Assembly: GCF_025685395.1 (NCBI RefSeq) | Contig: NZ_JAGSYA010000003.1 | Coordinates: 620,001 to 684,000, forward strand | Direction of reading: 5' to 3' | Length of the DNA: 64,000 bases | Source: Terriglobus tenax | GTDB taxonomy: Bacteria > Acidobacteriota > Terriglobia > Terriglobales > Acidobacteriaceae | Shown: one piece after another, positions 1 to 64,000 of the stretch | Position numbering within the stretch: the first letter of the stretch is position 1 | How the letters are laid out: every line of letters starts with the position of its first letter | The notes under the pieces: model-generated | The model's database searches: none | Seen by the model: only the letters and a program-made list of their open reading frames with translations | Told to the model about the DNA's origin: nothing | Translations under genes and position numbers: made by a program

Positions 1-21
1 GAGTCCTGGTGGCTGACTCGA

Positions 22-312
22 TTGAAGCTGAGAGACTTTGCTGATGGGCCGCCGGGTAAGAGCAAAAGGATGCCAGCATCTCCGCCACGGATTTCCCGCC
101 AACTCTTGGCTCGTTACGACCGGGAGCAGCTCTATCGCCAGGTGTGGGAACAACCAATGCAAGAGCTGGCGAAGCAATATGGCATCTCTGACGTGGCTCT
201 GTCTAAGACCTGTAGGAAGCTCCTAGTGCCGGTGCCGGGTCGAGGATTTTGGGCGAAGAAGGCGGCCGGGGTCCCGCTTCCAAAGAGGCCCAAGCTCCCG
301 GCGCTTGACTGA
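22..312 (+). CDS. Small HTH-like domain protein, possibly truncated
   Basis: About 96 residues. The central part (roughly residues 28-90, from ARYDREQLYRQVWEQP to the GRGFWAKKAAG segment) resembles a conserved domain I know from the N-termini of larger bacterial hypothetical proteins, with a predicted helix-turn-helix (AKQYGISDVALSKTCRK). Here the frame stops right after the proline/lysine-rich end of that domain, so it is either a stand-alone domain or a truncated gene. The frame is open to the left edge, so a start upstream of the window is possible. TTG at 22 and ATG at 70 are alternatives. Function unknown; DNA binding is a guess. Confidence 0.5.
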   Translation: MKLRDFADGPPGKSKRMPASPPRISRQLLARYDREQLYRQVWEQPMQELAKQYGISDVALSKTCRKLLVPVPGRGFWAKKAAGVPLPKRPKLPALD

Positions 313-437
313 AAGGGCGTCTGTCAGCCTCCAGTGCTGTCCGCAGTGAGGAGCCTACAAACCGCACTGCATGAGGCTCCGATGCGCAGAGCTACTCTCG
401 GCCACCATCTACCTTCACGCGACTTTGACCTGCCCCG

Positions 438-725
438 TCATCTCTGCTTTGAAACTGTTGAAGCAGTAAAAAGCCTCTCATTTTCGAGCATCAAGTCATC
501 AAGAGTAGGCCGCTTGCTCGCTGCGACTTGAAGGTTGAACTCCAGGCCGAGTGAAATCAGGATGTTGTTTACTTTCATGTATCCCAGCTCGCCCATCCTG
601 CCATTTTCAAGAGCGTCCAAAGTCGAACGGCTAACGCGCGCCATCTTCGCAAGTTCAGCCTGAGTCAAACCAACAGTCTTTCGCCTCTTTGAAATCTCTT
701 CACCGATATCAATCAGTAACAACAT
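438..725 (-). CDS. XRE-family HTH protein (HipB-like)
   Basis: About 95 residues from the chosen ATG. Residues 5-60 form a lambda-repressor-like HTH (LTQAELAKMARVSRSTLDAL), as in small antitoxin-type and phage-repressor-type regulators. A longer frame allows ATG at 794 or TTG at 806, the latter only 4 nt after the stop of the nucleotidyltransferase gene upstream. I chose 725 because the conserved fold begins there. It is last of three minus-strand genes (HTH, nucleotidyltransferase, this gene), consistent with co-transcription. It probably autoregulates or helps neutralise the module. No toxin is seen downstream of it. Confidence 0.65.
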   Translation of the reverse strand: MLLLIDIGEEISKRRKTVGLTQAELAKMARVSRSTLDALENGRMGELGYMKVNNILISLGLEFNLQVAASKRPTLDDLMLENERLFTASTVSKQR

Positions 726-810
726 GTTGCCCAGTATATCGGGCACTACGGAGTGCCAAATCACCTTTGACTCGTATACGAGGCAGGTGTCCATGTCGAA
801 CCCCAAACGC

Positions 811-1353
811 CTATTTCTCTGCGAGCATTTCCATCCATAACTTCATCGTCAGATCTTCGCGGTCCGGCCTTCCAAGTTGCCAACGCAGCTCCGCTTCATA
901 GCGTTGCTGGAGCGTTGGCAGGCTGAACGGCACCGTGCGGCTGAGATACCGAACGTCATCACGGTCTTTCTGACTGTTCCGTTCGAGTTTCGATAAGGCG
1001 ATATCGTATGGATCGAGAGCCATCAGTCTGAGGTGTCGATATGCTCCAGGGAACATCTCTGTGAGCCGTTCTTCGTAATTCTCCGGGATTGCAGCCACGC
1101 CGACGCGATCAAGGTAAATCCGATGCTTTCGATGAAGAGGGCCTCCTTGCATTGCAATCTGCATCAGCGCCTCGGACGCCTCTCTCGGTGCAAGTTCGAT
1201 GACGTCCACATCCGCCGTCGGGCGGGCGAGTCCATATAGCTGTGTGACAACAAACCCTCCGATGCAGTCCAGGCGAGCGGGCACTTGCAAGGCATCATCA
1301 AGATCGCGAAGGAACGAGTGCCAAGGTTCGGGAGGCCTTAACTCAGAAGACAT
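811..1353 (-). CDS. Nucleotidyltransferase-fold protein (DUF6036 / AbiEii-like)
   Basis: 180 residues. The segment LDCIGGFVVTQLYG followed by TADVDVIEL gives the G-G and D-x-D arrangement of minimal nucleotidyltransferases (near residues 30-52). A later ALDPYDIALSKLERNSQKD segment is typical of the DUF6036/AbiEii group. Such enzymes occur as toxins in AbiE-type and related toxin-antitoxin modules, where they modify RNA. The start overlaps the end of the upstream HTH gene by 11 nt, indicating translational coupling. I infer a toxin-antitoxin or phage-defence role from family and arrangement; the substrate is not predictable from sequence. Confidence 0.7.
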   Translation of the reverse strand: MSSELRPPEPWHSFLRDLDDALQVPARLDCIGGFVVTQLYGLARPTADVDVIELAPREASEALMQIAMQGGPLHRKHRIYLDRVGVAAIPENYEERLTEMFPGAYRHLRLMALDPYDIALSKLERNSQKDRDDVRYLSRTVPFSLPTLQQRYEAELRWQLGRPDREDLTMKLWMEMLAEK

Positions 1354-2026
1354 GCTGGAGGTCCTCGGCTTTCAGGTCAGTGAGCAAATTCCAGTGAGCT
1401 GCCGATGGAGTTCGGTGGGTGCGCAGCCATTTGCGTTCGGCCTGTGACATGGAACTTTTGGCGAGTGTGTCTTCGTTGGCTAGGCGAGAGCGTTCCAGCG
1501 CCGTCACACGAGAGTGCAGCTTCTCTGCTATCTGCGTGTCTCCGCGCTTTTGTGCAACGTCGCTTGCTAGCAGAGCGACGTATGCAAGCCGGTTCTGTCT
1601 ATCCCGAGATTTGCTCTCGGATGTAAGCCAGTTCCAGTTCATCTCTGGGAAGTGAAAAGGGAGCCAGGGCAAGGCTTCTGTCACCCGAGCATCAAGATCT
1701 TCGCTGTCGAGTGCAAGGAGAAGCAATTCGGCTGGATTGAGCAGTTGCTGACTCTCCATATAGGCAAACCCCGGATATCCCAGCTCTCCTAGAGCTCGCT
1801 TGAAGAACTCTTCTCCTGCCTTCGCGGCAGGACGATCTTCTATGGGGCGTGCCGTTGCAGGTAAAGGGAACACCTGAAGAGCTGCCGACGTGAGATCGTC
1901 TGAGACCGGCCTATTGCCGCGTTCAACCATGGAAAGGTAGGCCTGTGTGACGCCAAGGCGATGGGCGGCTTCGGCCTGAGTCCAGTTCGAAGCAGTACGA
2001 GCCGATTTGAGGTCGTTACCAGTCAC
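1343..2026 (-). CDS. HTH-domain protein, likely antitoxin/regulator of the nucleotidyltransferase module
   Basis: 228 residues from GTG at 2026. Residues 4-60 are an XRE-type HTH (NWTQAEAAHRLGVTQAYLSMVERG). The rest (about 80-228) is an alpha-helical region I do not recognise by name. The frame extends to an ATG at 2110, but a perfect 19-bp palindrome and a TATAAT-like hexamer lie between them, so GTG 2026 is preferred. It precedes and overlaps the nucleotidyltransferase gene, the usual antitoxin-first order. Autoregulation through the palindrome is likely. It could alternatively be an ordinary repressor. Confidence 0.65.
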   Translation of the reverse strand: MTGNDLKSARTASNWTQAEAAHRLGVTQAYLSMVERGNRPVSDDLTSAALQVFPLPATARPIEDRPAAKAGEEFFKRALGELGYPGFAYMESQQLLNPAELLLLALDSEDLDARVTEALPWLPFHFPEMNWNWLTSESKSRDRQNRLAYVALLASDVAQKRGDTQIAEKLHSRVTALERSRLANEDTLAKSSMSQAERKWLRTHRTPSAAHWNLLTDLKAEDLQHVF

Positions 2027-2032
2027 AGCAGT

Positions 2033-2053
2033 ATTATAACAATAATTGTTATA
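2033..2053 (-). promoter_or_regulatory. Palindromic operator overlapping a -10 box of the HTH/nucleotidyltransferase operon
   Basis: TATAACAATAATTGTTATA at 2035-2053 is a perfect inverted repeat (9-bp arms, one central A). On the minus strand TATAAT (2038-2033) overlaps it. Seven nt further lies GTG 2026, which may therefore be at or next to the transcription start. A regulator bound here would cover the promoter, as expected for autorepression. No convincing -35 was seen. Confidence 0.6.
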
Positions 2054-2181
2054 TAGCTGAGCGGCACGGACAGGCTTACAGGCGGAGTCAAAAAAAGTGC
2101 AAATTTGCACATTTTCTTACACAGCGCACAGCTTTAGCGAAATAAATGCATATTAATCAATGACTTACGAGTATCAAGAAA

Positions 2182-2240
2182 GGACTCAAAATCCGCCGAC
2201 CCTTGCGGTCGTGGGGGTTCGACCCCCCCTCCCGGCACCA
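2182..2240 (+). repeat. tRNA-Leu(CAA) 3'-half fragment (attachment-site scar), copy A
   Basis: Starting in an anticodon loop CTCAAAA (anticodon CAA), the sequence continues through TCCGCC, a class-II variable arm (2195-2211), a GGGGGTTCGACCCCCC T-arm and CTCCCGGCACCA. This is the 3' half of a tRNA-Leu. The 5' half (acceptor, D-arm) is absent, so it is not a functional tRNA. Integrases commonly recombine in tRNA 3' halves and leave such copies. A second, slightly diverged copy lies at 22477. Confidence 0.75.
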
Positions 2241-2263
2241 AGATTCTAAAGGGCTTATATGCG

Positions 2264-2296
2264 AAATGACCTCTCCGAAGTGAGAGGTCATTTTCG
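2264..2296 (+). terminator. Rho-independent terminator after tRNA-Leu fragment
   Basis: AAATGACCTCTC (2264-2275) pairs perfectly with GAGAGGTCATTT (2282-2293) around a 6-nt loop, with a short T-run. It is probably the original terminator of the tRNA gene, carried along with the fragment. Confidence 0.75.
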
Positions 2297-2452
2297 TTGG
2301 TGGCTATTGGTTTCGAGCAACCCTCGGATTTAGGGCCTTATCGATTAGCAAAAGTGCTGACTTCGATTCTGTGTCTAGACATAGCAATTCACGCTGCACG
2401 AAATGCGCGATGATGAATCAAGCTAATTGTGTCGAGCAGGACAGGAGTAAGC

Positions 2453-2905
2453 GTGACGCCACAGGCCTTTACATTCAGCAGATATCGCGCATTCAAAGAC
2501 CCCATTCGCGTGGAACTCGCGCCACTCACCTTGGTGATCGGAAGAAATGGCGGTGGCAAGAGCATAGTCACGCGGGTACAGCTCCTCATTGCCGGCGGTC
2601 TGCAGGCGAAAAGTCGAGCTCCTTTGGACCTCCAAGCAGGCGGCATCACGCACGGGTCGCGCTTCAAAGATCTGATCTTCCAGCGATCGTCGCAGCCATT
2701 CTCACTCGGTGCGGAGATCCTTGATGGAGACTCAGTAGTACGGTTTTCTACTTCACTGCGTCATATCTCCGAGAAGCATGTGCTCGGAATCGAGTCATTC
2801 CATCTTTATAGAGATGGCATTCTGCTATTGCAATTTGACGCGGAGGCTCCGGAAGATATCAGCGAGAGAGAGGGGACTTTCGTTGCGAAACCGATTGCCG
2901 GCTCA
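2453..2905 (+). pseudogene. AAA/RecF-like ATPase, N-terminal fragment
   Basis: About 150 residues. The start is GTG 2453, preceded by AGGAG with 5 nt spacing. The N-terminus FTFSRYRAFKDPIRVELAPL and the Walker A IGRNGGGKS (about residue 30) are typical of the AAA ATPases of the OLD/RecF/SMC-like group, many of which belong to defence systems. The Walker B and signature regions are missing: the frame runs into an unrelated receptor gene at about 2,905 and stops at 2923. It is clearly a truncated gene, left by a deletion or recombination. The original partner genes cannot be named. Confidence 0.75.
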
Positions 2906-2907
2906 AG

Positions 2908-3333
2908 AACCCCGTGTTCGTAAATGATGGTGCCAATGCAAAGGGTGGCTACAACTACATTCAATGGCTGAATGTGGGCAATGTGACCACGACGTATAAC
3001 AATGGCGTCTGCACTTACACCGGCGAAGGATTTGTCACGGATCCACAGTGCCAACCTAGTAACAATTCGCGGTCGTTTCCGACCTACTTTCAAGGGGTCC
3101 GCTTGAAGGGGCCGAATTCCTGGAACGCGAATGTGCAACGTTCCTTCAAGCTGAAAAACAGATTGACCATGGAAACCCGGCTTGCCGTGTACGACGTTTT
3201 CAATCAACAGCTCTATGGCGCGCCAAACACAACTCCCACGTCGCCCCAGTTTGGACAAGTCACCACTGATGGGTACTCCAACGGAGGCGGGCTGACACGC
3301 TGGCTCGACATCTCAGGTCATATCCGGTTCTGA
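2908..3333 (+). pseudogene. TonB-dependent receptor (Oar-like), C-terminal fragment
   Basis: About 140 residues in a frame different from the ATPase fragment. The segment SWNANVQRSFKLKNRLTMET and the C-terminal aromatic end HIRF match the last beta-strands of Oar-like receptors. The other 85% of such a protein (signal peptide, carboxypeptidase-like domain, plug, most of the barrel) is absent. It starts within a few nt of where the ATPase fragment loses its identity, so this is a recombination junction. Non-functional. The next 275 nt (3334-3608) show no gene that I can support. Confidence 0.75.
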
Positions 3334-3608
3334 GTGACTCCCCACACAATCGCCGAAGCGAGTCTGTTGAGTCCCATGTAGCTCAGCAAGCTCACTTCGG
3401 CATCAGCGGCTTCGTGAAGCGAGTGTCACAAGTTTGAAATAGCAATGCATGCCCAACTCCATCGCGACAGGATGAGCATTCGAACAGCATGACATAGATC
3501 CAACGGAGCGTTGAGCAACGAATATGGATCGCTGCTGGACCTTAGAGCAGGCGCGTCGCGAGCCTGGCGCAACTAACTTGAGCGCCAGGCCGTTATCCGT
3601 TCATGGGT

Positions 3609-3647
3609 AAAGCAAACGGCACGGCCACTGAGTATGACCGTGCCGTT
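3609..3647 (-). terminator. Terminator of the receptor operon
   Basis: On the minus strand AACGGCACGG (3647-3638) pairs with CCGTGCCGTT (3624-3615) around a 13-nt loop, followed by a short T-containing tail. It lies 18 nt beyond the stop of the receptor gene at 3665. Confidence 0.7.
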
Positions 3648-3664
3648 GTTGCTGGAAACGATGG

Positions 3665-6600
3665 TTAGAAGAGGATCTTTGCTCCCAGCTGTACGATGCG
3701 TGCAGATAGCGCCGAGGTAATGGTGCCAAACGTCGCGCTGGTGTTGGCACCGCCCTCCGCGGCCGGGTTGTTTGGGTCTGCCGGAGCACCCGCAACAAAG
3801 GTTGTGTTGGGTTGGCCAAGCTCGGTGTGGTTCAGTGCGTTGTATGCTTCCACGCGGAACTCAAGCCGAGCACCATGGGACAACGATGTTGTTTTGAAAA
3901 CAGACATATCAAAGTTCGTCTGCGATGGGCCACGTGCAGGCGCATACGCTCGGGGCGTATTGCCAAAGGTGTAATCCGGCGGATTCACAAACGCAGCGGT
4001 ATTGAACCACTTGGCACGTGATGGATTCGCAAGCTTCACGCTCACGCCGGGTAGTATGTTAGGGCGCGTTGCAATGCCTTGATTGCTCGCGCCAGAGATG
4101 ACGAGTGGCCGTCCAGATTCCGCAGTCATAATCACGTTGAATTGGAAGCCACCTAACAGCCGGTCAATCGCAGAGCCGCCCGAAAGAAATTTCTTGCTTG
4201 GTCCAAACGGCAAATCGTACAGGCCGGAGACAGTTACACGATGCGTCACATCCTGTACGTCCACACTGTAATCGCCGGAAGGGTCACGCCAGTTCTGCGG
4301 ACCATTCACTGAATTGGTGCCAGCCCCCGGCGAATTCAGCAACAGGTCAAAAATGGGAACATCCATCAGTTTGCCATAGGTATAGGACCCAATGATCTGC
4401 AGACCGTTTGTGGCACGGCGTGTTGCTGTCACATACAGATAGTTGCCGTTGTACGACTGTGTGCGTGCATAGCTTTGATATACACCACTGTAGTAGGGGA
4501 ATGGCTTCAGCAGGTTTGCGCGCGTAATGGTGGCTGCGCCAAGCGATCCTGGCACCATACCCGCATATGGGTTCGGAACGCTGGTATTCAGATAGCTGCT
4601 GCCAAGGCTGAAGTACTTGGGGTCCAGCGTGTTCTGGTTGATGGTGTAGCTATACGGGAAATGGCGGCCATGGTTTCCCAGGTACGTGGCCTCCAGTACC
4701 GTTGAGAACGGCAGTTCACGCGATATCGACATAGTGTACTGCTGCGACGAAGGGTCTTTCGCCACCTGCTGCACCACGTACACTGCATTGCCCAGGAAAG
4801 CAGTCTGGCCACCTGCTGCGCCCAGCACCTGGTTGGGCGCATATGGCAGGCCACCGGAAAGCTGAAACGCGGGGCCAGCCTTCGTGGCCGCACTGTACGA
4901 TGTCGCCTGACTGGCAAAGCCGTTAATGTTTCCTGCTGCTTCCGTGTAGTCCAGGCCGGCATTGGGTGTGTAGTAAATCGCATAGCCGCCGCGAAGCACC
5001 GTCTTGTTGTCGTTGGTCAATAGCAACACAAAGCCAAGACGCGGACCCCAGTCATTGAAGTTCTCTTTTGCAAAGTTCGTGCCATAGCCAACACCCGCAT
5101 ACTGCACCAATCCCATCAGTGCAGGGTTCGCCCCATTGGGTTTGGTGATGTCCACATTGCTCAGACCGTTCTTCTTTTCCTTGGCCTGTGGTCCAAAGTC
5201 ATAGCGCAGACCAGCATTCACCGTAAGCCTGCGTGATGTCTTCCAGTCATCCTGGATATAGCCTGCGTAATTAATCTTGCGCATGGCAATGCCCGCTGCC
5301 GAATTATCAGAAGCCGTAGCAACGGCACCAGCCAGGAAGCTGGCAAAGGCACTCCCTGTACCGGTGGTTGTTGTGGTGTTGTTGCCAGCAGCAGTCTGTG
5401 TTGCGCTAAAGCTAAAGGAGTCACCGCCGTTCAATTGATAATTGAACGCTTCTGTCCAGCGGAAGCTGGCACCCATATGGATTACATGACTGCCGCGGAT
5501 GAGAGTGACGTCATCCACAAGGTCCAGCCCGGTATTGGTGCGGAAACCATACGTGGTATTGAATGTGGCCAGACCGTTGCTCATCACTGGCCCAATCAGT
5601 GGTGTGGGGTCAGGCAGGCCAATCTTGCTGGAGATGTTCTGCCCCGCTGTTGCCGACTGAAATGGAAAGCCATTGCGGATCATACCGATGCGTAGTTCGT
5701 TCACCAGATTCGGTGAGAAGACATGGATCTCCGTCAGCAATGCATTCTGTGTCTGCGATTCGTCGTTGCGATTGAAGTAGGTGCTGTAGCCGCCGGGATT
5801 GTTGCCCGTGTTGTCATACAATGCATAGCGAGCGACAAAGTTGTCTTTATCGCTCATCTGGTAATCCAACCGGCCCAAAATCAGCTTCTCTGTACTTACA
5901 CCGCGCGGACGGTTGATGTAGTTATTCGCATGCGTACAAGGATCGTAGCTACCGCCGGTGTTGTTCGCTTGTGGATAGAACATCTTGGTGTAGGCCACGG
6001 CCACTGGATCAAGGTTGGTGATCTTGTTACCGGGGTACTGCGTGCGTGCGCCTGTAGTGCCTGTTGTACTCGGGTTATAGATGGGCACAATGGTGCATGC
6101 ACCGTTGGAACCACGTACACCCAGATCGCTGAAGTCTCCGGCATATTCCTGCGCTGTAGGAACGGTCATATATGCAGGTGTCTCGCTGATATAGTGATAA
6201 CCCTCAAGATTCGTAAAAAAGAACAACTTCTGCTTCAGGATGGGTCCACCCAGAGTGCCGCCATAGTTGTTGAAGCGTACCTTCGGTTTTCCAAAGGGCG
6301 ACCGAGGAAAGGCAATGTTCGCATCCAATGCATCATTGCGAAAGAATTCATACAGGCTGCCGTGATATTGGTTGCCACCGGAGCGTGTCACCACGTTGAT
6401 GACACCGCCCGACGTAAAACCAAACTGGGCGGGAATCACGCCGGTCATAATGCGGAATTCCTGAATCGCATCGGACTTTACATTTACGCCAATTTCGCTG
6501 GTGTGTGAGTTAACGTTGTTAACACCATCCAGCAGATTGCTGTTCTGTCCTGTGACGCCACCAGAGATGCGGATGGCCGAGACCGACGTGCCGCGATTTG

Positions 6601-7135
6601 CAAAGCCTTCGCTCACAGCGCCAAGGTTCGAGACAACACCTGGCACCAGCGTGGCCAGCGCCAGGGCGCTCCGCCCATTCACCGGCAACTGTTGTGAGGC
6701 GCGTGTGTCAATCGTGTTGCCAATGGTTGCGTCGGTTGTATTCAGAGCAGGCGGCAATGCGGAGACAGTGACGGTTTCGGTCGCTACGCCCACAGTCAGC
6801 GCAGCGTCCTGTGTTACGTGTGCTGCGGCATCCAGCACAATGTCTCCACTTACCAGTGTGGAGAAGCCATCCTTTGACACCTCCACCTTGTAGTGCCCAG
6901 CTTCCAGTGGACCTGACGTGTAGGAGCCGCTATCATTCGTTACCATGTCTTGCGAAAGCCCAGTGCTCTGATTGGTAATGTGGACTTTCGCGCCCGCCAC
7001 GCGCGATCCCACGGCATCTGTCACCGTACCCGCAATGGTGCCGCGCACAAGCTGCGCACCTGCTGTGTATGGCATGCTCATGACGACGATCGCCAGCATT
7101 AACAGTGCGGCTCTGTTTGATCTGAGAGTATTCAT
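3665..7135 (-). CDS. Oar-like TonB-dependent receptor
   Basis: 1,156 residues, outer membrane. There is a signal peptide (about 1-27, ending TAGAQ), then a carboxypeptidase-regulatory/CnaB-like domain (about 30-110, starting GTIAGTVTDAVGSRVAGAKV), a plug domain (about 120-240, with LPVNGRSALALATLVPGV and NLLDGVNNVN) and a long beta-barrel ending in a terminal phenylalanine (QLGAKILF). This is the architecture of the large receptors typical of Acidobacteriota, which import oligosaccharides or other large ligands using TonB energy. It lies 73 bp downstream of the pyruvyl-transferase-like gene on the same strand, probably as one operon. Ligand unknown. Confidence 0.92.
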   Translation of the reverse strand: MNTLRSNRAALLMLAIVVMSMPYTAGAQLVRGTIAGTVTDAVGSRVAGAKVHITNQSTGLSQDMVTNDSGSYTSGPLEAGHYKVEVSKDGFSTLVSGDIVLDAAAHVTQDAALTVGVATETVTVSALPPALNTTDATIGNTIDTRASQQLPVNGRSALALATLVPGVVSNLGAVSEGFANRGTSVSAIRISGGVTGQNSNLLDGVNNVNSHTSEIGVNVKSDAIQEFRIMTGVIPAQFGFTSGGVINVVTRSGGNQYHGSLYEFFRNDALDANIAFPRSPFGKPKVRFNNYGGTLGGPILKQKLFFFTNLEGYHYISETPAYMTVPTAQEYAGDFSDLGVRGSNGACTIVPIYNPSTTGTTGARTQYPGNKITNLDPVAVAYTKMFYPQANNTGGSYDPCTHANNYINRPRGVSTEKLILGRLDYQMSDKDNFVARYALYDNTGNNPGGYSTYFNRNDESQTQNALLTEIHVFSPNLVNELRIGMIRNGFPFQSATAGQNISSKIGLPDPTPLIGPVMSNGLATFNTTYGFRTNTGLDLVDDVTLIRGSHVIHMGASFRWTEAFNYQLNGGDSFSFSATQTAAGNNTTTTTGTGSAFASFLAGAVATASDNSAAGIAMRKINYAGYIQDDWKTSRRLTVNAGLRYDFGPQAKEKKNGLSNVDITKPNGANPALMGLVQYAGVGYGTNFAKENFNDWGPRLGFVLLLTNDNKTVLRGGYAIYYTPNAGLDYTEAAGNINGFASQATSYSAATKAGPAFQLSGGLPYAPNQVLGAAGGQTAFLGNAVYVVQQVAKDPSSQQYTMSISRELPFSTVLEATYLGNHGRHFPYSYTINQNTLDPKYFSLGSSYLNTSVPNPYAGMVPGSLGAATITRANLLKPFPYYSGVYQSYARTQSYNGNYLYVTATRRATNGLQIIGSYTYGKLMDVPIFDLLLNSPGAGTNSVNGPQNWRDPSGDYSVDVQDVTHRVTVSGLYDLPFGPSKKFLSGGSAIDRLLGGFQFNVIMTAESGRPLVISGASNQGIATRPNILPGVSVKLANPSRAKWFNTAAFVNPPDYTFGNTPRAYAPARGPSQTNFDMSVFKTTSLSHGARLEFRVEAYNALNHTELGQPNTTFVAGAPADPNNPAAEGGANTSATFGTITSALSARIVQLGAKILF

Positions 7136-7208
7136 TGCGTCTGTTCTCCTCTTCGCCCGTTGCTGCTGGGCCCTTCAACGTGTGTCGGATCGCGTCCTCT
7201 TTCGGGCG

Positions 7209-8579
7209 CTACGAGTGCTTCGGTGTACTCGCATCCACGGCCAGCAGCGCAGACTGCAACGCCTTGCCCATGACTGCCTGCTTTGCATGCACAGTGTCCA
7301 TCACGGACAGAGCCCTTGCTCTTGCCGCTGCAGGATTGGCAAGAATGCCCTGCAATGTGTGCCACACCTCATCCGCGTTTGTTCTGTCCGCCTCAAATTG
7401 CCATGCTCCCGCGCCCAAGTCGGGATACATCTGCCCCTTGCAGGTGTCCGTTGGTTGCCGGATATAAAATGCCGGCGTGCCCTGCACCAGCGCGATGATG
7501 GGGGAATGGCATTCAAACCCAACAAGGGCTGACGCCTGCGCGTACACCGCCGCAGCCTCGTCCGGCATCCAGAACGTATCGCGGAACACCAGCTTGCCTT
7601 TTAGTTCTGTCGGAAAGCGATCAACCAGATATTGCTTGCCAACAGCAATCTGATAGGTCATCTCGGCGCACACCATCACCTTGTTACCGGTGGCACGTAC
7701 ATAGCGAACGATTACGTCCAGCAGCATATCCATGTCATGCTGCACATGCTCAGCGTTGACCGCTTCTCTCGCTTCGTTGGGTGCCTGTCCGTTCTTGGAA
7801 TTAATGGTGTAGCGAAGCCGTGGGATGGCGCAGATGAATTTGTGTGGTTGTAGACCGTTCGCCTTTAGATACGCATTGCCGCGCGCCGTGTCCTTCAGTG
7901 TCATACCAAACTGCGTGTCCGGCCCCATCTCCAGCAGAGGAGCGTGTACTCCCTGGGCCTTCAGATAGCCCAGTGAGATGGTGTCCCTTGTGAACATGAA
8001 ACTGCTCTTCTCAATGACCTCGCGCAGGTCTGGTGCGATGGAGTTCGGTGGATACGCGAGGCTTGCTGCGCGAGACTCAGTCAGCGTCCCCCCCTCAAGC
8101 CATGGTCCGGGAACACCCTGCGGGCTTGGATCTGTGCTCACGGGGAACACGCCATACGGCTTGCCCGTACCCTTACTCCACGCTTCCACGTCGCGCCGCG
8201 CAGGGAAGCCAGAACCGGAGCTATGAAGCAGAAAGCATGCCTCCGCCCACGCCGCGGTCAACTCTGGCGTATTCGGTTTGCCATCCTTCACAACGCCTTC
8301 CGCAATCCGCAGCGAAGGGAAATTGCGCCGCAAAAACTCCCCAGCACCCAGGTCCAGGCCGCCCGTACTGGGCCACAGGATGATCGGTCGACCGGGGCAG
8401 AAGCGCTGCACAATCTCAATGGCGCCTGGCGTATGGCCAATGTCGCCAATATTTACCGCCTGCCATCCGCTCCGCAGCAGAATGGGACGCAGGGTGGTCT
8501 TGCTCTGGGCGCGCAGGCCCGCAGCGTGAAGGCTAATGGCCGTGGCGGCGGCAGTTTTCAGAAAATCTCGTCGTTGCAT
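7209..8579 (-). CDS. Tat-exported polysaccharide pyruvyl transferase family protein
   Basis: 456 residues from ATG 8579, which has GAGGATC upstream; the frame extends further but without homology-like character. The N-terminus MQRRDFLKTAAATAISLHAA is a twin-arginine signal. The body has the features of the polysaccharide pyruvyl transferase fold: an early GWQAVNIGDIGHTPG segment, SSFMFTRDTISLGYL, GPDTQFGM and a late ALVGFECHSPIIALVQGTP segment with the G-x-x-x-H-x-x-I-I pattern. Family enzymes put ketal pyruvate on surface glycans, normally in the cytosol. A Tat-exported version beside a receptor is unusual, and the activity may differ. Predicted first gene of the operon with the receptor. 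Confidence 0.75.
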   Translation of the reverse strand: MQRRDFLKTAAATAISLHAAGLRAQSKTTLRPILLRSGWQAVNIGDIGHTPGAIEIVQRFCPGRPIILWPSTGGLDLGAGEFLRRNFPSLRIAEGVVKDGKPNTPELTAAWAEACFLLHSSGSGFPARRDVEAWSKGTGKPYGVFPVSTDPSPQGVPGPWLEGGTLTESRAASLAYPPNSIAPDLREVIEKSSFMFTRDTISLGYLKAQGVHAPLLEMGPDTQFGMTLKDTARGNAYLKANGLQPHKFICAIPRLRYTINSKNGQAPNEAREAVNAEHVQHDMDMLLDVIVRYVRATGNKVMVCAEMTYQIAVGKQYLVDRFPTELKGKLVFRDTFWMPDEAAAVYAQASALVGFECHSPIIALVQGTPAFYIRQPTDTCKGQMYPDLGAGAWQFEADRTNADEVWHTLQGILANPAAARARALSVMDTVHAKQAVMGKALQSALLAVDASTPKHS

Positions 8580-8653
8580 TCGGCTGGATCCTCGTCGCAG
8601 GTTCGTGTGGTTTTTGGGGAACGAGAGCCAGTCTTCGGGCGTGCCGCTTGCAT

Positions 8654-8684
8654 GGACAAGACAATTAACCGTATAAAGTTGTCC
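8654..8684. promoter_or_regulatory. Inverted repeat in the divergent promoter region
   Basis: GGACAA (8654-8659) and TTGTCC (8679-8684) form an inverted repeat, with an internal GACAA...TTGTC echo. It lies in the 152-bp gap between the exported pyruvyl-transferase-like gene and the divergent membrane-anchored regulator, and is a plausible binding site for that regulator. Confidence 0.35.
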
Positions 8685-8731
8685 GTTCACGTGAAGGAAT
8701 CGCGCTTCGCTGGGAAAATCGGCGGTTGGAC

Positions 8732-10051
8732 ATGCAAACGGAAGCGGCAGACAGTATCGAGGACGGGGTAGAGGGCAGTCTGGCGGGGGATGTCCGCTGG
8801 CAGTTAGTGCAGCGTCTTGTGCGCAGCCGCACCATGCAGCGTGCCTCGTATCTGAAAAAGATACTGCTCTTCGTCGCGGAAACATCTCTGTTACACCCGG
8901 ACACGGTTATCCGCGAACAGGACATCGCGCGCCGCGTGCTTGGCCGCAAGGACGACTTTGACCCCGCGTACGACACCATCGTGCGTGTGCAGATGGGGCA
9001 TCTGAGGCAAAAGCTACAAACCTACTTTGAGACTGAGGGTGCGTCTGAGTCGCTCCGTCTCACACTGCCACGCGGCAGCTATCGCATCGTCTTCGAGGAG
9101 GCAGTGCATCCTGCGATTGAGCAGCCTGTTATCGCCGTTACAGAATCTGTTTTTGCTGTACCATCGCCCCCACTGGTGGAACTAAAACGTCGTCCATGGA
9201 GGTGGATCTCGCTTGTCGCAATCCTGTTGTGTGCCGCAGCAGCATCCTTGTCCTGGTGGCGCTCACATCGCGTGGTTGCTCCGGAAGACTCATCCATTGC
9301 CAACCGAATGTTCCCGTACCTGGCAAAAGGCGGTAAGGTTTCCGTTGTGTTGCCGGACACGTCACTCCTGCTGATTCAGAAGACCTTCTACACAGATATT
9401 CCCGTGGAGGTCTACAGCCAGACGGGTAATCGAGCCATGGTTGATTCGCAGGCGCAGGACCAGAAGTTCAGCCAGCTACTCTCGTTGCTGGGACGTGTCC
9501 GGACGACTACACTGGACGAAGCATCCGTGGGCACGGACTTCCTTCAGGCTTTAACTCGAGCTGGTATGCGGGCGGAACTGCGTTATGCGCGCGATCTCCA
9601 CATCCGCGACTTCGGACAGGGAAGCTATATCTTGATCGGCAATCAGCGCAGCGACCCATGGGTGTCGCTCTTCGCCGCCAGGAGCAACTTCCAGTACACA
9701 GGCAAACCCGCCGGACATAGCTATGCCTTCCACAACGCGAACCCTTTCAAGGGAGAGCAGCCCGACTACGTGCCGGTGGAAGGCGATGTGGAAAGCACCA
9801 ACTATGCGGACGTTACGCTGACGCCAAATCTTACGGATAGTGGATATGTACTCACCATCGTTGGCTCCGATGTCCCGGCCAACGAGGCGGCAGCACGCTT
9901 CCTCATGGGCGACGAATTGCCGCCAGATCTGCAGGCCATCCTGAAAAAAGGAACGCTCCGTAGTTTTGAACTGTTACTTCGCGGCCACCACCTACATGGC
10001 GAATCCAACGATAAATTGGCGATTATTGCCTATCGAGTGTTGAGGCGTTAG
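8732..10051 (+). CDS. Membrane-anchored winged-helix regulator (ToxR-like topology)
   Basis: 439 residues from ATG 8732 (TTG 8726 is also possible). The first about 120 residues form an acidobacterial winged-helix DNA-binding domain (SYLKKILLFVAE, VIREQDIARRVLGR, VRVQMGHLRQKL, LPRGSYRI). A single membrane segment follows at about 155-177 (ISLVAILLCAAAASLSWW). The C-terminal 260 residues would lie in the periplasm and carry no domain I recognise. The layout is that of a one-component sensor: the outer part senses a signal, the inner part binds DNA. It diverges from the exported pyruvyl-transferase-like/receptor operon, its likely target. Confidence 0.75.
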   Translation: MQTEAADSIEDGVEGSLAGDVRWQLVQRLVRSRTMQRASYLKKILLFVAETSLLHPDTVIREQDIARRVLGRKDDFDPAYDTIVRVQMGHLRQKLQTYFETEGASESLRLTLPRGSYRIVFEEAVHPAIEQPVIAVTESVFAVPSPPLVELKRRPWRWISLVAILLCAAAASLSWWRSHRVVAPEDSSIANRMFPYLAKGGKVSVVLPDTSLLLIQKTFYTDIPVEVYSQTGNRAMVDSQAQDQKFSQLLSLLGRVRTTTLDEASVGTDFLQALTRAGMRAELRYARDLHIRDFGQGSYILIGNQRSDPWVSLFAARSNFQYTGKPAGHSYAFHNANPFKGEQPDYVPVEGDVESTNYADVTLTPNLTDSGYVLTIVGSDVPANEAAARFLMGDELPPDLQAILKKGTLRSFELLLRGHHLHGESNDKLAIIAYRVLRR

Positions 10052-10695
10052 CAGAAGTCGATCGAGACGCATACTGGAACTCTGCTTCAGTCATCGAAGC
10101 TTTGCCGTTTGGCGGTTCAGAAACGCTTTCTGCCGACCGGGCACTCCCTGAAGTTCGCGGCCAGTTGAGGGTCTCAAGCTTCGCGACTCGCCTCATCTGA
10201 TTTGGCAGGGGACATTCCGTCCTTCTCTGACGGGACAGAGTGTATTTCCACCGCCCTTGCAAGAACGTCATCCGGTCTGGCTGGCAGGATGCTGGCGCCT
10301 ACGGAGTGTACGAGGAGGTGCTCGACATGAGCGGCGACGTCGTGCGGATCATCATGCCCGCGTCGTCCGGCATTCGGAAAGGACACCTCGCGGTCCTAGT
10401 CCATCCTCAGATTCATGTTGCTGTCGCCTTCGATCTGCTCCACCTTACTCAGCTCTCGGTTCGCTAGCTTCTCCGCGTAGTACGGCTCGGTCATCTGCAC
10501 GTGGTCGCCCTGGGCGAACATGCGCTCGCCTCTTCCTCTTTCACACTGTGTTGAAGATCAATTGTGTGTCTGTCGAGGAATATTGGCAAAGGTCTGTCTC
10601 AATTGCGGAATTGTTCGCAGCGAGAGGCGGCCCAATGACCCAACCTCGTTGTCCCCTCGTTCACGCGTCCCCACGCGTTATGGAAAGGCCTTTTC
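10052..10695. other. Gene-poor stretch with unrecognised minus-strand coding remnants
   Basis: No intact gene. On the minus strand two short frames have protein-like composition: 10174-10386 (about 70 residues, containing GHDDPHDVAAHVEHLLVHS) and 10403-10531 (42 residues, containing DHVQMTEPYYAEKLANREL). I cannot assign either. They look like pieces of genes broken by deletion. The promoter of the downstream receptor must lie in the last part. Confidence 0.35.
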
Positions 10696-13600
10696 ATGTC
10701 AGGTTCAAGCTGGCGCTCGTTACAAGCGCTGCTCTTAGCTGCGCTGCTTCCCACTCCGTTTTACGCACAATCCGTGACTGCAACCGTAACAGGCACGATC
10801 CACGATCCGTCAGGTGCGCTGATTCAGAACGCGACGGTGACTGTCACCGACCTTGGTACGAACACCAGCCAGACCTTCGCGACAAACAACGAGGGCGAGT
10901 ACACGTTCGTGAACCTCGCACCGTCCAGCTATCGGCTTGAAGTGGATGCTGTAGGGTTCCAGCACTACACGCAACGAGGCATCACGCTCAACGTCTCGCA
11001 GAACGCAATGATCGACGTCGGTCTATTGCCCGGAGCATCCAGCAGCGTTGTCACCGTGGAAGCAGATGCAAATGCGATCGACACGACGGATGTCACGATC
11101 TCCTCTGTGGTGACCGGTTCGGAGATTCGAAACCTTCCTCTGAATTCGCGCAACCCGTATTCACTCATCGCGCTGACACCTGGCTTTGCTGGTTCCGTCG
11201 GGAACAATTACAACTCGGTGGGTTACTCGATCAACGGCACGCGTCAGGGATACACAGACGTGCTTGTAGACGGCATCCCGGGCGGATTTCCCACGGTCAA
11301 CGGCAACTCCGGTGTCGGAGTCTTTCCGTCCGTGGATGCAATCAACCAGTTTCGCGTGTTGGGACAGAATTACCCCGCGGAGTTTGGCCGCAGCCTCGGC
11401 GGAATCCTGAACACTGCCTTCAAGAGCGGCACAAACCGCTTCCACGGCACGCTGTTTGAGTTCGCGCGTAACTCGGGCTTAGACGCGAACGACTACTTCT
11501 CCAATCGCAATAAACGGCCGCTGCTCAACTTCCAGCGTAACCAGTTTGGCGGTGTGCTGAACGGCCCCATCCTTCACGACAAACTCTTTTTTCTAGTCTC
11601 TGCGGAACTGCTGCGTGCTTCGCAGGCAACGCAGACCACGGCAACTGTGCCGACACTGCTCCAGCGACAGGGCGACTTCTCACAGACCTTCACCTCTGCG
11701 GGTGTTCCTGTGCAGATCTACGACCCCTTCTCCACGCGTTCCAACGGAGCCGGAGGCTATATCCGAACTCCCTTCATGGGCAATATTATTCCCAAGACTC
11801 GCCAGAGTCGCGTCGGGCAGACCTTGATGAACTACTACCCGCTTCCGAACATCGCGGGTGATCCTCGCACGGGCCAGAACAACTTCTTCGCCACCAGCAC
11901 GCAGGACAACCGTATCGATAGCTGGGACGTCCGTCTGGATGCGAGACTGCGACATAACCAGACGTTGTTCGGCCGTTACTCGGATCGCTTTTACGACGAC
12001 AACCCGCAGCCCTTCTTTCCGGCTGCGATCTCGAAGGCAGAGAATCGTATTGAGCAGCGCAACTGGATGCGCAACTTTGTCGTCGGCTACACGGCAACGC
12101 CGAAGCCCAATCTGGTGTACGACGTTCGCATCGGTTTCGCCCGCGCCTTGTATGACTACCTGAACGCAGGACTCGGCTTCCAGGCAAGCGATCTTGGTTT
12201 GCCATCGTCTGTGGTCAATGGCGGCGGCCTCCCGATCTTTCCGGTGGTCACGGCAAACAGCTACGTTCAGCTTGGCAATGGAGACAACCGTCACAATGCG
12301 TTCATGTCGTATAGCTTGCTGCAGAGTGTCACGTGGCTAAAAGGCAACCACGTTGTAAAAGCGGGCCTGGACGCGCGCATGATCCGTGTCAACGATCGTG
12401 AGACGCGCGATACGTCCGGCAACTACGCTTTCACCAGCGGCTTTACCCAGGGCCCAAATCCCAGCGCCGCCAGCACAGCGGCGGGCAACAGCATTGCGTC
12501 GTTGCTGTTGGGTACCGGAACAGGAGATCTGATCCAGAACTTCAAGGATGCTGCGACACAAAGCTTTTATTATGGCGCCTATGTTCAAGACGATTGGCGT
12601 ATTACACCCAAGCTAACGTTAAGCCTGGGGCTACGTTACGATCTGGACACTCCGCGAACGGAGCGCTTCAATCGAACAAACTACTTCGATCCGAATGTTG
12701 CATCTCCGGCGCTCGCGCAGGCATCCGGCATCTCCGGACTTAAGGGCGGTCTGGTCTTCGTCGGTGTTGGCGGGCAGGATCGGCATCAGTATTCCGCTGA
12801 CACGAACAACTTTGCGCCTCGCTTCGGCCTGGCCTACTCCGTGGACAAGAACACCGTGATCCATGCGGGATTCGCTGTGGTCTATGGCCCCTCCGCACAG
12901 GCTGCGGCAGGCACCATCGGGCCGTTCGGCTTCCGTGTGCAAAACGATTGGGTGGGCTCACTTGACGGCATCACGCCGTTCAACACACTCGACAATCCCT
13001 TCCCGAATGGCTTTCAGCCAGTACCTGGCGCAGCACAGGGAGTTGCGACTGGCGCAGGCGGACAGATCCAGGGCGTACTGCGGAACACTCCCACGCCGTA
13101 CGCGGAACAGTACACCTTCAACGTGGATCGCGAACTGCCCGGGAAGCTCCATGTTCAGGTGGGCTATGTCGGCAACCACGGAGTGAAGCTTCAGCAGAGC
13201 CGCGAGGGCGGAATCGATTTCAACCAGCTGCCTGTCTCTGCACTGGCACTGGGTTCCAGTCTGAACGATCTTCTGCCAAACCCGTTCTTCGGTGCCATCA
13301 AGAGTGGCACACTGTCCGCGGCACGCGTCAGCCGCGCCCAGTTGCTGCGGCCTTACCCGCAGTTCACCAGCGTGCAACCGCTCTTCATGACAGGAGCGCA
13401 GACCAAGTACAACGCGCTTCAGGTCCAACTGGAAAAGCGAATGAGCTTCGGTCTGGAGTTGAAGGGCAACTATGTCTATTCCAAGGCATGGGATTCCAAC
13501 ACAACGCACCAGGATAGCTACAACCCAATGTATGACTATGCGGTGGCCTCGCAGGACGTTCCGCACCGCGTGGTTCTTGCCTACACCTACGAACTACCTG

Positions 13601-14109
13601 TGGGCGCTGGGCGCTCATTCGGAGCGACTATGAACCGGGCTGTCGACGCTCTCATCGGGGGGTGGCAGATAAACGGCATCACCACGCTTCAGAGTGGAAC
13701 ACCATTGCAGGTAACCGCCAGTAACACTTCGGGGCTTGGCAACCCCACACTGTATGCCAACTGGAACGGCTCCAACCCAACCCTGGATGGGGACATCCAC
13801 AACCGTCTGACGCGTTACTTCGACACCACTGCCTTCACCCAGCCGGTGGCCTTCTCGCTGGGCAACGCGCCCGCGTATATCTCGCAACTGCGCTCGCCTC
13901 GCCTGGTGACAACGGACTTCTCGTTGTTCAAAGCGTTCCACCTGCGGGAGACCATGCAGTTGCAGTTACGCGGCGAAGCGTTCAACGTCTTCAACCACGT
14001 GCAGTTCGGCTCACCGAACACCAGTGTCAACTCGACTGCGTTTGGCACCATCACCTCACAGGCCAACACGCCCCGGCAGCTTCAGTTCGGCGCGAAGTTG
14101 CTCTTTTAG
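10696..14109 (+). CDS. Oar-like TonB-dependent receptor
   Basis: 1,137 residues, outer membrane. Signal peptide about 1-24 (LLLAALLPTPFYAQ), carboxypeptidase-regulatory domain about 25-115 (ATVTGTIHDPSGALIQNA), plug domain with LPLNSRNPYSLIALTPGF and VLVDGIPGGFPTV, then a barrel ending QLQFGAKLLF. It is a paralogue of the receptor at 3665-7135 but clearly diverged. It stands alone, followed directly by a strong terminator, and no degradation genes are next to it, so its substrate cannot be inferred. Confidence 0.92.
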   Translation: MSGSSWRSLQALLLAALLPTPFYAQSVTATVTGTIHDPSGALIQNATVTVTDLGTNTSQTFATNNEGEYTFVNLAPSSYRLEVDAVGFQHYTQRGITLNVSQNAMIDVGLLPGASSSVVTVEADANAIDTTDVTISSVVTGSEIRNLPLNSRNPYSLIALTPGFAGSVGNNYNSVGYSINGTRQGYTDVLVDGIPGGFPTVNGNSGVGVFPSVDAINQFRVLGQNYPAEFGRSLGGILNTAFKSGTNRFHGTLFEFARNSGLDANDYFSNRNKRPLLNFQRNQFGGVLNGPILHDKLFFLVSAELLRASQATQTTATVPTLLQRQGDFSQTFTSAGVPVQIYDPFSTRSNGAGGYIRTPFMGNIIPKTRQSRVGQTLMNYYPLPNIAGDPRTGQNNFFATSTQDNRIDSWDVRLDARLRHNQTLFGRYSDRFYDDNPQPFFPAAISKAENRIEQRNWMRNFVVGYTATPKPNLVYDVRIGFARALYDYLNAGLGFQASDLGLPSSVVNGGGLPIFPVVTANSYVQLGNGDNRHNAFMSYSLLQSVTWLKGNHVVKAGLDARMIRVNDRETRDTSGNYAFTSGFTQGPNPSAASTAAGNSIASLLLGTGTGDLIQNFKDAATQSFYYGAYVQDDWRITPKLTLSLGLRYDLDTPRTERFNRTNYFDPNVASPALAQASGISGLKGGLVFVGVGGQDRHQYSADTNNFAPRFGLAYSVDKNTVIHAGFAVVYGPSAQAAAGTIGPFGFRVQNDWVGSLDGITPFNTLDNPFPNGFQPVPGAAQGVATGAGGQIQGVLRNTPTPYAEQYTFNVDRELPGKLHVQVGYVGNHGVKLQQSREGGIDFNQLPVSALALGSSLNDLLPNPFFGAIKSGTLSAARVSRAQLLRPYPQFTSVQPLFMTGAQTKYNALQVQLEKRMSFGLELKGNYVYSKAWDSNTTHQDSYNPMYDYAVASQDVPHRVVLAYTYELPVGAGRSFGATMNRAVDALIGGWQINGITTLQSGTPLQVTASNTSGLGNPTLYANWNGSNPTLDGDIHNRLTRYFDTTAFTQPVAFSLGNAPAYISQLRSPRLVTTDFSLFKAFHLRETMQLQLRGEAFNVFNHVQFGSPNTSVNSTAFGTITSQANTPRQLQFGAKLLF

Positions 14110-14123
14110 CCAACCACAACGGG

Positions 14124-14155
14124 AACGGCCTCATCCATGGGTGAGGCCGTTTTTA
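14124..14155 (+). terminator. Rho-independent terminator
   Basis: AACGGCCTCA (14124-14133) pairs perfectly with TGAGGCCGTT (14142-14151), 8-nt loop, then a T-run. It ends the receptor transcript 15 nt after its stop. Confidence 0.85.
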
Positions 14156-14262
14156 CTTGGAATCGGAATAGACCCTCTGTCTCTGCTCAGAAAATGCATG
14201 CGTCCTGGCATTAGTCCCGATAAATGGGATGAGCAGGTCCTCCGAAGGAGCACACTGTTCCC

Positions 14263-14643
14263 ATGAAGAAGCCTACGCAACACCTCATCGCGGAAGTACC
14301 CCGTAAGCGTGGCCAGGTAGAGCTGACGATCGGCATTGACCTTGGCGACGTTTGGAGCCATTACCGCACTCTCAACCAGCAAGGCGAAGTGATTGATCGA
14401 GGCCGCTTTCGGACTACACCGAAGCCCATCGACACGTGGTTCACCTACGTGCCGCATGCCCGCGTGGCGATGGAGGCCGGCGTGCATTCGATTTGGATCA
14501 GCGAACAGCTCGAGCAGCTCGGCCACGAGGTCATTGTCGCGAACGTGCGAGAGCTGCGGGCGATTTCACACTGCGACCGCAAGAGCGACGACGTGGATGC
14601 GGAGAAGCTGGCACGGTACGCCTGTCTCGATCCTGAAATCCTG
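14263..14643 (+). mobile_element. IS110-family transposase, N-terminal fragment
   Basis: About 127 residues of an IS110 transposase. The DEDD catalytic domain begins with IGIDLGDVWSHYRTL, continues with MEAGVHSIWISEQLEQLGHE, and carries the conserved RKSDDVDAEKLARYACLDPE. The remaining 200 or so residues, including the C-terminal transposase_20 domain with the catalytic serine, are missing. At about 14,643 the frame passes directly into an NHL-repeat sequence. Inactive. Confidence 0.85.
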
Positions 14644-14840
14644 GACAGCGGATTCAGCAGGCCAAATGGCATAGCTGTGGACGGCAGCGGCAACGTCTTC
14701 GTCGCGGATAGTGGCAACAATACGGTGAAGGAGATCGACCTGACCTCCCCCCGCCCGCGCTCTCCTTCACGCCTACGGCCGTGGGCAACACCAGCAGCAA
14801 CAGCCCCAGGAGCGTAACCGTGCAGAACGCCGGATACGGA
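14644..14840 (+). pseudogene. NHL-repeat / Ig-like secreted protein fragment, frameshifted
   Basis: In frame with the IS110 fragment, SRPNGIAVDGSGNVFVADSG is one NHL repeat. After a frameshift near 14,748 another frame reads PPALSFTPTAVGNTSSNSP, typical of the Ig-like repeats that follow NHL repeats in acidobacterial secreted proteins (compare the intact gene at 45437). It is the leftover of a much larger gene. From about 14,840 to 15,000 nothing further is recognisable. Confidence 0.6.
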
Positions 14841-14999
14841 CGAAACATAAATCTGCCGAGAGAAGTAGGTGGAAATACTCCCAACCGCAGTCGAGCAGAA
14901 ACGTCATGCTTCTATCCTGTCCGAGACACGCCCTATCCAAACTCCTCGGTGATGTATCGCTTCAAAACAAAATTCATCTAAACCGTACGCTGCGTTATC

Positions 15000-16391
15000 T
15001 CAGAAATTCCCGTCGATATCCGTTACACCGATCAGTTTGTGGTTGACGAATTCCTTCAACCCCAAACCGATCAGCTCGCGGCCATAGCCCGAACGCCGGA
15101 CGCCGCCAAAGGGCAGGTCGGCCTTCACTGCAGTGGGGTGATTAATGTAGACCATTCCGGTAGAAATCTGTTCAGCAACCTTGCGGCCGCGGTCGATGTT
15201 CTGCGTGAACACCGAGCCTCCCAGCCCAAAAGGCGAGTCGTTGGCGATCTCGATAGCCTCAGCCTCATCCTTTGCCTTGAAGATCAGAGACACGGGGCCG
15301 AAGAACTCCCAATAGTAGGCCGGGTTGTCCTTTGTCAGACCGGAGAGCATCACGGGACGTACGAAAGCCCCTTGTGAGGGAACCTCTGCGCCGATCACGG
15401 TTACGGTGGCACCATGGGCGGCGGCCTCGTCGACCTGTCGTCGCACATCATTTGCGGCAGCTTGTGAAGACAGGGGCGCAAGTGCCGTGGCGGAATCCAA
15501 TGGGTCACCTGCCTTGAGTGCAGCCACACCGGCGATAAAACGTTCCAGGAAGGCATCGTAGATCGCCTCGACTACGATGATTCGCTTGGATGAGCAGCAC
15601 ACTTGGCCAGCATTCCAGTGACGGCCAAAGACCGCCCACTTGGCGGCTTTATCCAGGTCGGCGTCCTCTAGCACTATGAATGCATCTGCGCCACCAAGCT
15701 CCATCGTGGACTTCTTCAGAGCCCTGCCCGCTTGGGCGGCTACGACTGCACCCGCACCTTCCGAACCTGTAAGAGCGACGCCATGCACACGTGAGTCATT
15801 GATAATGGTTTCCAACTGATGGCGGGAGGCGTACAGATTCTTGAAACCGCCAACTGGAAGACCAGCCTCAAGCATCAGCTTCTCAAATGCATCGGCGCAT
15901 TGCGGCACGTTGGAGGCGTGCTTGAGCACGATCACATTCCCGGCCGACAACTGAGGAGCCAGGATGCGGGCAATCTGGTAGTAAGGAAAATTCCACGGCT
16001 CGATCGCCAGAATGATTCCTAAGGGCTCATGAACTAGCCAAGCTTCGGTCACGGCTGGGTCCTTAGACGGCAGTTTCTCTGGCACCAGTTGTTGCTCCGC
16101 GTTTTCGACATAGTACTCAAAGATTGCCGCAGACAACTCAACTTCTGCCTCGGCCTCACTCAGTAGCTTGCCCATCTCTAGTGTCAGCAATTTGGCATAC
16201 TCGGTGTGCTTAGCACGGAGCAGGTTAGCCGCATTCTGTAATACTGCTACACGAGCTGCGATGGATGTATTCTTCCATTGTTTGAAAGCGGTGTCCCCCC
16301 GCTCCAAAGCCAAAGCCACATCCGAGTCAGTGGCGTCGGGAAAAGTCTTGAGCGTTTCACCCGTATAAGGATTCGTTGTTGCGTAGGCCAT
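15000..16391 (-). CDS. gabD: NAD(P)-dependent succinate-semialdehyde dehydrogenase-type aldehyde dehydrogenase
   Basis: 463 residues, full length for the compact GabD group. Starts MAYATTNPYTGETLKTF, has the cofactor-site segment EPWNFPYYQIARILAPQL, the glutamate in TMELGGADAF (about 233) and the catalytic cysteine in NAGQVCCSSKRI (about 267). It oxidises an aldehyde such as succinate semialdehyde to the acid in the cytosol; exact substrate is inferred from family. No neighbour suggests a GABA pathway, so it may act in general aldehyde removal. Intact, in contrast to the broken genes on both sides. Confidence 0.85.
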   Translation of the reverse strand: MAYATTNPYTGETLKTFPDATDSDVALALERGDTAFKQWKNTSIAARVAVLQNAANLLRAKHTEYAKLLTLEMGKLLSEAEAEVELSAAIFEYYVENAEQQLVPEKLPSKDPAVTEAWLVHEPLGIILAIEPWNFPYYQIARILAPQLSAGNVIVLKHASNVPQCADAFEKLMLEAGLPVGGFKNLYASRHQLETIINDSRVHGVALTGSEGAGAVVAAQAGRALKKSTMELGGADAFIVLEDADLDKAAKWAVFGRHWNAGQVCCSSKRIIVVEAIYDAFLERFIAGVAALKAGDPLDSATALAPLSSQAAANDVRRQVDEAAAHGATVTVIGAEVPSQGAFVRPVMLSGLTKDNPAYYWEFFGPVSLIFKAKDEAEAIEIANDSPFGLGGSVFTQNIDRGRKVAEQISTGMVYINHPTAVKADLPFGGVRRSGYGRELIGLGLKEFVNHKLIGVTDIDGNF

Positions 16392-16864
16392 GATTCATTC
16401 CTTTGGTTTCAACATGCGACTTCTCTTGGAGAAGGGTGGAGACATTCCTATGTAAGGAGATATCCTGGATTAAGCCAATACCGATCGACTATTTAGATCG
16501 TGGTCGTAGTTTACTTGCTATCGCGAAATCAAATATCTGCCTGCTTGCGAACTGTCGCTTAAAGAGACGGACCACGTATGAAGATTTATGGTGGCACTAC
16601 GATCTGCACATGAACGCAGATTGAGCCAAGGAAAAGCTGAACACATCCAGGAGGGCTGCTACCCTTTGTTCTCTTACGGCAAGCATTAAGGCATAGGCCG
16701 AAAGGAGCAATCTTCCAACGCTTGCTGATAGGAATTCGCAGTCACGAGAACCATTACGGATGATAGTGAAAGAGGCAGAACGTGGGATCCAGCAGTTGAC
16801 CAGGCTATCTGCAGCCGCATCATGAGAGCGCTCTTCCGGCATTTATCGCTTTGCCCTTGCTGAG
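16392..16864. other. Non-coding stretch, no gene seen
   Basis: About 470 nt between the dehydrogenase start and the CcmF fragment. No frame with protein-like content, no RNA gene and no clear repeat seen. It would contain the dehydrogenase promoter on the minus strand and the recombination boundary where the CcmF gene lost its 5' part. Confidence 0.4.
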
Positions 16865-17398
16865 ATGTTCGCGTCCTTGATACGCCGCAATACCCGCCGT
16901 TACGGCGGGCATTTGGTGCATTTAGGCGTTATCGTTATCTTCATTGGAATGGCGGGGGGAGCGTTCAACCAAAGCGCCGAGCAGGAACTTGGGCGTGGCC
17001 AGAGTATGTACATCGGAGGGTATCGTCTGGAATGTGAGAATTACTCTCGCGCCTCGAACTTGAACTACGACACAGACAATGCGCTGCTTAACATCTATCG
17101 TGGTTCGCACAAGATCGCGCAGCTTGTCCCCGAGAGGCGATTCTATGTCGCGAGTCAGCAGCCTGCGACCATCGTGGCCAATCGTTCCACGCTTCGGGAT
17201 GACCTTTACGTTGTCTTTGCAGGGAAGGAACCTGACACGCAGCGTCCAATTATCAAGGTCTTTTTGAATCCGCTCGTAGCCTGGATATGGATTGGTGCAG
17301 CCATGATTCTCGGAGGCACAGCGATTGTATTAGCTCCTTTGGTTCACAAGTCGCTGAGAATCAATTCGTATCAGCTCAGGCGCAGCCTTTACCACTGA
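16865..17398 (+). pseudogene. CcmF-type haem lyase, C-terminal fragment
   Basis: 177 residues. IRRNTRRYGGHLVHLGVIVI is the conserved start of the last part of CcmF/NrfE, the cytochrome c haem lyase subunit, and a final membrane segment (IWIGAAMILGGTAIVLAPL) follows a periplasmic domain. Full CcmF is about 650 residues or more with the WWD haem-handling domain; none of that is here. It is either a gene remnant or, less likely, a stand-alone domain. The next gene, 18 nt downstream, is of a kind I associate with cytochrome c maturation clusters. Confidence 0.7.
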
Positions 17399-17416
17399 AT
17401 AATCAGGAAAGCCTAC

Positions 17417-18691
17417 ATGAAACGCACTACTCGCTTTTTCTCCCTGCTCAGTCTTTGCAGCTCTTTCTTCTTTTCGGCCACTTTCTTTGCATGGAGCCAA
17501 CCGGTCACAGGTACTGTGCTGAACAAGACCTCTGATAGGCCTTCTGTTGGAGACGAAGTTGTGTTGATTGGGCTCAAGCAGAACATGCAGGAGATCGCAC
17601 AAACCAGGACGGATGGGGCGGGAAAATTCCGTATCGAGATAACTGATTCGGAAATGCATCTGATTCGTGTGAATCATCAGAAGGCGGCCTACTACGCCGC
17701 GGTAGCTCCCGGCGCTTCGAAGGTTGATGTGATGGTTTACGATGCCGCGGCAAAAGTTGATCGGCTACGCATGGAAGCTGACATGATGCGCATTGAGACG
17801 GATGAGCAAGGTCTCCACGTGATTGAAAGCTACTTTCTGAAGAATGAATCCTCGCCGCCCCGGACGCAGCTTGGGCCACAAATATTTGAGATACAGCTTC
17901 CTGAGGAAGCTAAGGTGGGAGCCTCAATTGCGATGGGGCCAGGAGGAATGCCTGTTGCCTCCACTCCTGTTCCTTCGGGAAAGCTGGGCCGCTATGCCTT
18001 CGACTTCCCCATCCGTCCCGGCGAGACGCGCTTTCAGGTGGAATACCATCTGCCACCCCAAACTTCCTATACCCTTCAGGCTCAGATGCTGCTGCCAACT
18101 GCAAACTTTGCCATCGTTCTTCCTAAGGGCATGAACTTCAAGGAGGTGAATGGTGGGAACTTTGAGCCGATGAATGGAGATTCGGACACGCAAAGCTTCC
18201 TGGCAAAAGGGCTGGAGCAGGGGAAGCAGTATTCTTTCGTCGTGAGCGGCAAAGGCATTTTGCCCAGAGACAATCCGAAGGAACAGGCAGATGGAGATGG
18301 AAGTTCGCAAGGAGCAATTGGAACCGCGAGCCCTGGCGGAGGTCTCGGCGCACCGGTGGGGACGCCTGATCCGTTAGACAAGTACAAATGGTGGGTTATG
18401 AGTGGCGTCGCCCTCGTGCTTGCGGTGTGCGCAGGTCTGTTCCTGCGCTCAAGGACGCCATCATCACCGCAGGCTGATCTCGGTGCTCCGTCCATGAAGC
18501 CGTTGCCAGAAGATGTTTGGCTCAAGGGACTGAAGGAGGCACTCTTTGCGATCGAGACCGACCGACTTCGCGGATCGTTGTCCGCCGAAGACTATGAAAA
18601 AGAAAAGGGCGCTGTTGAGACCCTGATAAAGCGGGTGCTTGGACAGCAAACATCTGGCAAGGGGCGTTTTGGTGAGTCGGAAGCCCCTTAG
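17417..18691 (+). CDS. Secreted/membrane carboxypeptidase-regulatory-like protein
   Basis: 424 residues. Signal peptide about 1-30 (SFFFSATFFAWSQ), a beta-sandwich like carboxypeptidase-regulatory domains at about 31-110, and a second unassigned beta-rich domain at about 115-300. A membrane segment at about 324-345 (WWVMSGVALVLAVCAGLF) is followed by a cytosolic tail with a short helical SHOCT-like motif (RGSLSAEDYEKEKGAVE). Most of it therefore lies in the periplasm, held by the C-terminal anchor. It follows the CcmF fragment closely, which suggests the remains of a cytochrome c maturation operon. Function unknown. Confidence 0.65.
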   Translation: MKRTTRFFSLLSLCSSFFFSATFFAWSQPVTGTVLNKTSDRPSVGDEVVLIGLKQNMQEIAQTRTDGAGKFRIEITDSEMHLIRVNHQKAAYYAAVAPGASKVDVMVYDAAAKVDRLRMEADMMRIETDEQGLHVIESYFLKNESSPPRTQLGPQIFEIQLPEEAKVGASIAMGPGGMPVASTPVPSGKLGRYAFDFPIRPGETRFQVEYHLPPQTSYTLQAQMLLPTANFAIVLPKGMNFKEVNGGNFEPMNGDSDTQSFLAKGLEQGKQYSFVVSGKGILPRDNPKEQADGDGSSQGAIGTASPGGGLGAPVGTPDPLDKYKWWVMSGVALVLAVCAGLFLRSRTPSSPQADLGAPSMKPLPEDVWLKGLKEALFAIETDRLRGSLSAEDYEKEKGAVETLIKRVLGQQTSGKGRFGESEAP

Positions 18692-18699
18692 CGTATTTA

Positions 18700-18800
18700 G
18701 ATACAAGGACATCGCTCCCATCATAGAGTTCCTGGTAACGGACGGATGGTGGATCACCGGACAAACGATCTTTGCTAATGGTGGTTACACCACACGCTAA
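18700..18800 (+). pseudogene. Short-chain dehydrogenase, C-terminal fragment
   Basis: The last 33 codons before TAA at 18798 read as an SDR tail: KDIAPIIEFLVTDGWWITGQ then TIFANGGYTTR, the conserved segment where SDRs end with a G-Q-x-x-x-x-x-G-G pattern. No Rossmann motif or YxxxK precedes it; the frame runs back into the previous gene. It is a small scar of a lost dehydrogenase gene. Confidence 0.7.
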
Positions 18801-18808
18801 GATCAGGC

Positions 18809-19348
18809 ATGACCATCGACCAGGCGGCAGCGCTCCTTCGGACACCACGTATCGAGTGGGCGCGGCCGCAAATCTGGTGTGACCTAGGATGTGGTGAGGG
18901 TGTCTTCACTACAGCTCTTGCATCTCTATTGGCTCCCGGAAGCACCATTCATGCCGTTGACATGGACCAGAGAGCATTACAGAGGGTTCCGGAACGGCAT
19001 GATGGCGTCGGGATTCGTAAGGTTCTTGCCGACATCAACAGTCGCAGCCTGAGGCTCCCTTGTTGTGATGGTGTACTCATGGCGAACTCGCTTCATTTCA
19101 TCCATGAACAATCGCAACTGTTATCGAGACTGACTGCTGCGAGCCAACGCTTCCTCATCGTGGAGTACGAACGATCGCAGAGCAGCAGATGGGGACCCTA
19201 TCCGGTAGGCTTCCAAAAGCTAAGCGCCTTGTTCCATGAGGTGGGAGCGGACGCCGTACACCGAATCAACACCCGAAAATCACGCTTCGGTGGGATAATG
19301 TATTCCGCTCTCGCAGAAGTAGACACCGATGAAAGGAATGCCCCATGA
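18809..19348 (+). CDS. Class I SAM-dependent methyltransferase
   Basis: 179 residues. The SAM-binding motif I is clear (IWCDLGCGEGVFTTALA, about residue 22) and the acidic motif II residue follows in HAVDMDQRAL. GVLMANSLHFIHE matches motif IV. It methylates a small molecule or protein in the cytosol; substrate unknown. It starts 8 nt after the SDR fragment and overlaps the next gene by 4 nt (ATGA), so the two are translationally coupled in a three-gene operon. Confidence 0.8.
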   Translation: MTIDQAAALLRTPRIEWARPQIWCDLGCGEGVFTTALASLLAPGSTIHAVDMDQRALQRVPERHDGVGIRKVLADINSRSLRLPCCDGVLMANSLHFIHEQSQLLSRLTAASQRFLIVEYERSQSSRWGPYPVGFQKLSALFHEVGADAVHRINTRKSRFGGIMYSALAEVDTDERNAP

Positions 19349-19662
19349 GTACACTCTCCGTATCGCATCCGGTGGTACAAGCAGCGTTGGATGCTCTCTA
19401 TACCGGCGACAAAAACACCTGGAGGTCTCTCTTTGTGCCGAGTGCGCAACTGTTCGACGACGGTGCACCACGCGATCTTGCCACATTTACTGTAGAGGCG
19501 CTGGGACATGAGCGGTTCACAAAGATCCATCGCGTGACAAACGAAGGACTCGACGTCTATGGTGACTTTCATTCAGACCAGTGGGGAGACTTTCCTGTTT
19601 ACTTCAAGTTTCACCTGAACGAGGATCAGAATATCGATCGCCTGGAGATAGGGCAGGCCTAA
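19345..19662 (+). CDS. NTF2-like (SnoaL-type) protein
   Basis: 105 residues with the layout of small alpha+beta barrel NTF2-like proteins: an N-terminal helix, LYTGDKNTWRSLFVPSAQLF, and a C-terminal strand pair (YFKFHLNEDQNIDRLEIGQA). Such proteins are ligand-binding domains or enzymes such as isomerases and dehydratases; here nothing fixes the activity. Start overlaps the methyltransferase stop (ATGA). Confidence 0.7.
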   Translation: MSTLSVSHPVVQAALDALYTGDKNTWRSLFVPSAQLFDDGAPRDLATFTVEALGHERFTKIHRVTNEGLDVYGDFHSDQWGDFPVYFKFHLNEDQNIDRLEIGQA

Positions 19663-19670
19663 GGAGAGTC

Positions 19671-19925
19671 ATGCGTACATTGATTGCATTGCTAGTTGGG
19701 TCAGTTCTTGCACTGGTGGCTGTCTACTGCGCCCGCTGGATGGGCATTGGTCGAACCGTTACTGTGGCAACATTTCTGGCGCTCTGGCTCGTCGCTTGTG
19801 TCTTCGACGCACAACGTGGAATTCGCGCAGGCTACGCCGCCTCCACCGAAGCGTTGATTCACGCGTTTCTCTTCGCCGTACCGGCGGTCATCTCCGTTCT
19901 GCTCGCTCGGTCCTTGCTGCGATAG
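19671..19925 (+). CDS. Small integral membrane protein
   Basis: 84 residues from ATG 19671 with AAGGAGAG just upstream, 8 nt after the previous stop. Three hydrophobic segments (about 4-22, 30-48, 62-82) fill most of the chain. Not recognised by name. Third gene of the methyltransferase operon. Confidence 0.65.
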   Translation: MRTLIALLVGSVLALVAVYCARWMGIGRTVTVATFLALWLVACVFDAQRGIRAGYAASTEALIHAFLFAVPAVISVLLARSLLR

Positions 19926-20157
19926 ATGCTCTTTGAGGCCACTTTTCATCCCCTGACATCAGGAGATGGCGATTGTGAGTTGAAACCGGCGCGAAATCAG
20001 CAGCGAGAACTTCCGTAAGTCTCTTTGGCATCTGGAAGTCGACTGTGATCCAGTGACCTTCCTCAGCCTGGGTCGTCAACTGTTGCTTACATGCCGATGC
20101 ACTCATTGAGCCCACCTCCGTGAGTGCATCGACGATTTTGTACCAACCCAGAAGCAT
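19888..20157 (-). CDS. Hypothetical small protein, doubtful
   Basis: 89 residues, opposite strand, overlapping the end of the membrane-protein gene by 38 nt. The first about 60 residues (GWYKIVDALTEVG, HWITVDFQMPKRLTEVLAADF) look protein-like, the tail is arginine-rich and less so. No family recognised; it may be a remnant. The rest of the 19,926-20,358 interval shows nothing else that I can support. Confidence 0.3.
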   Translation of the reverse strand: MLLGWYKIVDALTEVGSMSASACKQQLTTQAEEGHWITVDFQMPKRLTEVLAADFAPVSTHNRHLLMSGDEKWPQRASIAARTERAERR

Positions 20158-20358
20158 TCCTGACGAGAAGTGCGTTTCACAGGACTAATGTCTCGATGTC
20201 GGCTCAAATCCACGCTCGCTGAGTGCATTGCCCTGTTATCAGCAGTTGAGGATCGTACGCCTCGCGGTTTGGTTGGTGAAGTCGCAAGGATGGAGAGCGC
20301 ATCCATCTTTTAGCCCGCCTTTGAGGTAGAGAATGAACCTCTGGCCACTGATCTATTG

Positions 20359-21891
20359 TTAGGATTCGGGTTCTGCATCTCTTCTCAGGAGAAGGCTGTC
20401 GAGGGCTGTCAGGTCTGTAGTCTCGACCCTATGGCGTCCCGCCCTCTTTGCTCGATAAAGTGCTTCGTCCGCCGCCCTGATCAGGAAGCTCAGGTCGGGA
20501 ACGCTGGAAGCATCGCCGATTGCTGCACCGATGCTGACCGTGACATAGCCATGCGGACTTTTCGCGTGAGCAATGGCAAGTTCCATCACACCCGATCGTA
20601 ATCGCTCCGCCACTATTTGCGTCCCTTCGAAGGACGTTCCAGGCAGGATCACTGCAAACTCTTCCCCGCCATAGCGGCCGACGAAATCTCCGGTACGAGT
20701 CAGCATACCCTGAATTGTCCTGGCGACTGTAGTCAGGCAGGCATCGCCAGTCTGATGCCCGTATACATCGTTGAGGTCCTTGAAAAGGTCGATATCGATC
20801 ATGAGGACGGTCAAAGTGCCACCTCTTTGAACAAGGGTGCGCCATTCTCTCCTCATCGTTTCATCGAATAAGCGTCGATTCGGGATGCCCGTAAGGCCGT
20901 CCCTTGAAGCCTGTATTTCCAGCTCATTTTGGGCCGTGAGGAGGCGGCTTTCCGTCTCCAGTAGCTTGCCATGAATGATGGCGTTGCGCAGGCCGTAGGT
21001 GACAAGTCCCAAAAGGATACATGTGCTTCCCAGATAAAAATGCGAACGAGAGATAGCGATTGCAAGCAGCGCCAGGGCAAGGCTCATGAAAACCGGACTG
21101 CCGCCGCGCGCCATATGTACAAGACGCTCCGGCGGACGGAGATTACGCACCCACGCCGGTGGCGGATTGAATGCGAGGAGCATGAACAGGACAGGCAGCA
21201 CGCCCAGTGCCAGATCCCATAGAGTAGACGGCCCAAGCGCATTCCATCGATTGCGTACCGCAAGTAATGGAGTTGATGCCGCGAAATAGAAGAAGAAGAC
21301 GTACGAGAAACGGCGATCGTCCACCGTATCAGAAGCGAAGAATCGTATCGCCAAGCACGTCAAAAAGAAACCATCTTGAACATCGATCAGCAGGTTCGTG
21401 GACAGGACATTTGTCCCAACTCCAGCGGGCGAAAATAACATCACGAAAAACAGATAGCCCAGAGTGAGACACAGCACCGCGTCAAGCAGCCGGACAGCTA
21501 CCGCCTCTTCTTTGTTGAAATTCAAAGTGATGGCAAGAAGAATAGATATCGAAGCGAGAGCAACAAGGAAGGAAGCAGTAGAGGAGAGAACCGCGTGGTT
21601 ATCAAATAGAAGGCTGCGCCACACATAGATCTGGAGTCCGATATTGTTCAGAAATCCTCCGGTGGCGACAAGCAGCCATCGGGATTTCGTGGGAAAAGGA
21701 GTCTGTTTCGCGATCCATAAGCAGAAGCCAACCTTCAGCAAGGCGAGCGCGATCACCAGAAAATTGCTCGGGTAACCGCTGGCACTGAAATGGATCACCA
21801 GAAAATGGAGAAGCACATAAAGGACGGCACCGATCCAGGTGTATCGCCACATCTTCGGCCTTGATACCGCGTTCTGGCTCACAACAATCAT
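20359..21891 (-). CDS. Membrane-bound diguanylate cyclase (GGDEF)
   Basis: 510 residues. The first about 320 residues contain seven to nine hydrophobic segments, a membrane sensor module without a recognisable name. A GGDEF domain (about 335-495) follows: DIDLFKDLNDVYGHQTGD is the Mg/GTP-binding half and RYGGEEFAVILPG (about 408) the active loop. The inhibitory RxxD site is present five residues before it (RTGD), so product inhibition by c-di-GMP is expected. It should make c-di-GMP from two GTP, controlling attachment or motility. The start may be internal (ATG 13 codons later). Confidence 0.9.
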   Translation of the reverse strand: MIVVSQNAVSRPKMWRYTWIGAVLYVLLHFLVIHFSASGYPSNFLVIALALLKVGFCLWIAKQTPFPTKSRWLLVATGGFLNNIGLQIYVWRSLLFDNHAVLSSTASFLVALASISILLAITLNFNKEEAVAVRLLDAVLCLTLGYLFFVMLFSPAGVGTNVLSTNLLIDVQDGFFLTCLAIRFFASDTVDDRRFSYVFFFYFAASTPLLAVRNRWNALGPSTLWDLALGVLPVLFMLLAFNPPPAWVRNLRPPERLVHMARGGSPVFMSLALALLAIAISRSHFYLGSTCILLGLVTYGLRNAIIHGKLLETESRLLTAQNELEIQASRDGLTGIPNRRLFDETMRREWRTLVQRGGTLTVLMIDIDLFKDLNDVYGHQTGDACLTTVARTIQGMLTRTGDFVGRYGGEEFAVILPGTSFEGTQIVAERLRSGVMELAIAHAKSPHGYVTVSIGAAIGDASSVPDLSFLIRAADEALYRAKRAGRHRVETTDLTALDSLLLRRDAEPES

Positions 21892-22476
21892 CGTGGCTTT
21901 CGCAAACTTGCACTGTCTTCAAAACGCTGGAGAGTCTGCGCCCTCCTTTGGATTCTTATCTTCGCGTACTGCGATTCCTTTGGCTATAAGTTTTTCCATT
22001 GACGCATCATCGCCAATGCACTCACTAATCACATCAGTACCGATTATCGTCACGAACAGCCTGTTACCTCTTCTCAAAGCACTCCTCCTGTCAGTGTCTC
22101 CGCACCCTTCGACACCCTTGCTGTCTATTCAAATAATGCCGGAGCAGCCTGAACAAAAGGTTTACCTAGGATGTGTCGCCTAGAGCTCTGCCGAACTCCA
22201 GCAGAGGTTTGCGACCGTTCTGTGAATTTGGCTAGTATTCAGCGGATTAGCCGTCATTGATCGTATCCAAATTCGCTAACGAACAGTCCAGGCAAGTGAA
22301 TATTGCGATCTGCTTGATATACGAAGAGAGAAGGGGAAATAGCTCGATGGACTTAGCCTAAACTTTGTCCGAATCGAATTCATAGACCCTCAAAAAACCT
22401 TACGGAACCGAACGATGATGTTTCGTAAGTTGCTGTATTCATATGATTCTGAGCGAGTGAACTTGAGGCTTATGGT
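21892..22476. other. Non-coding stretch upstream of the diguanylate cyclase
   Basis: About 585 nt between the cyclase start and the second tRNA-Leu fragment. I see no supported gene or RNA. It should contain the cyclase promoter (minus strand). Confidence 0.4.
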
Positions 22477-22533
22477 CTCAAAATCCGCCGCCCCTTGCGG
22501 TCGTGGGGGTTCGCCCCCCCCTTCCCGGAACCA
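22477..22533 (+). repeat. tRNA-Leu(CAA) 3'-half fragment, copy B
   Basis: CTCAAAATCCGCCG, a class-II variable arm, a T-arm with GGGGGTTCGCCCCCCC and TTCCCGGAACCA repeat copy A (2185-2240) with a few substitutions, in the same orientation 20.3 kb away. The 5' half of a tRNA is absent here too, and the acceptor strand is mutated (GGAACCA against GGCACCA). It marks the right border of the accessory region. Confidence 0.75.
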
Positions 22534-22570
22534 AGATAAGTTATACAAAATGAATAGGTTACAAGGACCA

Positions 22571-22596
22571 AAGCTTCTCTGCCCGAGAGGCTTTTT
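22571..22596 (+). terminator. Terminator after tRNA-Leu fragment copy B
   Basis: AAGCTTCTC (22571-22579) pairs with GAGAGGCTT (22585-22593), one G-T wobble, 5-nt loop, then Ts. Its position after the tRNA fragment parallels copy A. Confidence 0.65.
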
Positions 22597-22633
22597 CATG
22601 CTCGAAAATTGTCGGGATATACCTTTCGTTGAT

Positions 22634-24706
22634 CTATAAGCCGGTAGCAGGTTGTGAGGTTGCTTTGAGCAGTTCGTTGAGGGGGCCCAGCGCCACAAAG
22701 TCGACGAGTTCTGTGGGGTCGGCGGAAGCTTTGAGCAGGCTTTGCTGTGCGTTGAACCATGCCGGGTCGGCGGGCTGCTTTGCTTCAATCAATGCCATTG
22801 CCTGCAGGCCAAGCGAAGCAAGCTGCATCCATTGAAGGCGTCGTTGCGCGATATTTGCCAGCTTTGGATTTGCCTGTGACTGCATACTGAGTTGCTGCGC
22901 GGCCGAGAGCCAGTGATGAAAGGTGTTTTCCAGCTCGGCTCGGTCCTTTGTGTGGCGTGCAATGTCTTCTCTTGCGGAGCTTTGCAGGTAGGCGGCTACC
23001 AGTTCGCGAAAGTGATTTCGCGAAAGAGGATCGAAGACCGTGAAGTCGATGATGTTAGTCATCGGAGTTGTGGCAGAGGTGTGCTGCTCTTTGTAGCGTT
23101 CGTGGAAGTCGACCGGCTGAACGACCGAGGCAAAAATCTGCAGCGCGTCGGTATCGCCGCCGCTGATCTGACGCATGCCGCGAGTGGGATTGGAGAGATG
23201 TGTGACCCCAAGATCATCCAGGCGAAGGGAGATGACCGCGAGGCGGCGGTACATATCCTGCGTATCGTGGACCGAAGCAGGGGACCATAGCCGTTCCGCA
23301 ACAGCAGCGGTACGTGGCCAGATACGGGAGTCCACTGTTCGGAAATCTACCTGCTCACCCCACATGCAGGCCTCGCCGCCAAGAATCAGCTTCTTCTGCG
23401 CCGGTGTCAGGCCGTTGCCGGATGGAACCGGATCGACGGCATACATTTCTTCAGCGGAGTAATGGTGGTCCAGGTAGAAGGGCTTCGAGAGGATGCCTTT
23501 GTGGCCGCGGCGAGCACCGTCGATCAGAAACTCAATGCCATGCCAGTTCTGGACGACGACCTCGGAGGAAAGGTCGGGTTGCAGAATTTCGTCCCAGCCG
23601 ACCATGCGGCGATGATGCCGGGTGAGCAGCTTCTGCACACGGGAGTTGAAGTAGGTTTGTAGCTCATTGGTGCTCTTCATGTTGTGTTGTTGCATGAAGC
23701 GCTCAATTTCCGGATTGCTTCTCCAGTGCTTGCCGTTACTTTCGTCGCCGCCAATGTGGATGTACTCATCGGGGAAAAGCGAAGTCATCTCTTCAAGAAA
23801 GCTATCCAGAAAGCGGTAGGTGCTTTCGCGCGTCGGGTCCATGGCTGCGTCATAGATGCGATTGTCCTCTTCCACGCGGTATGGACCGGGAGCGCTGGCA
23901 AGCTCCGGATAACCAATCATCCAGGTTGAAGAATGTCCTGGTATGTCGAACTCAGGCACTACGCGGATACCGCGATCTGTAGCGTAGCGGACGATTGCGC
24001 GGACCTGATCCTGCGTGTAGTACTGGCCTCCGGAACCAAGCTCGTGCAGTTTGGGGAAGCGCTTACTCTCAATGCGGAAACCCTGGTCTTCCGTCAGGTG
24101 CCAATGAAGGACATTCATTTTCACGGCGGCCATTGCGTCCAGCGTTCGCAGAACGTTGTCTATGGGAAGAAAGTGACGGCCGGGGTCGAGTAGCAGCCCG
24201 CGCCATGGGAAACGCGGGGAGTCTTCGATATGAACAGCTGGGATTACGTAGCTGCTTCCTTCTCCCTGGATCAGTTGAAGCAGTGTCTCCATCCCGTGCA
24301 TGGCGCCGAAGTCTGTCTGGGCGTGCAGAGTTGCGGTGCCGTTTTGAATGTTGAGGGTATAGCTCTCGTCCACACCATCCATGGGGCGCTGCTGTGAATG
24401 GTCGACGACGTCAATCTGGATGGAGGCATGGCTGTCATCGACCAGTGCCGTGGTAAGTGGGAGCGCCGTGTGCTGCTCCAGCTTGGTTACCATGCGCTGT
24501 GCCGCCTGCCGAAGCAGGGGATCGTTCGCCCCCTTGAGGGTGATCTTCAGTTGCGGCGTGATGGCCAGGTCTCCGGTGGCTGGTTGCAGCGCGACCGGTT
24601 GCGGCATCAGCGTATTGATGAACGGAGTCTGTGCAAATCCGGTTGTGCCCAGCAAGAGACTGGCAGCCAAGGCAGAAAAATTGCGAGAACAGGCAGAGAT
24701 TGTCAC
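22634..24706 (-). CDS. GH20 beta-N-acetylhexosaminidase, secreted
   Basis: 690 residues. Signal peptide about 1-25 (LAASLLLGTTGFAQ), a GH20b-type N-terminal domain (about 30-150), then the GH20 barrel starting RFPWRGLLLDPGRHFLPID. The catalytic Asp-Glu pair is in HIGGDESN (about residue 323), with WHLTEDQGFRIE and GGEACMWGEQVD also conserved. It removes terminal beta-linked GlcNAc or GalNAc from glycans in the periplasm or outside. A C-terminal helical region of about 150 residues follows. Second gene after the amidohydrolase (24 nt gap) and probably co-transcribed from the operator region at 25,811. Confidence 0.92.
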   Translation of the reverse strand: MTISACSRNFSALAASLLLGTTGFAQTPFINTLMPQPVALQPATGDLAITPQLKITLKGANDPLLRQAAQRMVTKLEQHTALPLTTALVDDSHASIQIDVVDHSQQRPMDGVDESYTLNIQNGTATLHAQTDFGAMHGMETLLQLIQGEGSSYVIPAVHIEDSPRFPWRGLLLDPGRHFLPIDNVLRTLDAMAAVKMNVLHWHLTEDQGFRIESKRFPKLHELGSGGQYYTQDQVRAIVRYATDRGIRVVPEFDIPGHSSTWMIGYPELASAPGPYRVEEDNRIYDAAMDPTRESTYRFLDSFLEEMTSLFPDEYIHIGGDESNGKHWRSNPEIERFMQQHNMKSTNELQTYFNSRVQKLLTRHHRRMVGWDEILQPDLSSEVVVQNWHGIEFLIDGARRGHKGILSKPFYLDHHYSAEEMYAVDPVPSGNGLTPAQKKLILGGEACMWGEQVDFRTVDSRIWPRTAAVAERLWSPASVHDTQDMYRRLAVISLRLDDLGVTHLSNPTRGMRQISGGDTDALQIFASVVQPVDFHERYKEQHTSATTPMTNIIDFTVFDPLSRNHFRELVAAYLQSSAREDIARHTKDRAELENTFHHWLSAAQQLSMQSQANPKLANIAQRRLQWMQLASLGLQAMALIEAKQPADPAWFNAQQSLLKASADPTELVDFVALGPLNELLKATSQPATGL

Positions 24707-24730
24707 CGTGCAACTCCTGAGTGGAATGAG

Positions 24731-25783
24731 TTAGGCCAGTTTGGGAATCAGTTTCAGGGCGTTATCGCGGTAGACCTTCTTCAGCACATCCTCTGGCAGA
24801 TAAAGTCCGTAGATATTCCAGCGGCCCTGCCGTGAAGCGTGCGAAGGGTATTCGAAGTACTCATCCTCAGTCTCCAGGAAGCGGTAGTAAAGCCGGTACA
24901 TTTCGACCTCCGGGAGCAGGTCGGTGCCAAACAGGATGCGGTCAGCGTATTTCAGGAAGAACCTGCGAGCTGCGTATGGCTGGCGGCCAAGCTCGGGCGT
25001 ACGGGCGCTGATGTCGATCATCAGGTTCGGTAGAGCATCCATCTGCTCGGAAAGATAGGCCAGGTCTTCTCCGCACTCGGCACAGTGCGCGCCCACAAAC
25101 GTGAGCTTCGGATGCCGTGCAATGACGCGATTTCGCTGTTCAATCAACTCGCGCTTGCTGACGGCAGAGCTGCTGAAACCCCAATCCGGGTGGGCAGCCA
25201 GTTCTTCGTAGCGTTCGTTTTGAGGATCAATGGGCTGGAAGAATGCGCTGGGGTCGGCCGTGTGGAACATGACGGGAAGGCTGAGCCGTTCGCACTCTTC
25301 AAAGATCGGGATAAAGCGCTCGTCATCAATCTTCAGCAGAGAGCCATCCTTGCCGCGCAGAACCAGGCCAAGATCTTTCCAGAACTTGATCGCGGTGGCT
25401 CCGTGCTCTACCAGGCGATGCAGGCGGTTGATCGTTACCTGCACGAAGTCATCGCGGTCGACGCCTTGCCAGTCCATCCAGCCAATGCTGGAAAAACGGT
25501 CGGGCGCGGCCTGGTGAAAGCGGTCCAAAATGGCAATAGCCTTATCGCCGACCTGCATGGTGATGTTGACCAGGTGCTCGACGCCGCAGGCATCCATGAT
25601 GCGCAGGACCTCAGTGGGGTCGGTCGAATCCAGATGGTTGTGATAGTCGATGACCGGGAACTTCGGCTTTTCCGGAAGATGGACCGGCGTCACGAGGGAG
25701 GATTTCGGCTGGAACTCTCCCAGGGGGAGATCGACCCTCGCCACTGCACTTACCATGTCCACAAACTTATCGCTGCCTGCCAT
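24731..25783 (-). CDS. Amidohydrolase-2 family metal-dependent hydrolase
   Basis: 350 residues, TIM-barrel amidohydrolase. Metal ligands are visible as DYHNHLD (H-x-H, about 46-50), MFHTAD (about 170), GAHCAECGEDL (about 229) and the late FGTDLLPE (about 285). No signal peptide, so cytosolic. The family hydrolyses C-N or C-C bonds (decarboxylases, lactonases, deacetylases among relatives). First gene of the minus operon with GH20 and divergent from the GH36-like gene. Because the pathway here lacks a recognisable deacetylase, it is a candidate for that step, but sequence alone does not show this. Confidence 0.8.
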   Translation of the reverse strand: MAGSDKFVDMVSAVARVDLPLGEFQPKSSLVTPVHLPEKPKFPVIDYHNHLDSTDPTEVLRIMDACGVEHLVNITMQVGDKAIAILDRFHQAAPDRFSSIGWMDWQGVDRDDFVQVTINRLHRLVEHGATAIKFWKDLGLVLRGKDGSLLKIDDERFIPIFEECERLSLPVMFHTADPSAFFQPIDPQNERYEELAAHPDWGFSSSAVSKRELIEQRNRVIARHPKLTFVGAHCAECGEDLAYLSEQMDALPNLMIDISARTPELGRQPYAARRFFLKYADRILFGTDLLPEVEMYRLYYRFLETEDEYFEYPSHASRQGRWNIYGLYLPEDVLKKVYRDNALKLIPKLA

Positions 25784-25810
25784 TCATCCTCCGGATCGTG
25801 ATATATAGGA

Positions 25811-25840
25811 ATATCGTTTCCTTTCGTTTTATTTCGAAAG
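25811..25840. promoter_or_regulatory. AgaR-like operator between the amidohydrolase and GH36-like genes
   Basis: Direct TTTCGTTT-type repeats: TCGTTTCC (25814-25821) then TTTCGTTTTATTTCGAAAG (25822-25840), in the 89-bp gap between two divergent genes. From memory, this resembles the T-rich TTTC-repeat operators of E. coli AgaR. Related sequence occurs at 30,075 and 38,761. Confidence 0.55.
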
Positions 25841-25872
25841 CGGCGATTTGTCTACTTCACGGGGTAATCCTC

Positions 25873-27822
25873 ATGCTACGACTTCGGGCGGCGGCCACCA
25901 GTCTTGTTCTGGCGAGTGCGGTGTATTCAGCGGCAGGTGCGGCACAGAGCTTCGGCAACCGGGCATTGCAGGCAGATGTTCGCACCGGCGACGGACATCT
26001 GTCGATTAGCGAAGTGAAGGATCTTCGCTCTGGCAAGATGCTGAAACCGGGGGAGGTCTTCGTTCTGGTGTTTACGGACGGCCGCCAGCTTGTAGCCTCT
26101 TCCATGCACCTGGAACACGCCCCGGTGCGTTCGCCATTGCTAGCTGAGTCGGGAGTATCGCGCGCGGCGGCCCACGTTGCCGGGAGCCAGCTTTGCGCTG
26201 ATCTAAGCGATACGGCAAGTGGCGCGAGCGCGCACTGGTGCCTGGTCGCGCGCGGCGAAGGGGCGTATCTGCGGCAGGAAGTGACTATCGCTGCCGGCAA
26301 GCAGGACCTGCCGCTGGCTGAGGTGCAGATGTTCCGCTTCCATGACGAGGGCGCGAAAGTCTCCGGTACGGTTGCGGGATCGCCTATCGTGCATGAACCG
26401 TTCTACCTGGGCTTCGAGCATCCGTTGTCGTACAGCACTGCTGACAAGGGCGAGGTGACGGCCGGATTGAAGCGTACCCTTCCGCTCCGCGCCGGGCAGT
26501 CGATTACCTACTCATCCGTGATCGGCACGGCGCGGCCAGGGCAGTTGCGGCGCGATTTTCTTGCCTATGTTGAGCTGGAGCGTGCGCATCCGTACCGTAC
26601 CTTCCTGCACTACAACACCTGGTACGATCTTGGCTTTGGCGAGCGCTTTGGTGCGGAAGGCGTGCTGAACCGCATGCACAGCTTCGGCGAAGAACTGGTG
26701 CGCAAGCGCGGCGTGACCATGGATTCCTTTCTGATGGACGATGGTTGGGACAACACCAGTTCGCTGTGGAAATTCGACAGCGGCTTCCCGGATGGCTTTA
26801 CGCCGCTGCGTTCCACTGCTGCCAGCTACGGTTTCGGCATCGGCGTGTGGTTGTCGCCGTGGGGGGGCTACAGCACGGAGAAGAAGCAGCGTATTGCCTA
26901 TGGAGAAAGCCAGAAGTACGAGATTGTGAACAACGGCTACGCGCTCTCCGGGCCGAAGTACTACAGCGAATTTGAGTCTGCCTGCCTGAACTTCATCAAC
27001 CGCTATGGTGTGAATCAGTTCAAGTTCGACGGCACCGGCAACGCCGGGCAGGTTTTTCCAGGCAGCATCTTTGATAGTGATTTCTCCGCTGCGATCCACC
27101 TGATCGAGAGGCTTCGCCAGCAGGAGAATGGCCTGTTTGTGAACCTGACCACCGGCACCAAGCCGTCGCCGTTCTGGCTGCGCTATGCGGACTCCATCTG
27201 GCGTTCCGGCTCCGACCATAACTTCGATGGTGAGGGAAGCTGGCGGCAGAAGTGGATCACCTATCGCGATGAGCAGACCTATCGCAATATCGTGCAGCAG
27301 GGCCCGCTCTTCCCGTTGAACTCGCTGATGCTGCATGGGCTGATCTACGCGGAGAAGGCGAAGCATCTTGGCGATGACCCCGGCAATGACTTTACCGACG
27401 AGGTTCGTTCGTACTTCGGTAGCGGCACACAGTTGCAGGAGATGTACATCACGCCGTCGTTGCTCAACGCAGGTAATTGGGATGTGCTTGCCGAGAGTGC
27501 GCGCTGGAGCCGTGCGAACGCGTCGATCCTGCGCGATACGCACTGGGTGGGTGGCGACCCTGGCAAGGGTGAAATGTATGGCTGGGCTTCCTGGAGCAAC
27601 AACCGAGGCATTCTTGTGCTGCGCAACCCGTCGCCCAAGGAACAAAGCCTTGAGATCGATGTGAAGGCGGTGTTCGAGCTGCCTGCAGGCGCGCGGCAGA
27701 ACTACCGCATGCGCAGCCCGTGGAAGTCGGATGCCGGTAAGTCTGAGATTGCGTTGAACGCCGGTCAGTCGCATCGTTTCGTATTGCAACCCTTCCAGGT
27801 CATGACGCTGGAAAGCCGCTAA
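25873..27822 (+). CDS. GH36-like secreted alpha-glycosidase (alpha-galactosidase / alpha-GalNAc-ase type)
   Basis: 649 residues from ATG 25873; an upstream in-frame GTG (25798) would place the operator inside the gene. Signal peptide about 1-24. N-terminal beta domain to about 225, then a TIM barrel with TFLHYNTWYDLGFGERFG, SFLMDDGWDN (about 289) and the nucleophile aspartate in NQFKFDGTGN (about 384), the layout of clan GH-D enzymes (GH27/36). A C-terminal beta domain ends the chain. Some databases label relatives 'enterotoxin', which is misleading. Likely removes alpha-linked Gal or GalNAc. Followed 31 nt later by the aldolase-subunit gene. Confidence 0.75.
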   Translation: MLRLRAAATSLVLASAVYSAAGAAQSFGNRALQADVRTGDGHLSISEVKDLRSGKMLKPGEVFVLVFTDGRQLVASSMHLEHAPVRSPLLAESGVSRAAAHVAGSQLCADLSDTASGASAHWCLVARGEGAYLRQEVTIAAGKQDLPLAEVQMFRFHDEGAKVSGTVAGSPIVHEPFYLGFEHPLSYSTADKGEVTAGLKRTLPLRAGQSITYSSVIGTARPGQLRRDFLAYVELERAHPYRTFLHYNTWYDLGFGERFGAEGVLNRMHSFGEELVRKRGVTMDSFLMDDGWDNTSSLWKFDSGFPDGFTPLRSTAASYGFGIGVWLSPWGGYSTEKKQRIAYGESQKYEIVNNGYALSGPKYYSEFESACLNFINRYGVNQFKFDGTGNAGQVFPGSIFDSDFSAAIHLIERLRQQENGLFVNLTTGTKPSPFWLRYADSIWRSGSDHNFDGEGSWRQKWITYRDEQTYRNIVQQGPLFPLNSLMLHGLIYAEKAKHLGDDPGNDFTDEVRSYFGSGTQLQEMYITPSLLNAGNWDVLAESARWSRANASILRDTHWVGGDPGKGEMYGWASWSNNRGILVLRNPSPKEQSLEIDVKAVFELPAGARQNYRMRSPWKSDAGKSEIALNAGQSHRFVLQPFQVMTLESR

Positions 27823-27853
27823 AAAAACGCAGTCACACTGAAAGGAAGAAAGA

Positions 27854-29128
27854 ATGTCTCGGCAGTTGCAGGAGTTGGTGGCATCGCGCAAACAGGCGGG
27901 TGCGATGCGTGGGATTTACTCTGTCTGCAGCGCGCACCCCTGGGTGCTTCGCGCTGCGGTGCGGCAGGCAAAGCAGGATGCGATGCCGCTGTTGATTGAA
28001 GCGACTTCAAATCAAGTGAACCAGCAGGGCGGCTATACGGGCATGCAGCCGAAAGACTTTCGCGTGCTGGTAGAAGACATTGCCGCGGAGGAAGGTTTCC
28101 CTTCCGACCAGTTGATCCTTGGTGGCGATCACCTTGGTCCGAATCCATGGCAGAGCCTTCCAGTCGCGGAGGCCATGCCGTTGGCCCTGGAAATGATGCG
28201 GAGCTACGCCGCCGCCGGCTTTACGAAGCTGCATCTGGATGCCAGCATGACGTGTGCGGACGATACGGCTCCGCTGAGCGACGAGACGATTGCCGAACGT
28301 GCCGCGCAGCTTTGCGCCGCTGCAGAGGCGGCAGCAACGGGCGAGCGGCCGGTATACATCATCGGTACCGAGGTTCCTGTTCCCGGTGGAGCGACTGAGA
28401 GTCTCTCCCATCTTGAAGTTACGGCAAAGGCCGCGGCAGAGAAGACACTGCATGTCCATCGCGAGATTTTTTATAAACACGGTCTGGGGGGAGTGTGGCC
28501 GCGTGTGCTGGGCATGGTGGTGCAGCCAGGTGTCGAGTTCAACCACGACAGCGTGGTGGATTACATCCCCGAGAGGGCTCGCAGCCTGGTGAGCCTGCTG
28601 GAACAGCATCCGGGGCTGGTCTTTGAAGCTCACTCGACGGATTACCAGAATCCCCAGGGCTTCGAAGATCTGGTTCGAGATGGCTTCGCCATTCTGAAGG
28701 TGGGCCCCGCCCTGACCTTCGCTATGCGAGAAGCACTGTTCAGTCTGGAGACCATTGAACGCGAGCTTGTGGAGGAGCCCAAACGCTCCAATCTGGCAGG
28801 AACCCTGGAATCCGTCATGGTGCGCGAACCGGCGAACTGGGCAAGGCACTATCACGGAGACCCCGCGGAACAGCGCCGTCTGCGCCGCTATAGCTACAGT
28901 GACCGCATGCGCTACTACTGGCACTTTGCGGAAGCGCAGGCAGCCGTTACGACCCTGATGGGTAACCTGCGCCAGACAGCTGTACCTGAAACCCTGGTCA
29001 GCGCCTGGATGCCGGAAGAACACCATGCCGTGCGTGCCGGCGCCATTGCCCCAGACCCCCTGGAGATGGTGTTGCACCGCATCCGCACGGCTCTGCGGCC
29101 CTATGCAAAGGCCTGTCTTCCGGTCTAG
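27854..29128 (+). CDS. kbaZ: Tagatose-1,6-bisphosphate aldolase accessory subunit (GatZ/KbaZ family)
   Basis: 424 residues, full length for the family. Conserved segments: RGIYSVCSAHPWVLRAAV (about 19), LILGGDHLGPNPW (about 86), TKLHLDASM (about 118) and a C-terminal SYSDRMRYYW (about 350). In enterobacteria KbaZ/GatZ is the non-catalytic subunit needed by the KbaY/GatY aldolase, which splits tagatose-1,6-bisphosphate to triose phosphates. Some family members have also been proposed to be tagatose-6-phosphate kinases. No GatY/KbaY gene is in this window. Its 3' end overlaps the convergent repressor gene by 4 nt. Confidence 0.85.
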   Translation: MSRQLQELVASRKQAGAMRGIYSVCSAHPWVLRAAVRQAKQDAMPLLIEATSNQVNQQGGYTGMQPKDFRVLVEDIAAEEGFPSDQLILGGDHLGPNPWQSLPVAEAMPLALEMMRSYAAAGFTKLHLDASMTCADDTAPLSDETIAERAAQLCAAAEAAATGERPVYIIGTEVPVPGGATESLSHLEVTAKAAAEKTLHVHREIFYKHGLGGVWPRVLGMVVQPGVEFNHDSVVDYIPERARSLVSLLEQHPGLVFEAHSTDYQNPQGFEDLVRDGFAILKVGPALTFAMREALFSLETIERELVEEPKRSNLAGTLESVMVREPANWARHYHGDPAEQRRLRRYSYSDRMRYYWHFAEAQAAVTTLMGNLRQTAVPETLVSAWMPEEHHAVRAGAIAPDPLEMVLHRIRTALRPYAKACLPV

Positions 29129-29946
29129 GCCTGAAGAATCTCAATGCCTGCCGCCTGCAGGACTTCAGCGTCCGCGGGCTGCAGGTTGTTGTCTGTCACC
29201 ACAACATGAATGGCCGTGGGCGGAACAATCAGTGCAAGGCTGCGGCGGCTGAACTTGGTGGAGTCGCATACCGCAACCACGCGGCGCGCGGCTTTAACCA
29301 TGGAGCGATTGACGCGGGACTCCAGCACATTTGGCGTAGTGATGCCGTAAGCAGGATCGAAGCCGTCCACGCCCAGGAAAAGAATGTCGGCGTGGATTTC
29401 GCTGAGCATCTCCTCCGCCAAAGGACCTACGAGCGAGAAGGAGTTCTTGCGCAATGTGCCGCCGGTCAGAATCACCTCGAAGTTGGTGTTGGCCAGCTCC
29501 GCAGCAATGTTGACGGCGTTGGTGACCACCGTAAGGTTACGAAAGCTGCGCAGAGCACGCGCGATGGCGGTGGTCGTCGTGCCGGAATCAAGCAGGACGC
29601 ACTGTCCCTCGTGCACCAGCTTTACAGCCGCATCGGCGATTCGCTGCTTCTCCTGCGACTGGTGCTGTTCCTTCTCCTTGAGCGAAAGATCGACCAGTGA
29701 TCCGCTGGAGGGAGCCAGCGCTCCTCCATGGGTACGCTGCACCAGGCCGCGCGACTCAAGGTTGTCGAGGTCTTTGCGGATGGTGATGCGCGAGATGCCA
29801 AGCGCCTCAGAGAGCTCCGATACAACAACGCGTCCCTCCTGCTGGACACGTGCCAGAACGTGCTGGCGGCGCTCCTCAATCAGCATCGGATTCGCATCTT
29901 TCGGGTGTTTCGTATTCTTCTTTTTCATGATGTTAGCTGTTCCCAT
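29125..29946 (-). CDS. agaR: DeoR-family repressor, AgaR-like
   Basis: 273 residues (ATG 29928 is an alternative start). DeoR HTH at about 22-75 (ERRQHVLARVQQEGRVVVSE, LGISRITIRKDLDNLESRGL, RTHGGAL). The C-terminal DeoRC sugar-phosphate sensor domain has LDSGTTTTAIARAL, TNAVNIAAEL, LTGGTLRKNSFSLVGP and GVDGFDPAYGITT. Such repressors release DNA when bound to a sugar phosphate. Position inside a GalNAc/galactose locus and similarity of nearby motifs to AgaR sites make the AgaR role likely but inferred. Confidence 0.75.
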   Translation of the reverse strand: MGTANIMKKKNTKHPKDANPMLIEERRQHVLARVQQEGRVVVSELSEALGISRITIRKDLDNLESRGLVQRTHGGALAPSSGSLVDLSLKEKEQHQSQEKQRIADAAVKLVHEGQCVLLDSGTTTTAIARALRSFRNLTVVTNAVNIAAELANTNFEVILTGGTLRKNSFSLVGPLAEEMLSEIHADILFLGVDGFDPAYGITTPNVLESRVNRSMVKAARRVVAVCDSTKFSRRSLALIVPPTAIHVVVTDNNLQPADAEVLQAAGIEILQA

Positions 29947-30021
29947 CGTACATGTACCTGCAAGTGCTATGGAACATCAGAACCAGCCACTGGTGCGTGA
30001 TCGCACGGAAGACAGCGTATA

Positions 30022-30100
30022 TTCGAAAGGTTTCGCATGCCTTCCTCGAATTTTCTTCTTGTTCTAACAATTGATTTCGTTTACTTTCTTTTCATTCGTT
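30022..30100. promoter_or_regulatory. AgaR-like operator region between repressor and receptor genes
   Basis: TTCGAAAGGTTTCG (30022-30035) and TTTCGTTTACTTTCTTTTC (30075-30093), then ATTCGTT, in the 248-bp divergent gap. The second resembles the operator at 25,822 (TTTCGTTTTATTTC). It would let the repressor control both itself and the receptor. Confidence 0.5.
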
Positions 30101-30194
30101 CTTCTTTCCGTGTCTTTGTCGCGCCCCCAGGTCGTTTGAGCGTGCCGGACCTTCGGCAGGGAGCGGAAGAGAAGGGAATCTTTCGGAGGAAGTC

Positions 30195-33100
30195 ATGGTG
30201 CGCAGGAAAGTTCGACGGTCATGTCGGTCCGTATGCCTCATAGTGATGGGGATCGTGGGTCTGCTGTTGCCAACAGCGGTGTGGGGACAGGCCGACCAGG
30301 GCGCGATTACCGGTGTGGTGCAGGACACATCGGGAGCAACAATCGCAAAGGCACAGGTAATCCTGACCAACCTTGACACGGGGCTGACGCTCACCACTGC
30401 GACCAGCGACAGCGGTGTCTATCTGTTTTCGCCCATCAAGATTGGCAACTACTCCGTTACCGTAAAGTCGGAAGGTTTTGCGACCACCACCCAGCCGAAG
30501 GCGCATGTGGACGTGCAGCAGCGGCTGAATGTGGACATGGTGCTGAAGGCCGGCTCCACCGAGAGCACGGTGACCGTGACCACGGCTCCTCCTCTGTTGC
30601 AGACGGAAGAGAGCTCTACCGGTCAGGTTATCGGGACGCGTGAGATCAATGCGACTCCTCTGAACGGACGCAACTGGGTCTACATCGCGCAACTTAGCGC
30701 GGGTGTTACACCTTCGGTCGGAGCGCGCGGTACAGGCAAGGGCGACTTTGCCGCGAATGGTATGAGCGCCGAGCAGAATAACTTCCTGTTGGATGGTGTC
30801 GACAACAACACGGCCGTGGTGGACTATCTGAATGGTTCATCCTACGTGGTGCGTCCTCCACCGGATGCCTTGGCCGAGTTCAAGATTCAGACGGGCAACT
30901 ATTCGGCGGAGTTCGGTCACTCCGCGGGTGCCGTCGTCAATGCCAGTCTGAAGTCAGGCTCCAACGCTATCCACGGATCGTTGTGGGAGTATGTGCGCAA
31001 TGACAAGTTCAACGCGCGGAACTACTTTGACTCCGCTATTCCCGAATATCGCGAGAACCAGTTTGGCGCGACGCTGGGGCTTCCGATCCTGAAGGACAAG
31101 CTATTCTTCTTTGGAGACGTAGAAGCGAACCGCATTGTGCAGGCAAGTACCAGCTATTACAGCGTGCCAACCGCGAAGATGCGTACAGGCGATTTTACGG
31201 AGCTGTTGAACACTTCTTTGACCGGGCAGTCGACGCCGATCTATCTCTACCAGCTCTCAAGCGCCGGCGGAAAGACTGCGACCGGAACAACGCCGATCAA
31301 CGGCCCAGCCAATCCTTATATCCAGAGCTGCGGCGGTACGGTAAACGTGCTGTGTGCTTCGCAGATCAATACAGTGGCACAGCGCATTCTCAACCTGTAT
31401 CCTTCGCCGAACTATGGCGTGGCCGGGAAGACGTATACCAACTATCGTGCTGTTCCGAAGACGACGGACAACACCTGGCAGTGGGACAGCCGTGTGGACT
31501 GGAATGCAACGGCACATGACCAGGCCTTTGTTCGCTTCAGCTATCTGAACCAGGCCAGTTTCCAGCCTCCGCCGCTGGGCACCGTGATTGATGGCGGTGG
31601 CTATACGGCCGATGGCAATGGCCGCAACCTGGGCGAGAACTTTGCCCTGAGCGAGACACACGTCTTTACCGATAAGCTGATCAACGAGTTTCGTTTCGGC
31701 TACAACTATGGCCACTTCTTCTACACCGGCTCGTCGTCTTTCTCTGATGTATCGTCGCAGCTTGGTCTGGGCGGCATTCCGTACAGTGGCGGCTTCGGTG
31801 GTATTCCTCGCATCACAACAACGGCCTTCACAACGGCAGGCCAGCCTGCATACTACCCAAGTCAGGAATATCAGAACTCGTACCAGATTCTGGACAACCT
31901 GACGCGGCAGGTCGGCAGCCACTCGCTGAAGGTCGGCTATAGCTTCCAGCGTGTCCGCTTCGATGCACTGCAGCCGCCGTATGCGCGTGGTGCGTATACC
32001 TACAGCGGTCAGTACACCGGTATTCCGGGTGTGAATAACACGGGCTACGGACCTGCGGACTTTTTGCAGGATGCGCAGTACAGCTCGCGTATCTCGAACA
32101 TCCTTAATACAGATGACCTTCGCTGGTCGCATTCGGCCTACTTTCAGGATGACTGGAAGGCGACTCCGCGGCTTACGCTCAACCTGGGTTTCCGCTACGA
32201 CTATCAGTCGCCGGTATTAGAGCGGCATGACAACCAGGCATACCTGATTCCGTCGACCTACAGCGCGGCCGGTGCAGGCACTGGTGTCTTCATCATGCCG
32301 GCCAGCAAGCAGAACACTGTGATTCCCCCCGGTTTCCTTACCTCGCTGGCCGCCAGCAATCTTACGCTGGTGTACAGCAACAACCGTTACCTGGTGCCTC
32401 CGCGGAAAGCGAACTTTGCTCCGCGTGTAGGACTTGCGTACAAGCTGGACAACCGTACCGTCGTTCGCGCCGGCTATGGCTTGTTCTATGGCGGCTTTCA
32501 GGCAATTGGTCTGGGGAACAACGGATCACAAAACTATCCGTTCAACTTTACGGCCAACTATGGCAGCAACAGCGTGTGCTACTACGGCAACTGCGCGACG
32601 GATGGTTTCACACTGGCCAACGGTTTTAGCTCGCAGATCGCGGCGGGTCTGTTGAACTCTGCCGGTACATCGCTGCTGACGCCGGTCGGTTCCGATGCCA
32701 ACCCGAAGACTCCGTACAGCCAGGAGTACAACCTGACCGTGGAGCGTTCGTTCAGCAGCACGATGAGCGCGGCGTTGTCCTATGTCGGCACGACCGGACG
32801 CCATCTCCCGACGGCATTCAATGCAAACTCCGCGGCGGCACTGGTGCCTTCCACCGCAACGGCACAGAGTCAGCGCCCGTTTTCAACCTTCTCCGGCATG
32901 AACTATGTTTCCAACCGGGCCATGTCAAACTACAACTCGCTGCAGGCAAAACTGGACAAGCGCTATGCCAATGGCCTGAGCTTCCTTGCCAGCTATACCT
33001 ATGCGCACACTCTGGATAATCAGATCCTGGTTCTACAGAGCAATAACGCCAGCTACTACCGCAACCCGCTGCTGATTCCCATCAGCGAAGAGTATGCCAA

Positions 33101-33749
33101 CTCTCCGCTGGATGTGCGGCATCGTTTCACCTTCAATGGCAACTATGAGCTGCCGTTCGGTGCGCATCGCCGCTTTCTCAACCGCCAGGGAGTGTTGAAT
33201 GCCGTGGTGGGCGACTGGTCCAGCAGTCTTACCTTCCAGGCGCAGACGGGTAACCCCATCAGCATTACGCCGAACATCTCAACGGCCGTCGGCCTCAATG
33301 CCGCGGGCGCTATTCGTCTGAGCGATCCGTTTGCGGCGGGCGGAAGCGCTCCCACGTCAAACGCAACCACCTGTGCCACGCAGACCCGCACGGTGCAGCA
33401 CTGGTTCAACCCTTGCGCCTTCGGAAGCCCGCTGCCTGGCAGCTCGCTGACGGCGGCAACCTCCAGCCACGACACCGTTCTGCAGTACGCAGGCGGACGC
33501 CGCAGCCAGACCTTTGGCCCAGGTTTCGAACGCATCAATGCTTCCTTCTTCAAGAGCTTCAATCTGTGGAAGGAGAACCCGCTGCAGTTCCGTGCCGATG
33601 TGTTCAACCTGTTGAACACACCGGCTTACGGCACTCCAAGCATCCTGACCAACGGGCCTGCCGGAGGTCAGATCACGAGCACTCGTTCCCTGCAGGCGTA
33701 CTCGCCGGACGCAAGATTCTTTCAGTTCTCGGCGAAGTACACCTTCTAG
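30195..33749 (+). CDS. Oar-like TonB-dependent receptor of the sugar locus
   Basis: 1,184 residues, outer membrane. Signal peptide about 1-31 (IVGLLLPTAVWGQ), carboxypeptidase-regulatory domain (GAITGVVQDTSGATIAKAQV, about 35-115), plug with LNGRNWVYIAQLSAGVTPSV and NFLLDGVDNNTAVVDYL, then a barrel ending QFSAKYTF. Divergent from the AgaR-like gene and flanked by GH36-like and GH35 genes, so it most likely imports galactose- or GalNAc-containing oligosaccharides. No SusD-like partner is present, as usual in Acidobacteriota. Confidence 0.93.
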   Translation: MVRRKVRRSCRSVCLIVMGIVGLLLPTAVWGQADQGAITGVVQDTSGATIAKAQVILTNLDTGLTLTTATSDSGVYLFSPIKIGNYSVTVKSEGFATTTQPKAHVDVQQRLNVDMVLKAGSTESTVTVTTAPPLLQTEESSTGQVIGTREINATPLNGRNWVYIAQLSAGVTPSVGARGTGKGDFAANGMSAEQNNFLLDGVDNNTAVVDYLNGSSYVVRPPPDALAEFKIQTGNYSAEFGHSAGAVVNASLKSGSNAIHGSLWEYVRNDKFNARNYFDSAIPEYRENQFGATLGLPILKDKLFFFGDVEANRIVQASTSYYSVPTAKMRTGDFTELLNTSLTGQSTPIYLYQLSSAGGKTATGTTPINGPANPYIQSCGGTVNVLCASQINTVAQRILNLYPSPNYGVAGKTYTNYRAVPKTTDNTWQWDSRVDWNATAHDQAFVRFSYLNQASFQPPPLGTVIDGGGYTADGNGRNLGENFALSETHVFTDKLINEFRFGYNYGHFFYTGSSSFSDVSSQLGLGGIPYSGGFGGIPRITTTAFTTAGQPAYYPSQEYQNSYQILDNLTRQVGSHSLKVGYSFQRVRFDALQPPYARGAYTYSGQYTGIPGVNNTGYGPADFLQDAQYSSRISNILNTDDLRWSHSAYFQDDWKATPRLTLNLGFRYDYQSPVLERHDNQAYLIPSTYSAAGAGTGVFIMPASKQNTVIPPGFLTSLAASNLTLVYSNNRYLVPPRKANFAPRVGLAYKLDNRTVVRAGYGLFYGGFQAIGLGNNGSQNYPFNFTANYGSNSVCYYGNCATDGFTLANGFSSQIAAGLLNSAGTSLLTPVGSDANPKTPYSQEYNLTVERSFSSTMSAALSYVGTTGRHLPTAFNANSAAALVPSTATAQSQRPFSTFSGMNYVSNRAMSNYNSLQAKLDKRYANGLSFLASYTYAHTLDNQILVLQSNNASYYRNPLLIPISEEYANSPLDVRHRFTFNGNYELPFGAHRRFLNRQGVLNAVVGDWSSSLTFQAQTGNPISITPNISTAVGLNAAGAIRLSDPFAAGGSAPTSNATTCATQTRTVQHWFNPCAFGSPLPGSSLTAATSSHDTVLQYAGGRRSQTFGPGFERINASFFKSFNLWKENPLQFRADVFNLLNTPAYGTPSILTNGPAGGQITSTRSLQAYSPDARFFQFSAKYTF

Positions 33750-33775
33750 AGGAATTGAGTCGAAGATCCCTCTCA

Positions 33776-33810
33776 CCCTGCCGCGATCCATCGCGGCAGG
33801 GTTTCTTTTT
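33776..33810 (+). terminator. Rho-independent terminator of the receptor gene
   Basis: CCCTGCCGCGAT (33776-33787) pairs perfectly with ATCGCGGCAGGG (33790-33801), followed by TTTCTTTTT. Lies between two convergent genes. Confidence 0.88.
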
Positions 33811-33878
33811 GTCCGGATAAAAGAAGGAGGAGGCGAATGAATCCGCTTCCTTCTTTGCTGAAGCATCGATTGTTCTGT

Positions 33879-35717
33879 CTATTTGTCTGCCGTCTCGCCC
33901 AGCGTGGGAACATCACTGCCGCGCAGTTCAGGTTTGCCGGAAGGATCGAGATCAAAGACAACCACTTCATTCTCTCCTTTACGCAGCCACACCCCGGGCA
34001 GGTACAAAGCCTTCTGCGGTCCGATAGACCAGATGCGGCCCAGCGGATGTCCATTGACCCAGACGAAGCCTTTGTGGGAGTTGCTGACATCCAGGAAGGT
34101 GTCTGCGGAGGATGTCGTGCGGAAGTTGCCGCGGAAGAAGCAAGGTCCATCGCAGCTCTTTGAGTTTTTCAAGAAGAGCGTACTGTTGTCCTGCATGGGC
34201 AGGGAATAGATTGACCAGTCGTGCAGTTCGGTGTCGCCGAGTTGCACGCTGCCAAGAATCCCCTTGCGCTCACCACGCATGGCTGTGGTGAAGTTCACGC
34301 GGCCTGTGTTCTCTACCAGGAGATCAAGCTGCGTGCCCTTCTTGAGCGTAGCGGAGAGCCGGTCCTGATTCAGCCGGCGGTCGAGTGTGCCCAGCAGCTT
34401 GCCATCTGCGTAGATGCTGGCATAATCGTGCAGCCCGTTCAGTACAAGGTCGGCAGTCGTATCTATCGGAACGGTGGTGCGGTAAAGAATGTAGCCATAG
34501 GCCTGGTCCAGGTCTTCCATGCTGAGCAGTGTGCCGGAGTGCACAGGCGCCGGCAGATGCTGCCATAACGATGCACTCTGCGAGAGCGTGAAAGCAGGCA
34601 GCGCCTGCGTCTTTGGCGCATCGGGAACAGAGGGTGGTGTCACTCCCGTTGCTTTGGAAATAACATCGCGAAGCTGAAAGAATTTCTGAGTTGGATGTCC
34701 ACTCTCATCCAGCGGAGCGTCGTAGTCATAGCTGGTGACGTCCGGTTCGTACTTCCCCTTGGTGAAGTTGGCGCCGTTCATCCAGCCAAAGCTGGTGCCT
34801 CCGTGAAACATGTACAGACTGATGGAGTAGCCCTGCCTCAGGATCCATTGAACATCAGCAACCTGCCTGCCTGCGTTGTCGGTGTGATGTTTGTCGCCCC
34901 AGTGATCGAACCATCCAGCCCAGTACTCTCCCGTCATAAATGGGCCGTTGGGACGTAACTTACGCAGCAGATCGAAACCGTTTTGTGCTCCGCCAAGACC
35001 AAAATTGATGACAGCAGGAAGCTCGGGCAGTGATCCATTAGGAACCTGCTCCGGCCCATCGGCTGTATAGAGCAGCGCCTTGGTGAAGCCGCTCTCCTGC
35101 ACCAGGTGGTGGATCTGTTCCATGTAGGCATGGTCGTCACTAAACGATCCGTATTCGTTTTCAACCTGCACTGCAATGATGGGGCCGCCGTTTCCAACCT
35201 GCAGCGGTGCGAGTTCTTTGCCGAGGCGATGCATCCAGCGCGTCACCGGTTCCATAAACTTTGGATCACTGCTGCGTACAACCGTGTCCTTCTGCTTGAG
35301 CAGCCATGCAGGATAGCCGCCGAACTCCCACTCGGCGCAGATGTAGGGGCCGGGTCGAAGGATGACATTCAAGCCCTCTTGTTGTGCCTCGCGGATAAAC
35401 TCAGCCACATCGTTCTGGCCGCTGAAGTCATACACTCCGGGCCTTGGCTCATGCAGGTTCCAGAAGACATAGGTCGTGATCGTATTCAGTCCCATGGCGC
35501 GCGCCATGCGTAACCGCTGCCGCCAGTAGGCACGGGGAACCCGCGCATAGTGAATCTCGCCAGAAAGAATGCGGTATGGCTGGCCATCTTTCGCGAAGTG
35601 ACCATCCTGCACGGTAAAGCTATGGGGAGCAGCTGCCCATGCCGTGCTCCAGGAAGGCGGAACGACGCTAAGGGCGATCGCCGCAACGAGCATGCGGGAC
35701 CGGGACAGTTTCAACAT
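33879..35717 (-). CDS. GH35 beta-galactosidase, secreted
   Basis: 612 residues from ATG 35717, chosen for the strong AAGGAG just upstream; a longer frame begins at 35789. Signal peptide about 1-27. GH35 barrel: ILSGEIHYARVPRAYWRQRL, TYVFWNLHEP, LRPGPYICAEWEFGG, acid/base glutamate in QVENEYGS (about 186) and nucleophile glutamate in MTGEYWAGWFDHWG (about 260). C-terminal beta-sandwich domains follow (GFVWVNGHPLGRIWSIGPQ). It cleaves terminal beta-galactose. Last gene of the AgaS-kinase-epimerase-GH35 operon; its start lies inside the epimerase gene (50-nt overlap). Confidence 0.92.
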   Translation of the reverse strand: MLKLSRSRMLVAAIALSVVPPSWSTAWAAAPHSFTVQDGHFAKDGQPYRILSGEIHYARVPRAYWRQRLRMARAMGLNTITTYVFWNLHEPRPGVYDFSGQNDVAEFIREAQQEGLNVILRPGPYICAEWEFGGYPAWLLKQKDTVVRSSDPKFMEPVTRWMHRLGKELAPLQVGNGGPIIAVQVENEYGSFSDDHAYMEQIHHLVQESGFTKALLYTADGPEQVPNGSLPELPAVINFGLGGAQNGFDLLRKLRPNGPFMTGEYWAGWFDHWGDKHHTDNAGRQVADVQWILRQGYSISLYMFHGGTSFGWMNGANFTKGKYEPDVTSYDYDAPLDESGHPTQKFFQLRDVISKATGVTPPSVPDAPKTQALPAFTLSQSASLWQHLPAPVHSGTLLSMEDLDQAYGYILYRTTVPIDTTADLVLNGLHDYASIYADGKLLGTLDRRLNQDRLSATLKKGTQLDLLVENTGRVNFTTAMRGERKGILGSVQLGDTELHDWSIYSLPMQDNSTLFLKNSKSCDGPCFFRGNFRTTSSADTFLDVSNSHKGFVWVNGHPLGRIWSIGPQKALYLPGVWLRKGENEVVVFDLDPSGKPELRGSDVPTLGETADK

Positions 35718-36687
35718 TCTGTGTCTCCTTCGGATGTTGGCAGTGCGACACGAACGCATCGAAGTCCATGGCGCCTGGCGTTGCTTCAAAAGTGATTGTC
35801 CAGCCGCGGGTCGCTCCCGGTGTCAGCACAGGGGCAACCTGATGCTGCTGCGCCTCCAGCAGGGAGCCATGCGGGGCGAAGGTCGGCTCCGGCGCAACGG
35901 CATATTGCAATGGGCCACTCTGATTATCGGGCCATCCTCCGTAGCAAAGCCATAGCCCAAGGTATGGGAGCTCATCCGGATGGAAGCGTAGAACAATGCC
36001 GCACCGGGATTGAGCACGATACAACCCGCACCAGCCCTCCTGCATGCGGCCGGAGTACAGCATCTCCGCGATGCCGCTGTGCTCCGGTTGCACCATGCTG
36101 AGATCCATGCCCGCATGGTGCGGCCACGTCACCATGGTGTGGTCAGCACCCAAGCGTTGATTGCGAGAGGAGTACAGATGCAGCGATGTCGTCGAAGAGG
36201 GAAGCACAATGCGGTCTCCCGCGTCGACCTCGAGTAAGGGATGGCAGGCATACAGGAAGGACACAGGAGCTTTCCCCGTGTTGAGGACGGTGTAACGAAC
36301 GGAGAGAGCATGCCGGTGCAGAGTGAACTTTTTGCGAAACCAGAGCGGCCGGCTGAATCCATGCGCGTGGATTGCTGCTTGATGTGAGGTGGCACCTTCC
36401 TCGAGCTGCCACGGCATCTGCCAGAAGTCTCCATGGTCCGGCACCTCGCCGCCTTCGGTCAAAGCGCTGCTCGGAGCTACGCTAGGAAGACATTCTTCAA
36501 TGCCTGCGGCGGACCCATCGCGGAACCTGGCATTCATTGCGGCAGTCCATTGCGTGCGCGGCTGCCTGGCCTGCATCAGGAACTCCGTGCCCGATGCAGG
36601 TGAGCGGAGTGACTGCACGCGGCCACCTTCGCTGGGCAGAATCACTGCCTGTAAAAGGCCATTGTCCAGCACGCAGCGCTCATTCAT
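35668..36687 (-). CDS. Aldose 1-epimerase (mutarotase)-like protein
   Basis: 339 residues from ATG 36687, 5 nt after the kinase stop. Mutarotase-type beta-supersandwich: an early LQAVILPSEGGRVQSLRS, then HGDFWQMPW, and the conserved histidine/acid segment YACHPLLEVDAGDRIVLP (about 170-187). Interconverts anomers of aldoses such as galactose in the cytosol. Exact substrate not fixed by sequence. The 3' end overlaps the GH35 start by 50 nt. Confidence 0.75.
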   Translation of the reverse strand: MNERCVLDNGLLQAVILPSEGGRVQSLRSPASGTEFLMQARQPRTQWTAAMNARFRDGSAAGIEECLPSVAPSSALTEGGEVPDHGDFWQMPWQLEEGATSHQAAIHAHGFSRPLWFRKKFTLHRHALSVRYTVLNTGKAPVSFLYACHPLLEVDAGDRIVLPSSTTSLHLYSSRNQRLGADHTMVTWPHHAGMDLSMVQPEHSGIAEMLYSGRMQEGWCGLYRAQSRCGIVLRFHPDELPYLGLWLCYGGWPDNQSGPLQYAVAPEPTFAPHGSLLEAQQHQVAPVLTPGATRGWTITFEATPGAMDFDAFVSHCQHPKETQNVETVPVPHARCGDRP

Positions 36688-36692
36688 GGGTG

Positions 36693-37631
36693 TTACTCGG
36701 CGGGCATGTGCTGCGCAAGAAAGTGTGTACGCAAGTCTGCATCCCGGAAGGCTTCCGTGCCCCCCGGACGCTGTGTCGAGAGCGCCGCAGATGCGTTCCC
36801 CATGGCCGCGCATACTGCAAGTGGCTTGTGGGCAAGATATCCCTTCAGGAAGCCGGCATTGAAGCTGTCCCCCGCGCCAATAGTGTCGACCGGTGTCGCG
36901 GCAACCGCGGGAACCTTCCACTGCTGTTCCCCTCTGCGGACGATAGAGCCGGCCTTCCCGTGCTTAACCGCAACAACGGGAACACGCTGTGCCAGCTGGT
37001 GAATGGCTTCCTCCAGATCATCGCAGCCGGTCATTCTGCGCGCTTCATCATCGTTTGGCAGCAGCAGGTCGATGGTGTCCAGCATGCGATCCAGGATGCC
37101 GCCCCAGCGATTCTCAGGATCATCGTTCGTATCAAGGGATACCGTGGTCCCTGTAGCCCGCAGCTCACGGCAAAGCTCCGGAAGCCCCTCGTGCAATCCC
37201 TTTTGTAAAAACAGTGAGGAGATGTGCAGGTGCTTCGTCCGCGCAAGATAGCTGCGGTCCACCTCGGCGACGGTAAGGTCGGCCATGACGCCGGGATACG
37301 TAAGAATATGGCGTGTGGCGCCGTGATGCAGCAGGATTGTGACGCCTGTTTTGGAAGACGCATCGACAACACTGGCAGGGAAGTGAACGCCGGCTTCCCG
37401 CAGCCGGTCCAGGGCAATGGCTCCAAGAGGATCGCCGCCAACCCTGGTGAGAAAGCCGACATCGCAGCCAAGCACCGCAAGGTTATGGGCCAGGATCGAG
37501 GAAGATCCACCGAGAGTCATACGGAAGTCGCTCGCAAGCACTTCGCGCTCCACCGGCAGATCTTCCTCAAGCCCATAGAGGATCAGGTCGAGATTCGTCT
37601 CACCCAGAACGACAAGATCAAAAGCGGCCAT
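36693..37631 (-). CDS. PfkB-family sugar kinase
   Basis: 312 residues. The N-terminal PfkB segment LGGSSSILAHNLAVLGCDVG (about 39) and the C-terminal signature PVDTIGAGDSFNAGFLKGYL with the catalytic aspartate (about 252) are intact; TRVGGDPLGAIALDRLREAG and LPNDDEARRMTG are also typical. Uses ATP to phosphorylate a sugar or sugar phosphate. Placed directly behind AgaS (2-nt gap), tagatose-6-phosphate kinase or GalNAc kinase are the likely roles; sequence alone does not decide. Confidence 0.85.
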   Translation of the reverse strand: MAAFDLVVLGETNLDLILYGLEEDLPVEREVLASDFRMTLGGSSSILAHNLAVLGCDVGFLTRVGGDPLGAIALDRLREAGVHFPASVVDASSKTGVTILLHHGATRHILTYPGVMADLTVAEVDRSYLARTKHLHISSLFLQKGLHEGLPELCRELRATGTTVSLDTNDDPENRWGGILDRMLDTIDLLLPNDDEARRMTGCDDLEEAIHQLAQRVPVVAVKHGKAGSIVRRGEQQWKVPAVAATPVDTIGAGDSFNAGFLKGYLAHKPLAVCAAMGNASAALSTQRPGGTEAFRDADLRTHFLAQHMPAE

Positions 37632-37633
37632 CT

Positions 37634-38680
37634 TCAGATCGTAACGACGCGGCTCAGGTTGCGTGGATTGTCCGGGTTCAGGCCCTTCTCAAGGCCGCGA
37701 TAGCTGCCCAGCAGTTGACCCCACACCACGTAGACGATCAAGCGTGCCAGTTCCGGGACGGGAAGATCCAGTTCAATCAGCAGGTCGGCTGACTTGCGCA
37801 GTTCGGCCGTCGCCAGGTTGGTAATGGCAAGCGTGCGGCTGCCAAGCTCCTTCATTTCTTTCAGAACCGCAGCTTCCGCTTCGAAGGCAGACTCAGAGAG
37901 CAGCGAACCAACGACTGTCTCCGGGCCAACCACTGACTTGGGGCCATGCCGGAACTCAAGCGCATGGAAGAACTGCGCGTAGCTGGAAGAGGACTCCATG
38001 ACCTTTAGAGCGGTCTCCTGCGCAATGGCATAGAGCGCGCCCTGTCCAAGGAAAGCAAAGTCTTCCACCGGCTGCCTGGCAAAGGATTCAACCTGCGGAC
38101 CGTAGGTCTTCAGCAGACGCTCCAGGTGGCCGGGCAGTGTGCCCAGGGCAAACAGGAACGCGTCATCTTTGGCCAGCACGGCTGCCAGATACTGCAGTCC
38201 CAGCACCATCGAAGTAAACGACGAGGTCATCACCGTGCTCTCTTCTACGACCGGCAGCTTCAAGACGCGTGGTGTCATCTCCGCCAGCTCGCGTCCGTCA
38301 CAGGTAACGGCCAGAAACTCCACACCCTTGCTTTGCAGTAGTGAGGCCACCTGCAATACCTCAGAGGTGTGGCCGGAGCGCGAGATCAGCACTGGGAAAT
38401 AACGGGAGGCACCCTGGGGCAGAGTAAGCGCCGGGAAGAGCAGAATCTCCGAGGCGGGAACCGCACGCGCCGGAACCCCAAGCAGAGAGGTCAGGCTGGC
38501 AGCAGCCGCCTGCGCCAGATAAAAACTGGTGCCGCAGCCGACAAAGACCCACTCTTGGCTGGTGGGAGGATGACCCGCGACCAGGGCATGCAAATCCGTG
38601 CTGGCCAGCATCTGCAGGCTGTTGCGCCAAGCCGTCGGCTGGCCATAGATCTCAGTGAGTGTTTGAATGTCGTGCTGCAT
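37634..38680 (-). CDS. agaS: SIS-domain aminosugar isomerase/deaminase (AgaS-like)
   Basis: 348 residues from ATG 38680. Two SIS domains: WVFVGCGTSFYLAQAAAASL (about 44) with the phosphosugar serine loop VLISRSGHTSEVLQVA (about 98), and the second around AFLGQGALYAIAQETALKVM with FHALEFRHGPKSVV (about 238). No glutaminase domain, so it is not GlmS. AgaS deaminates and isomerises galactosamine-6-phosphate to tagatose-6-phosphate and ammonia. First gene of a four-gene minus-strand operon. GlmS-like deaminase for glucosamine-6-phosphate is the main alternative. Confidence 0.82.
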   Translation of the reverse strand: MQHDIQTLTEIYGQPTAWRNSLQMLASTDLHALVAGHPPTSQEWVFVGCGTSFYLAQAAAASLTSLLGVPARAVPASEILLFPALTLPQGASRYFPVLISRSGHTSEVLQVASLLQSKGVEFLAVTCDGRELAEMTPRVLKLPVVEESTVMTSSFTSMVLGLQYLAAVLAKDDAFLFALGTLPGHLERLLKTYGPQVESFARQPVEDFAFLGQGALYAIAQETALKVMESSSSYAQFFHALEFRHGPKSVVGPETVVGSLLSESAFEAEAAVLKEMKELGSRTLAITNLATAELRKSADLLIELDLPVPELARLIVYVVWGQLLGSYRGLEKGLNPDNPRNLSRVVTI

Positions 38681-38760
38681 GTAAAACCGAATCCTCCAGA
38701 AGGGTACGTGCCCTGCCTGCAGCCGTATAGGGCTGTCTACCAGAAGGATCATAGCACTAC

Positions 38761-38787
38761 TAAACGAAATATTAAGCAACAAAACGC
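38761..38787 (-). promoter_or_regulatory. AgaR-like half-site upstream of agaS
   Basis: On the minus strand GCGTTTTGTTGC and, 8 nt on, TTTCGTTTAG (38770-38761). Only the second part matches the motif at the other two divergent regions, so this is the weakest of the three. It lies in the 243-bp gap between agaS and the MFS gene. Confidence 0.35.
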
Positions 38788-38923
38788 AATCTTTGGATAC
38801 AGTGACAAGATGCTGGATTTCCTGAGCTTGCCATCCGGCCTTCTGCCATACACTGGCCTAGAGCTATCCACTTGATCATTTGGGGTTAGAACGTACATTT
38901 TTACCCCACCGCCCGGAGTGTGC

Positions 38924-40594
38924 ATGAGTCGCTTTGGTTCCTCGACCGCGTTTTACACCTATCTTCTGCTATCGGTAGCCGGCCTTGGCGGCCTTCTATA
39001 TGGCATCGACGTCGGCATTATTTCGGGAGCTCTGTTGTACCTGGGCAAGACCGTTGATCTGACCGTGAGCCAGACCTCGATTCTGGTGGCTGCCGTGCTG
39101 GGCGGCAGCATGCTCTCTTCGCTGATTGCCGGCGTGCTGGCTGACTGGTGCGGACGCAAGAAGATGATGGTTGTCAGCGGCCTGTTGTTTGTCTTGAGCG
39201 TTGTGCTGATCGTACTGTCGCAAGGATTCTGGTCCTTGCTTGCCGGCCGCATTCTGCAGGGGCTGAGTGGCGGTGTGATTGCCGTGGTTGTTCCTCTGCA
39301 CCTGGCGGAGAGTCTTCCGGCTTCAACACGTGGCCGCGGTTCGGCCATCTTCCAGTTCATGCTCACCGTCGGGATTGTGGCTGCGGCTGGAATCGGCGTC
39401 TATTACAGCCGTGGAGCCGAGCAGGCGATTGCAGCCGCCAATGGCAACGCCACGCTGATTCGCGCGGCTCAGGATCACGCATGGCGCGGCATGTTCCTGT
39501 CTGTCATTTATCCCGGATCGTTGTTTCTGCTGGGGACTTTTTTCGTCAGCGAATCTCCGCGCTGGCTGCATCGCATGGGCCGCAAGGAAAATGCGCTGGC
39601 CGTACTGCAGCAGATTGTTTCCCCGGAAGAAGCTGCCCGTGAACTGCGTGAAATGGACTCTGTGGAGCCGAAGTCCTCTTCCTCCTCACAGTCCGCCGCG
39701 GGATCGCTTCTGCAGCGCAAGCACATTGTGCCGTTTGTTCTGGCCTGCGTGATTCTGGGCTGCAACCAGGGCACAGGCATCAACTCGATTCTTGGTTACC
39801 TTTCCATCATCCTCAAGCAGGGCGGCATGTCCGCGCTGGAAGCCACGCGCGGCGATCTTGTGGTGAAGATTCTCAACTGCGTGATGACAGTCGTTGCTGT
39901 GGCCCTGGTTGACCGCAAGGGGCGCAAGTTCCTGCTCATGCTGGGAACAGGCGGCATTGTTCTGTCGCTCCTCTTTGGAGGAACGCTCTTCCGCATCTCT
40001 GAAGCGAAAAAAGTGGAAGTAGCCGATCAGATGCGGACGATGGTGCAGGGCAATCGCCTGACCGTCTCGCCGGAGTTTGTTCGCCGCGATAGTGGTGATA
40101 CTACCCTGACGGTTCTTTATGGCTACGGGGATGGCGACCGGATTGCGACGCTGAGCTCGGCTGAAAAAGAGCCTCTGATACTTGCTCCGGAACCGACGGC
40201 TCCCACGGCGGCGCTGCAGATTCATCGTGCTTTTGTCGCTCCTCTGCCGTCGCGGCAGACGGCATGGCTGATCGCGTTGAGCCTGGCTCTGTTCATCGCC
40301 GGTTACTCGGTCGGCCCGGGTGTTGTGGTGTGGCTGGCGCTGTCTGAGCTGATGCCTACCCGCATACGCTCCGCAGGCATGGGTATTGCTCTGCTGATCA
40401 ACCAGGGTGTCTCCACGCTGATCGCTGGCGTCTTTCTACCGGTTGTATCCTCGCACGGCTACTCGGCAATGTTCTTCTTCTGGGCCGGCTGCAGCCTTGT
40501 TTACTTCCTGACAGCGACCTTCTTCCTGCCGGAAACGAAGGGAAGGACCCTGGAAGAGATTGAAGCGATGTTTGCGAATGCGAAGAAAGCTTAG
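38924..40594 (+). CDS. MFS sugar porter with periplasmic insertion
   Basis: 556 residues from ATG 38924. Sugar-porter hallmarks: GGLLYGIDVGIISGALLYLG in TM1, DWCGRKKMMV in loop 2-3, ESPRWLHRMGRKENAL after TM6, DRKGRKF in loop 8-9 and the terminal PETKGRTLEEIE. Twelve membrane segments. An extra about 80 residues (about 360-443) between TM9 and TM10, on the periplasmic side by topology, are not part of standard porters. Inner-membrane proton-sugar symport of galactose or amino sugars is likely. Divergent from agaS. Confidence 0.9.
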   Translation: MSRFGSSTAFYTYLLLSVAGLGGLLYGIDVGIISGALLYLGKTVDLTVSQTSILVAAVLGGSMLSSLIAGVLADWCGRKKMMVVSGLLFVLSVVLIVLSQGFWSLLAGRILQGLSGGVIAVVVPLHLAESLPASTRGRGSAIFQFMLTVGIVAAAGIGVYYSRGAEQAIAAANGNATLIRAAQDHAWRGMFLSVIYPGSLFLLGTFFVSESPRWLHRMGRKENALAVLQQIVSPEEAARELREMDSVEPKSSSSSQSAAGSLLQRKHIVPFVLACVILGCNQGTGINSILGYLSIILKQGGMSALEATRGDLVVKILNCVMTVVAVALVDRKGRKFLLMLGTGGIVLSLLFGGTLFRISEAKKVEVADQMRTMVQGNRLTVSPEFVRRDSGDTTLTVLYGYGDGDRIATLSSAEKEPLILAPEPTAPTAALQIHRAFVAPLPSRQTAWLIALSLALFIAGYSVGPGVVVWLALSELMPTRIRSAGMGIALLINQGVSTLIAGVFLPVVSSHGYSAMFFFWAGCSLVYFLTATFFLPETKGRTLEEIEAMFANAKKA

Positions 40595-40610
40595 CGAATA
40601 GCTCGGCTCT

Positions 40611-40676
40611 GAAACACCTGCGGCGGAAGTATGGGCGCAGATGCTTTGCTACCCATCTTCCGCCGCAGGTGCTTTC
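40611..40676 (+). terminator. Long hairpin after the MFS gene
   Basis: About 24-bp near-perfect stem: CACCTGCGGCGGAAG (40615-40629) pairs with CTTCCGCCGCAGGTG (40657-40671), extended by GAAA/TTTC and ATGGG/CCCAT with single bulges, 16-nt loop. No T-run follows, so it may act as a terminator, mRNA-stabilising hairpin or small repeat element. Confidence 0.5.
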
Positions 40677-40879
40677 AGGAAAGTTCAGCATCGAGTGACC
40701 TCATAATTTTGCAGAGATTTTTCTGGGATATAAGTACATAAGGTCGCGGCATGGATGGGTTTCAAGAATACGAGTTTCCCCCCATATTCTGTATTTGCGA
40801 TGCAAGGAAAGTAAGTTGACGTGATCAAGACGCAGCAGGATCTGGCGAACGGTCGTGAGAGAGATGCAAAAAAAATCTT

Positions 40880-40908
40880 TTGACAACTTTTCAAAAGCCA
40901 GATACGGT
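40880..40908 (+). promoter_or_regulatory. Candidate promoter of the collagen-like operon
   Basis: TTGACA (40880-40885) followed after 17 nt by TACGGT (40903-40908). A consensus -35 with a weak -10. It gives a leader of about 125 nt before the TTG start at 41043; the leader contains hairpins such as GCCAT...ATGGC (40931-40947). Confidence 0.45.
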
Positions 40909-41042
40909 CTCATCCGTACCTAAAACTTTAGCCATAGCAGTCATGGCATTTCTTTGGCTCGGTGCATGAGCTGAGCTGTAATCTGCATTGATTCTCGACG
41001 GGACAGACCTGCGTCTGTAACTGCTGAGAAGGAGAGTGTGTC

Positions 41043-43478
41043 TTGAAACGTTCTGGCTTTCTTCGCCTGCTCGCGGGCATAGTTGGGTTCGCTTGTGCCA
41101 CCGCCGCATACGGCCAATTGACTGTATCGGGTGATACCACCCTCAATAGCAATCACCCCACGCTCAACTATGGTTCGCTTTCCAATCTGTACGTTTCAAG
41201 CAACCAGTCGACGTTGGTGCAATTTAGCCTTTCCGGTCTTCCTGTGGGGACGACGGCCAGTCAGATTGCCAGGGCGACGGTTAGCTTTTATGTAAACCGT
41301 GTTAATACGCCGGGACTGATCAGCGTGGCTCCGGTGAATGCTGCGTGGAATGAGTATGCGGTGACCAGCGCAAGTTCGCCTTCCATCGGGACGGCGTTTA
41401 CCAGCGTCACAGCGACGACTCCGGGCCAGTATGTGGTGATTGATGTCACCAGCCAGGTGCAGTCGTGGCTGGCAAATCCAGGTACGAATTTTGGCATCGC
41501 GCTGACGACGAACGCGGCCAATGTTTTGCTGGACTCGAAGGAAAATGATCAGACCTCTCATCCGGGCTCGCTGGATGTTGTGGTGACTTCGATGGGTGCC
41601 ACTGGAGCTACGGGGGCTACCGGAGCGCAGGGCATCCAGGGTGTTCAAGGCATCCAGGGCATTCAGGGTGTAACCGGAGCTACCGGTGCCACCGGAGCTG
41701 CGGGCGTCCAGGGCATTCAGGGTGTAACTGGCGTGACGGGAGCAACCGGCGCTACAGGAGCAACTGGAGCCACAGGTGCGACCGGCGCTACGGGAGCCAC
41801 TGGTCTTACATTCCAGGGACCATGGTCCAGCTCAGTTGCCTATTCCGTCGGCGATGGAGTGTCCCTCAACGGTAGTTCCTGGATTTCGCTCACGGGCAAT
41901 TTCAACGTCACTCCCGGATCGGATAGCACGGTATGGGCACTTCTTGCCCAGCAAGGATCCACGGGTGCGACGGGAGCCACTGGTGCACAAGGTCTGCAGG
42001 GTATCCAGGGCATTCAAGGCGTCACAGGGGCCACCGGTCCCCAGGGTCCGCAGGGTATTCAAGGTGTTCAGGGCGTCACAGGTGATACGGGGCCAACCGG
42101 AGCCACAGGTGCTACGGGTGCTACGGGGGCTACGGGTGCCACTGGCGCAACGGGAGCTCCGGTTTCCTTCAAAGGCACATGGTCTTCCTCGACTGCTTAT
42201 GCCGCGGGTGACGCTGTCTATCTGAACGGATCTTCCTACATTGCACTCTTCAACAACCTGAATGTAAATCCCGCTACCGACGTAGCAGGATCGGGCGGAA
42301 CCTGGGCGCTGCTGGCCCAGCAGGGCGCTACGGGAGCAACTGGTGTCACGGGCGCTACCGGAGCTACTGGTCTCCAGGGCCTGCAAGGGATTCAGGGTAT
42401 CCAGGGTGTGACGGGTTATACCGGAAATACCGGCTCAACCGGTGCAACAGGCGCAACGGGCGACACAGGTGCAACAGGGGCTACCGGTGCTACGGGAGCA
42501 ACGGGCTCTGGCGTCAGCTTCAAGGGGGCCTGGTCCAACACGCAGACCTACGCCATCAACGACATTGCGACCTATCCGTTTACCAATGGATCGACCTACA
42601 TCTGCATCTCTCCGGTAACATCGCTGCCAGGAGCTTCGCCCGATACCGATACCACCCACTGGAAGTTATTTGTTCCCGCCGGTTCGACCGGGGCAACCGG
42701 TGCTACAGGCGGTATTGGCCCCACTGGACCTCTAGGCCCGCAAGGAGTCCAGGGGATTCAGGGTGTGACGGGTGATACCGGAAATACCGGTGCAACGGGA
42801 GCTACCGGAGCAGCCGGATCGGTTGCCTACCAGAGCGTCTACTCAACCGCCACCACGTATGCGAAGGGTGACGTCGTCTCGGACTCCAACTACTTCAACA
42901 GCTATATCTCTCTGGCGAACAGCAACCTCAATAACCCACTGCCCACCGGCAACACGCCGACTGCATTCTGGGCTCGTCTTGCATCTCAGGGTGCGCAAGG
43001 CCTGCAGGGAATTCAAGGCGCGAATGGTCCACAGGGGCCGACAGGACCGACGGGTGCAACGGGTGCGACAGGTCCGGCCGGAACGGCTGGGGACGGCCAA
43101 ACGCTGACCAGCATTCCGCTGATCGTTGTTGGTCATGGAGCTGCTTCAACGCAGGCCAACTTCTCTCTGACGTCGAGCGCTGCAACCACTTCGTCTACAG
43201 CGAACTATTACATTGTGGCCACCCTGGCTCCGGCCTCGTGCCACGCCTATGTCACCATCTTCTCGTACGGCAATGCAATCACCTGGAACCTCTTCCAGGC
43301 GACGTATAGCGGAGGCAATACCTTCGGCACGCCATCGTCCAGCTCCTGCGCCACCAGTAGCGGTAACGGATACAGTTGCACCATCGACGGTGGAACTGTG
43401 AGTGCGGCAACTGGGATGTGGATGAACGAGTCAGCGGCAACCGCCGCCAGCTTTACCACAGCATTCTCTTGCCAGTAG
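41043..43478 (+). CDS. Collagen-like multi-module secreted protein
   Basis: 811 residues; TTG start with AAGGAGAG upstream. Signal peptide about 1-24 (ACATAAYGQ). Residues about 25-185 resemble a DNRLRE-type stalk domain ([27 protein letters not shown]). From about 190 to 695 Gly-X-Y collagen runs (mostly GAT, with GIQGVQ blocks) alternate with four about 50-residue modules of carbohydrate-binding look ([28 protein letters not shown], ending WALLAQQG). A globular C-terminal domain of about 110 residues ends the chain. Likely a long surface fibre binding glycans or cells. First gene of a six-gene co-directional set. Repetitive DNA here may recombine. Confidence 0.85.
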
Positions 43479-43490
43479 AGTCTTTCAACC

Positions 43491-43525
43491 GCCGCCACCT
43501 TCTCGTAAACCGGGACGGTGGCGGC
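43491..43525 (+). promoter_or_regulatory. Intergenic hairpin after the collagen-like gene
   Basis: GCCGCCACC (43491-43499) pairs with GGTGGCGGC (43517-43525). No T-run. May stabilise or attenuate the polycistronic mRNA between the collagen-like and collar genes. Confidence 0.4.
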
Positions 43526-43563
43526 AACTATATCGTTCCAGGAACTTGTGGAGAAATGTAACG

Positions 43564-44271
43564 ATGGCAGATCCATTTATCGGTGAAATTCGTGCTGTTG
43601 GCTTCGATTACGCGCCCGCGGATTGGGCGCCATGTGACGGCCGGCTTTTGCAGGTCTCGCAGTACCAGGCCCTGTTTGCTCTCTTGGGCACCATGTACGG
43701 TGGAAATGGTACCAGCACCTTCGGCCTTCCCGACCTGCGTGGACGCTCGGTCATCGGCGCCGGGATCGGCGCAAACCCTCCTCTTGCTCCCGTTGTGCAG
43801 GGAACCAAGTATGGCGCCCAGCAGGCTCAGCTCCTGCTCTCCAACATGCCGACGCATAACCATATCGCAATGGTGAACGATCCCGGCCATGCGCACTTGG
43901 CTGGCATGCCCTCGCATACCCATACCTTTGCCGTGCCCTGTGCGGCCAGTGCAACTACGGCCACCTCTACTGATCCGAACGGTAACGTGCTGTGCACCAC
44001 CCAGGCCATCGAAGACGCTATCACCAATAGCCCTCTCGGTGTCGATCCGGGCCCTCTTCCGCTCTATGCTTCCACCGCAGGCGGAACGATGGCCAGCGCA
44101 AACACGGGTACGCCATCTGTGACTGCTACCACGTCCACTTCGGTCTCGACTACCGGAATCTCCGTTGTTACCGCCAATACGGGGTCAGGTTTGCCTTTTT
44201 CGATTCAGTCCCCTGGGCAGGGTCTCTACTACATCATTGCGCTCCTCGGCATCTGGCCGACGCGTCCGTAA
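43564..44271 (+). CDS. Phage-tail-collar domain protein (MdpB-like), first copy
   Basis: 235 residues from ATG 43564. The tail-collar fold is clear: FIGEIRAVGFDYAPADWAPC, DGRLLQVSQYQALFALLG, MYGGNGTSTFGLPDLRGRS, NMPTHNHIAMV, and the typical end YYIIALLGIWPTRP. Proteins of this kind ('microcystin-dependent protein') occur in bacteria outside prophages, often in tandem next to a GNAT gene, and their job is unknown. No phage structural genes lie nearby. No signal peptide is evident. Paralogous to the next gene. Confidence 0.88.
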   Translation: MADPFIGEIRAVGFDYAPADWAPCDGRLLQVSQYQALFALLGTMYGGNGTSTFGLPDLRGRSVIGAGIGANPPLAPVVQGTKYGAQQAQLLLSNMPTHNHIAMVNDPGHAHLAGMPSHTHTFAVPCAASATTATSTDPNGNVLCTTQAIEDAITNSPLGVDPGPLPLYASTAGGTMASANTGTPSVTATTSTSVSTTGISVVTANTGSGLPFSIQSPGQGLYYIIALLGIWPTRP

Positions 44272-44355
44272 ACATGAACCATGTTGCAAAAGTATCGGTA
44301 GCATCCATCCAGGCTTATTGCAGAGTTCTAGAAGTTCAGGAAGGAAGTCACGCTC

Positions 44356-44898
44356 ATGTCAGATCAATATCTCGGCGAAATCAGAATCTTCGGTGGTAAC
44401 TTCGCTCCATCGGGCTGGGCCCTGTGCAACGGGCAGTTGATATCCATCAGTCAGAATTCCGCACTTTTCGCTATCCTCGGAACAACCTATGGTGGGGACG
44501 GCGTTCAGACCTTCGCTCTGCCTAATCTTCAGGGCCGTCTGCCATTGCACTGGGGAACTTCCACCACCGGCTCCAACTATGTTCTGGGAGAAGTGAGTGG
44601 TTCCGAGAAGGTAACTCTGCTGGCGAATAACCTTCCCATGCACACACATGCTATTTCGATTCCCGTTAATAGCGGTCCGGCAGACCTTTCGGATCCCACT
44701 GGAGCAATTGAATCCACGCCGAATGACCCAGCCAGCGGAAATCCGATCTCGTCATACACAAAGAATGCGGCGACTGGAGCCGCATTACCGTTCCAATCCG
44801 GAATTGCGGGTAGTTCAATCCCCATCTCTGTCATGCAGCCATTTCTGTGTGTGACCTTCATCATTGCTCTCGTAGGGATCTTCCCCTCCAGGGGCTAA
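44356..44898 (+). CDS. Phage-tail-collar domain protein (MdpB-like), second copy
   Basis: 180 residues with the same fold as the preceding gene: YLGEIRIFGGNFAPSGWALC, NGQLISISQNSALFAILG, TYGGDGVQTFALPNLQGR, NLPMHTHAI, and the end FIIALVGIFPSRG. About 55 residues shorter because the central His/Ser-Thr-rich part is reduced. It lies 84 nt after the first copy and 9 nt before the GNAT gene. Confidence 0.88.
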   Translation: MSDQYLGEIRIFGGNFAPSGWALCNGQLISISQNSALFAILGTTYGGDGVQTFALPNLQGRLPLHWGTSTTGSNYVLGEVSGSEKVTLLANNLPMHTHAISIPVNSGPADLSDPTGAIESTPNDPASGNPISSYTKNAATGAALPFQSGIAGSSIPISVMQPFLCVTFIIALVGIFPSRG

Positions 44899-44907
44899 CA
44901 GGTAAGA

Positions 44908-45435
44908 ATGCCGGTCGTGTATACAGTGCGAGCGATAGAAGCGCGGCCGGCATTTCGCAGGGCAGTACCGCAGGACGAGGTATTTTTGTTGAAGCTCTTT
45001 ACCGCAACGAACGATGCTTTGAGGACCATGCCACCGCAGATGCGGGAGGTGCTGGCGCCGATACAGTACCGTGCCCGCCAGGCCAGCTATGCGGCAATGT
45101 ATCCGCTGCTGGAGGACAGGGTGCTATGTCTGGAAGATGGCACGGCTGTGGGGCGTCACCTGATCCATCGTGGAGCAAGCGAGATCCGGACGGTAGACAT
45201 TGCTGTGCTGCCGCAGTATCAGCGGCAGGGGATTGGCCGCGCTTCTCTGCAGCAGCTTCAGCTGGAGTGCGGGGAAGCCCGAGTTTCGCACACATTGAGC
45301 GTTGCGAAAGGTAATCCAGCGGAAACACTGTATCTCCGACTGGGATTTTCCGTGACCGGCGCCGATGAGATGTATCTCCATATGAGTTATGGAGCGGATG
45401 AGAGTACGGAGAGAGAAACTGAGGCAGAGAACTAG
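44908..45435 (+). CDS. GNAT-family N-acetyltransferase
   Basis: 175 residues. The acetyl-CoA motif A is present: VDIAVLPQYQRQGIGRASLQ (about 95-115; Q/R-x-x-G-x-G/A), with AETLYLRLGFSVTG as motif B. An N-terminal segment of about 30 residues precedes the fold. It transfers an acetyl group to an amine of an unknown small molecule or protein in the cytosol. Linkage of GNAT genes to collar genes is recurrent in bacteria as I know them, hinting that it modifies a collar or fibre protein. AGGTAAG lies before the ATG. Confidence 0.85.
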   Translation: MPVVYTVRAIEARPAFRRAVPQDEVFLLKLFTATNDALRTMPPQMREVLAPIQYRARQASYAAMYPLLEDRVLCLEDGTAVGRHLIHRGASEIRTVDIAVLPQYQRQGIGRASLQQLQLECGEARVSHTLSVAKGNPAETLYLRLGFSVTGADEMYLHMSYGADESTERETEAEN

Positions 45436-45436
45436 G

Positions 45437-47911
45437 ATGGGAACTCCTCGTTGGAACATTCTGAAACTGGCATGTGCGACTGCATGGATTGCGGCCTCTG
45501 CGGTTGCAACGGCGCAGACTCCAGCGCAACTGAAGGTGCTGTCTGGCACGGGAGTGAGTCTGAGTGCGCCGCAGGTGGCACTGGTGAATGGCCAGCAGGC
45601 CGTTACTGTTCCGCTGAATGCCCCGGCGCAACTCTGCTATGACGCAGCGGGCAATTTCTATATTGCGGACCAGAACAACAACATTATTCGTAAGGTCGAT
45701 ACCGCCGGCATCATAACGACCATTGCCGGGACCGGCGAGCAGGGCTTTGATGGCGACGGGGGCGCGGCTACCAGCGCTACGCTGGACTCGCCGCAAGGTA
45801 TCGCAATCGATACATCTGGCAACCTGTACATCGCCGACACGCGTAACCATCGCATTCGCAAGGTGAGCACGAGCGGCATCATTACGACTATTGCAGGCAC
45901 AGGCGTTGCCGGGTTCTCCGGGGATGGCGGCGCTGCAACTTCGGCAACCATCAATCTTCCTACCGCCATCGCGGCCGACAGCAACGGGAATGTCTTTTTT
46001 GCGGACTCGAACAACAATCGCGTACGCGAAATCGTTGCCTCGTCCAGCGTGATTCAGACCGTGGCAGGCAATGGGGAGCAGGGCTACACCGGGGATGGAG
46101 GTTCAGCCACCAGCGCGACCCTGGATACACCGCAGGGAATTGCAATCGACAGCGCGGGCAACCTGTATCTGAGCGATACGCATAACAACCGCGTCCGTAA
46201 AGTGTCAGGCGGCATCATTACAACCATCGTTGGTGATGGAACCTTTAGCTTTGCAGGGGATGGAAGTGCAGCAACGTCTGGATCGCTCGCCTCTCCGCAT
46301 GGAATCGCGGTGAACGCTGCCGGAACAACGTTGTACGTTGCGGATAGCAACAACAATCGCATCCGGCAGGTGAATAGTTCCAATGTCATTTCAACGGTTG
46401 CCGGAAGTGGCGAACAGGGTCATGATCAACTCAATGGCAGCGCAACCGCGGCTTCATTGGATACGCCGCGGGGTGTGACAACTGGTCCATTTGTGTCCTT
46501 TGCCTTTGCGGATACAGGAAACGATATTGTCCGCGCGGTTTCCAATTCGAATATCGTAACCACCGCAGGACTTGGCAACCAGAGCACAAGCCTTCTTGCG
46601 CTGACAGCCTCTGCGCAAACGACGACATACGGCCAGGGCACTTTGACAGCTACGCTGTCCAGTTCCACCCAGGCAACCGGGAGCATTATTTTCTATGACT
46701 ATGGCTCTCAGGTTGCCACGGTTGCCTTGACCAGCAACACCGCCATTCTGAATCTCGGCTCCCTGAATGCCGGCACGCATAGCCTGAGTGCTTCCTTTGC
46801 TGGCGACGGTTCCAATCCGTCCGCGGTCAGTGGAGTGATGGTGGTGACTGTCAATCCATTGGCCATCACCGCGACCATCACTCCGTTGGTCTTGCAATAT
46901 GGTCAGACGATTCCGGCGGTTACGGGCTCACTGTCCGGCGTACTTGCACAGGACAACGGCAACGTCCAGGTAGCGTTCAGCACCTCGGCCACCGCGACCT
47001 CCGTTCCCGGAGCGTATGCCGTGACGGGTACGCTTTCTGGAAGTGCGGCCCCGAACTATACGCTATCTTCCATTACCGGCAATGTTCTTATCACCAGGGC
47101 TGTATCGCTGGCGGCGTTGACCTCCAGTGTCAGCAACTCCCTGTTGGGATCGCCGGTTACCTTGCAGGCTGCGGTAGCAACGTCGACGACCGGGCAGCCG
47201 ACCGGAACAGTGACCTTCATGGATGGTTCCAACATCCTGGGGTCGGCGCAGGCCCTAACCGCGGGCAGAGCCTCCGTTGCAGTATCCTCGCTGACGGCGG
47301 GCGCGCATAACCTGACTGTCGTATATAGCGGTGATACGAACTTCAATGCCAGCACTTCGTCAGCCGCTGTGGTGCAGATCAGCGATTTCAACTTCTCGCT
47401 GAGTTCGACAACGGGATCCACGCAGACAGTGATTCCGGGGCGTTCGGCAACCTACAACCTTGTCGCTGCACCGGTAAGTGGTACCTTCAGCTTCCCGATC
47501 ACACTCTCGGCCGCGGGTCTGCCTCCGGGAGCGACTGCTACCTTCTCTCCGTCCACAATTACGCTCGGTTCCAGCAATGCCAGCTTCACCTTGACGGTTC
47601 AGACGGTGGCGGCAACGGCGATGGCACACCCGGTGAAGGGAATGGGAGGCAGCGCGGCTGTTCTTGCTCTGCTCTTCCTTCCGTTCTCCTCGCGTCTGCG
47701 CCGCGGTGCACGCAAGTGGAAGCCAGGGTTACTGATGCTGGTGCTTGCTCTGAGCCTCGCTGCGGTTGGCGGGTTGACCGGATGCGGCAGTGGAACGGGT
47801 TACTTCGGTCAGCAACAGCAATCGTATACGGTGACCATCAATGGAACAGCCAGCGGTCCGAATGGAACGACCCTGCAACATTCTTCGACTGTTGTACTGG
47901 TGGTGCAGTGA
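45437..47911 (+). CDS. Secreted NHL-repeat / Ig-like-repeat protein
   Basis: 824 residues from ATG 45437, one nt after the GNAT stop. Signal peptide about 1-27. Residues about 45-375 hold about six NHL repeats (PQGIAIDTSGNLYIADTRNH, IITTIAGTGEQGFDGDGG), forming a beta-propeller. Ig-like and MBG-type repeats follow (about 380-715; PTGTVTFMDGSNILGSA). The C-terminal tail has two hydrophobic segments separated by a basic stretch (SRLRRGARKWK), then LTGCGSGTG and a beta-rich end (TVVLVVQ). This tail is common in acidobacterial secreted proteins and probably anchors them at the cell surface. Confidence 0.85.
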   Translation: MGTPRWNILKLACATAWIAASAVATAQTPAQLKVLSGTGVSLSAPQVALVNGQQAVTVPLNAPAQLCYDAAGNFYIADQNNNIIRKVDTAGIITTIAGTGEQGFDGDGGAATSATLDSPQGIAIDTSGNLYIADTRNHRIRKVSTSGIITTIAGTGVAGFSGDGGAATSATINLPTAIAADSNGNVFFADSNNNRVREIVASSSVIQTVAGNGEQGYTGDGGSATSATLDTPQGIAIDSAGNLYLSDTHNNRVRKVSGGIITTIVGDGTFSFAGDGSAATSGSLASPHGIAVNAAGTTLYVADSNNNRIRQVNSSNVISTVAGSGEQGHDQLNGSATAASLDTPRGVTTGPFVSFAFADTGNDIVRAVSNSNIVTTAGLGNQSTSLLALTASAQTTTYGQGTLTATLSSSTQATGSIIFYDYGSQVATVALTSNTAILNLGSLNAGTHSLSASFAGDGSNPSAVSGVMVVTVNPLAITATITPLVLQYGQTIPAVTGSLSGVLAQDNGNVQVAFSTSATATSVPGAYAVTGTLSGSAAPNYTLSSITGNVLITRAVSLAALTSSVSNSLLGSPVTLQAAVATSTTGQPTGTVTFMDGSNILGSAQALTAGRASVAVSSLTAGAHNLTVVYSGDTNFNASTSSAAVVQISDFNFSLSSTTGSTQTVIPGRSATYNLVAAPVSGTFSFPITLSAAGLPPGATATFSPSTITLGSSNASFTLTVQTVAATAMAHPVKGMGGSAAVLALLFLPFSSRLRRGARKWKPGLLMLVLALSLAAVGGLTGCGSGTGYFGQQQQSYTVTINGTASGPNGTTLQHSSTVVLVVQ

Positions 47912-47933
47912 TGGAGTTGAAAGTAAGCCTGTG

Positions 47934-48509
47934 ATGAGACAATCCCGCACCCTTCTTACGCTTATCGGCTTGACCTATGCGGCAATGCTCCCTGCCCAAC
48001 AGCAGCAGGGCGTTCGCCCGCTGCGGACAGACATTGTTGCGACATATACAACCGAGCGCTCGCTTCGCACCAGCTCAGGACAGAGCTTCTGGAAGCAGGG
48101 AGGCTCTGTCAACTATGGGACCGAGTTGTGGAAGGGCTTTGGTCCAGCCGCTGATCTATCCGTGACTCACACCGGCTCTATCGCGACCAGTGGTCCGTCT
48201 CTTACGACATTGGCCCTGACCTTTGGCCCGCGCTATCGCTGGCATCCGCACTCGAAGGTTACTCCGTTTGGAGAGGCGTTGTTCGGTTTCGTCCATGGCT
48301 CGAACAGCATCTTTCCCTCAACCGCCGGATCTTCTTCCAGTGCCACCAGCTTTTCCATGCTGGTGGATGGCGGTATTGATTTCCATGTGGGACGTCATTT
48401 TGATCTCAGGGCTCCACAGCTCGGCTGGGTGCATTCGACGCTGCCCAATGGGGCAGATAATGTCCAGAACAACTTTCGGTTGAGCTTTGGAGCCGGAGTC
48501 CGCTTTTAG
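47934..48509 (+). CDS. Outer-membrane beta-barrel protein, small
   Basis: 191 residues from ATG 47934; the frame is longer upstream. Signal peptide about 1-21 (TYAAMLPAQQ). Alternating hydrophobic/polar strands and a terminal aromatic residue (LSFGAGVRF) indicate an eight-strand OmpA/OmpW-sized barrel (GPRYRWHPHSKVTPFGEALF, DGGIDFHVGRHFDLRAPQLG). Last gene of the collagen-collar-GNAT-NHL series, 22 nt after the NHL gene. Could be the outer-membrane anchor or exit of the series; this is inference. Confidence 0.75.
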   Translation: MRQSRTLLTLIGLTYAAMLPAQQQQGVRPLRTDIVATYTTERSLRTSSGQSFWKQGGSVNYGTELWKGFGPAADLSVTHTGSIATSGPSLTTLALTFGPRYRWHPHSKVTPFGEALFGFVHGSNSIFPSTAGSSSSATSFSMLVDGGIDFHVGRHFDLRAPQLGWVHSTLPNGADNVQNNFRLSFGAGVRF

Positions 48510-48588
48510 CGCTATCAACGGAAGCGCATTCGTACACGTTAAGAATCAGCTCCTTGCGTGATCCTTGTTGATGGGGCAGGCGTGGGAC

Positions 48589-48990
48589 TCACGGCTTCTC
48601 GGAGGCACGCGCCAGGGCTTGCGTGTCGATGTACTCCCGGATCTTCGTCAGTTTGCCATCTCGAACGGTAATGTCGAAGACCCAGTCGTCCTTGAACGGC
48701 TTATTCGTGGCTTTGATTTTCCCCGTAGCGACGCCGATGACCAGAACCCGGTCTTCCTGCGCCACGAATTCAGGAGGCTTTGGATAGGTCATTTCGATCT
48801 CTTTGGATGCCTTCTGGAGCACGGCTTCTAATTCAGTGTGCCCGCGGTGAGTGCCGGCCAGCGGCCAGTCCTCGCCTGGAATGATCCACTCAATATCTTC
48901 GGCAACCAAGGTAAGCACACGTTGCTTATCGCCGCTGCCTATTGCTGCAAAGAAATCTTTCACAACCTGCACATTCTTTTCGATACTCAT
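48589..48990 (-). CDS. SnoaL-like (NTF2-fold) protein
   Basis: 133 residues from ATG 48990. Typical SnoaL-like pattern: VVKDFFAAIGSGDKQRVLTL, VAEDIEWIIPGEDWPLAGTH, and the C-terminal FDITVRDGKLTKIREYID. Such proteins are isomerases, hydrolases or of unknown activity. It follows the reductase and SDR genes on the same strand and is likely part of the same unit. Confidence 0.8.
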   Translation of the reverse strand: MSIEKNVQVVKDFFAAIGSGDKQRVLTLVAEDIEWIIPGEDWPLAGTHRGHTELEAVLQKASKEIEMTYPKPPEFVAQEDRVLVIGVATGKIKATNKPFKDDWVFDITVRDGKLTKIREYIDTQALARASEKP

Positions 48991-49086
48991 TGAAGTTTCT
49001 CCATTTCCCTGACATCGGATCGTGTCCGATCGAGTCGAACGTTTCGGAATCCTTCTACTCGGACCAGTTCGCACGGTCGGAGATCA

Positions 49087-49689
49087 TTACTGCTGCTTCT
49101 TGAACAAATCCTGGAAGATGAGCAGACCCCAAGTTTTACCGCGTGCGTGCACCAGTGCGCCACCCTCGTTGAACCTTCCGAGCTTGACGGGTGCGAACCC
49201 GAGTTGTTTGGCCAAATCCGCCACCGGAGCAATCGCGTCCTCGTCGTCACTCGACAGAAAGACGGCCCGGTGGCCGCCCTCGACGACTGGATCAGTAGCC
49301 AGGGTGGCTGCAACCAGGTGATTGAAGCCTTTCACGAGCCTGGCGCCGTTGAACGCTCTCGCGACGAAGGCGGAGGACGGGAGACCATCCAAATCTTCAG
49401 GGGGAACTCCATACGCGTTCGTCACGTCGATGATCGTCTTGCCTTTCCAACTTGGTAGGGCCTTGGCAACGTCGAGATGTTGATCGAACAGGACCGCCAG
49501 GAAAATGGTGTCGGCCTTGAGTGCTTCCCGTAGCGATTTGGGGACTACCGTGGGTCCAATCGCCCGAGCCTGTGGTGCTAATTCCTCGGGCGAGCGGCGG
49601 CTCGCGACGGTCACGTCGATGTTGTTACGGGCGAAGGCGCGGGCGAGGGCCTGGCCTATCTTTCCGAATCCTACAATCGCGTAGCTCAT
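49087..49689 (-). CDS. NADP-dependent oxidoreductase, F420-oxidoreductase-like fold (copy 1)
   Basis: 200 residues from ATG 49689. The Rossmann start MSYAIVGFGKIGQALARAFA has the GxGxxG motif with ASRR for the NADP phosphate. VKGFNHLVAATLATDPVVEG and VFLSSDDEDAIAPVADLAKQ are conserved in the F420_oxidored/NADPH-reductase group. It probably reduces a small electron carrier or substrate; not predictable. A close paralogue is at 57123. Sits 152 nt after the SDR on the same strand. Confidence 0.82.
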   Translation of the reverse strand: MSYAIVGFGKIGQALARAFARNNIDVTVASRRSPEELAPQARAIGPTVVPKSLREALKADTIFLAVLFDQHLDVAKALPSWKGKTIIDVTNAYGVPPEDLDGLPSSAFVARAFNGARLVKGFNHLVAATLATDPVVEGGHRAVFLSSDDEDAIAPVADLAKQLGFAPVKLGRFNEGGALVHARGKTWGLLIFQDLFKKQQ

Positions 49690-49841
49690 GATACTTCTCC
49701 GATACAGGTTGATGTTGCTATTGACTCCACGGCCTTCCACCGCGGGAACTTGAGTTCCGTTCAGTGGCGACCTTCCGTAAACGTTCCGCGGTAAACATCT
49801 TGCGGGGCGGAAGGTCAGCCACTCACCAAGGTCTGGAGGCG

Positions 49842-50576
49842 TTAAATCGCCGTCATTCCACCGTCAACAAACAACTCCTGCCCGTTCACGAAGCTTGAAT
49901 CGCTCGAAGCAAGAAACAACGCGACCGTCGCGACTTCCTCAGGTTGCCCCATCGTTCCCCGCGGGATCAGGGATTCGAAATACTGCTTCGCTTCCGGGGT
50001 GAGAACTGCTTCCTGCATCGTTGTGGCAATAGCACCGGGAACCAGAAGGTTCACCCTGATCTTTCTCTCCTTGAGCTCGTTGAGCCAAGTGCGAGCAAAG
50101 GAGCGCAGCGCCAACTTGCTTGCCGCATACACGCCGAAACCAGGGAAACCTTTCGCCGCGGCATTGGACCCGGTCATGAAGATCGATCCACCATCGTTGA
50201 ACAGCGGCAATGCTTTCTGCACCGTGAAGAGGGTTCCGCGCACGTTCAGGTCGAAGGTCTTATCGAAGTGCTCCTCGGTGATCTGCCCCAGCGGGACAGG
50301 CTCGCCTATGCCGGCGCTTGCGAACAGGATGTCGATCTTGCCTTTCTCCCGCTTGATCGTCTCGAACAGGCGATCAAGGTCGTCGAGATTGGCCGCGTCA
50401 CCTTGTACGCCGGTCACGTTGCGGCCAATCAGCCTGACGGCTTTATCGAGCGTCTCCTGCTTCCGGCCCGTGATGAAAACGTAGGCACCCTCTTCAACAA
50501 ACAGTTTGGCGCTCGCCAACGCCATGCCGTCGGACCCGCCCGTGATGACTGCAACCTTACCTTCAAGCTTTCCCAT
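49842..50576 (-). CDS. Short-chain dehydrogenase/reductase (copy 1)
   Basis: 244 residues. SDR with YAASK catalytic pair (YxxxK, about 149), serine 13 residues before the tyrosine, and the end FVNGQELFVDGGMTAI. The cofactor motif is altered: GGSDGMALA where the usual is GxxxGxG, so the third glycine is missing. SD sequence AAGGAG before ATG. Paralogue of the gene at 56276 with a nearly identical start MGKLEGKVAVITGGS. Divergent from the AraC-family gene. Confidence 0.88.
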   Translation of the reverse strand: MGKLEGKVAVITGGSDGMALASAKLFVEEGAYVFITGRKQETLDKAVRLIGRNVTGVQGDAANLDDLDRLFETIKREKGKIDILFASAGIGEPVPLGQITEEHFDKTFDLNVRGTLFTVQKALPLFNDGGSIFMTGSNAAAKGFPGFGVYAASKLALRSFARTWLNELKERKIRVNLLVPGAIATTMQEAVLTPEAKQYFESLIPRGTMGQPEEVATVALFLASSDSSFVNGQELFVDGGMTAI

Positions 50577-50708
50577 AACTACTCCTTTAATTCATGTCAG
50601 CGTTCAGTACACTTGAGTAGAGTGCTTTGGCGGTGGACGAGAACTGCCCAGGAGTCCAAATCTTTTGTCTGTTCGTCCAGAAAGAGAGCTGAACCGAGCG
50701 GTGTTGCA

Positions 50709-50747
50709 TCTTTTGATTGAGCCGCGATGTGCAGCTCAATCAAAAGA
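50709..50747. promoter_or_regulatory. Perfect inverted repeat in the SDR / AraC-regulator gap
   Basis: TCTTTTGATTGAGC (50709-50722) and GCTCAATCAAAAGA (50734-50747) are perfect inverted 14-mers, 11-nt spacer. Placed between two divergent genes; either an operator or a stem-loop. Confidence 0.5.
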
Positions 50748-50865
50748 GTGTGGGAGTTGTGACTCTTCCGCTCCATGATGCTGCGCTTGTTCGCCAAGCA
50801 AAGCTGTGCAGTTTCATACAGCTCTCACAGAACACGATGTCTTTCGAAGCAGATGGAGGGCTAAG

Positions 50866-51867
50866 TTGGACCCGATCACAGACATCTTCAGAACGATGCA
50901 CGTAACCGCTGTAGGTCTGCACCGGCTCGAAGCCACAGCTCCGTGGGGAATAAAACAGGAACAGCAGACCGAAGAAGATGTCACGCCTGCCGGCAAGAAG
51001 ATGTTTCCCACTGATTTGGTGCACTTCGCTATGCTGTCGCGCGGTAACTGCTGGCTGACTGTGGAGGGGACTCGAGAACCAATTCCCCTCACCGGTGGTG
51101 ATTGCTTTTTGCTAGCCCGGGACTCTTCGATCGTTTTGCGCGATAGCCCGCGAACACCTCCCAGCCTAAGTTTCCGCGAGATCGGGGGCGCAGGTGACAA
51201 CAATGTCATTCACTATGGAGGTGGTGGCGCACCGACCACAATCGTTTGTGGGGCCTTCAGTTTTGATCGTGTCAGCCTGAAGCCGATCAACCAGTTATTG
51301 CCGAGCTTCATTCTGATGAAGGCCGATCAGGCACGCACGCTTGCTCTTCACATGACAATGCAGGCGCTGGCATCAGAAATGGCAGAACAGGCACCGGGAT
51401 CGGGAGTCGTCGCGAGTCGGCTGGCCGAGATTCTGTTTATCCATGTACTACGGGCACATATTGCGTCGGAACCGGAACGCAATAAGGGCTGGCTTCGTGC
51501 CGTTTTCGATCCTCAAATGGGCACTGCCCTAAGAGCCATTCACGGTAGAGTGAGTACACCCTGGACAGTCGAATCCCTGGCCGAGGCGGCGGGCATGTCT
51601 CGCTCCGCATTCGCGGCACGTTTCAAAGAGCTACTCGGACAAACACCGCTGGAATATGTAACCCAATGGCGAATGCAGAAGGCCATGCAGTTACTCGAAC
51701 ATCGTGACAAGAAGCTCATCGATGTTGCTAGGTCGGTCGGTTATGAGTCCGACGCTGCATTCAGTAAGGCATTCAAGCGAGTTGTCGGGACCAACCCTGG
51801 CGAATACGTCAAACATGGCATCGCCCCCTCACCAATAAGTATTCCTGCGCTCCTCGACGCTAACTGA
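50866..51867 (+). CDS. AraC-family transcriptional regulator with cupin sensor
   Basis: 333 residues from TTG 50866, chosen because GGAGGG lies 5 nt upstream and family members begin with an M-D-P-x-x-D pattern (here LDPITDIFRTM). N-terminal cupin_6-type domain about 1-195 (GGDCFLLARDSSIV), C-terminal double HTH about 225-325: LAEAAGMSRSAFAARFKELL and VARSVGYESDAAFSKAFKRV. Likely regulator of the divergent SDR/reductase/SnoaL genes. Confidence 0.88.
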   Translation: MDPITDIFRTMHVTAVGLHRLEATAPWGIKQEQQTEEDVTPAGKKMFPTDLVHFAMLSRGNCWLTVEGTREPIPLTGGDCFLLARDSSIVLRDSPRTPPSLSFREIGGAGDNNVIHYGGGGAPTTIVCGAFSFDRVSLKPINQLLPSFILMKADQARTLALHMTMQALASEMAEQAPGSGVVASRLAEILFIHVLRAHIASEPERNKGWLRAVFDPQMGTALRAIHGRVSTPWTVESLAEAAGMSRSAFAARFKELLGQTPLEYVTQWRMQKAMQLLEHRDKKLIDVARSVGYESDAAFSKAFKRVVGTNPGEYVKHGIAPSPISIPALLDAN

Positions 51868-52083
51868 AATCCCAGTGTTGAGACGGTGCAAACAGCTCAC
51901 TGGCGAGAAGAGCGTTTCCCGGGACCGATCAAGGCCTCAACATGGAGCAAGAACGTAAATCAGTATTCGTGCTTTCATTTCGACATTTTTCGATATGGAA
52001 GTGTGGCCCGTGCTGGAAAGAATCCCTAAAGACCCGGCAAGCCTTCGCAATAGCCAATAGCTCACTCGATCATTCTTTATGCG

Positions 52084-52857
52084 CTAGTCGAGCGCGCTCT
52101 TCTTGGAGTGTGCCCTTGTCCAAGCGTCATATTCGGCGCGGGTAATGACGGAGAAGTGCAACTGCCCATCCGCGAGTCCCTCTTCATCTTCAAGCAGTGC
52201 GTATAGCTCCTGCGTCAGCCATGTTGCTTTGCGGGAGACATGAAGGGTTGCACCATAAAGATTCGGGGTATCGATCTCTTTGTTCTGATCGGGTTTGGTT
52301 TGGAGTTTGCTCGAGATATCGCCCGCCACTTCGGAGAACGCGGCGCCGTGGAAGTCAATATCGATCTGAGAGAGTACGCTGTCTTTGAAATGCCACGTAA
52401 CAGGATGTGGACGAGTATTCGGAAGGGATCGAACGATTAAAGCCGTCGGAGTCGGTGAGCCGCTTAGTGCTATCAGAGAGTGGCATGTGGCGATGACGTC
52501 TGGCATCCGCTTGTCGTTTACGATAGGCATCCCCTGCTTTGCCAGATCTTCGAGTTCGCCGCGGCTAGGAAGTCGCTTTAGCTTGACCCTGAAATTTGTG
52601 TCTGAAGAATTCAAGACAGTGGCGAACACTTGTTCTCCAACCGCATAGGCGTCTTGTTTCGACAAAGCGCGAATTTGCTCTGGGGTCAGCGGCTTCGGTT
52701 CCGACGCACGGCAAGGTTCGATCCTGCTTTGAAGCCCGGGCTCCTCAGCAAGGAACTGCGGGATGCTCTCCCCGAGATGGTGCCCCATGATGGCCGTCTG
52801 AGAGAAGGCTGGGCAAGCCGATAGAACTAGCGGAAGAATGAATCTGCGCAACGTCAT
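52084..52857 (-). CDS. Secreted hypothetical protein
   Basis: 257 residues. Signal peptide about 1-20 (LPLVLSACPAFSQ). Mature chain unassigned; one segment, PVTWHFKDSVLSQIDIDFHG, is like the small beta-rich repeats of periplasmic sensors. Followed on the same strand by nothing; preceded by the gene at 53824 with a strong hairpin between, so separately transcribed. Function unknown. Confidence 0.65.
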   Translation of the reverse strand: MTLRRFILPLVLSACPAFSQTAIMGHHLGESIPQFLAEEPGLQSRIEPCRASEPKPLTPEQIRALSKQDAYAVGEQVFATVLNSSDTNFRVKLKRLPSRGELEDLAKQGMPIVNDKRMPDVIATCHSLIALSGSPTPTALIVRSLPNTRPHPVTWHFKDSVLSQIDIDFHGAAFSEVAGDISSKLQTKPDQNKEIDTPNLYGATLHVSRKATWLTQELYALLEDEEGLADGQLHFSVITRAEYDAWTRAHSKKSALD

Positions 52858-52877
52858 TGAGTACTCTCCGAGGGAAG

Positions 52878-52919
52878 AATCACAGGCGGCAAGGGATTAA
52901 CTCCTCGCCGCCTGTGATT
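52878..52919 (-). terminator. Hairpin terminator
   Basis: AATCACAGGCGGC (52878-52890) and GCCGCCTGTGATT (52907-52919) pair perfectly (13 bp, 16-nt loop), 2 nt after the stop of the gene at 52922. No T-run on the minus side, so termination efficiency is uncertain. Confidence 0.6.
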
Positions 52920-52921
52920 GG

Positions 52922-53824
52922 CTACTCTTTTTCGAAATGGCACTCAAGATAGAGGTTTGTGGCGTATTGATTCGGGACCACCTGTACGACCTTGCCGATA
53001 AGGGTGGCGTAATCTCCATTGCGCAGAGCGAGAAAACGGTTCAGTTGCTTCGGATCGGAGTGGCAGGTGATTGAGGCCGTTTGCGCCCCGGCGGGTGAAC
53101 CCAACAAGCCCGTCTTGGCCTTGGAGTTGTACATAATATCGATCGAGTTCGTACCATTCTGGATACTCTGGGCCCTGGAAATGGCCTCTGCAGGCGTCAT
53201 CGTAATGGAGACTTGGCCGTCGATACGGTAGACACGCCCCATGTACTCATTCACAATGTCGTCTGGCTTCAGTGCACGACCCCAGGCGCGTCTGGTCAGT
53301 TTCTGTGCGAGTTCGGTAGCGGTGATATTGGTTATCTCATCGCTATGCGTCTGGGCATGGGCGGCTGCAGCGGCGGCGGCACCGGCGCTATCCATCGTGA
53401 CATGCGTCAGGATGCCGCACATGAAGCTCTGCATGTTCTCAGCGGTGCTGGTCTGTCCCTGATTGAGCTGAAGCGCCATAATCAAGCGGTTGTCTGCTTT
53501 ATTGGCCTTGAACAAGATGGGAAAGCCTTTGCTTGCATGAAGGAGGCTGCCCTGGGCTTTGCGAACGACGGTGAGTGTACCCTCATCCCCCTCATAATTT
53601 TCAGCGCCCGGAGCGAGATTATTGTCGAGCGCAATCTTTTCTACCTGGCCAAGAGCACTGTGCGGATCCAGATTCGGAATAGTCACGAATGTTACATATG
53701 AGGCTCCGTTCCTCGGGTCGCCACTTACCTTAAAATTCGCTTCGCACGATCCCTGTGCCAGAACAGGCTGTGCTGCACACGCAATGAGAGGGAGAATGAA
53801 TCCCCAGTAATTTTTCTTGCGCAT
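52922..53824 (-). CDS. Secreted protein with tRNA_anti-like OB-fold domain
   Basis: 300 residues from ATG 53824. Signal peptide about 1-25 (LPLIACAAQPVLAQ). The C-terminal about 100 residues resemble tRNA_anti-like OB folds (YMGRVYRIDGQVSITM, ATLIGKVVQVVPNQYATNLY, ending ECHFEKE). The N-terminal half, with an alanine-rich segment (SAGAAAAAAAHAQTH), is unassigned. Despite the domain name, such exported OB folds do not bind tRNA. Role unknown. Confidence 0.65.
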   Translation of the reverse strand: MRKKNYWGFILPLIACAAQPVLAQGSCEANFKVSGDPRNGASYVTFVTIPNLDPHSALGQVEKIALDNNLAPGAENYEGDEGTLTVVRKAQGSLLHASKGFPILFKANKADNRLIMALQLNQGQTSTAENMQSFMCGILTHVTMDSAGAAAAAAAHAQTHSDEITNITATELAQKLTRRAWGRALKPDDIVNEYMGRVYRIDGQVSITMTPAEAISRAQSIQNGTNSIDIMYNSKAKTGLLGSPAGAQTASITCHSDPKQLNRFLALRNGDYATLIGKVVQVVPNQYATNLYLECHFEKE

Positions 53825-54012
53825 TCGAAAATCTCTCCACTTCATGTTTTGAGGAGCGTCCGTTGAACGCCCGTATGGATCGGGAAGCGCTTAGCTTTAA
53901 TACCGGCTGCGCACGCAAGATAGACCTACAAGAATCGATCGATTCCTAAAAATGATACCGACCGTTCTCCATCGCGTCAAAGCTCGGACTTCACACAACG
54001 ACCTCATCAACC

Positions 54013-54657
54013 TCAAGCTTTGCGTTTAGGCGTTTTCTGGGCCATTTTCTTTTTGGCCCGATGAGGCTGGCCCGAATCCCGTAACAACGGAGCCATACCG
54101 GTTTCATATTCAAGAAGCTTTTCTGCAGAGGCCCAGGCAACGGCTGCAGAGCTCGAACTGTTTGTTGCTCGAGCTTCGACGGTCGCGCCGTCGAGCAGCA
54201 TCATGAATATATGAGCCAGACGCTTTGCGGAAGACGCCGGTACGGCCTCTTGCAATATGCCCACCATAAGGTCGGTCATCGAATTCCTAAAATTGACCGC
54301 TGTATCCGAGATAAGAGGCCTCTTCGTTCCGAATTCTGCGAGCGCTCGTTCGAATAGGCAGCCCGCAAACTCAGGCGTACAAAACCATGACTGATACCAG
54401 GTGAAAATCGATCTCAGCCGCGCTTTTGGATCTGTGATGTGGCGCATCTTTAGCTCGATGCTCTCGAAGATATGCCTGTGGCGTTGCAACAGCACTTCTC
54501 GAATGAGTTCGTCCTTCCCTGCAAAGTGCCGATAGAGCGTCATCCGCACAACACCAGAGTCGCGAATGATCCAGTCCACTCCGACAGCTTGAAAGCCGTG
54601 CTCGGAGAAGAGCGCAGTAGCCTTTTCCAGGAGAACCTGCCGTTTTTCACTGACCAT
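54013..54657 (-). CDS. TetR-family transcriptional regulator
   Basis: 214 residues from ATG 54657, which is preceded by AAAGGAG. TetR HTH at about 8-55: LLEKATALFSEHGFQAVGVD, RDSGVVRMTLYRHFAGKDEL. The ligand-binding C-terminal part has the TetR_C-type region with RLAHIFMMLLDGATVEARA, and a basic tail. Its target is not evident: no divergent gene starts at its promoter. May act on nearby redox genes. Confidence 0.85.
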   Translation of the reverse strand: MVSEKRQVLLEKATALFSEHGFQAVGVDWIIRDSGVVRMTLYRHFAGKDELIREVLLQRHRHIFESIELKMRHITDPKARLRSIFTWYQSWFCTPEFAGCLFERALAEFGTKRPLISDTAVNFRNSMTDLMVGILQEAVPASSAKRLAHIFMMLLDGATVEARATNSSSSAAVAWASAEKLLEYETGMAPLLRDSGQPHRAKKKMAQKTPKRKA

Positions 54658-54829
54658 CGCTATTTCTCCTTTCGGGCCGGCCAACTACGTTGAGACAGAA
54701 CAGGCGTGTCCCTGATCGGTAAGTCGACGGGAGCCAAGCCGCCGCGACTCCTATCCATTTTTACAGGATGGATGTGTCGGCAGGGGAATGCCCACTCGGA
54801 GACCTTGTTTCGTTCATTGGCAATTCGAG

Positions 54830-54950
54830 CACCGCGATTTTGATAGAGCGGTGCGTTTGCATACTCTTCTTCGTTGCGAGATGGAGATCAGGTAGGTGAC
54901 TGTTTCCAGAGGATGGCGGATTTCGTGCATCAACTTCGGGAGCGAACGCG
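54830..54950 (-). pseudogene. Possible histidine-kinase H-box remnant
   Basis: In one minus frame LMHEIRHPLETVTYLISIS resembles the phospho-acceptor (HisKA) box of sensor kinases (usual form HEIRNPL-E-). The frame is soon broken. No ATPase domain is found. A doubtful fragment. Confidence 0.3.
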
Positions 54951-55175
54951 AAACAGCGCTCTTGGAAATGTGTCAATCGCCCGGCACGGATCAGTACCGC
55001 TGTCCATCGATCAGGATGTTTCGATCCTCAGCTGGCAACTGTAGGTCGATGGGCGTTTCCAGCTTAGGACGGTTTGAATGGATGCTCGGAGATTTGTCTT
55101 CGTTTCAAAATAGCTGGTGCGTCCGCATATCTGCGGAACTTACGTGCGGTCCGCAGATGAATTGGTTTCCAGGAG

Positions 55176-55316
55176 CTAAAGAATTTGGCGATGATGCATT
55201 CTTCTGGCCCAGGCGATTGGCATAGCCCAAGGCTCGGCATCCGATTCGGTGACCAGAGCTCCACGCGCGATAAGCACCTTCGCCATCTCCAACCTGCCCA
55301 GCCCAGCGGGGTCGAC
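55176..55316 (-). pseudogene. Ankyrin-repeat protein fragment
   Basis: 46 codons between stops: GLGRLEMAKVLIARGALVTE, then PWAMPIAWARRMHHRQIL and TAG. This is the ankyrin pattern G-x-x-E-x-x-x-x-L-x-x-x-G-A and a following half repeat. No start codon context, no other repeats. Remnant of a larger gene. The rest of 54,658-55,356 shows nothing else I can support. Confidence 0.55.
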
Positions 55317-55356
55317 CTCAGCAGATCATCGCGCAGATCGAGCCCTTGCTCCGTGG

Positions 55357-55938
55357 TCAATGACCATGGCAGCTAAGCGGGCCCTTGCCAGGCGGATTCG
55401 TCAGGATGGCGCTCGCGACAATGTGAAAGAGATGATTGGCCCTCGGCGCGAATGAGGGTTGGTCGACCGCCCAGCCGAGCGCCGACATCAGGGCAAACAG
55501 ATCGTCTCCATTCATATCGGCGCGCGCCGTTCCTTTGGCCTGAGCACGGAGTAGTAGTTTCGCGCTCGCTGAGTGGATCGCTGCGCATGAAGCATAAAGA
55601 GCGGAGTCCGGGTTCGTGTGGGCGGCGGCCATCAGCGAGACAACGCCCTTGTAGCTTTGGGCGAATGCCACCCATTCGCGAACCCATGACACGAGCGCCT
55701 CATCAGGTGAATTCGCCGTTTCGAGTTCGCCTGCCTTCTGCGTCAGTGCGTCGAGATTAGTGCAAAGCAACGCTTCGTACAGGGCTTCTCGCGTCGGGAA
55801 GTGACGAAGCAGCGTGGCTAATCCGACGCCGGCTCGCCTGGCAATATCGCGCATGGACGCATTCACACCGTTCTCGGCGATGATGTCACGCGCGACGGCA
55901 AGTACGTGTGTGTAATTTTTTCTTGCGTCAGCGCGCAC
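55357..55938 (-). CDS. TetR-family transcriptional regulator
   Basis: 193 residues. HTH at about 10-55 (HVLAVARDIIAENGVNASMR, ARRAGVGLATLLRHFPTREA), followed by a helical ligand-binding domain (WVREWVAFAQSYKG, ALMSALGWAVDQPSF). Group similar to TetR_C-type regulators of SDR genes. Divergent from the SDR/reductase copy-2 cassette; three copies of GGATCAGTGA lie in the gap, two as a perfect inverted repeat over the promoter, so it should repress the cassette and itself. Confidence 0.9.
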   Translation of the reverse strand: MRADARKNYTHVLAVARDIIAENGVNASMRDIARRAGVGLATLLRHFPTREALYEALLCTNLDALTQKAGELETANSPDEALVSWVREWVAFAQSYKGVVSLMAAAHTNPDSALYASCAAIHSASAKLLLRAQAKGTARADMNGDDLFALMSALGWAVDQPSFAPRANHLFHIVASAILTNPPGKGPLSCHGH

Positions 55939-55947
55939 AGGGCTTCC

Positions 55948-56013
55948 TTGACAAATGGATCAGTGAACCAGATAATCGGTTCACTGATCCAAATATATCT
56001 GGATCAGTGATTC
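55948..56013 (+). promoter_or_regulatory. Promoter with overlapping TetR operators
   Basis: TTGACA (55948-55953), 17 nt, GATAAT (55971-55976): a near-consensus plus-strand promoter. GGATCAGTGAACC (55957-55969) sits between the two boxes and its exact reverse complement GGTTCACTGATCC (55978-55990) just after the -10. A third copy GGATCAGTGATTC is at 56001-56013. This fits a repressor operator blocking RNA polymerase. Confidence 0.8.
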
Positions 56014-56076
56014 ATATTATACAGCGCACTGTCCATCAGAGTGCGAGCATCGCCCAAGGTAACGAGGAGAACGCAC

Positions 56077-56124
56077 ATGAGCACTATCAGCATCATCGGC
56101 TCGACACCACGCGATCCAATGTAA
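56077..56124 (+). pseudogene. 15-codon ORF, remnant of a reductase start or leader peptide
   Basis: ATG with a GAGGAG ribosome site reads MSTISIIGSTPRDPM then TAA. MSTISIIG is the usual N-terminus of NADPH-reductase (F420_oxidored) proteins. Either an ancient copy was deleted leaving its start, or the translated leader influences the next gene. Confidence 0.4.
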
Positions 56125-56275
56125 GGGAACTGACAGATTTCGATGAGCGTCAGTACGGCTTCGAGAATTACGAAACCAAGTACGAAACTGTTCGGCTTTG
56201 GCTATCCAGTTGACGCACACGACGAATGAACTTGCTTGGACAACCGAATGCAAAACATCTATCGAAGGAGTAATT

Positions 56276-57028
56276 ATGGGAAAGCTTGAAGGTAAGGTTG
56301 CGGTAATCACAGGCGGAAGCAGCGGGATTGGCTTAGCCACAGCCAAGCGCTTCGTGGAAGAGGGCGCCCACGTAGTGATCACCGGGCGACGTGAGAAGGA
56401 GCTGAAGGAAGCAGTCACCCTCATCGGGAAAAACGTTACGACGGTCGTGGGCGACGTGTCGCGCCTGGAAGATCTGGACCGCCTCTATGCCGTCGTGAAA
56501 GAGAAACATGGTCACATTGACGTACTCTTCGCGAACGCGGGCGCGGGTACGATCGCACCGCTCGCAATGGCTACGGAACAGCATTTCGACCAGACCTTCG
56601 ACGTGAACGTCAAGGGAATGTTCTTTACGGTGCAGAAGGCCCTCCCCCTCTTCAAAGACGGCGGCTCGATTGTCCTCAACTCTTCTGTCTCCAACGTGAA
56701 GGGTCTCGCAGGCTTTACCGCCTACGCCGCGAGCAAGGCGGCTGTGCGCAACTTCGCGCGCGGCTGGACGATGGAACTGCTGGGCCGCAAGATCCGGGTG
56801 AATTGCATGAGCCCCGGCGCCATCGAGACTCCGGCTTTGGAGACGACGACGGGCCTCACCCCGGAACAGGCCAAGCAAGCCGCTGAGCAGTTCACCACGA
56901 TGATTCCGATGGCTCGCAGAGGTAAGCCAGAGGAGATCGCGGCGGCTGTCACGTTCCTCGCGTCCGATGAAAGTTCCTACATCACCGGCATCGATCTCGC
57001 CGTCGACGGAGGCATGGCTCAGGTCTGA
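56276..57028 (+). CDS. Short-chain dehydrogenase/reductase (copy 2)
   Basis: 250 residues from ATG 56276, AAGGAG upstream. Complete SDR: cofactor loop TGGSSGIGLATA, NAGAG, serine 13 residues before YAASK (about 153), and YITGIDLAVDGGMAQV at the end. Reduces or oxidises an unknown small carbonyl/alcohol with NAD(P)H. Close paralogue of the gene at 49842 but with the canonical glycine motif. First gene behind the TetR-operated promoter. Confidence 0.92.
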   Translation: MGKLEGKVAVITGGSSGIGLATAKRFVEEGAHVVITGRREKELKEAVTLIGKNVTTVVGDVSRLEDLDRLYAVVKEKHGHIDVLFANAGAGTIAPLAMATEQHFDQTFDVNVKGMFFTVQKALPLFKDGGSIVLNSSVSNVKGLAGFTAYAASKAAVRNFARGWTMELLGRKIRVNCMSPGAIETPALETTTGLTPEQAKQAAEQFTTMIPMARRGKPEEIAAAVTFLASDESSYITGIDLAVDGGMAQV

Positions 57029-57122
57029 TCTCGCCGCGGTTCCGGGGCTGGCACTCCAACTTTGTCAGTCCTGGGATCACGCTTCTCAAACCTAAGTTCT
57101 AACCCCCAGATCGGAGAACAGA

Positions 57123-57725
57123 ATGAGCTATGCAATCGTAGGTTTCGGAAAGATAGGCCAGGCTCTCGCCCACGCCTTCGCCCGTAAGAACATTGAAGTC
57201 ACCGTCGCAAGTCGCCGGAAGCCCGAGGAGTTAGCGCCACAGGCTCGGGAGATTGGACCCACGGTCGTCGCCAAGTCGCTGCAGGATGCACTCGAGGCCG
57301 ACACAATCATCCTGGCGGTACCGTTCGGGCAGCATCGCGAGATTGCAAAAGCCCTGCCAAATTGGAACGGCAAGACGATCATCGATGCGATGAACTCGTT
57401 TCCAACTCCACCTGAAGAGCTGGACGGCCTCCCCTCCTCCTCCTTCGTGGCGAAGTCGTTCACCGGCGCCAGGTTGGTGAAGGGATTCAATCACCTGGGT
57501 GCGGCCAAGCTGGCTACCGACCCGGTCGTAGAGGGTGGGCACCGTGTCGTCTTTCTTTCGAGCGACGACGAGGACGCGTTCGCTCCCGTGGTGGATCTGG
57601 CGAAGCAACTTGGGTTCGCCCCCGTCACGCTGGGAAGGCTCAATGAGGGTGGCGCGCTAGTGCACGCACGCGGCCAGGCCTGGGGTCCGCTTATCTTTCA
57701 GGATCTATTCAAGAAGCAGCAGTAG
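57123..57725 (+). CDS. NADP-dependent oxidoreductase, F420-oxidoreductase-like fold (copy 2)
   Basis: 200 residues, same length as the paralogue at 49087 and sharing most residues, including start (MSYAIVGFGKIGQALAHAFA) and end (LIFQDLFKKQQ). GxGxxG motif and ASRRKP for NADP binding are intact. 94 nt after the SDR, same operon. Substrate unknown. Confidence 0.85.
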   Translation: MSYAIVGFGKIGQALAHAFARKNIEVTVASRRKPEELAPQAREIGPTVVAKSLQDALEADTIILAVPFGQHREIAKALPNWNGKTIIDAMNSFPTPPEELDGLPSSSFVAKSFTGARLVKGFNHLGAAKLATDPVVEGGHRVVFLSSDDEDAFAPVVDLAKQLGFAPVTLGRLNEGGALVHARGQAWGPLIFQDLFKKQQ

Positions 57726-57745
57726 TTATTCGTTGACTGTGTGAT

Positions 57746-58462
57746 TTGGCACGAGAAGTTCCACTCAAATGCTTCTCGGCCTTCCCGGCATTGCCAGATG
57801 TTTTCGTCGAGCTTTCCGCTTGCGCAGGTAAGCCACTTTGGATTCCAGACGATGCCCGTGGTCTTTGTTACTCGACTCCTTGGACCTCCAAAGGCTACAA
57901 GCAAGGCCAGACATGGATGTCGGAACAGATGTGTGATGCGCTTTTGGCGTTGGAGCGATGGAGGCAAGCGTCCAGTCGTGGTGGATGCGGCGTCCTGCAC
58001 ACTCGGCCTCAAGGACGACATCCTCGAGCACCTTGACGACGAGCGTAAGGAGAAGCTCAAACGTGTCACCATCATCGATTCAATCGCTTGGTGTATGGAT
58101 CTGCTGCCGTCTCTAAATATGCACAGGCAAATTCCCGAGATCATCGTTCACCCGACCTGTTCCACAACACATCTTGGTCTGAACAAATCCCTGCTTGAGA
58201 TTTCGAAGGTGATTGCCGATCACGCAACCGTTCCTTTGGGAACTACTTGCTGCGGTACGGCGGAGATCGAGGCTTACTACACCCGGCACTTATCCACTCA
58301 GCAGCGCGAGACACCTTAATCCAAATCCAGAGCTCAAGCGCAGACACGTGCTTTGTCTCGGCCAATCGTACGTGTGAGTTGGGTATGCGACAGACAACTG
58401 GAAGAGTCTACGAGTCGTTCGACTTCGCGTTGGAAGAAGCGACCCGCTTCACAAACTCATGA
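57746..58462 (+). pseudogene. FAD/Fe-S lactate-or-glycolate oxidase type dehydrogenase, C-terminal remnant with frameshifts
   Basis: Read over three frames the sequence is continuous with the C-terminal cysteine-rich domains of FAD plus Fe-S D-lactate dehydrogenases: AGKPLWIPDDARGLC with TPWTSKGY (to about 57,960), then VVVDAASCTLGLKDDI and VHPTCSTTHLGLNKSL up to LGTTCCGTA (about 58,260), then GDRGLLHPAL and SANRTCELGMRQTTG to 58462. At least two frameshifts and loss of the N-terminal FAD domain make it inactive. In the first segment a Cys of the usual CCGTPW is also replaced (LCYSTPW). Confidence 0.8.
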
Positions 58463-58468
58463 AAGGAT

Positions 58469-58866
58469 TTGCGCAGCAATCGGAATCATCGTGCCACCCG
58501 CAGCATTCATTCGCTGAGCTTTACCAATGCCTTGTGGGGATGCATCGTGCAGTGTCCGACATGCGGCTCAAGGCCTGGCGTCTGGTGCTGGCAGGATGGA
58601 CCTACGGCCAACGGGAAGCGAGTTCTCATCCATGAGGAACGCAAGTTCGCGGCTGGGAGGCTCGGCGAAATCGGCTGGCACACGTTCCGCCACGCGTACC
58701 GTTCGTGGTTGGACGAGGCCGGAGCGCCGATGAAAGTGCAACAGGAGCTAATGCGTCACGCGTCGATCCAAACGGCCATGAACGTCTACGGACAGGCTAT
58801 GTCGAACTCGAAGCGAATGGGAAGGTCGTCGAAATGGTGCTCAAGCCTGTAGAAGCGAGCGCCTAA
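58469..58866 (+). pseudogene. Tyrosine recombinase (integrase), C-terminal remnant
   Basis: The catalytic half is recognisable: GWHTFRHAYRSWLDEAG (HxxR box), VQQELMRHASIQTAMNVYGQ (second H/R and the tyrosine). A frameshift near 58,812 breaks the end; the other frame continues EANGKVVEMVLKPVEASA to a stop at 58866. The N-terminal half is absent. It lies 65 nt from the 3' end of a tRNA-Met, the usual place for an integrase after insertion. Confidence 0.8.
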
Positions 58867-58930
58867 TCAGCGATTTTCTTATATAGGAATTTGTCGGAGC
58901 GACGGTCAAATCAGAAGTTATTGATTTGAT

Positions 58931-59007
<77 letters not shown>

Positions 59008-59193
59008 TTCATAGGATGCCACTTCTGCCGACTTAGGTCAACCCTATGGAACTCGCCCCTTCGGCAGGGGCCATGGCAGAGAAGATCAAGAGTAATCCAT
59101 CGCACCAAGGCAATTGTCAGACCAGAACTTTCCTCTGCGATTTGCGTCTAGACGAGCAGGGGTTGTCGGCTTGCTTCGTGTCAGCTGACAAGG

Positions 59194-60552
59194 ATGGTGA
59201 AGCGTATGCGATGGAAGCGTTTTGGAAGTGTTTTATTTGCTGGCGTTCTGGTGGTGAGTGCCTCTGCCCAGGAGAAGAAGAGCAGCGTCTCGGACGCCCA
59301 GATTCAGTCCGATGTGTTGAAACAGCTTGCTGGTGACAGCTCGCTGCAGAACCAGGACATTCAGGCGTCGGTAGCATTTGGTACGGTAACGCTCTCTGGT
59401 TCGGTGACGGACGAGAATGCACGCCGCGCAGCGGAGCAGATAGCGGCCAAGGCCAATGGTGTCACCAAGGTTGTGGATGAGTTGTCGATCGGCGCGGCCC
59501 CGGCGCAGGCTTCGACCAACTCCGCCGAGGACGCTGGAGCGGCTGCCATTGCCGATGCTCAGAATGAGCCTGGACAGGCCCAGCCACAGCAGTATCCTCC
59601 AATGCAGGCGGATCAGCAGGCGCAGATGGACCAGCAGCAGGGCTATCCGCAATCGCAGGCGCCTTCACCGTCGTATCCTCAAGACCAGCCGCCGCCCCAG
59701 CCCGGTTATCCGGCTCCGCGTGCTCCATATCAGCGCCGCGTCTATGGGCCGTACCCATATCCCGGCGCACAGCAGCCTCAGCCACAGCAGCAGTATGCCT
59801 ACCAGGGAGGCGGCCAGCAGGCCGGCCGCATGGTGACTGTGCCTGCCGGAACCGTTCTTTCCGTTCGCATCAATCAGCCGCTGGATAGCCGCAACGCTCA
59901 GCCCGGCATGAACTTTGACGGTACCGTGGTTGCCGACATTGTTGCGGACGGAGCCATTGCCATTCCGCGCGGGTCCACGGTGCATGGCCAGGTGGCGAAT
60001 GTGGAAACCGCCGGGGCGGTAAAGGGGCGTGGAACCCTTTCCCTGCAGTTGACGGGTGTTTCTCTCGGGGGGCAGGAGTTCGCCCTCGCCTCTGAACCCT
60101 GGACGCGCAACGGCCGCGACAAGTCGTTGACCAGCGTGAACAGCACGCTGGGTGGTGCCGCGATTGGCGCTATTATCGGCGGTGTTGCCGGTGGCCCGGC
60201 GGGCGCAGCCATTGGCGCTGGGGTGGGCGGCGGAGCAGGTCTTGGAGCCGCAGCGGCATCCCCCAGTGGCAACGTCTGGGTTCCCGGGGAAGCCGTGCTC
60301 AGCTTCCGTGTCTCTCAGCCGGTGACCGTGGCCACGGTAGATCAGCAGGAGATGAACCGCCTGGCATATGGCGCAGGCCCGGCCGGTGGTCAGCCGATGA
60401 TGCAGCCGCGCCCGTACCCCGTCGCGTACCCCTATCCCTATGGCTATCCTTATGGCGCGGTAGTGATTGGCGGGCCTGGGCCGTACTTCTACGGTGGTGG
60501 TTATCGCTATGGCTACTATCGTCCGTACTATCGCGGATACCGGCGCTATTAG
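59194..60552 (+). CDS. BON-domain protein with glycine-zipper and low-complexity tail
   Basis: 452 residues (ATG 59206 is an alternative start). Signal peptide about 1-22, a BON domain about 30-100 (SDVLKQLAGDSSLQNQDIQA, VAFGTVTLSGSVTDENAR), a Q/P/Y-rich linker about 110-215, then a beta region with VPAGTVLSVRINQPLDSRNA, a glycine zipper (GAAIGAIIGGVAGGPAGAAI, about 325-345) and a Y/G/P-rich end. BON domains bind lipid membranes. Likely periplasmic or outer-membrane stress protein. Exact role unknown. Confidence 0.8.
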   Translation: MVKRMRWKRFGSVLFAGVLVVSASAQEKKSSVSDAQIQSDVLKQLAGDSSLQNQDIQASVAFGTVTLSGSVTDENARRAAEQIAAKANGVTKVVDELSIGAAPAQASTNSAEDAGAAAIADAQNEPGQAQPQQYPPMQADQQAQMDQQQGYPQSQAPSPSYPQDQPPPQPGYPAPRAPYQRRVYGPYPYPGAQQPQPQQQYAYQGGGQQAGRMVTVPAGTVLSVRINQPLDSRNAQPGMNFDGTVVADIVADGAIAIPRGSTVHGQVANVETAGAVKGRGTLSLQLTGVSLGGQEFALASEPWTRNGRDKSLTSVNSTLGGAAIGAIIGGVAGGPAGAAIGAGVGGGAGLGAAAASPSGNVWVPGEAVLSFRVSQPVTVATVDQQEMNRLAYGAGPAGGQPMMQPRPYPVAYPYPYGYPYGAVVIGGPGPYFYGGGYRYGYYRPYYRGYRRY

Positions 60553-60572
60553 TCTTTACCTCGTGCAATGTC

Positions 60573-60605
60573 AGCAGGGCCCGGCGAATCCAGCCGGGCC
60601 TTGCT
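60573..60605 (+). terminator. Hairpin after the BON-domain gene
   Basis: AGCAGGGCCCGGC (60573-60585) and GCCGGGCCTTGCT (60593-60605) form a stem with one mismatch and 7-nt loop. No T-run. Confidence 0.6.
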
Positions 60606-60672
60606 GCGTTAGGGGAACGAAGGCCGCACCGGCAGCGTATGAAAGAATGGAATCTTCCACGGGAGTGTTGCC

Positions 60673-60993
60673 ATGTACTGTTCTCGTTGCGGAAAGCAGT
60701 TAGGCGCCGGGGCCAGCTTTTGCCCGGCATGTGGCGCGCAGGTTGCGGCGGCAGACAATGTTGTCGGTGTGAACTTCGACGGGATCGTCAGGCCTCGCGT
60801 AGGGCGTACCGTAGCTGGCGTCTGTCTGGGAGTTGCGCGGCGCTATAGCTGGGATGTGAGCATGGTGCGTGTGGCGTGGCTGCTTGCGGTGGTCCTGTTC
60901 GGTACAGGTGTACTGGCTTACATCATCCTGTGGATAGCGATTCCTGAAGAAAGTTACGTGCTGCCCCCAGGGCCGCCGACGAGAGTTCCGTGA
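60673..60993 (+). CDS. PspC-domain protein with zinc ribbon
   Basis: 106 residues. N-terminal zinc ribbon (CSRCGKQLGAGASFCPACG), then a PspC domain: TVAGVCLGVARRYSWDVSMV, a membrane segment (RVAWLLAVVLFGTGVLAYII) and LWIAIPEE. PspC proteins respond to inner-membrane stress. GTGA overlap with lysA (stop TGA 60991-60993, GTG 60990) indicates coupled translation. Confidence 0.9.
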   Translation: MYCSRCGKQLGAGASFCPACGAQVAAADNVVGVNFDGIVRPRVGRTVAGVCLGVARRYSWDVSMVRVAWLLAVVLFGTGVLAYIILWIAIPEESYVLPPGPPTRVP

Positions 60994-62345
60994 GCGAAGT
61001 GAAGGCCAAAGTAAAGTCCCCGGCTTTGAAGAGCAAAAAGACAAAGGCAAATCCCGCTGGCATAACAAAGCGGCAAAGCGGCGTGGAAGCCCGGCCATTC
61101 GTTTATCAGGGCCGCACGCTCAGCTGCAAAGATGTTGCGCTGGATACGCTGGCTGACAAGTTTGGCACCCCACTCTATGTCTATTCCGGTGACCAGATCC
61201 TGGAACGCCGTGCGATGTTTGCGCAGGAGTTTGCCGGCGTGGAGCATACTGTTTGCTACGCCGTAAAGGCAAACTCCTCGCTGGCCATTCTGAAGCTGCT
61301 GGCAAAAAGCGGAACGGGCTTCGATATCGTCTCCGGCGGAGAGTTGGCCCGGGTGATGCTGGCCGACCAGAAGGCCGTAGAACGCGTGGTGTTCTCCGGC
61401 GTGGGCAAGCAGGCGGAAGAGATGGACCTCGCCTTGAACTCGGGCATCCTGATGTTCAATGTGGAGAGTGAAGCCGAGCTGGAGCTGTTGGCTGCCCGCG
61501 CTGCCGCTCTGAAGAAGAAGGCTCGCATCGCTCTGCGTGTCAATCCCGACGTTTTTGCAGAGACGCATCCCTATATCTCCACCGGACTGCGCGAGCATAA
61601 GTTCGGCATCGACATCCGCATCGCCCGCAAGGTGTACCGCCGCGCGGCCAAACATCAGTGGCTGGAGCCGGTGGGTGTTTCCGTACACATCGGTTCTCAG
61701 ATCCGTTCGACTGAGCCTTTCGGTGCAGCTCTGGCTCGCGTGGTAGACCTGGTCAAGCAGCTCCGCAAGGATGGCCTGAACATTCGCTATGTCGATGCGG
61801 GCGGTGGCCTGGGCATCGAGTACGGAACCGGCAACTTTGACCCTGCGGCCAAGGTGCACGAATACGCCAACGCTTTGAAGAAGGCCATGGGCGGGCTGGA
61901 TATTCACCTGTTGCTGGAGCCCGGCCGCTTCTTCGTGGCGCAGGCAGGCGCGCTTCTGTCGCGCGTGCTCTACACCAAGGTGAACGGCAGCAAAACCTTT
62001 GTCATTACGGATGCAGCGATGAATGACCTCATCCGCCCGGCGCTCTACCAGGCGCACCACGAGATCTGGCCAGTAACCAGGTCCGCTTCAAAGAAGACGC
62101 TGGTTGCCGATGTGGTTGGCCCGGTATGCGAGTCGGGCGATTTCTTCGCGCGTGATCGCGAACTTCCCACGGTAAAGTCCGGTGACCTGGTGGCTTTGCT
62201 CGACGCCGGTGCGTACGGCATGACGCAGGCCTCCAACTACAACACACGCGCTCGCGCTGCGGAGGTGCTGGTGCGCGACGGCAAGGTAAAGCTGGTGCGC
62301 CGTCGCGAGACGTTGAAAGAGATGTTGGCGCAGGAAGTCTTTTAA
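60990..62345 (+). CDS. lysA: Diaminopimelate decarboxylase
   Basis: 451 residues; GTG start overlapping pspC. PLP lysine in HTVCYAVKANSSLAIL, glycine loop GGGLGIEYGT, the family glutamate in LLLEPGRFFV, the cysteine in GPVCESGDFFARDRELP and GAYGMTQASNYN all present. Converts meso-diaminopimelate to lysine and CO2, last step of lysine synthesis, in the cytosol. An N-terminal lysine-rich extension of about 35 residues precedes the usual start of the fold. Confidence 0.96.
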   Translation: MSEVKAKVKSPALKSKKTKANPAGITKRQSGVEARPFVYQGRTLSCKDVALDTLADKFGTPLYVYSGDQILERRAMFAQEFAGVEHTVCYAVKANSSLAILKLLAKSGTGFDIVSGGELARVMLADQKAVERVVFSGVGKQAEEMDLALNSGILMFNVESEAELELLAARAAALKKKARIALRVNPDVFAETHPYISTGLREHKFGIDIRIARKVYRRAAKHQWLEPVGVSVHIGSQIRSTEPFGAALARVVDLVKQLRKDGLNIRYVDAGGGLGIEYGTGNFDPAAKVHEYANALKKAMGGLDIHLLLEPGRFFVAQAGALLSRVLYTKVNGSKTFVITDAAMNDLIRPALYQAHHEIWPVTRSASKKTLVADVVGPVCESGDFFARDRELPTVKSGDLVALLDAGAYGMTQASNYNTRARAAEVLVRDGKVKLVRRRETLKEMLAQEVF

Positions 62346-62355
62346 CCGCACCAGG

Positions 62356-62395
62356 AAAGAAACAGGTCCTTCCATGCGAAGGACCTGTTTCTTTT
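62356..62395. terminator. Bidirectional Rho-independent terminator
   Basis: AAAGAAACAGGTCCTTC and GAAGGACCTGTTTCTTT pair perfectly over 17 bp with a 5-nt loop; T-run on both strands. It lies between the convergent lysA and GH3 genes. Confidence 0.92.
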
Positions 62396-62402
62396 GCAGA
62401 AT

Positions 62403-64000
62403 CTACTTCGCAGCATACCCATACGGATACAACGGATTCTTGCTGTCGTGCGGCAGGCCGCTCTGCTGCTGCTCCACGGCTTCCATCGACGAGGGCAGCT
62501 CGAACGGCAGGTGCCCCTCGGCGCGCGCCTTGCCGCTAAGTACGCCCAGCAGCGCCCTGTCACTGACGCCGAAGTCCGCCCACAGACCGGCAACGCGATC
62601 CTTGACTTCGGTCAGAATCGCTGGACGATCCATGTAGACGGTCATCAATACCGGTGTCTTGCCGCACTTCAGCAGGGCGTCGTAAGCCGCATCGCCGGGT
62701 TGGAAGTTGAGCCGGCCCTCGTGCTGGCGCGAGCCGAAGAAGTAGCCCTTATGCGGTGATTCCCACGGAGTCTCGGCGCGGATCAGGGCCACGTCCGCTT
62801 CCTCCGGCGATTCAACGACCTTGTAGCCTGCTGCCTCCGCAGCTGAGCCGTCGATATGGAAGAGCCATACCTTCACCCCGGACTTCAATAGATTCGCGGC
62901 TGGTTTCTTCAATGGCACCATGGCACGCTGCTGCGCTGCTTCCCCTGCCGCAAGGGAAGCGGGATCACCGACAACTTTCTTCGCCGCCGCAGCATCAACG
63001 TACGGATTCTCGAATAATCCAATCTCGAACTTCTGCTCCATCAGCAGAGTAACCGCCTCGCGCATGCGAGCCTCGGAGAGCTTGCCGCTCTTGTTTGCGT
63101 CCAGCAGTGCGGCCACATCTTCGGTGCCGCCTACCTGGTCAACCCCTGCGTTGATCGCCATGGCAAAGCGTTCGGGCCGGGGTAGATCTTCGACACCCCA
63201 CGACATGGCAATCTGCGACACGCCCGGACGCTGGCCGGCCGGCATACCGTTCTTGCAGATGTCTCCACAGTCGCTGGTAATGCCCCAATCGCTGACAATC
63301 GCACCTTTGAAGCCATACTTGCCGCGCAGCAGTCCGGTGAGCAGTTGTTTGTTCATGCCGGCGCCCGCCTGCTCCAGCGGCTTACCGTCGAGCGTCACCT
63401 TATCCAGGATCGAATACGTCGGCATCACCGCCGCTACCTTCGCATCAAACGCGCCGAGGAAAGGGCGAATGTGATAGGGAAGCTGCTCCGTTGTCACATC
63501 GGAGTAGCGGCCGTAGTAGTTGTGGCTGTCCAGGCCGTCGCGTTGTGCTCCATAGCCAACCCAGTGCTTGACCACGGTGACCACGGAACCCGCATTCAGC
63601 CCGGTGCGGCCTTTCTGCATTCCTTCCACGTAGGCTTCTACCTGTTTGCCGGCAACATCCGCATCTTCGCCAAAGGTCCCGTTCAGGCGCGACCATCGAG
63701 GCTCGGTGGCAAGGTCTGCCTGCGGGGAGAGCGCCTCGCGGATGCCGACGGCGATGTACTCCTTGCGCACGATATCGGCGTAGCGGCGTGTCAGCGCAGC
63801 GTCGTTGATCGCAGCCAGTCCTGTAGTTTCCGGCCACTTGGAGAACGAACCGGCCTCCACGCTGGCTCCGGGCACGTAGAGGAAATTGTTGCGCGGATCC
63901 GTGCTGATGGTCAGAGGAATGCCGAAGTGTGCGGACTCGGCAAGCTCCTGCAGGCGGTTGTTGGACTCAGCAATATTGGCCGGGTCGCCGCCCAGACGCG
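62403..64000 (-). CDS. GH3 beta-glycosidase, 5' part beyond the window
   Basis: About 532 residues visible; the frame is open to position 64000, so the N-terminus is cut off. GH3 barrel: LSPQADLATEPRWSRLNGTF, VKHWVGYGAQRDGLDSHNYY and the nucleophile aspartate in IVSDWGITSDC. The second domain follows, ending SKNPLYPYGYAAK. It removes terminal beta-linked sugars, probably glucose or xylose, from oligosaccharides; export cannot be judged without the N-terminus. Confidence 0.92.
   Translation of the reverse strand, partial: RLGGDPANIAESNNRLQELAESAHFGIPLTISTDPRNNFLYVPGASVEAGSFSKWPETTGLAAINDAALTRRYADIVRKEYIAVGIREALSPQADLATEPRWSRLNGTFGEDADVAGKQVEAYVEGMQKGRTGLNAGSVVTVVKHWVGYGAQRDGLDSHNYYGRYSDVTTEQLPYHIRPFLGAFDAKVAAVMPTYSILDKVTLDGKPLEQAGAGMNKQLLTGLLRGKYGFKGAIVSDWGITSDCGDICKNGMPAGQRPGVSQIAMSWGVEDLPRPERFAMAINAGVDQVGGTEDVAALLDANKSGKLSEARMREAVTLLMEQKFEIGLFENPYVDAAAAKKVVGDPASLAAGEAAQQRAMVPLKKPAANLLKSGVKVWLFHIDGSAAEAAGYKVVESPEEADVALIRAETPWESPHKGYFFGSRQHEGRLNFQPGDAAYDALLKCGKTPVLMTVYMDRPAILTEVKDRVAGLWADFGVSDRALLGVLSGKARAEGHLPFELPSSMEAVEQQQSGLPHDSKNPLYPYGYAAK

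Follow-up and report, generated by a model that had tools for sequence, protein, structure and literature searches.

In a window of 64,000 nucleotides from the soil bacterium Terriglobus tenax (the whole stretch of DNA analysed here), we examined six genes that encode a collagen-like protein, two collar proteins, a GNAT-family acetyltransferase, an NHL/Ig protein and an outer-membrane beta-barrel (Table 1). As the preliminary description had stated, all six lie on the + strand, separated by gaps of 85, 84, 9, 1 and 22 nt; that description began the set at 40880, upstream of the first gene (41043). Consensus scans of the + strand, which say little, gave no terminator-like site in the gaps between the six genes and no match to a sigma-70-like promoter, the stretch upstream of the collagen gene included. 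Eleven flanking proteins were scanned with Pfam. They comprise proteins of sugar metabolism (beta-galactosidase, aldose epimerase, PfkB and SIS), a sugar MFS transporter, SnoaL, an F420 oxidoreductase, AraC and TetR types, and two proteins without a Pfam family.

Table 1. Features of the six-gene set, by position in the window
Feature	Position	Strand	Details
Upstream stretch, sugar transporter gene to collagen gene	40600..41042	+	expected promoter place; no ORF of at least 90 aa
Collagen-like protein gene	41043..43478	+	TTG start; 811 aa
CBM96/DNRLRE domain, N-terminus of collagen-like protein (aa 25-171)	41115..41555	+	PF24517 5.3e-18; NF033679 2.5e-20
Collar 1 gene	43564..44271	+	PF07484 3.6e-27; HxH motifs
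Three HxH motifs of collar 1 (residues 98, 109, 118 from MADPF)	43855..43923	+	
Collar 2 gene	44356..44898	+	PF07484 1.5e-28; AF2 model and Foldseek
HxH of collar 2 (H96-T-H98)	44641..44649	+	aligned with T4 gp12 H445-K-H447
GNAT gene	44908..45435	+	Pfam GNAT; AF2/Foldseek; co-occurrence with collars
NHL/Ig protein gene	45437..47911	+	NHL, Big_3_5, MBG_2, NF058595; longer frame opens at 45389
Lipo-invert putative anchoring domain (residues 731-840 of 840)	47579..47908	+	NF058595 41.3 bits (cut-off 37)
Outer-membrane beta-barrel gene	47934..48509	+	PF13505 30.2 bits (cut-off 28.7); 191 aa

The collagen-like, NHL/Ig and barrel proteins

The collagen-like protein has a signal peptide, judged by eye like all signal peptides in this work, and its Gly-X-Y stretches alternate with CBM5/12-like modules recognized by Pfam and NCBIfam. 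Seven stretches match the collagen triple helix family PF01391, at 125.3 bits (cut-off 27.2 bits). Four glycan-binding-like modules had been proposed, of which three CBM5/12 stretches pass Pfam/NCBIfam and the fourth is similar by eye only; the N-terminal CBM96/DNRLRE domain was absent from that proposal. The C-terminus is an unnamed Cys-containing domain with the last residues -CQ, which we aligned with paralogues and relatives. Like the streptococcal Scl and Legionella Lcl adhesins, the protein is secreted and joins a Gly-X-Y stalk to non-collagen domains, and the Scl/Lcl profiles NF038329, NF038330 and NF046116 match it weakly (106.5, 102.9 and 103.0 bits), far under the family cut-offs of 325, 400 and 500 bits. 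Unlike those adhesins, it carries CBM96 and CBM5/12 modules, and its gene stands in an operon with collar, GNAT, NHL and barrel genes.

The NHL/Ig protein combines NHL, Big_3_5 and MBG_2 domains with an apparent signal peptide and a C-terminal lipo-invert domain, which is a putative anchoring domain according to NCBIfam and for which we found no paper in the open-licence PMC literature. The barrel belongs to the OMP_b-brl family of Pfam. Pairs of an NHL protein and an outer-membrane barrel recur in this genome and in relatives, and four of the 14 invert-tail proteins of the genome adjoin a barrel.

The collars and their acetyltransferase

Both collars contain the Collar domain PF07484 (94.5 and 99 bits; Pfam cut-off 24 bits), and no other collar genes are present in this genome. 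Collar 1 starts with MADPF and has 235 aa, while collar 2 has 180 aa and is of type C by its loop motif; neither has a Sec signal. They share with T4 gp12 (PDB 1ocy) the collar core, the order of its elements and an aligned HxH motif: hhalign (93.9%) places H96/H98 of collar 2 on H445/H447 of gp12. This motif, described as a metal site of tail fibres in a passage of PMC6116203, is kept in 200 of 201 collar rows, the exception being a fused chain (L025, see below). (The rows are the two window collars and 199 others, which remained of 214 collar frames once 15 without a parseable start, the fused L026 among them, had been left out.) With the AF2 monomer model of collar 2 (pLDDT 74.7, pTM 0.42), eight of nine Foldseek matches were phage tail fibres, at E values no better than 3.8e-3. 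The collars thus resemble the gp12 tip and would form a trimer with a metal ion. In contrast to gp12, they stand alone, the gp12 shaft is missing, and they are encoded on a bacterial chromosome in a set with a GNAT and surface proteins. Since the window collars have no Sec signal, we infer their surface location from kin; collars with a Sec signal occur at two Flavobacteriaceae loci (L077 and L082).

The GNAT (175 aa) has the GNAT fold, as judged by an AF2 model with a pLDDT of 92.5 that matches GNATs in Foldseek at 3.0e-8. Its QRQGIG is presumably the acetyl-CoA loop motif, and of the glycines in this loop, G108 is invariant and G110 nearly invariant in 46 rows. Among 200 genomes of the class, a GNAT of at least 76 bits was found in 18, all of them among the 30 with collars, leaving 12 of the 30 without one at this score; 18 candidates per genome were scored, and the line was set after a gap had been seen between 76.8 and 61.1 bits. 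Weaker, partial matches (50-61 bits) occur in ten further genomes, one of which (G184) has a collar match. Collar and GNAT had been called a recurrent pair, and so they are: in the best 80 of at least 585 confirmed collar loci, a GNAT lies near the collars at 53, in eight phyla, and at 50 of these 53 on the same strand. From this co-occurrence, the GNAT looks dedicated to collars. The operons of three genomes (G002, G013 and G016) have none; the GNAT of G016 sits in a second, three-collar locus and that of G002 about 3.1 Mb from the operon, so that G002 was dropped as a GNAT-less case with Asp at residue 2.

Residue 2 is Ser, Ala, Thr or Gly in 121 of the 141 collars that have a GNAT nearby, a far higher share than the 26 of 58 among the other collars (199 collar rows); for loci, the counts are 50/57 and 10/31. 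Split by phylum, the figures for GNAT nearby against the rest are 6/6 against 10/26 in Bacteroidota (p 0.018), 24/31 against 3/8 in Acidobacteriota (p 0.08), 55/56 against 5/6 in Pseudomonadota (p 0.19), 5/7 against 0/1 in Myxococcota (p 0.38) and 15/24 against 2/4 in Bacillota (p 1). The link is not significant in a tree-aware comparison of independent pairs on supported branches, and 16 GNAT-linked collars, including those of L067 and L024, have Asp or Glu at residue 2.

The GNAT had been suggested to modify a component of the assembly, and by inference it probably acetylates the collars. It is rather doubtful that it would instead modify a small molecule, or a sugar of a fibre-bound glycan. 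Its structural neighbours in Foldseek are in keeping with such substrates, being a mixture of the polyamine enzymes PaiA and SpeG, RimI, Ard1 and antibiotic enzymes that is too mixed to settle a substrate from the fold; however, the GNAT accompanies collars irrespective of which other genes lie nearby, and there is a weak RimI-type likeness (TIGR01575, 34.7 bits, under the cut-off of 86.4).

Gene order in relatives and collar loci of other phyla

We checked the exact gene order in other Acidobacteriota, and it is kept between species. The order collagen-collar-GNAT-NHL is present in seven records (the window, L018, L149, L150, L151, L067 and L073), which represent the window, G007, G073, G079, G105, Acidobacteriales 59-55 and Edaphobacter modestus. 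An intact barrel gene comes next in five of the seven; L149 showed none, and L073 has a remnant of it. Because of this conservation, the six-gene set is, on comparative grounds, more than a chance grouping. Collagen-collar-NHL without a GNAT was found at L017, L020 and on two contigs of G013, and L021 also has the collagen-collar-NHL order. The best DNA match of L018, L021, L067, L073 and L149-L151 is 66-75% identical, or there is none. All nine family genomes in which a full-length collar stands apart from three-collar runs have collagen-collar-NHL, and five records (L152, L153, L156, L159 and L160) contain a collar frame near which no collagen, GNAT or NHL gene was found.

Six relatives encode a single chain in which a short collar is joined to the collagen. 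L025 consists of CBM96, collagen and collar, and L026 of TIG, collagen and collar, all above Pfam cut-offs; the other four (L162-L165) were recognized by a local profile and the class search. Since the fused proteins have apparent signal peptides, they show that the stalk and a shorter collar can form one exported chain. The fused mini-collars are without the HxH arm, and are therefore not the same head as the full collars.

A second locus in the T. tenax genome is a collar-less paralogue, collagen-NHL-barrel, and the operon thus joins two modules. The earlier view of the six genes as one unit holds in that the set is conserved, but not in that one part of it also exists without collars. The joining could be no more than a shared transcript, in which collagen-NHL-barrel would make a surface structure and collar-GNAT would have another, cytoplasmic job. 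This is unlikely. It would account for the collar-less paralogue, for the collar-GNAT pairs that elsewhere go without collagen and for the lack of a Sec signal in the window collars, but it conflicts with the gene order kept in several species, with the apparent signal peptides of the collagen-collar fusions, with the Sec-signal collars of Flavobacteriaceae and with the large secreted proteins that collars adjoin elsewhere.

Stand-alone collars occur on many bacterial chromosomes in runs, often of three, and the usual cassette in other phyla is three collars and a GNAT, adjoining giant secreted proteins. As a rule, a locus has one, two or three collars. In the best 80 of at least 585 confirmed loci, the sample for which these proportions hold, a collagen gene is near 5 of 23 one-collar loci, 1 of 4 two-collar loci and none of the 53 loci with three or more, so collars in general need no collagen. 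(One borderline three-collar locus with collagen, L158, lies outside the 80 named loci, and Gly-X-Y frames of Myxococcus that run against the direction of the collars were left out of the counts.) Of 148 genes near the collars on the same strand, 39 are giant. In the control, genes at 2.5-7 kb, 9 of 166 are giant; this control was tightened once from genes more than 4 kb away (9/189). Among near genes on the opposite strand, giant ones number 8 of 79. Neighbour genes come from a codon-usage gene caller with some antisense errors. The 48 giant C-termini, which include some ordinary enzymes, e.g. DNA ligase, carry SLH (7), T9SS (8) and CWB2 (1) anchors, with SLH in L079 and L125 and CWB2 in L131 (all Bacillota), and T9SS in L085 (Bacteroidota).

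One collar each of motif types A, B and C is present at 34 of the 46 loci with three scored rows, while 12 do not fit; the typing is a crude rule, made after looking at the data, that fitted better than gene position. We rejected the idea that gene positions 1, 2 and 3 are three clades, as the order varies (29 tree changes; perfect 2, shuffled mean 71).

The collars of these loci presumably belong to COG4675 (‘microcystin-dependent protein’). Chromosomal COG4675 groups likewise consist of collars that stand alone and form runs, commonly of three, but no mention of a dedicated GNAT, of three collar types or of a giant partner appeared among the open-licence PMC papers listed, and MdpB led there to unrelated subjects only (dental, drug and other). 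A passage of PMC5579227 records COG4675 proteins detected in a soil metaproteome.

The proposed surface fibre and its alternatives

The reading that we favour, at a probability of about 0.55, is that these genes specify a fibre on the cell surface that belongs to the host, serves for attachment and bears trimeric metal-binding collars as tips. The preliminary description had already suggested a fibre or adhesion structure at the surface, and this best suits the signal peptides, the putative anchor domain, the barrel pair, the conserved order and the fusions. Collagen chains would wind into a triple helix, giving a stalk that carries polysaccharide-binding modules and is retained at the outer membrane next to the NHL/barrel pair. 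The collars would trimerize in the manner of T4 gp12, each of the three chains contributing two histidines to one shared metal ion, and would serve as the tip or receptor-binding knob on this stalk. In the cytoplasm, the GNAT would acetylate the collars, perhaps at Ser/Ala N-termini, before export or assembly. In many other phyla, three different collars, perhaps as one mixed trimer, would adjoin a giant surface protein in the same role. Proteins of the C1q type consist of a collagen stalk and a globular trimer head. The fibre would share this design, with three chains in its three-collar form, as an analogy for which we claim no homology.

It is quite improbable that the collars, placed on the cell's own surface, rather occupy the glycan needed by tailed phages and so form an anti-phage or self-recognition coat, not an adhesin. 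Their resemblance to phage receptor-binding tips would suit such a coat, their patchy distribution (10 of 61 genomes; this set and that of 200 both include T. tenax itself) fits changing selection, and a passage of PMC3174227 reports values indicative of positive selection for some of the collar paralogues in Solibacter. However, collar 2 is at most 36% identical to phage proteins among the 25 phage matches listed, and the genes beside it encode stalk and anchor proteins, which an adhesin would also require.

It is scarcely credible that the set is left over from a phage tail or a tailocin: although the collars and the Gly-X-Y repeats bear tail-fibre labels in Pfam and PHROGs, no phage family (capsid, tail or baseplate) is found among the eleven flanking proteins scanned in the window, the genome has these two collar genes only, the GNAT has no tblastn match in 50,697 phage records, and in a PHROGs scan of 100 of the 116 listed downstream neighbours of collar loci, none of the 25 families shown (out of 54) is a named family of the phage head or tail. 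The preliminary description had likewise excluded a prophage, and the possibility that collars of relatives always lie inside prophages is not borne out by the downstream neighbours. This rejection is limited by a 39-bit match of a PHROGs acetyltransferase profile to the window GNAT and by the upstream scan (102 of 111 neighbours), where the 25 of 116 families listed have mostly tail-fibre names; the window Gly-X-Y protein matches these too, so the scan decides nothing.

Beyond the surface fibre of T. tenax, it is possible, and we suggest it tentatively, that a host-owned display of tail-fibre tips extends across phyla. Phage-type metal-binding collar trimers, of one kind on a collagen stalk or of three different chains mixed, would mostly come with a protein acetyltransferase of their own and with a large surface protein, attached by whichever anchor the lineage has (SLH, CWB2 or T9SS; lipo-invert and barrel in Terriglobia), and their export would be Sec-free, perhaps needing an acetylated N-terminus. 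Stand-alone collars have so far been named phage parts or ‘microcystin-dependent protein’, with no function attached. Synteny and fusions link these collars with secreted proteins of the stalk, and co-occurrence gives them what looks like a dedicated enzyme. A mis-named collar family would thereby become a testable surface system, which raises the question of the route by which proteins without a Sec signal would enter an extracellular fibre.

Gene order of the operon and its conservation

The preliminary description had listed six co-directional genes, and our gene calls recovered all of them on the + strand, separated by the same gaps of 85, 84, 9, 1 and 22 nt. Every part of the operon falls in a named family (see table). 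By family, the eleven flanking proteins that we scanned are proteins of sugar metabolism and transport, small enzymes and regulators, apart from two that matched none. The genome holds no collar genes besides the two of the operon. The C-terminal domain of the collagen-like protein, with -CQ at or near its end, is common to ten aligned collagen-like proteins; its carriers are Acidobacteriota and one proteobacterial record (L074), and no Pfam family matched there.

Features of the operon and of other loci discussed in the text; window genes are on the + strand and were assigned with Pfam, NCBIfam and PHROGs
Feature	Location	Coordinates	Content
Collagen-like protein	window	41043-43478	collagen repeats; CBM96 and CBM5/12 modules
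Its C-terminal domain	window	43092-43475	-CQ domain
Collar 1	window	43564-44271	Collar
Collar 2	window	44356-44898	Collar
GNAT	window	44908-45435	GNAT
NHL/Ig protein	window	45437-47911	NHL, Big_3_5, MBG; C-terminal 'lipo-invert' domain
Invert-tail	window	47579-47908	'lipo-invert', putative anchoring domain (NF058595)
Outer-membrane barrel	window	47934-48509	score barely above cut-off
Collar-less module	L169, own-genome contig C4	2878-8029	collagen, NHL/invert-tail, barrel
Collar array	L083, Ignavibacteria record	1421-10246	twelve consecutive collar frames
Long GNAT frame	L024, genome G051	8224-9294	
Asparagine-synthase-like protein	L022	12024-13898	
Asparagine-synthase-like protein	L025, genome G012	6384-8279	

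That these genes keep company beyond this one strain is borne out. The order collagen-collar-GNAT-NHL occurs in the window, in four genomes of our sets (G007, G073, G079 and G105, at loci L018, L149, L150 and L151), in Acidobacteriales bacterium 59-55 (L067) and in Edaphobacter modestus (L073). An intact barrel follows in the window, L018, L150, L151 and L067; it is reduced to an 84-codon frame in E. modestus, and none was seen in L149. The best DNA matches within L018, L021, L067, L073, L149, L150 and L151 show 66-75% identity, and several pairs have no match, so these loci represent separate species. Nine genomes of the window's family (G000, G002, G007, G013, G016, G030, G073, G079 and G105) encode a full-length collar outside a three-collar run, and in all nine this collar lies between collagen and NHL. 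The GNAT is missing from the collagen-collar-NHL-barrel order of G002, G013 (split over two contigs) and G016, and G030 has collagen-collar-NHL.

Collars are patchily distributed: the relatives' set has them in 10 of its 61 genomes and the class set in 30 of its 200, and both totals include the own genome. In two further family genomes (L152, L153) the only collar is a frame of 98 codons, and neither collagen nor GNAT nor NHL was found in the 18 kb retrieved at each locus; at three loci of the wider class (L156, L159, L160) none of these was found near the collar frame either. Collar 1 is peculiar to the window; its closest tree row is one Burkholderia collar, which also has a GNAT nearby.

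Collars and the associated GNAT

A scan of named genomes yielded 80 loci, the best 80 of 585, from eleven named phyla. Exactly three collar frames are present in 51 of these best 80. Three kinds of collar, assigned from a rough loop motif, are represented once each in 34 of the 46 loci with three scored rows, and single collars are mainly of one kind by the same motif (25 of 30). The presence of three kinds per locus suggests that they may form a mixed trimer. In 53 of the best 80 loci, across eight phyla (only 2 of 17 Bacteroidota loci), a GNAT belonging to one subfamily is encoded at most 4.5 kb from the collars; it is on the collar strand in 50 of the 53. In the class survey, this GNAT, with a score of at least 76 bits, was found in 18 of 200 genomes, all of them among the 30 that bear collars (hypergeometric 5e-18, kinship ignored). 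A GNAT adjoins a collar in 16 of the 18; the nearest is 9 kb off in G166 and far off in G002. The window GNAT matches a PHROGs acetyltransferase profile with 39 bits and has no tblastn match among 50,697 phage records.

DUF6916 is a marker of the three-collar form: six of the 200 class genomes carry it, with two matches apiece, and all six have a three-collar run (G058, L023; G195, L154; G232, L167; G166, L166; G066; G228). Within that survey it is absent from three other three-collar genomes and from the window's genome. A small-protein cluster with a DUF6916 representative occurs in 27 of the best 80 of 585 named loci.

The twelve collars of L083 are apparently grouped in threes, and the GNAT open frame of L024 has a long additional N-terminal part, perhaps a fusion. 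Asparagine-synthase-like proteins lie near two collar loci, the one in L025 beside sulfotransferase-like and APS kinase-like frames, as judged by eye.

For collar 2, AF2 gave a monomer model of medium quality (pLDDT 74.7, pTM 0.42), as might be expected if the chain can fold only when interwoven with two others in a trimer. Foldseek returned nine PDB matches with weak E-values (best 3.8e-3), eight of them phage tail-fibre chains, including T4 gp12 (1ocy) and the gp37 tip (2xgf). The ninth is a Bizionia protein (6ov6), which we take to be a prophage fibre tip. When 67 collars were aligned with T4 gp12 by hhalign, residues 6-104 were covered and H96-T-H98 fell onto gp12 H445-K-H447, the metal-binding HxH motif. 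Of the 201 collar rows, 200 retain an HxH; only the fused chain of L025 lacks it, and collar 1 has three. Passages of PMC6116203 describe tail fibres whose HxH sites hold octahedral iron, as well as zinc in gp12.

Collagen with and without collars

Collagen and collar are fused in several genomes. Single chains combine CBM96, collagen and collar (494 aa, L025 in G012) or TIG, collagen and collar (385 aa, L026 in G020), all above Pfam cut-offs. Four further collagen-collar chains come from G166, G163, G198 and G233 (L162-L165), with a short Gly-X-Y run in L164. By eye, L025, L026 and L162-L164 have signal peptides and L165 a hydrophobic N-terminal stretch. In these chains the collar is a shorter version that has two cysteines and lacks the HxH arm, and is therefore a cousin of the collar head, a different head. 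In the best 80 of 585 loci, a same-strand Gly-X-Y frame within 4 kb is present in 5 of the 23 loci with a single collar, in 1 of the 4 with two and in none of the 53 that have at least three. In class region L155, which has one collar, and in L157, which has two, a Gly-X-Y gene, collar and GNAT occur together; among three-collar regions, L158 has a borderline Gly-X-Y frame and L154, L166 and L167 have none. On the strength of these chains and neighbourhoods, we take it that collagen and collar belong together.

The own genome encodes three collagen-like proteins. In L169, collagen is followed directly by NHL/invert-tail and barrel genes that overlap by a few bases, with neither collar nor GNAT between them. 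Its best matches to the window are 48% identity over 157 aa (collagen N-terminal domain), 55% over 306 aa (NHL) and 48% over 161 aa (barrel). NHL and barrel matches also adjoin each other away from collars in many relatives. The window operon is thus a collagen-NHL-barrel module with a collar-GNAT module inside.

Between the third collagen-like gene (L170) and a downstream gene for an invert-tail protein of 2,593 aa there is one other gene. Of 14 invert-tail proteins in the genome (12 above cut-off), four are directly followed by a barrel, against a chance expectation of 0.04 for about 13 barrels in 4.36 Mb. Invert-tail and small barrel are possibly a dedicated anchoring pair.

Probable surface location and proposed function

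Of the same-strand genes lying up to 1.5 kb from a cassette, 39 of 148 encode at least 900 aa, vs 9 of 166 at a distance of 2.5-7 kb (Fisher 2e-7). Among 48 large neighbours, a set that includes some plainly ordinary enzymes, the C-terminus carries SLH in seven proteins, a T9SS sorting domain in eight (type A in six, type B in two) and CWB2 in one. Six scanned whole contain SLH, CWB2, T9SS, Ig, cadherin-like, TIG, FG-GAP and beta-helix domains. In Flavobacteriaceae loci L077 and L082, several collars have Sec signals of their own (by eye), ending directly before the collar domain. The giant neighbours, their anchors and the Sec-signal collars point to the cell surface as the probable location of the cassette's products, and those of the T. 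tenax operon, whose two collars show no Sec signal by eye, may be placed there as well.

Our searches of the open-licence PMC literature found no paper on the collar-GNAT unit or the collagen-collar fusions, and none with the terms DUF6916 or lipo-invert. Passages of PMC5579227 list COG4675 'microcystin-dependent protein' among proteins detected in a soil metaproteome, and values reported in PMC3174227 point to positive selection among some Solibacter collar paralogues.

The sequences themselves establish the gene order, the fusions, the domains, the HxH motif and the co-occurrence; the best reading is that the operon encodes an attachment fibre. The collagen with its CBM modules would be the stalk, metal-bound collar trimers the tip, and the NHL/barrel pair the base, with the GNAT presumably acting on the collars. 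The collar residue-2 pattern would fit N-terminal acetylation; it is not significant in a tree-aware test. The operon would be a variation on surface adhesin fibres, with a fair chance that it represents something broader.
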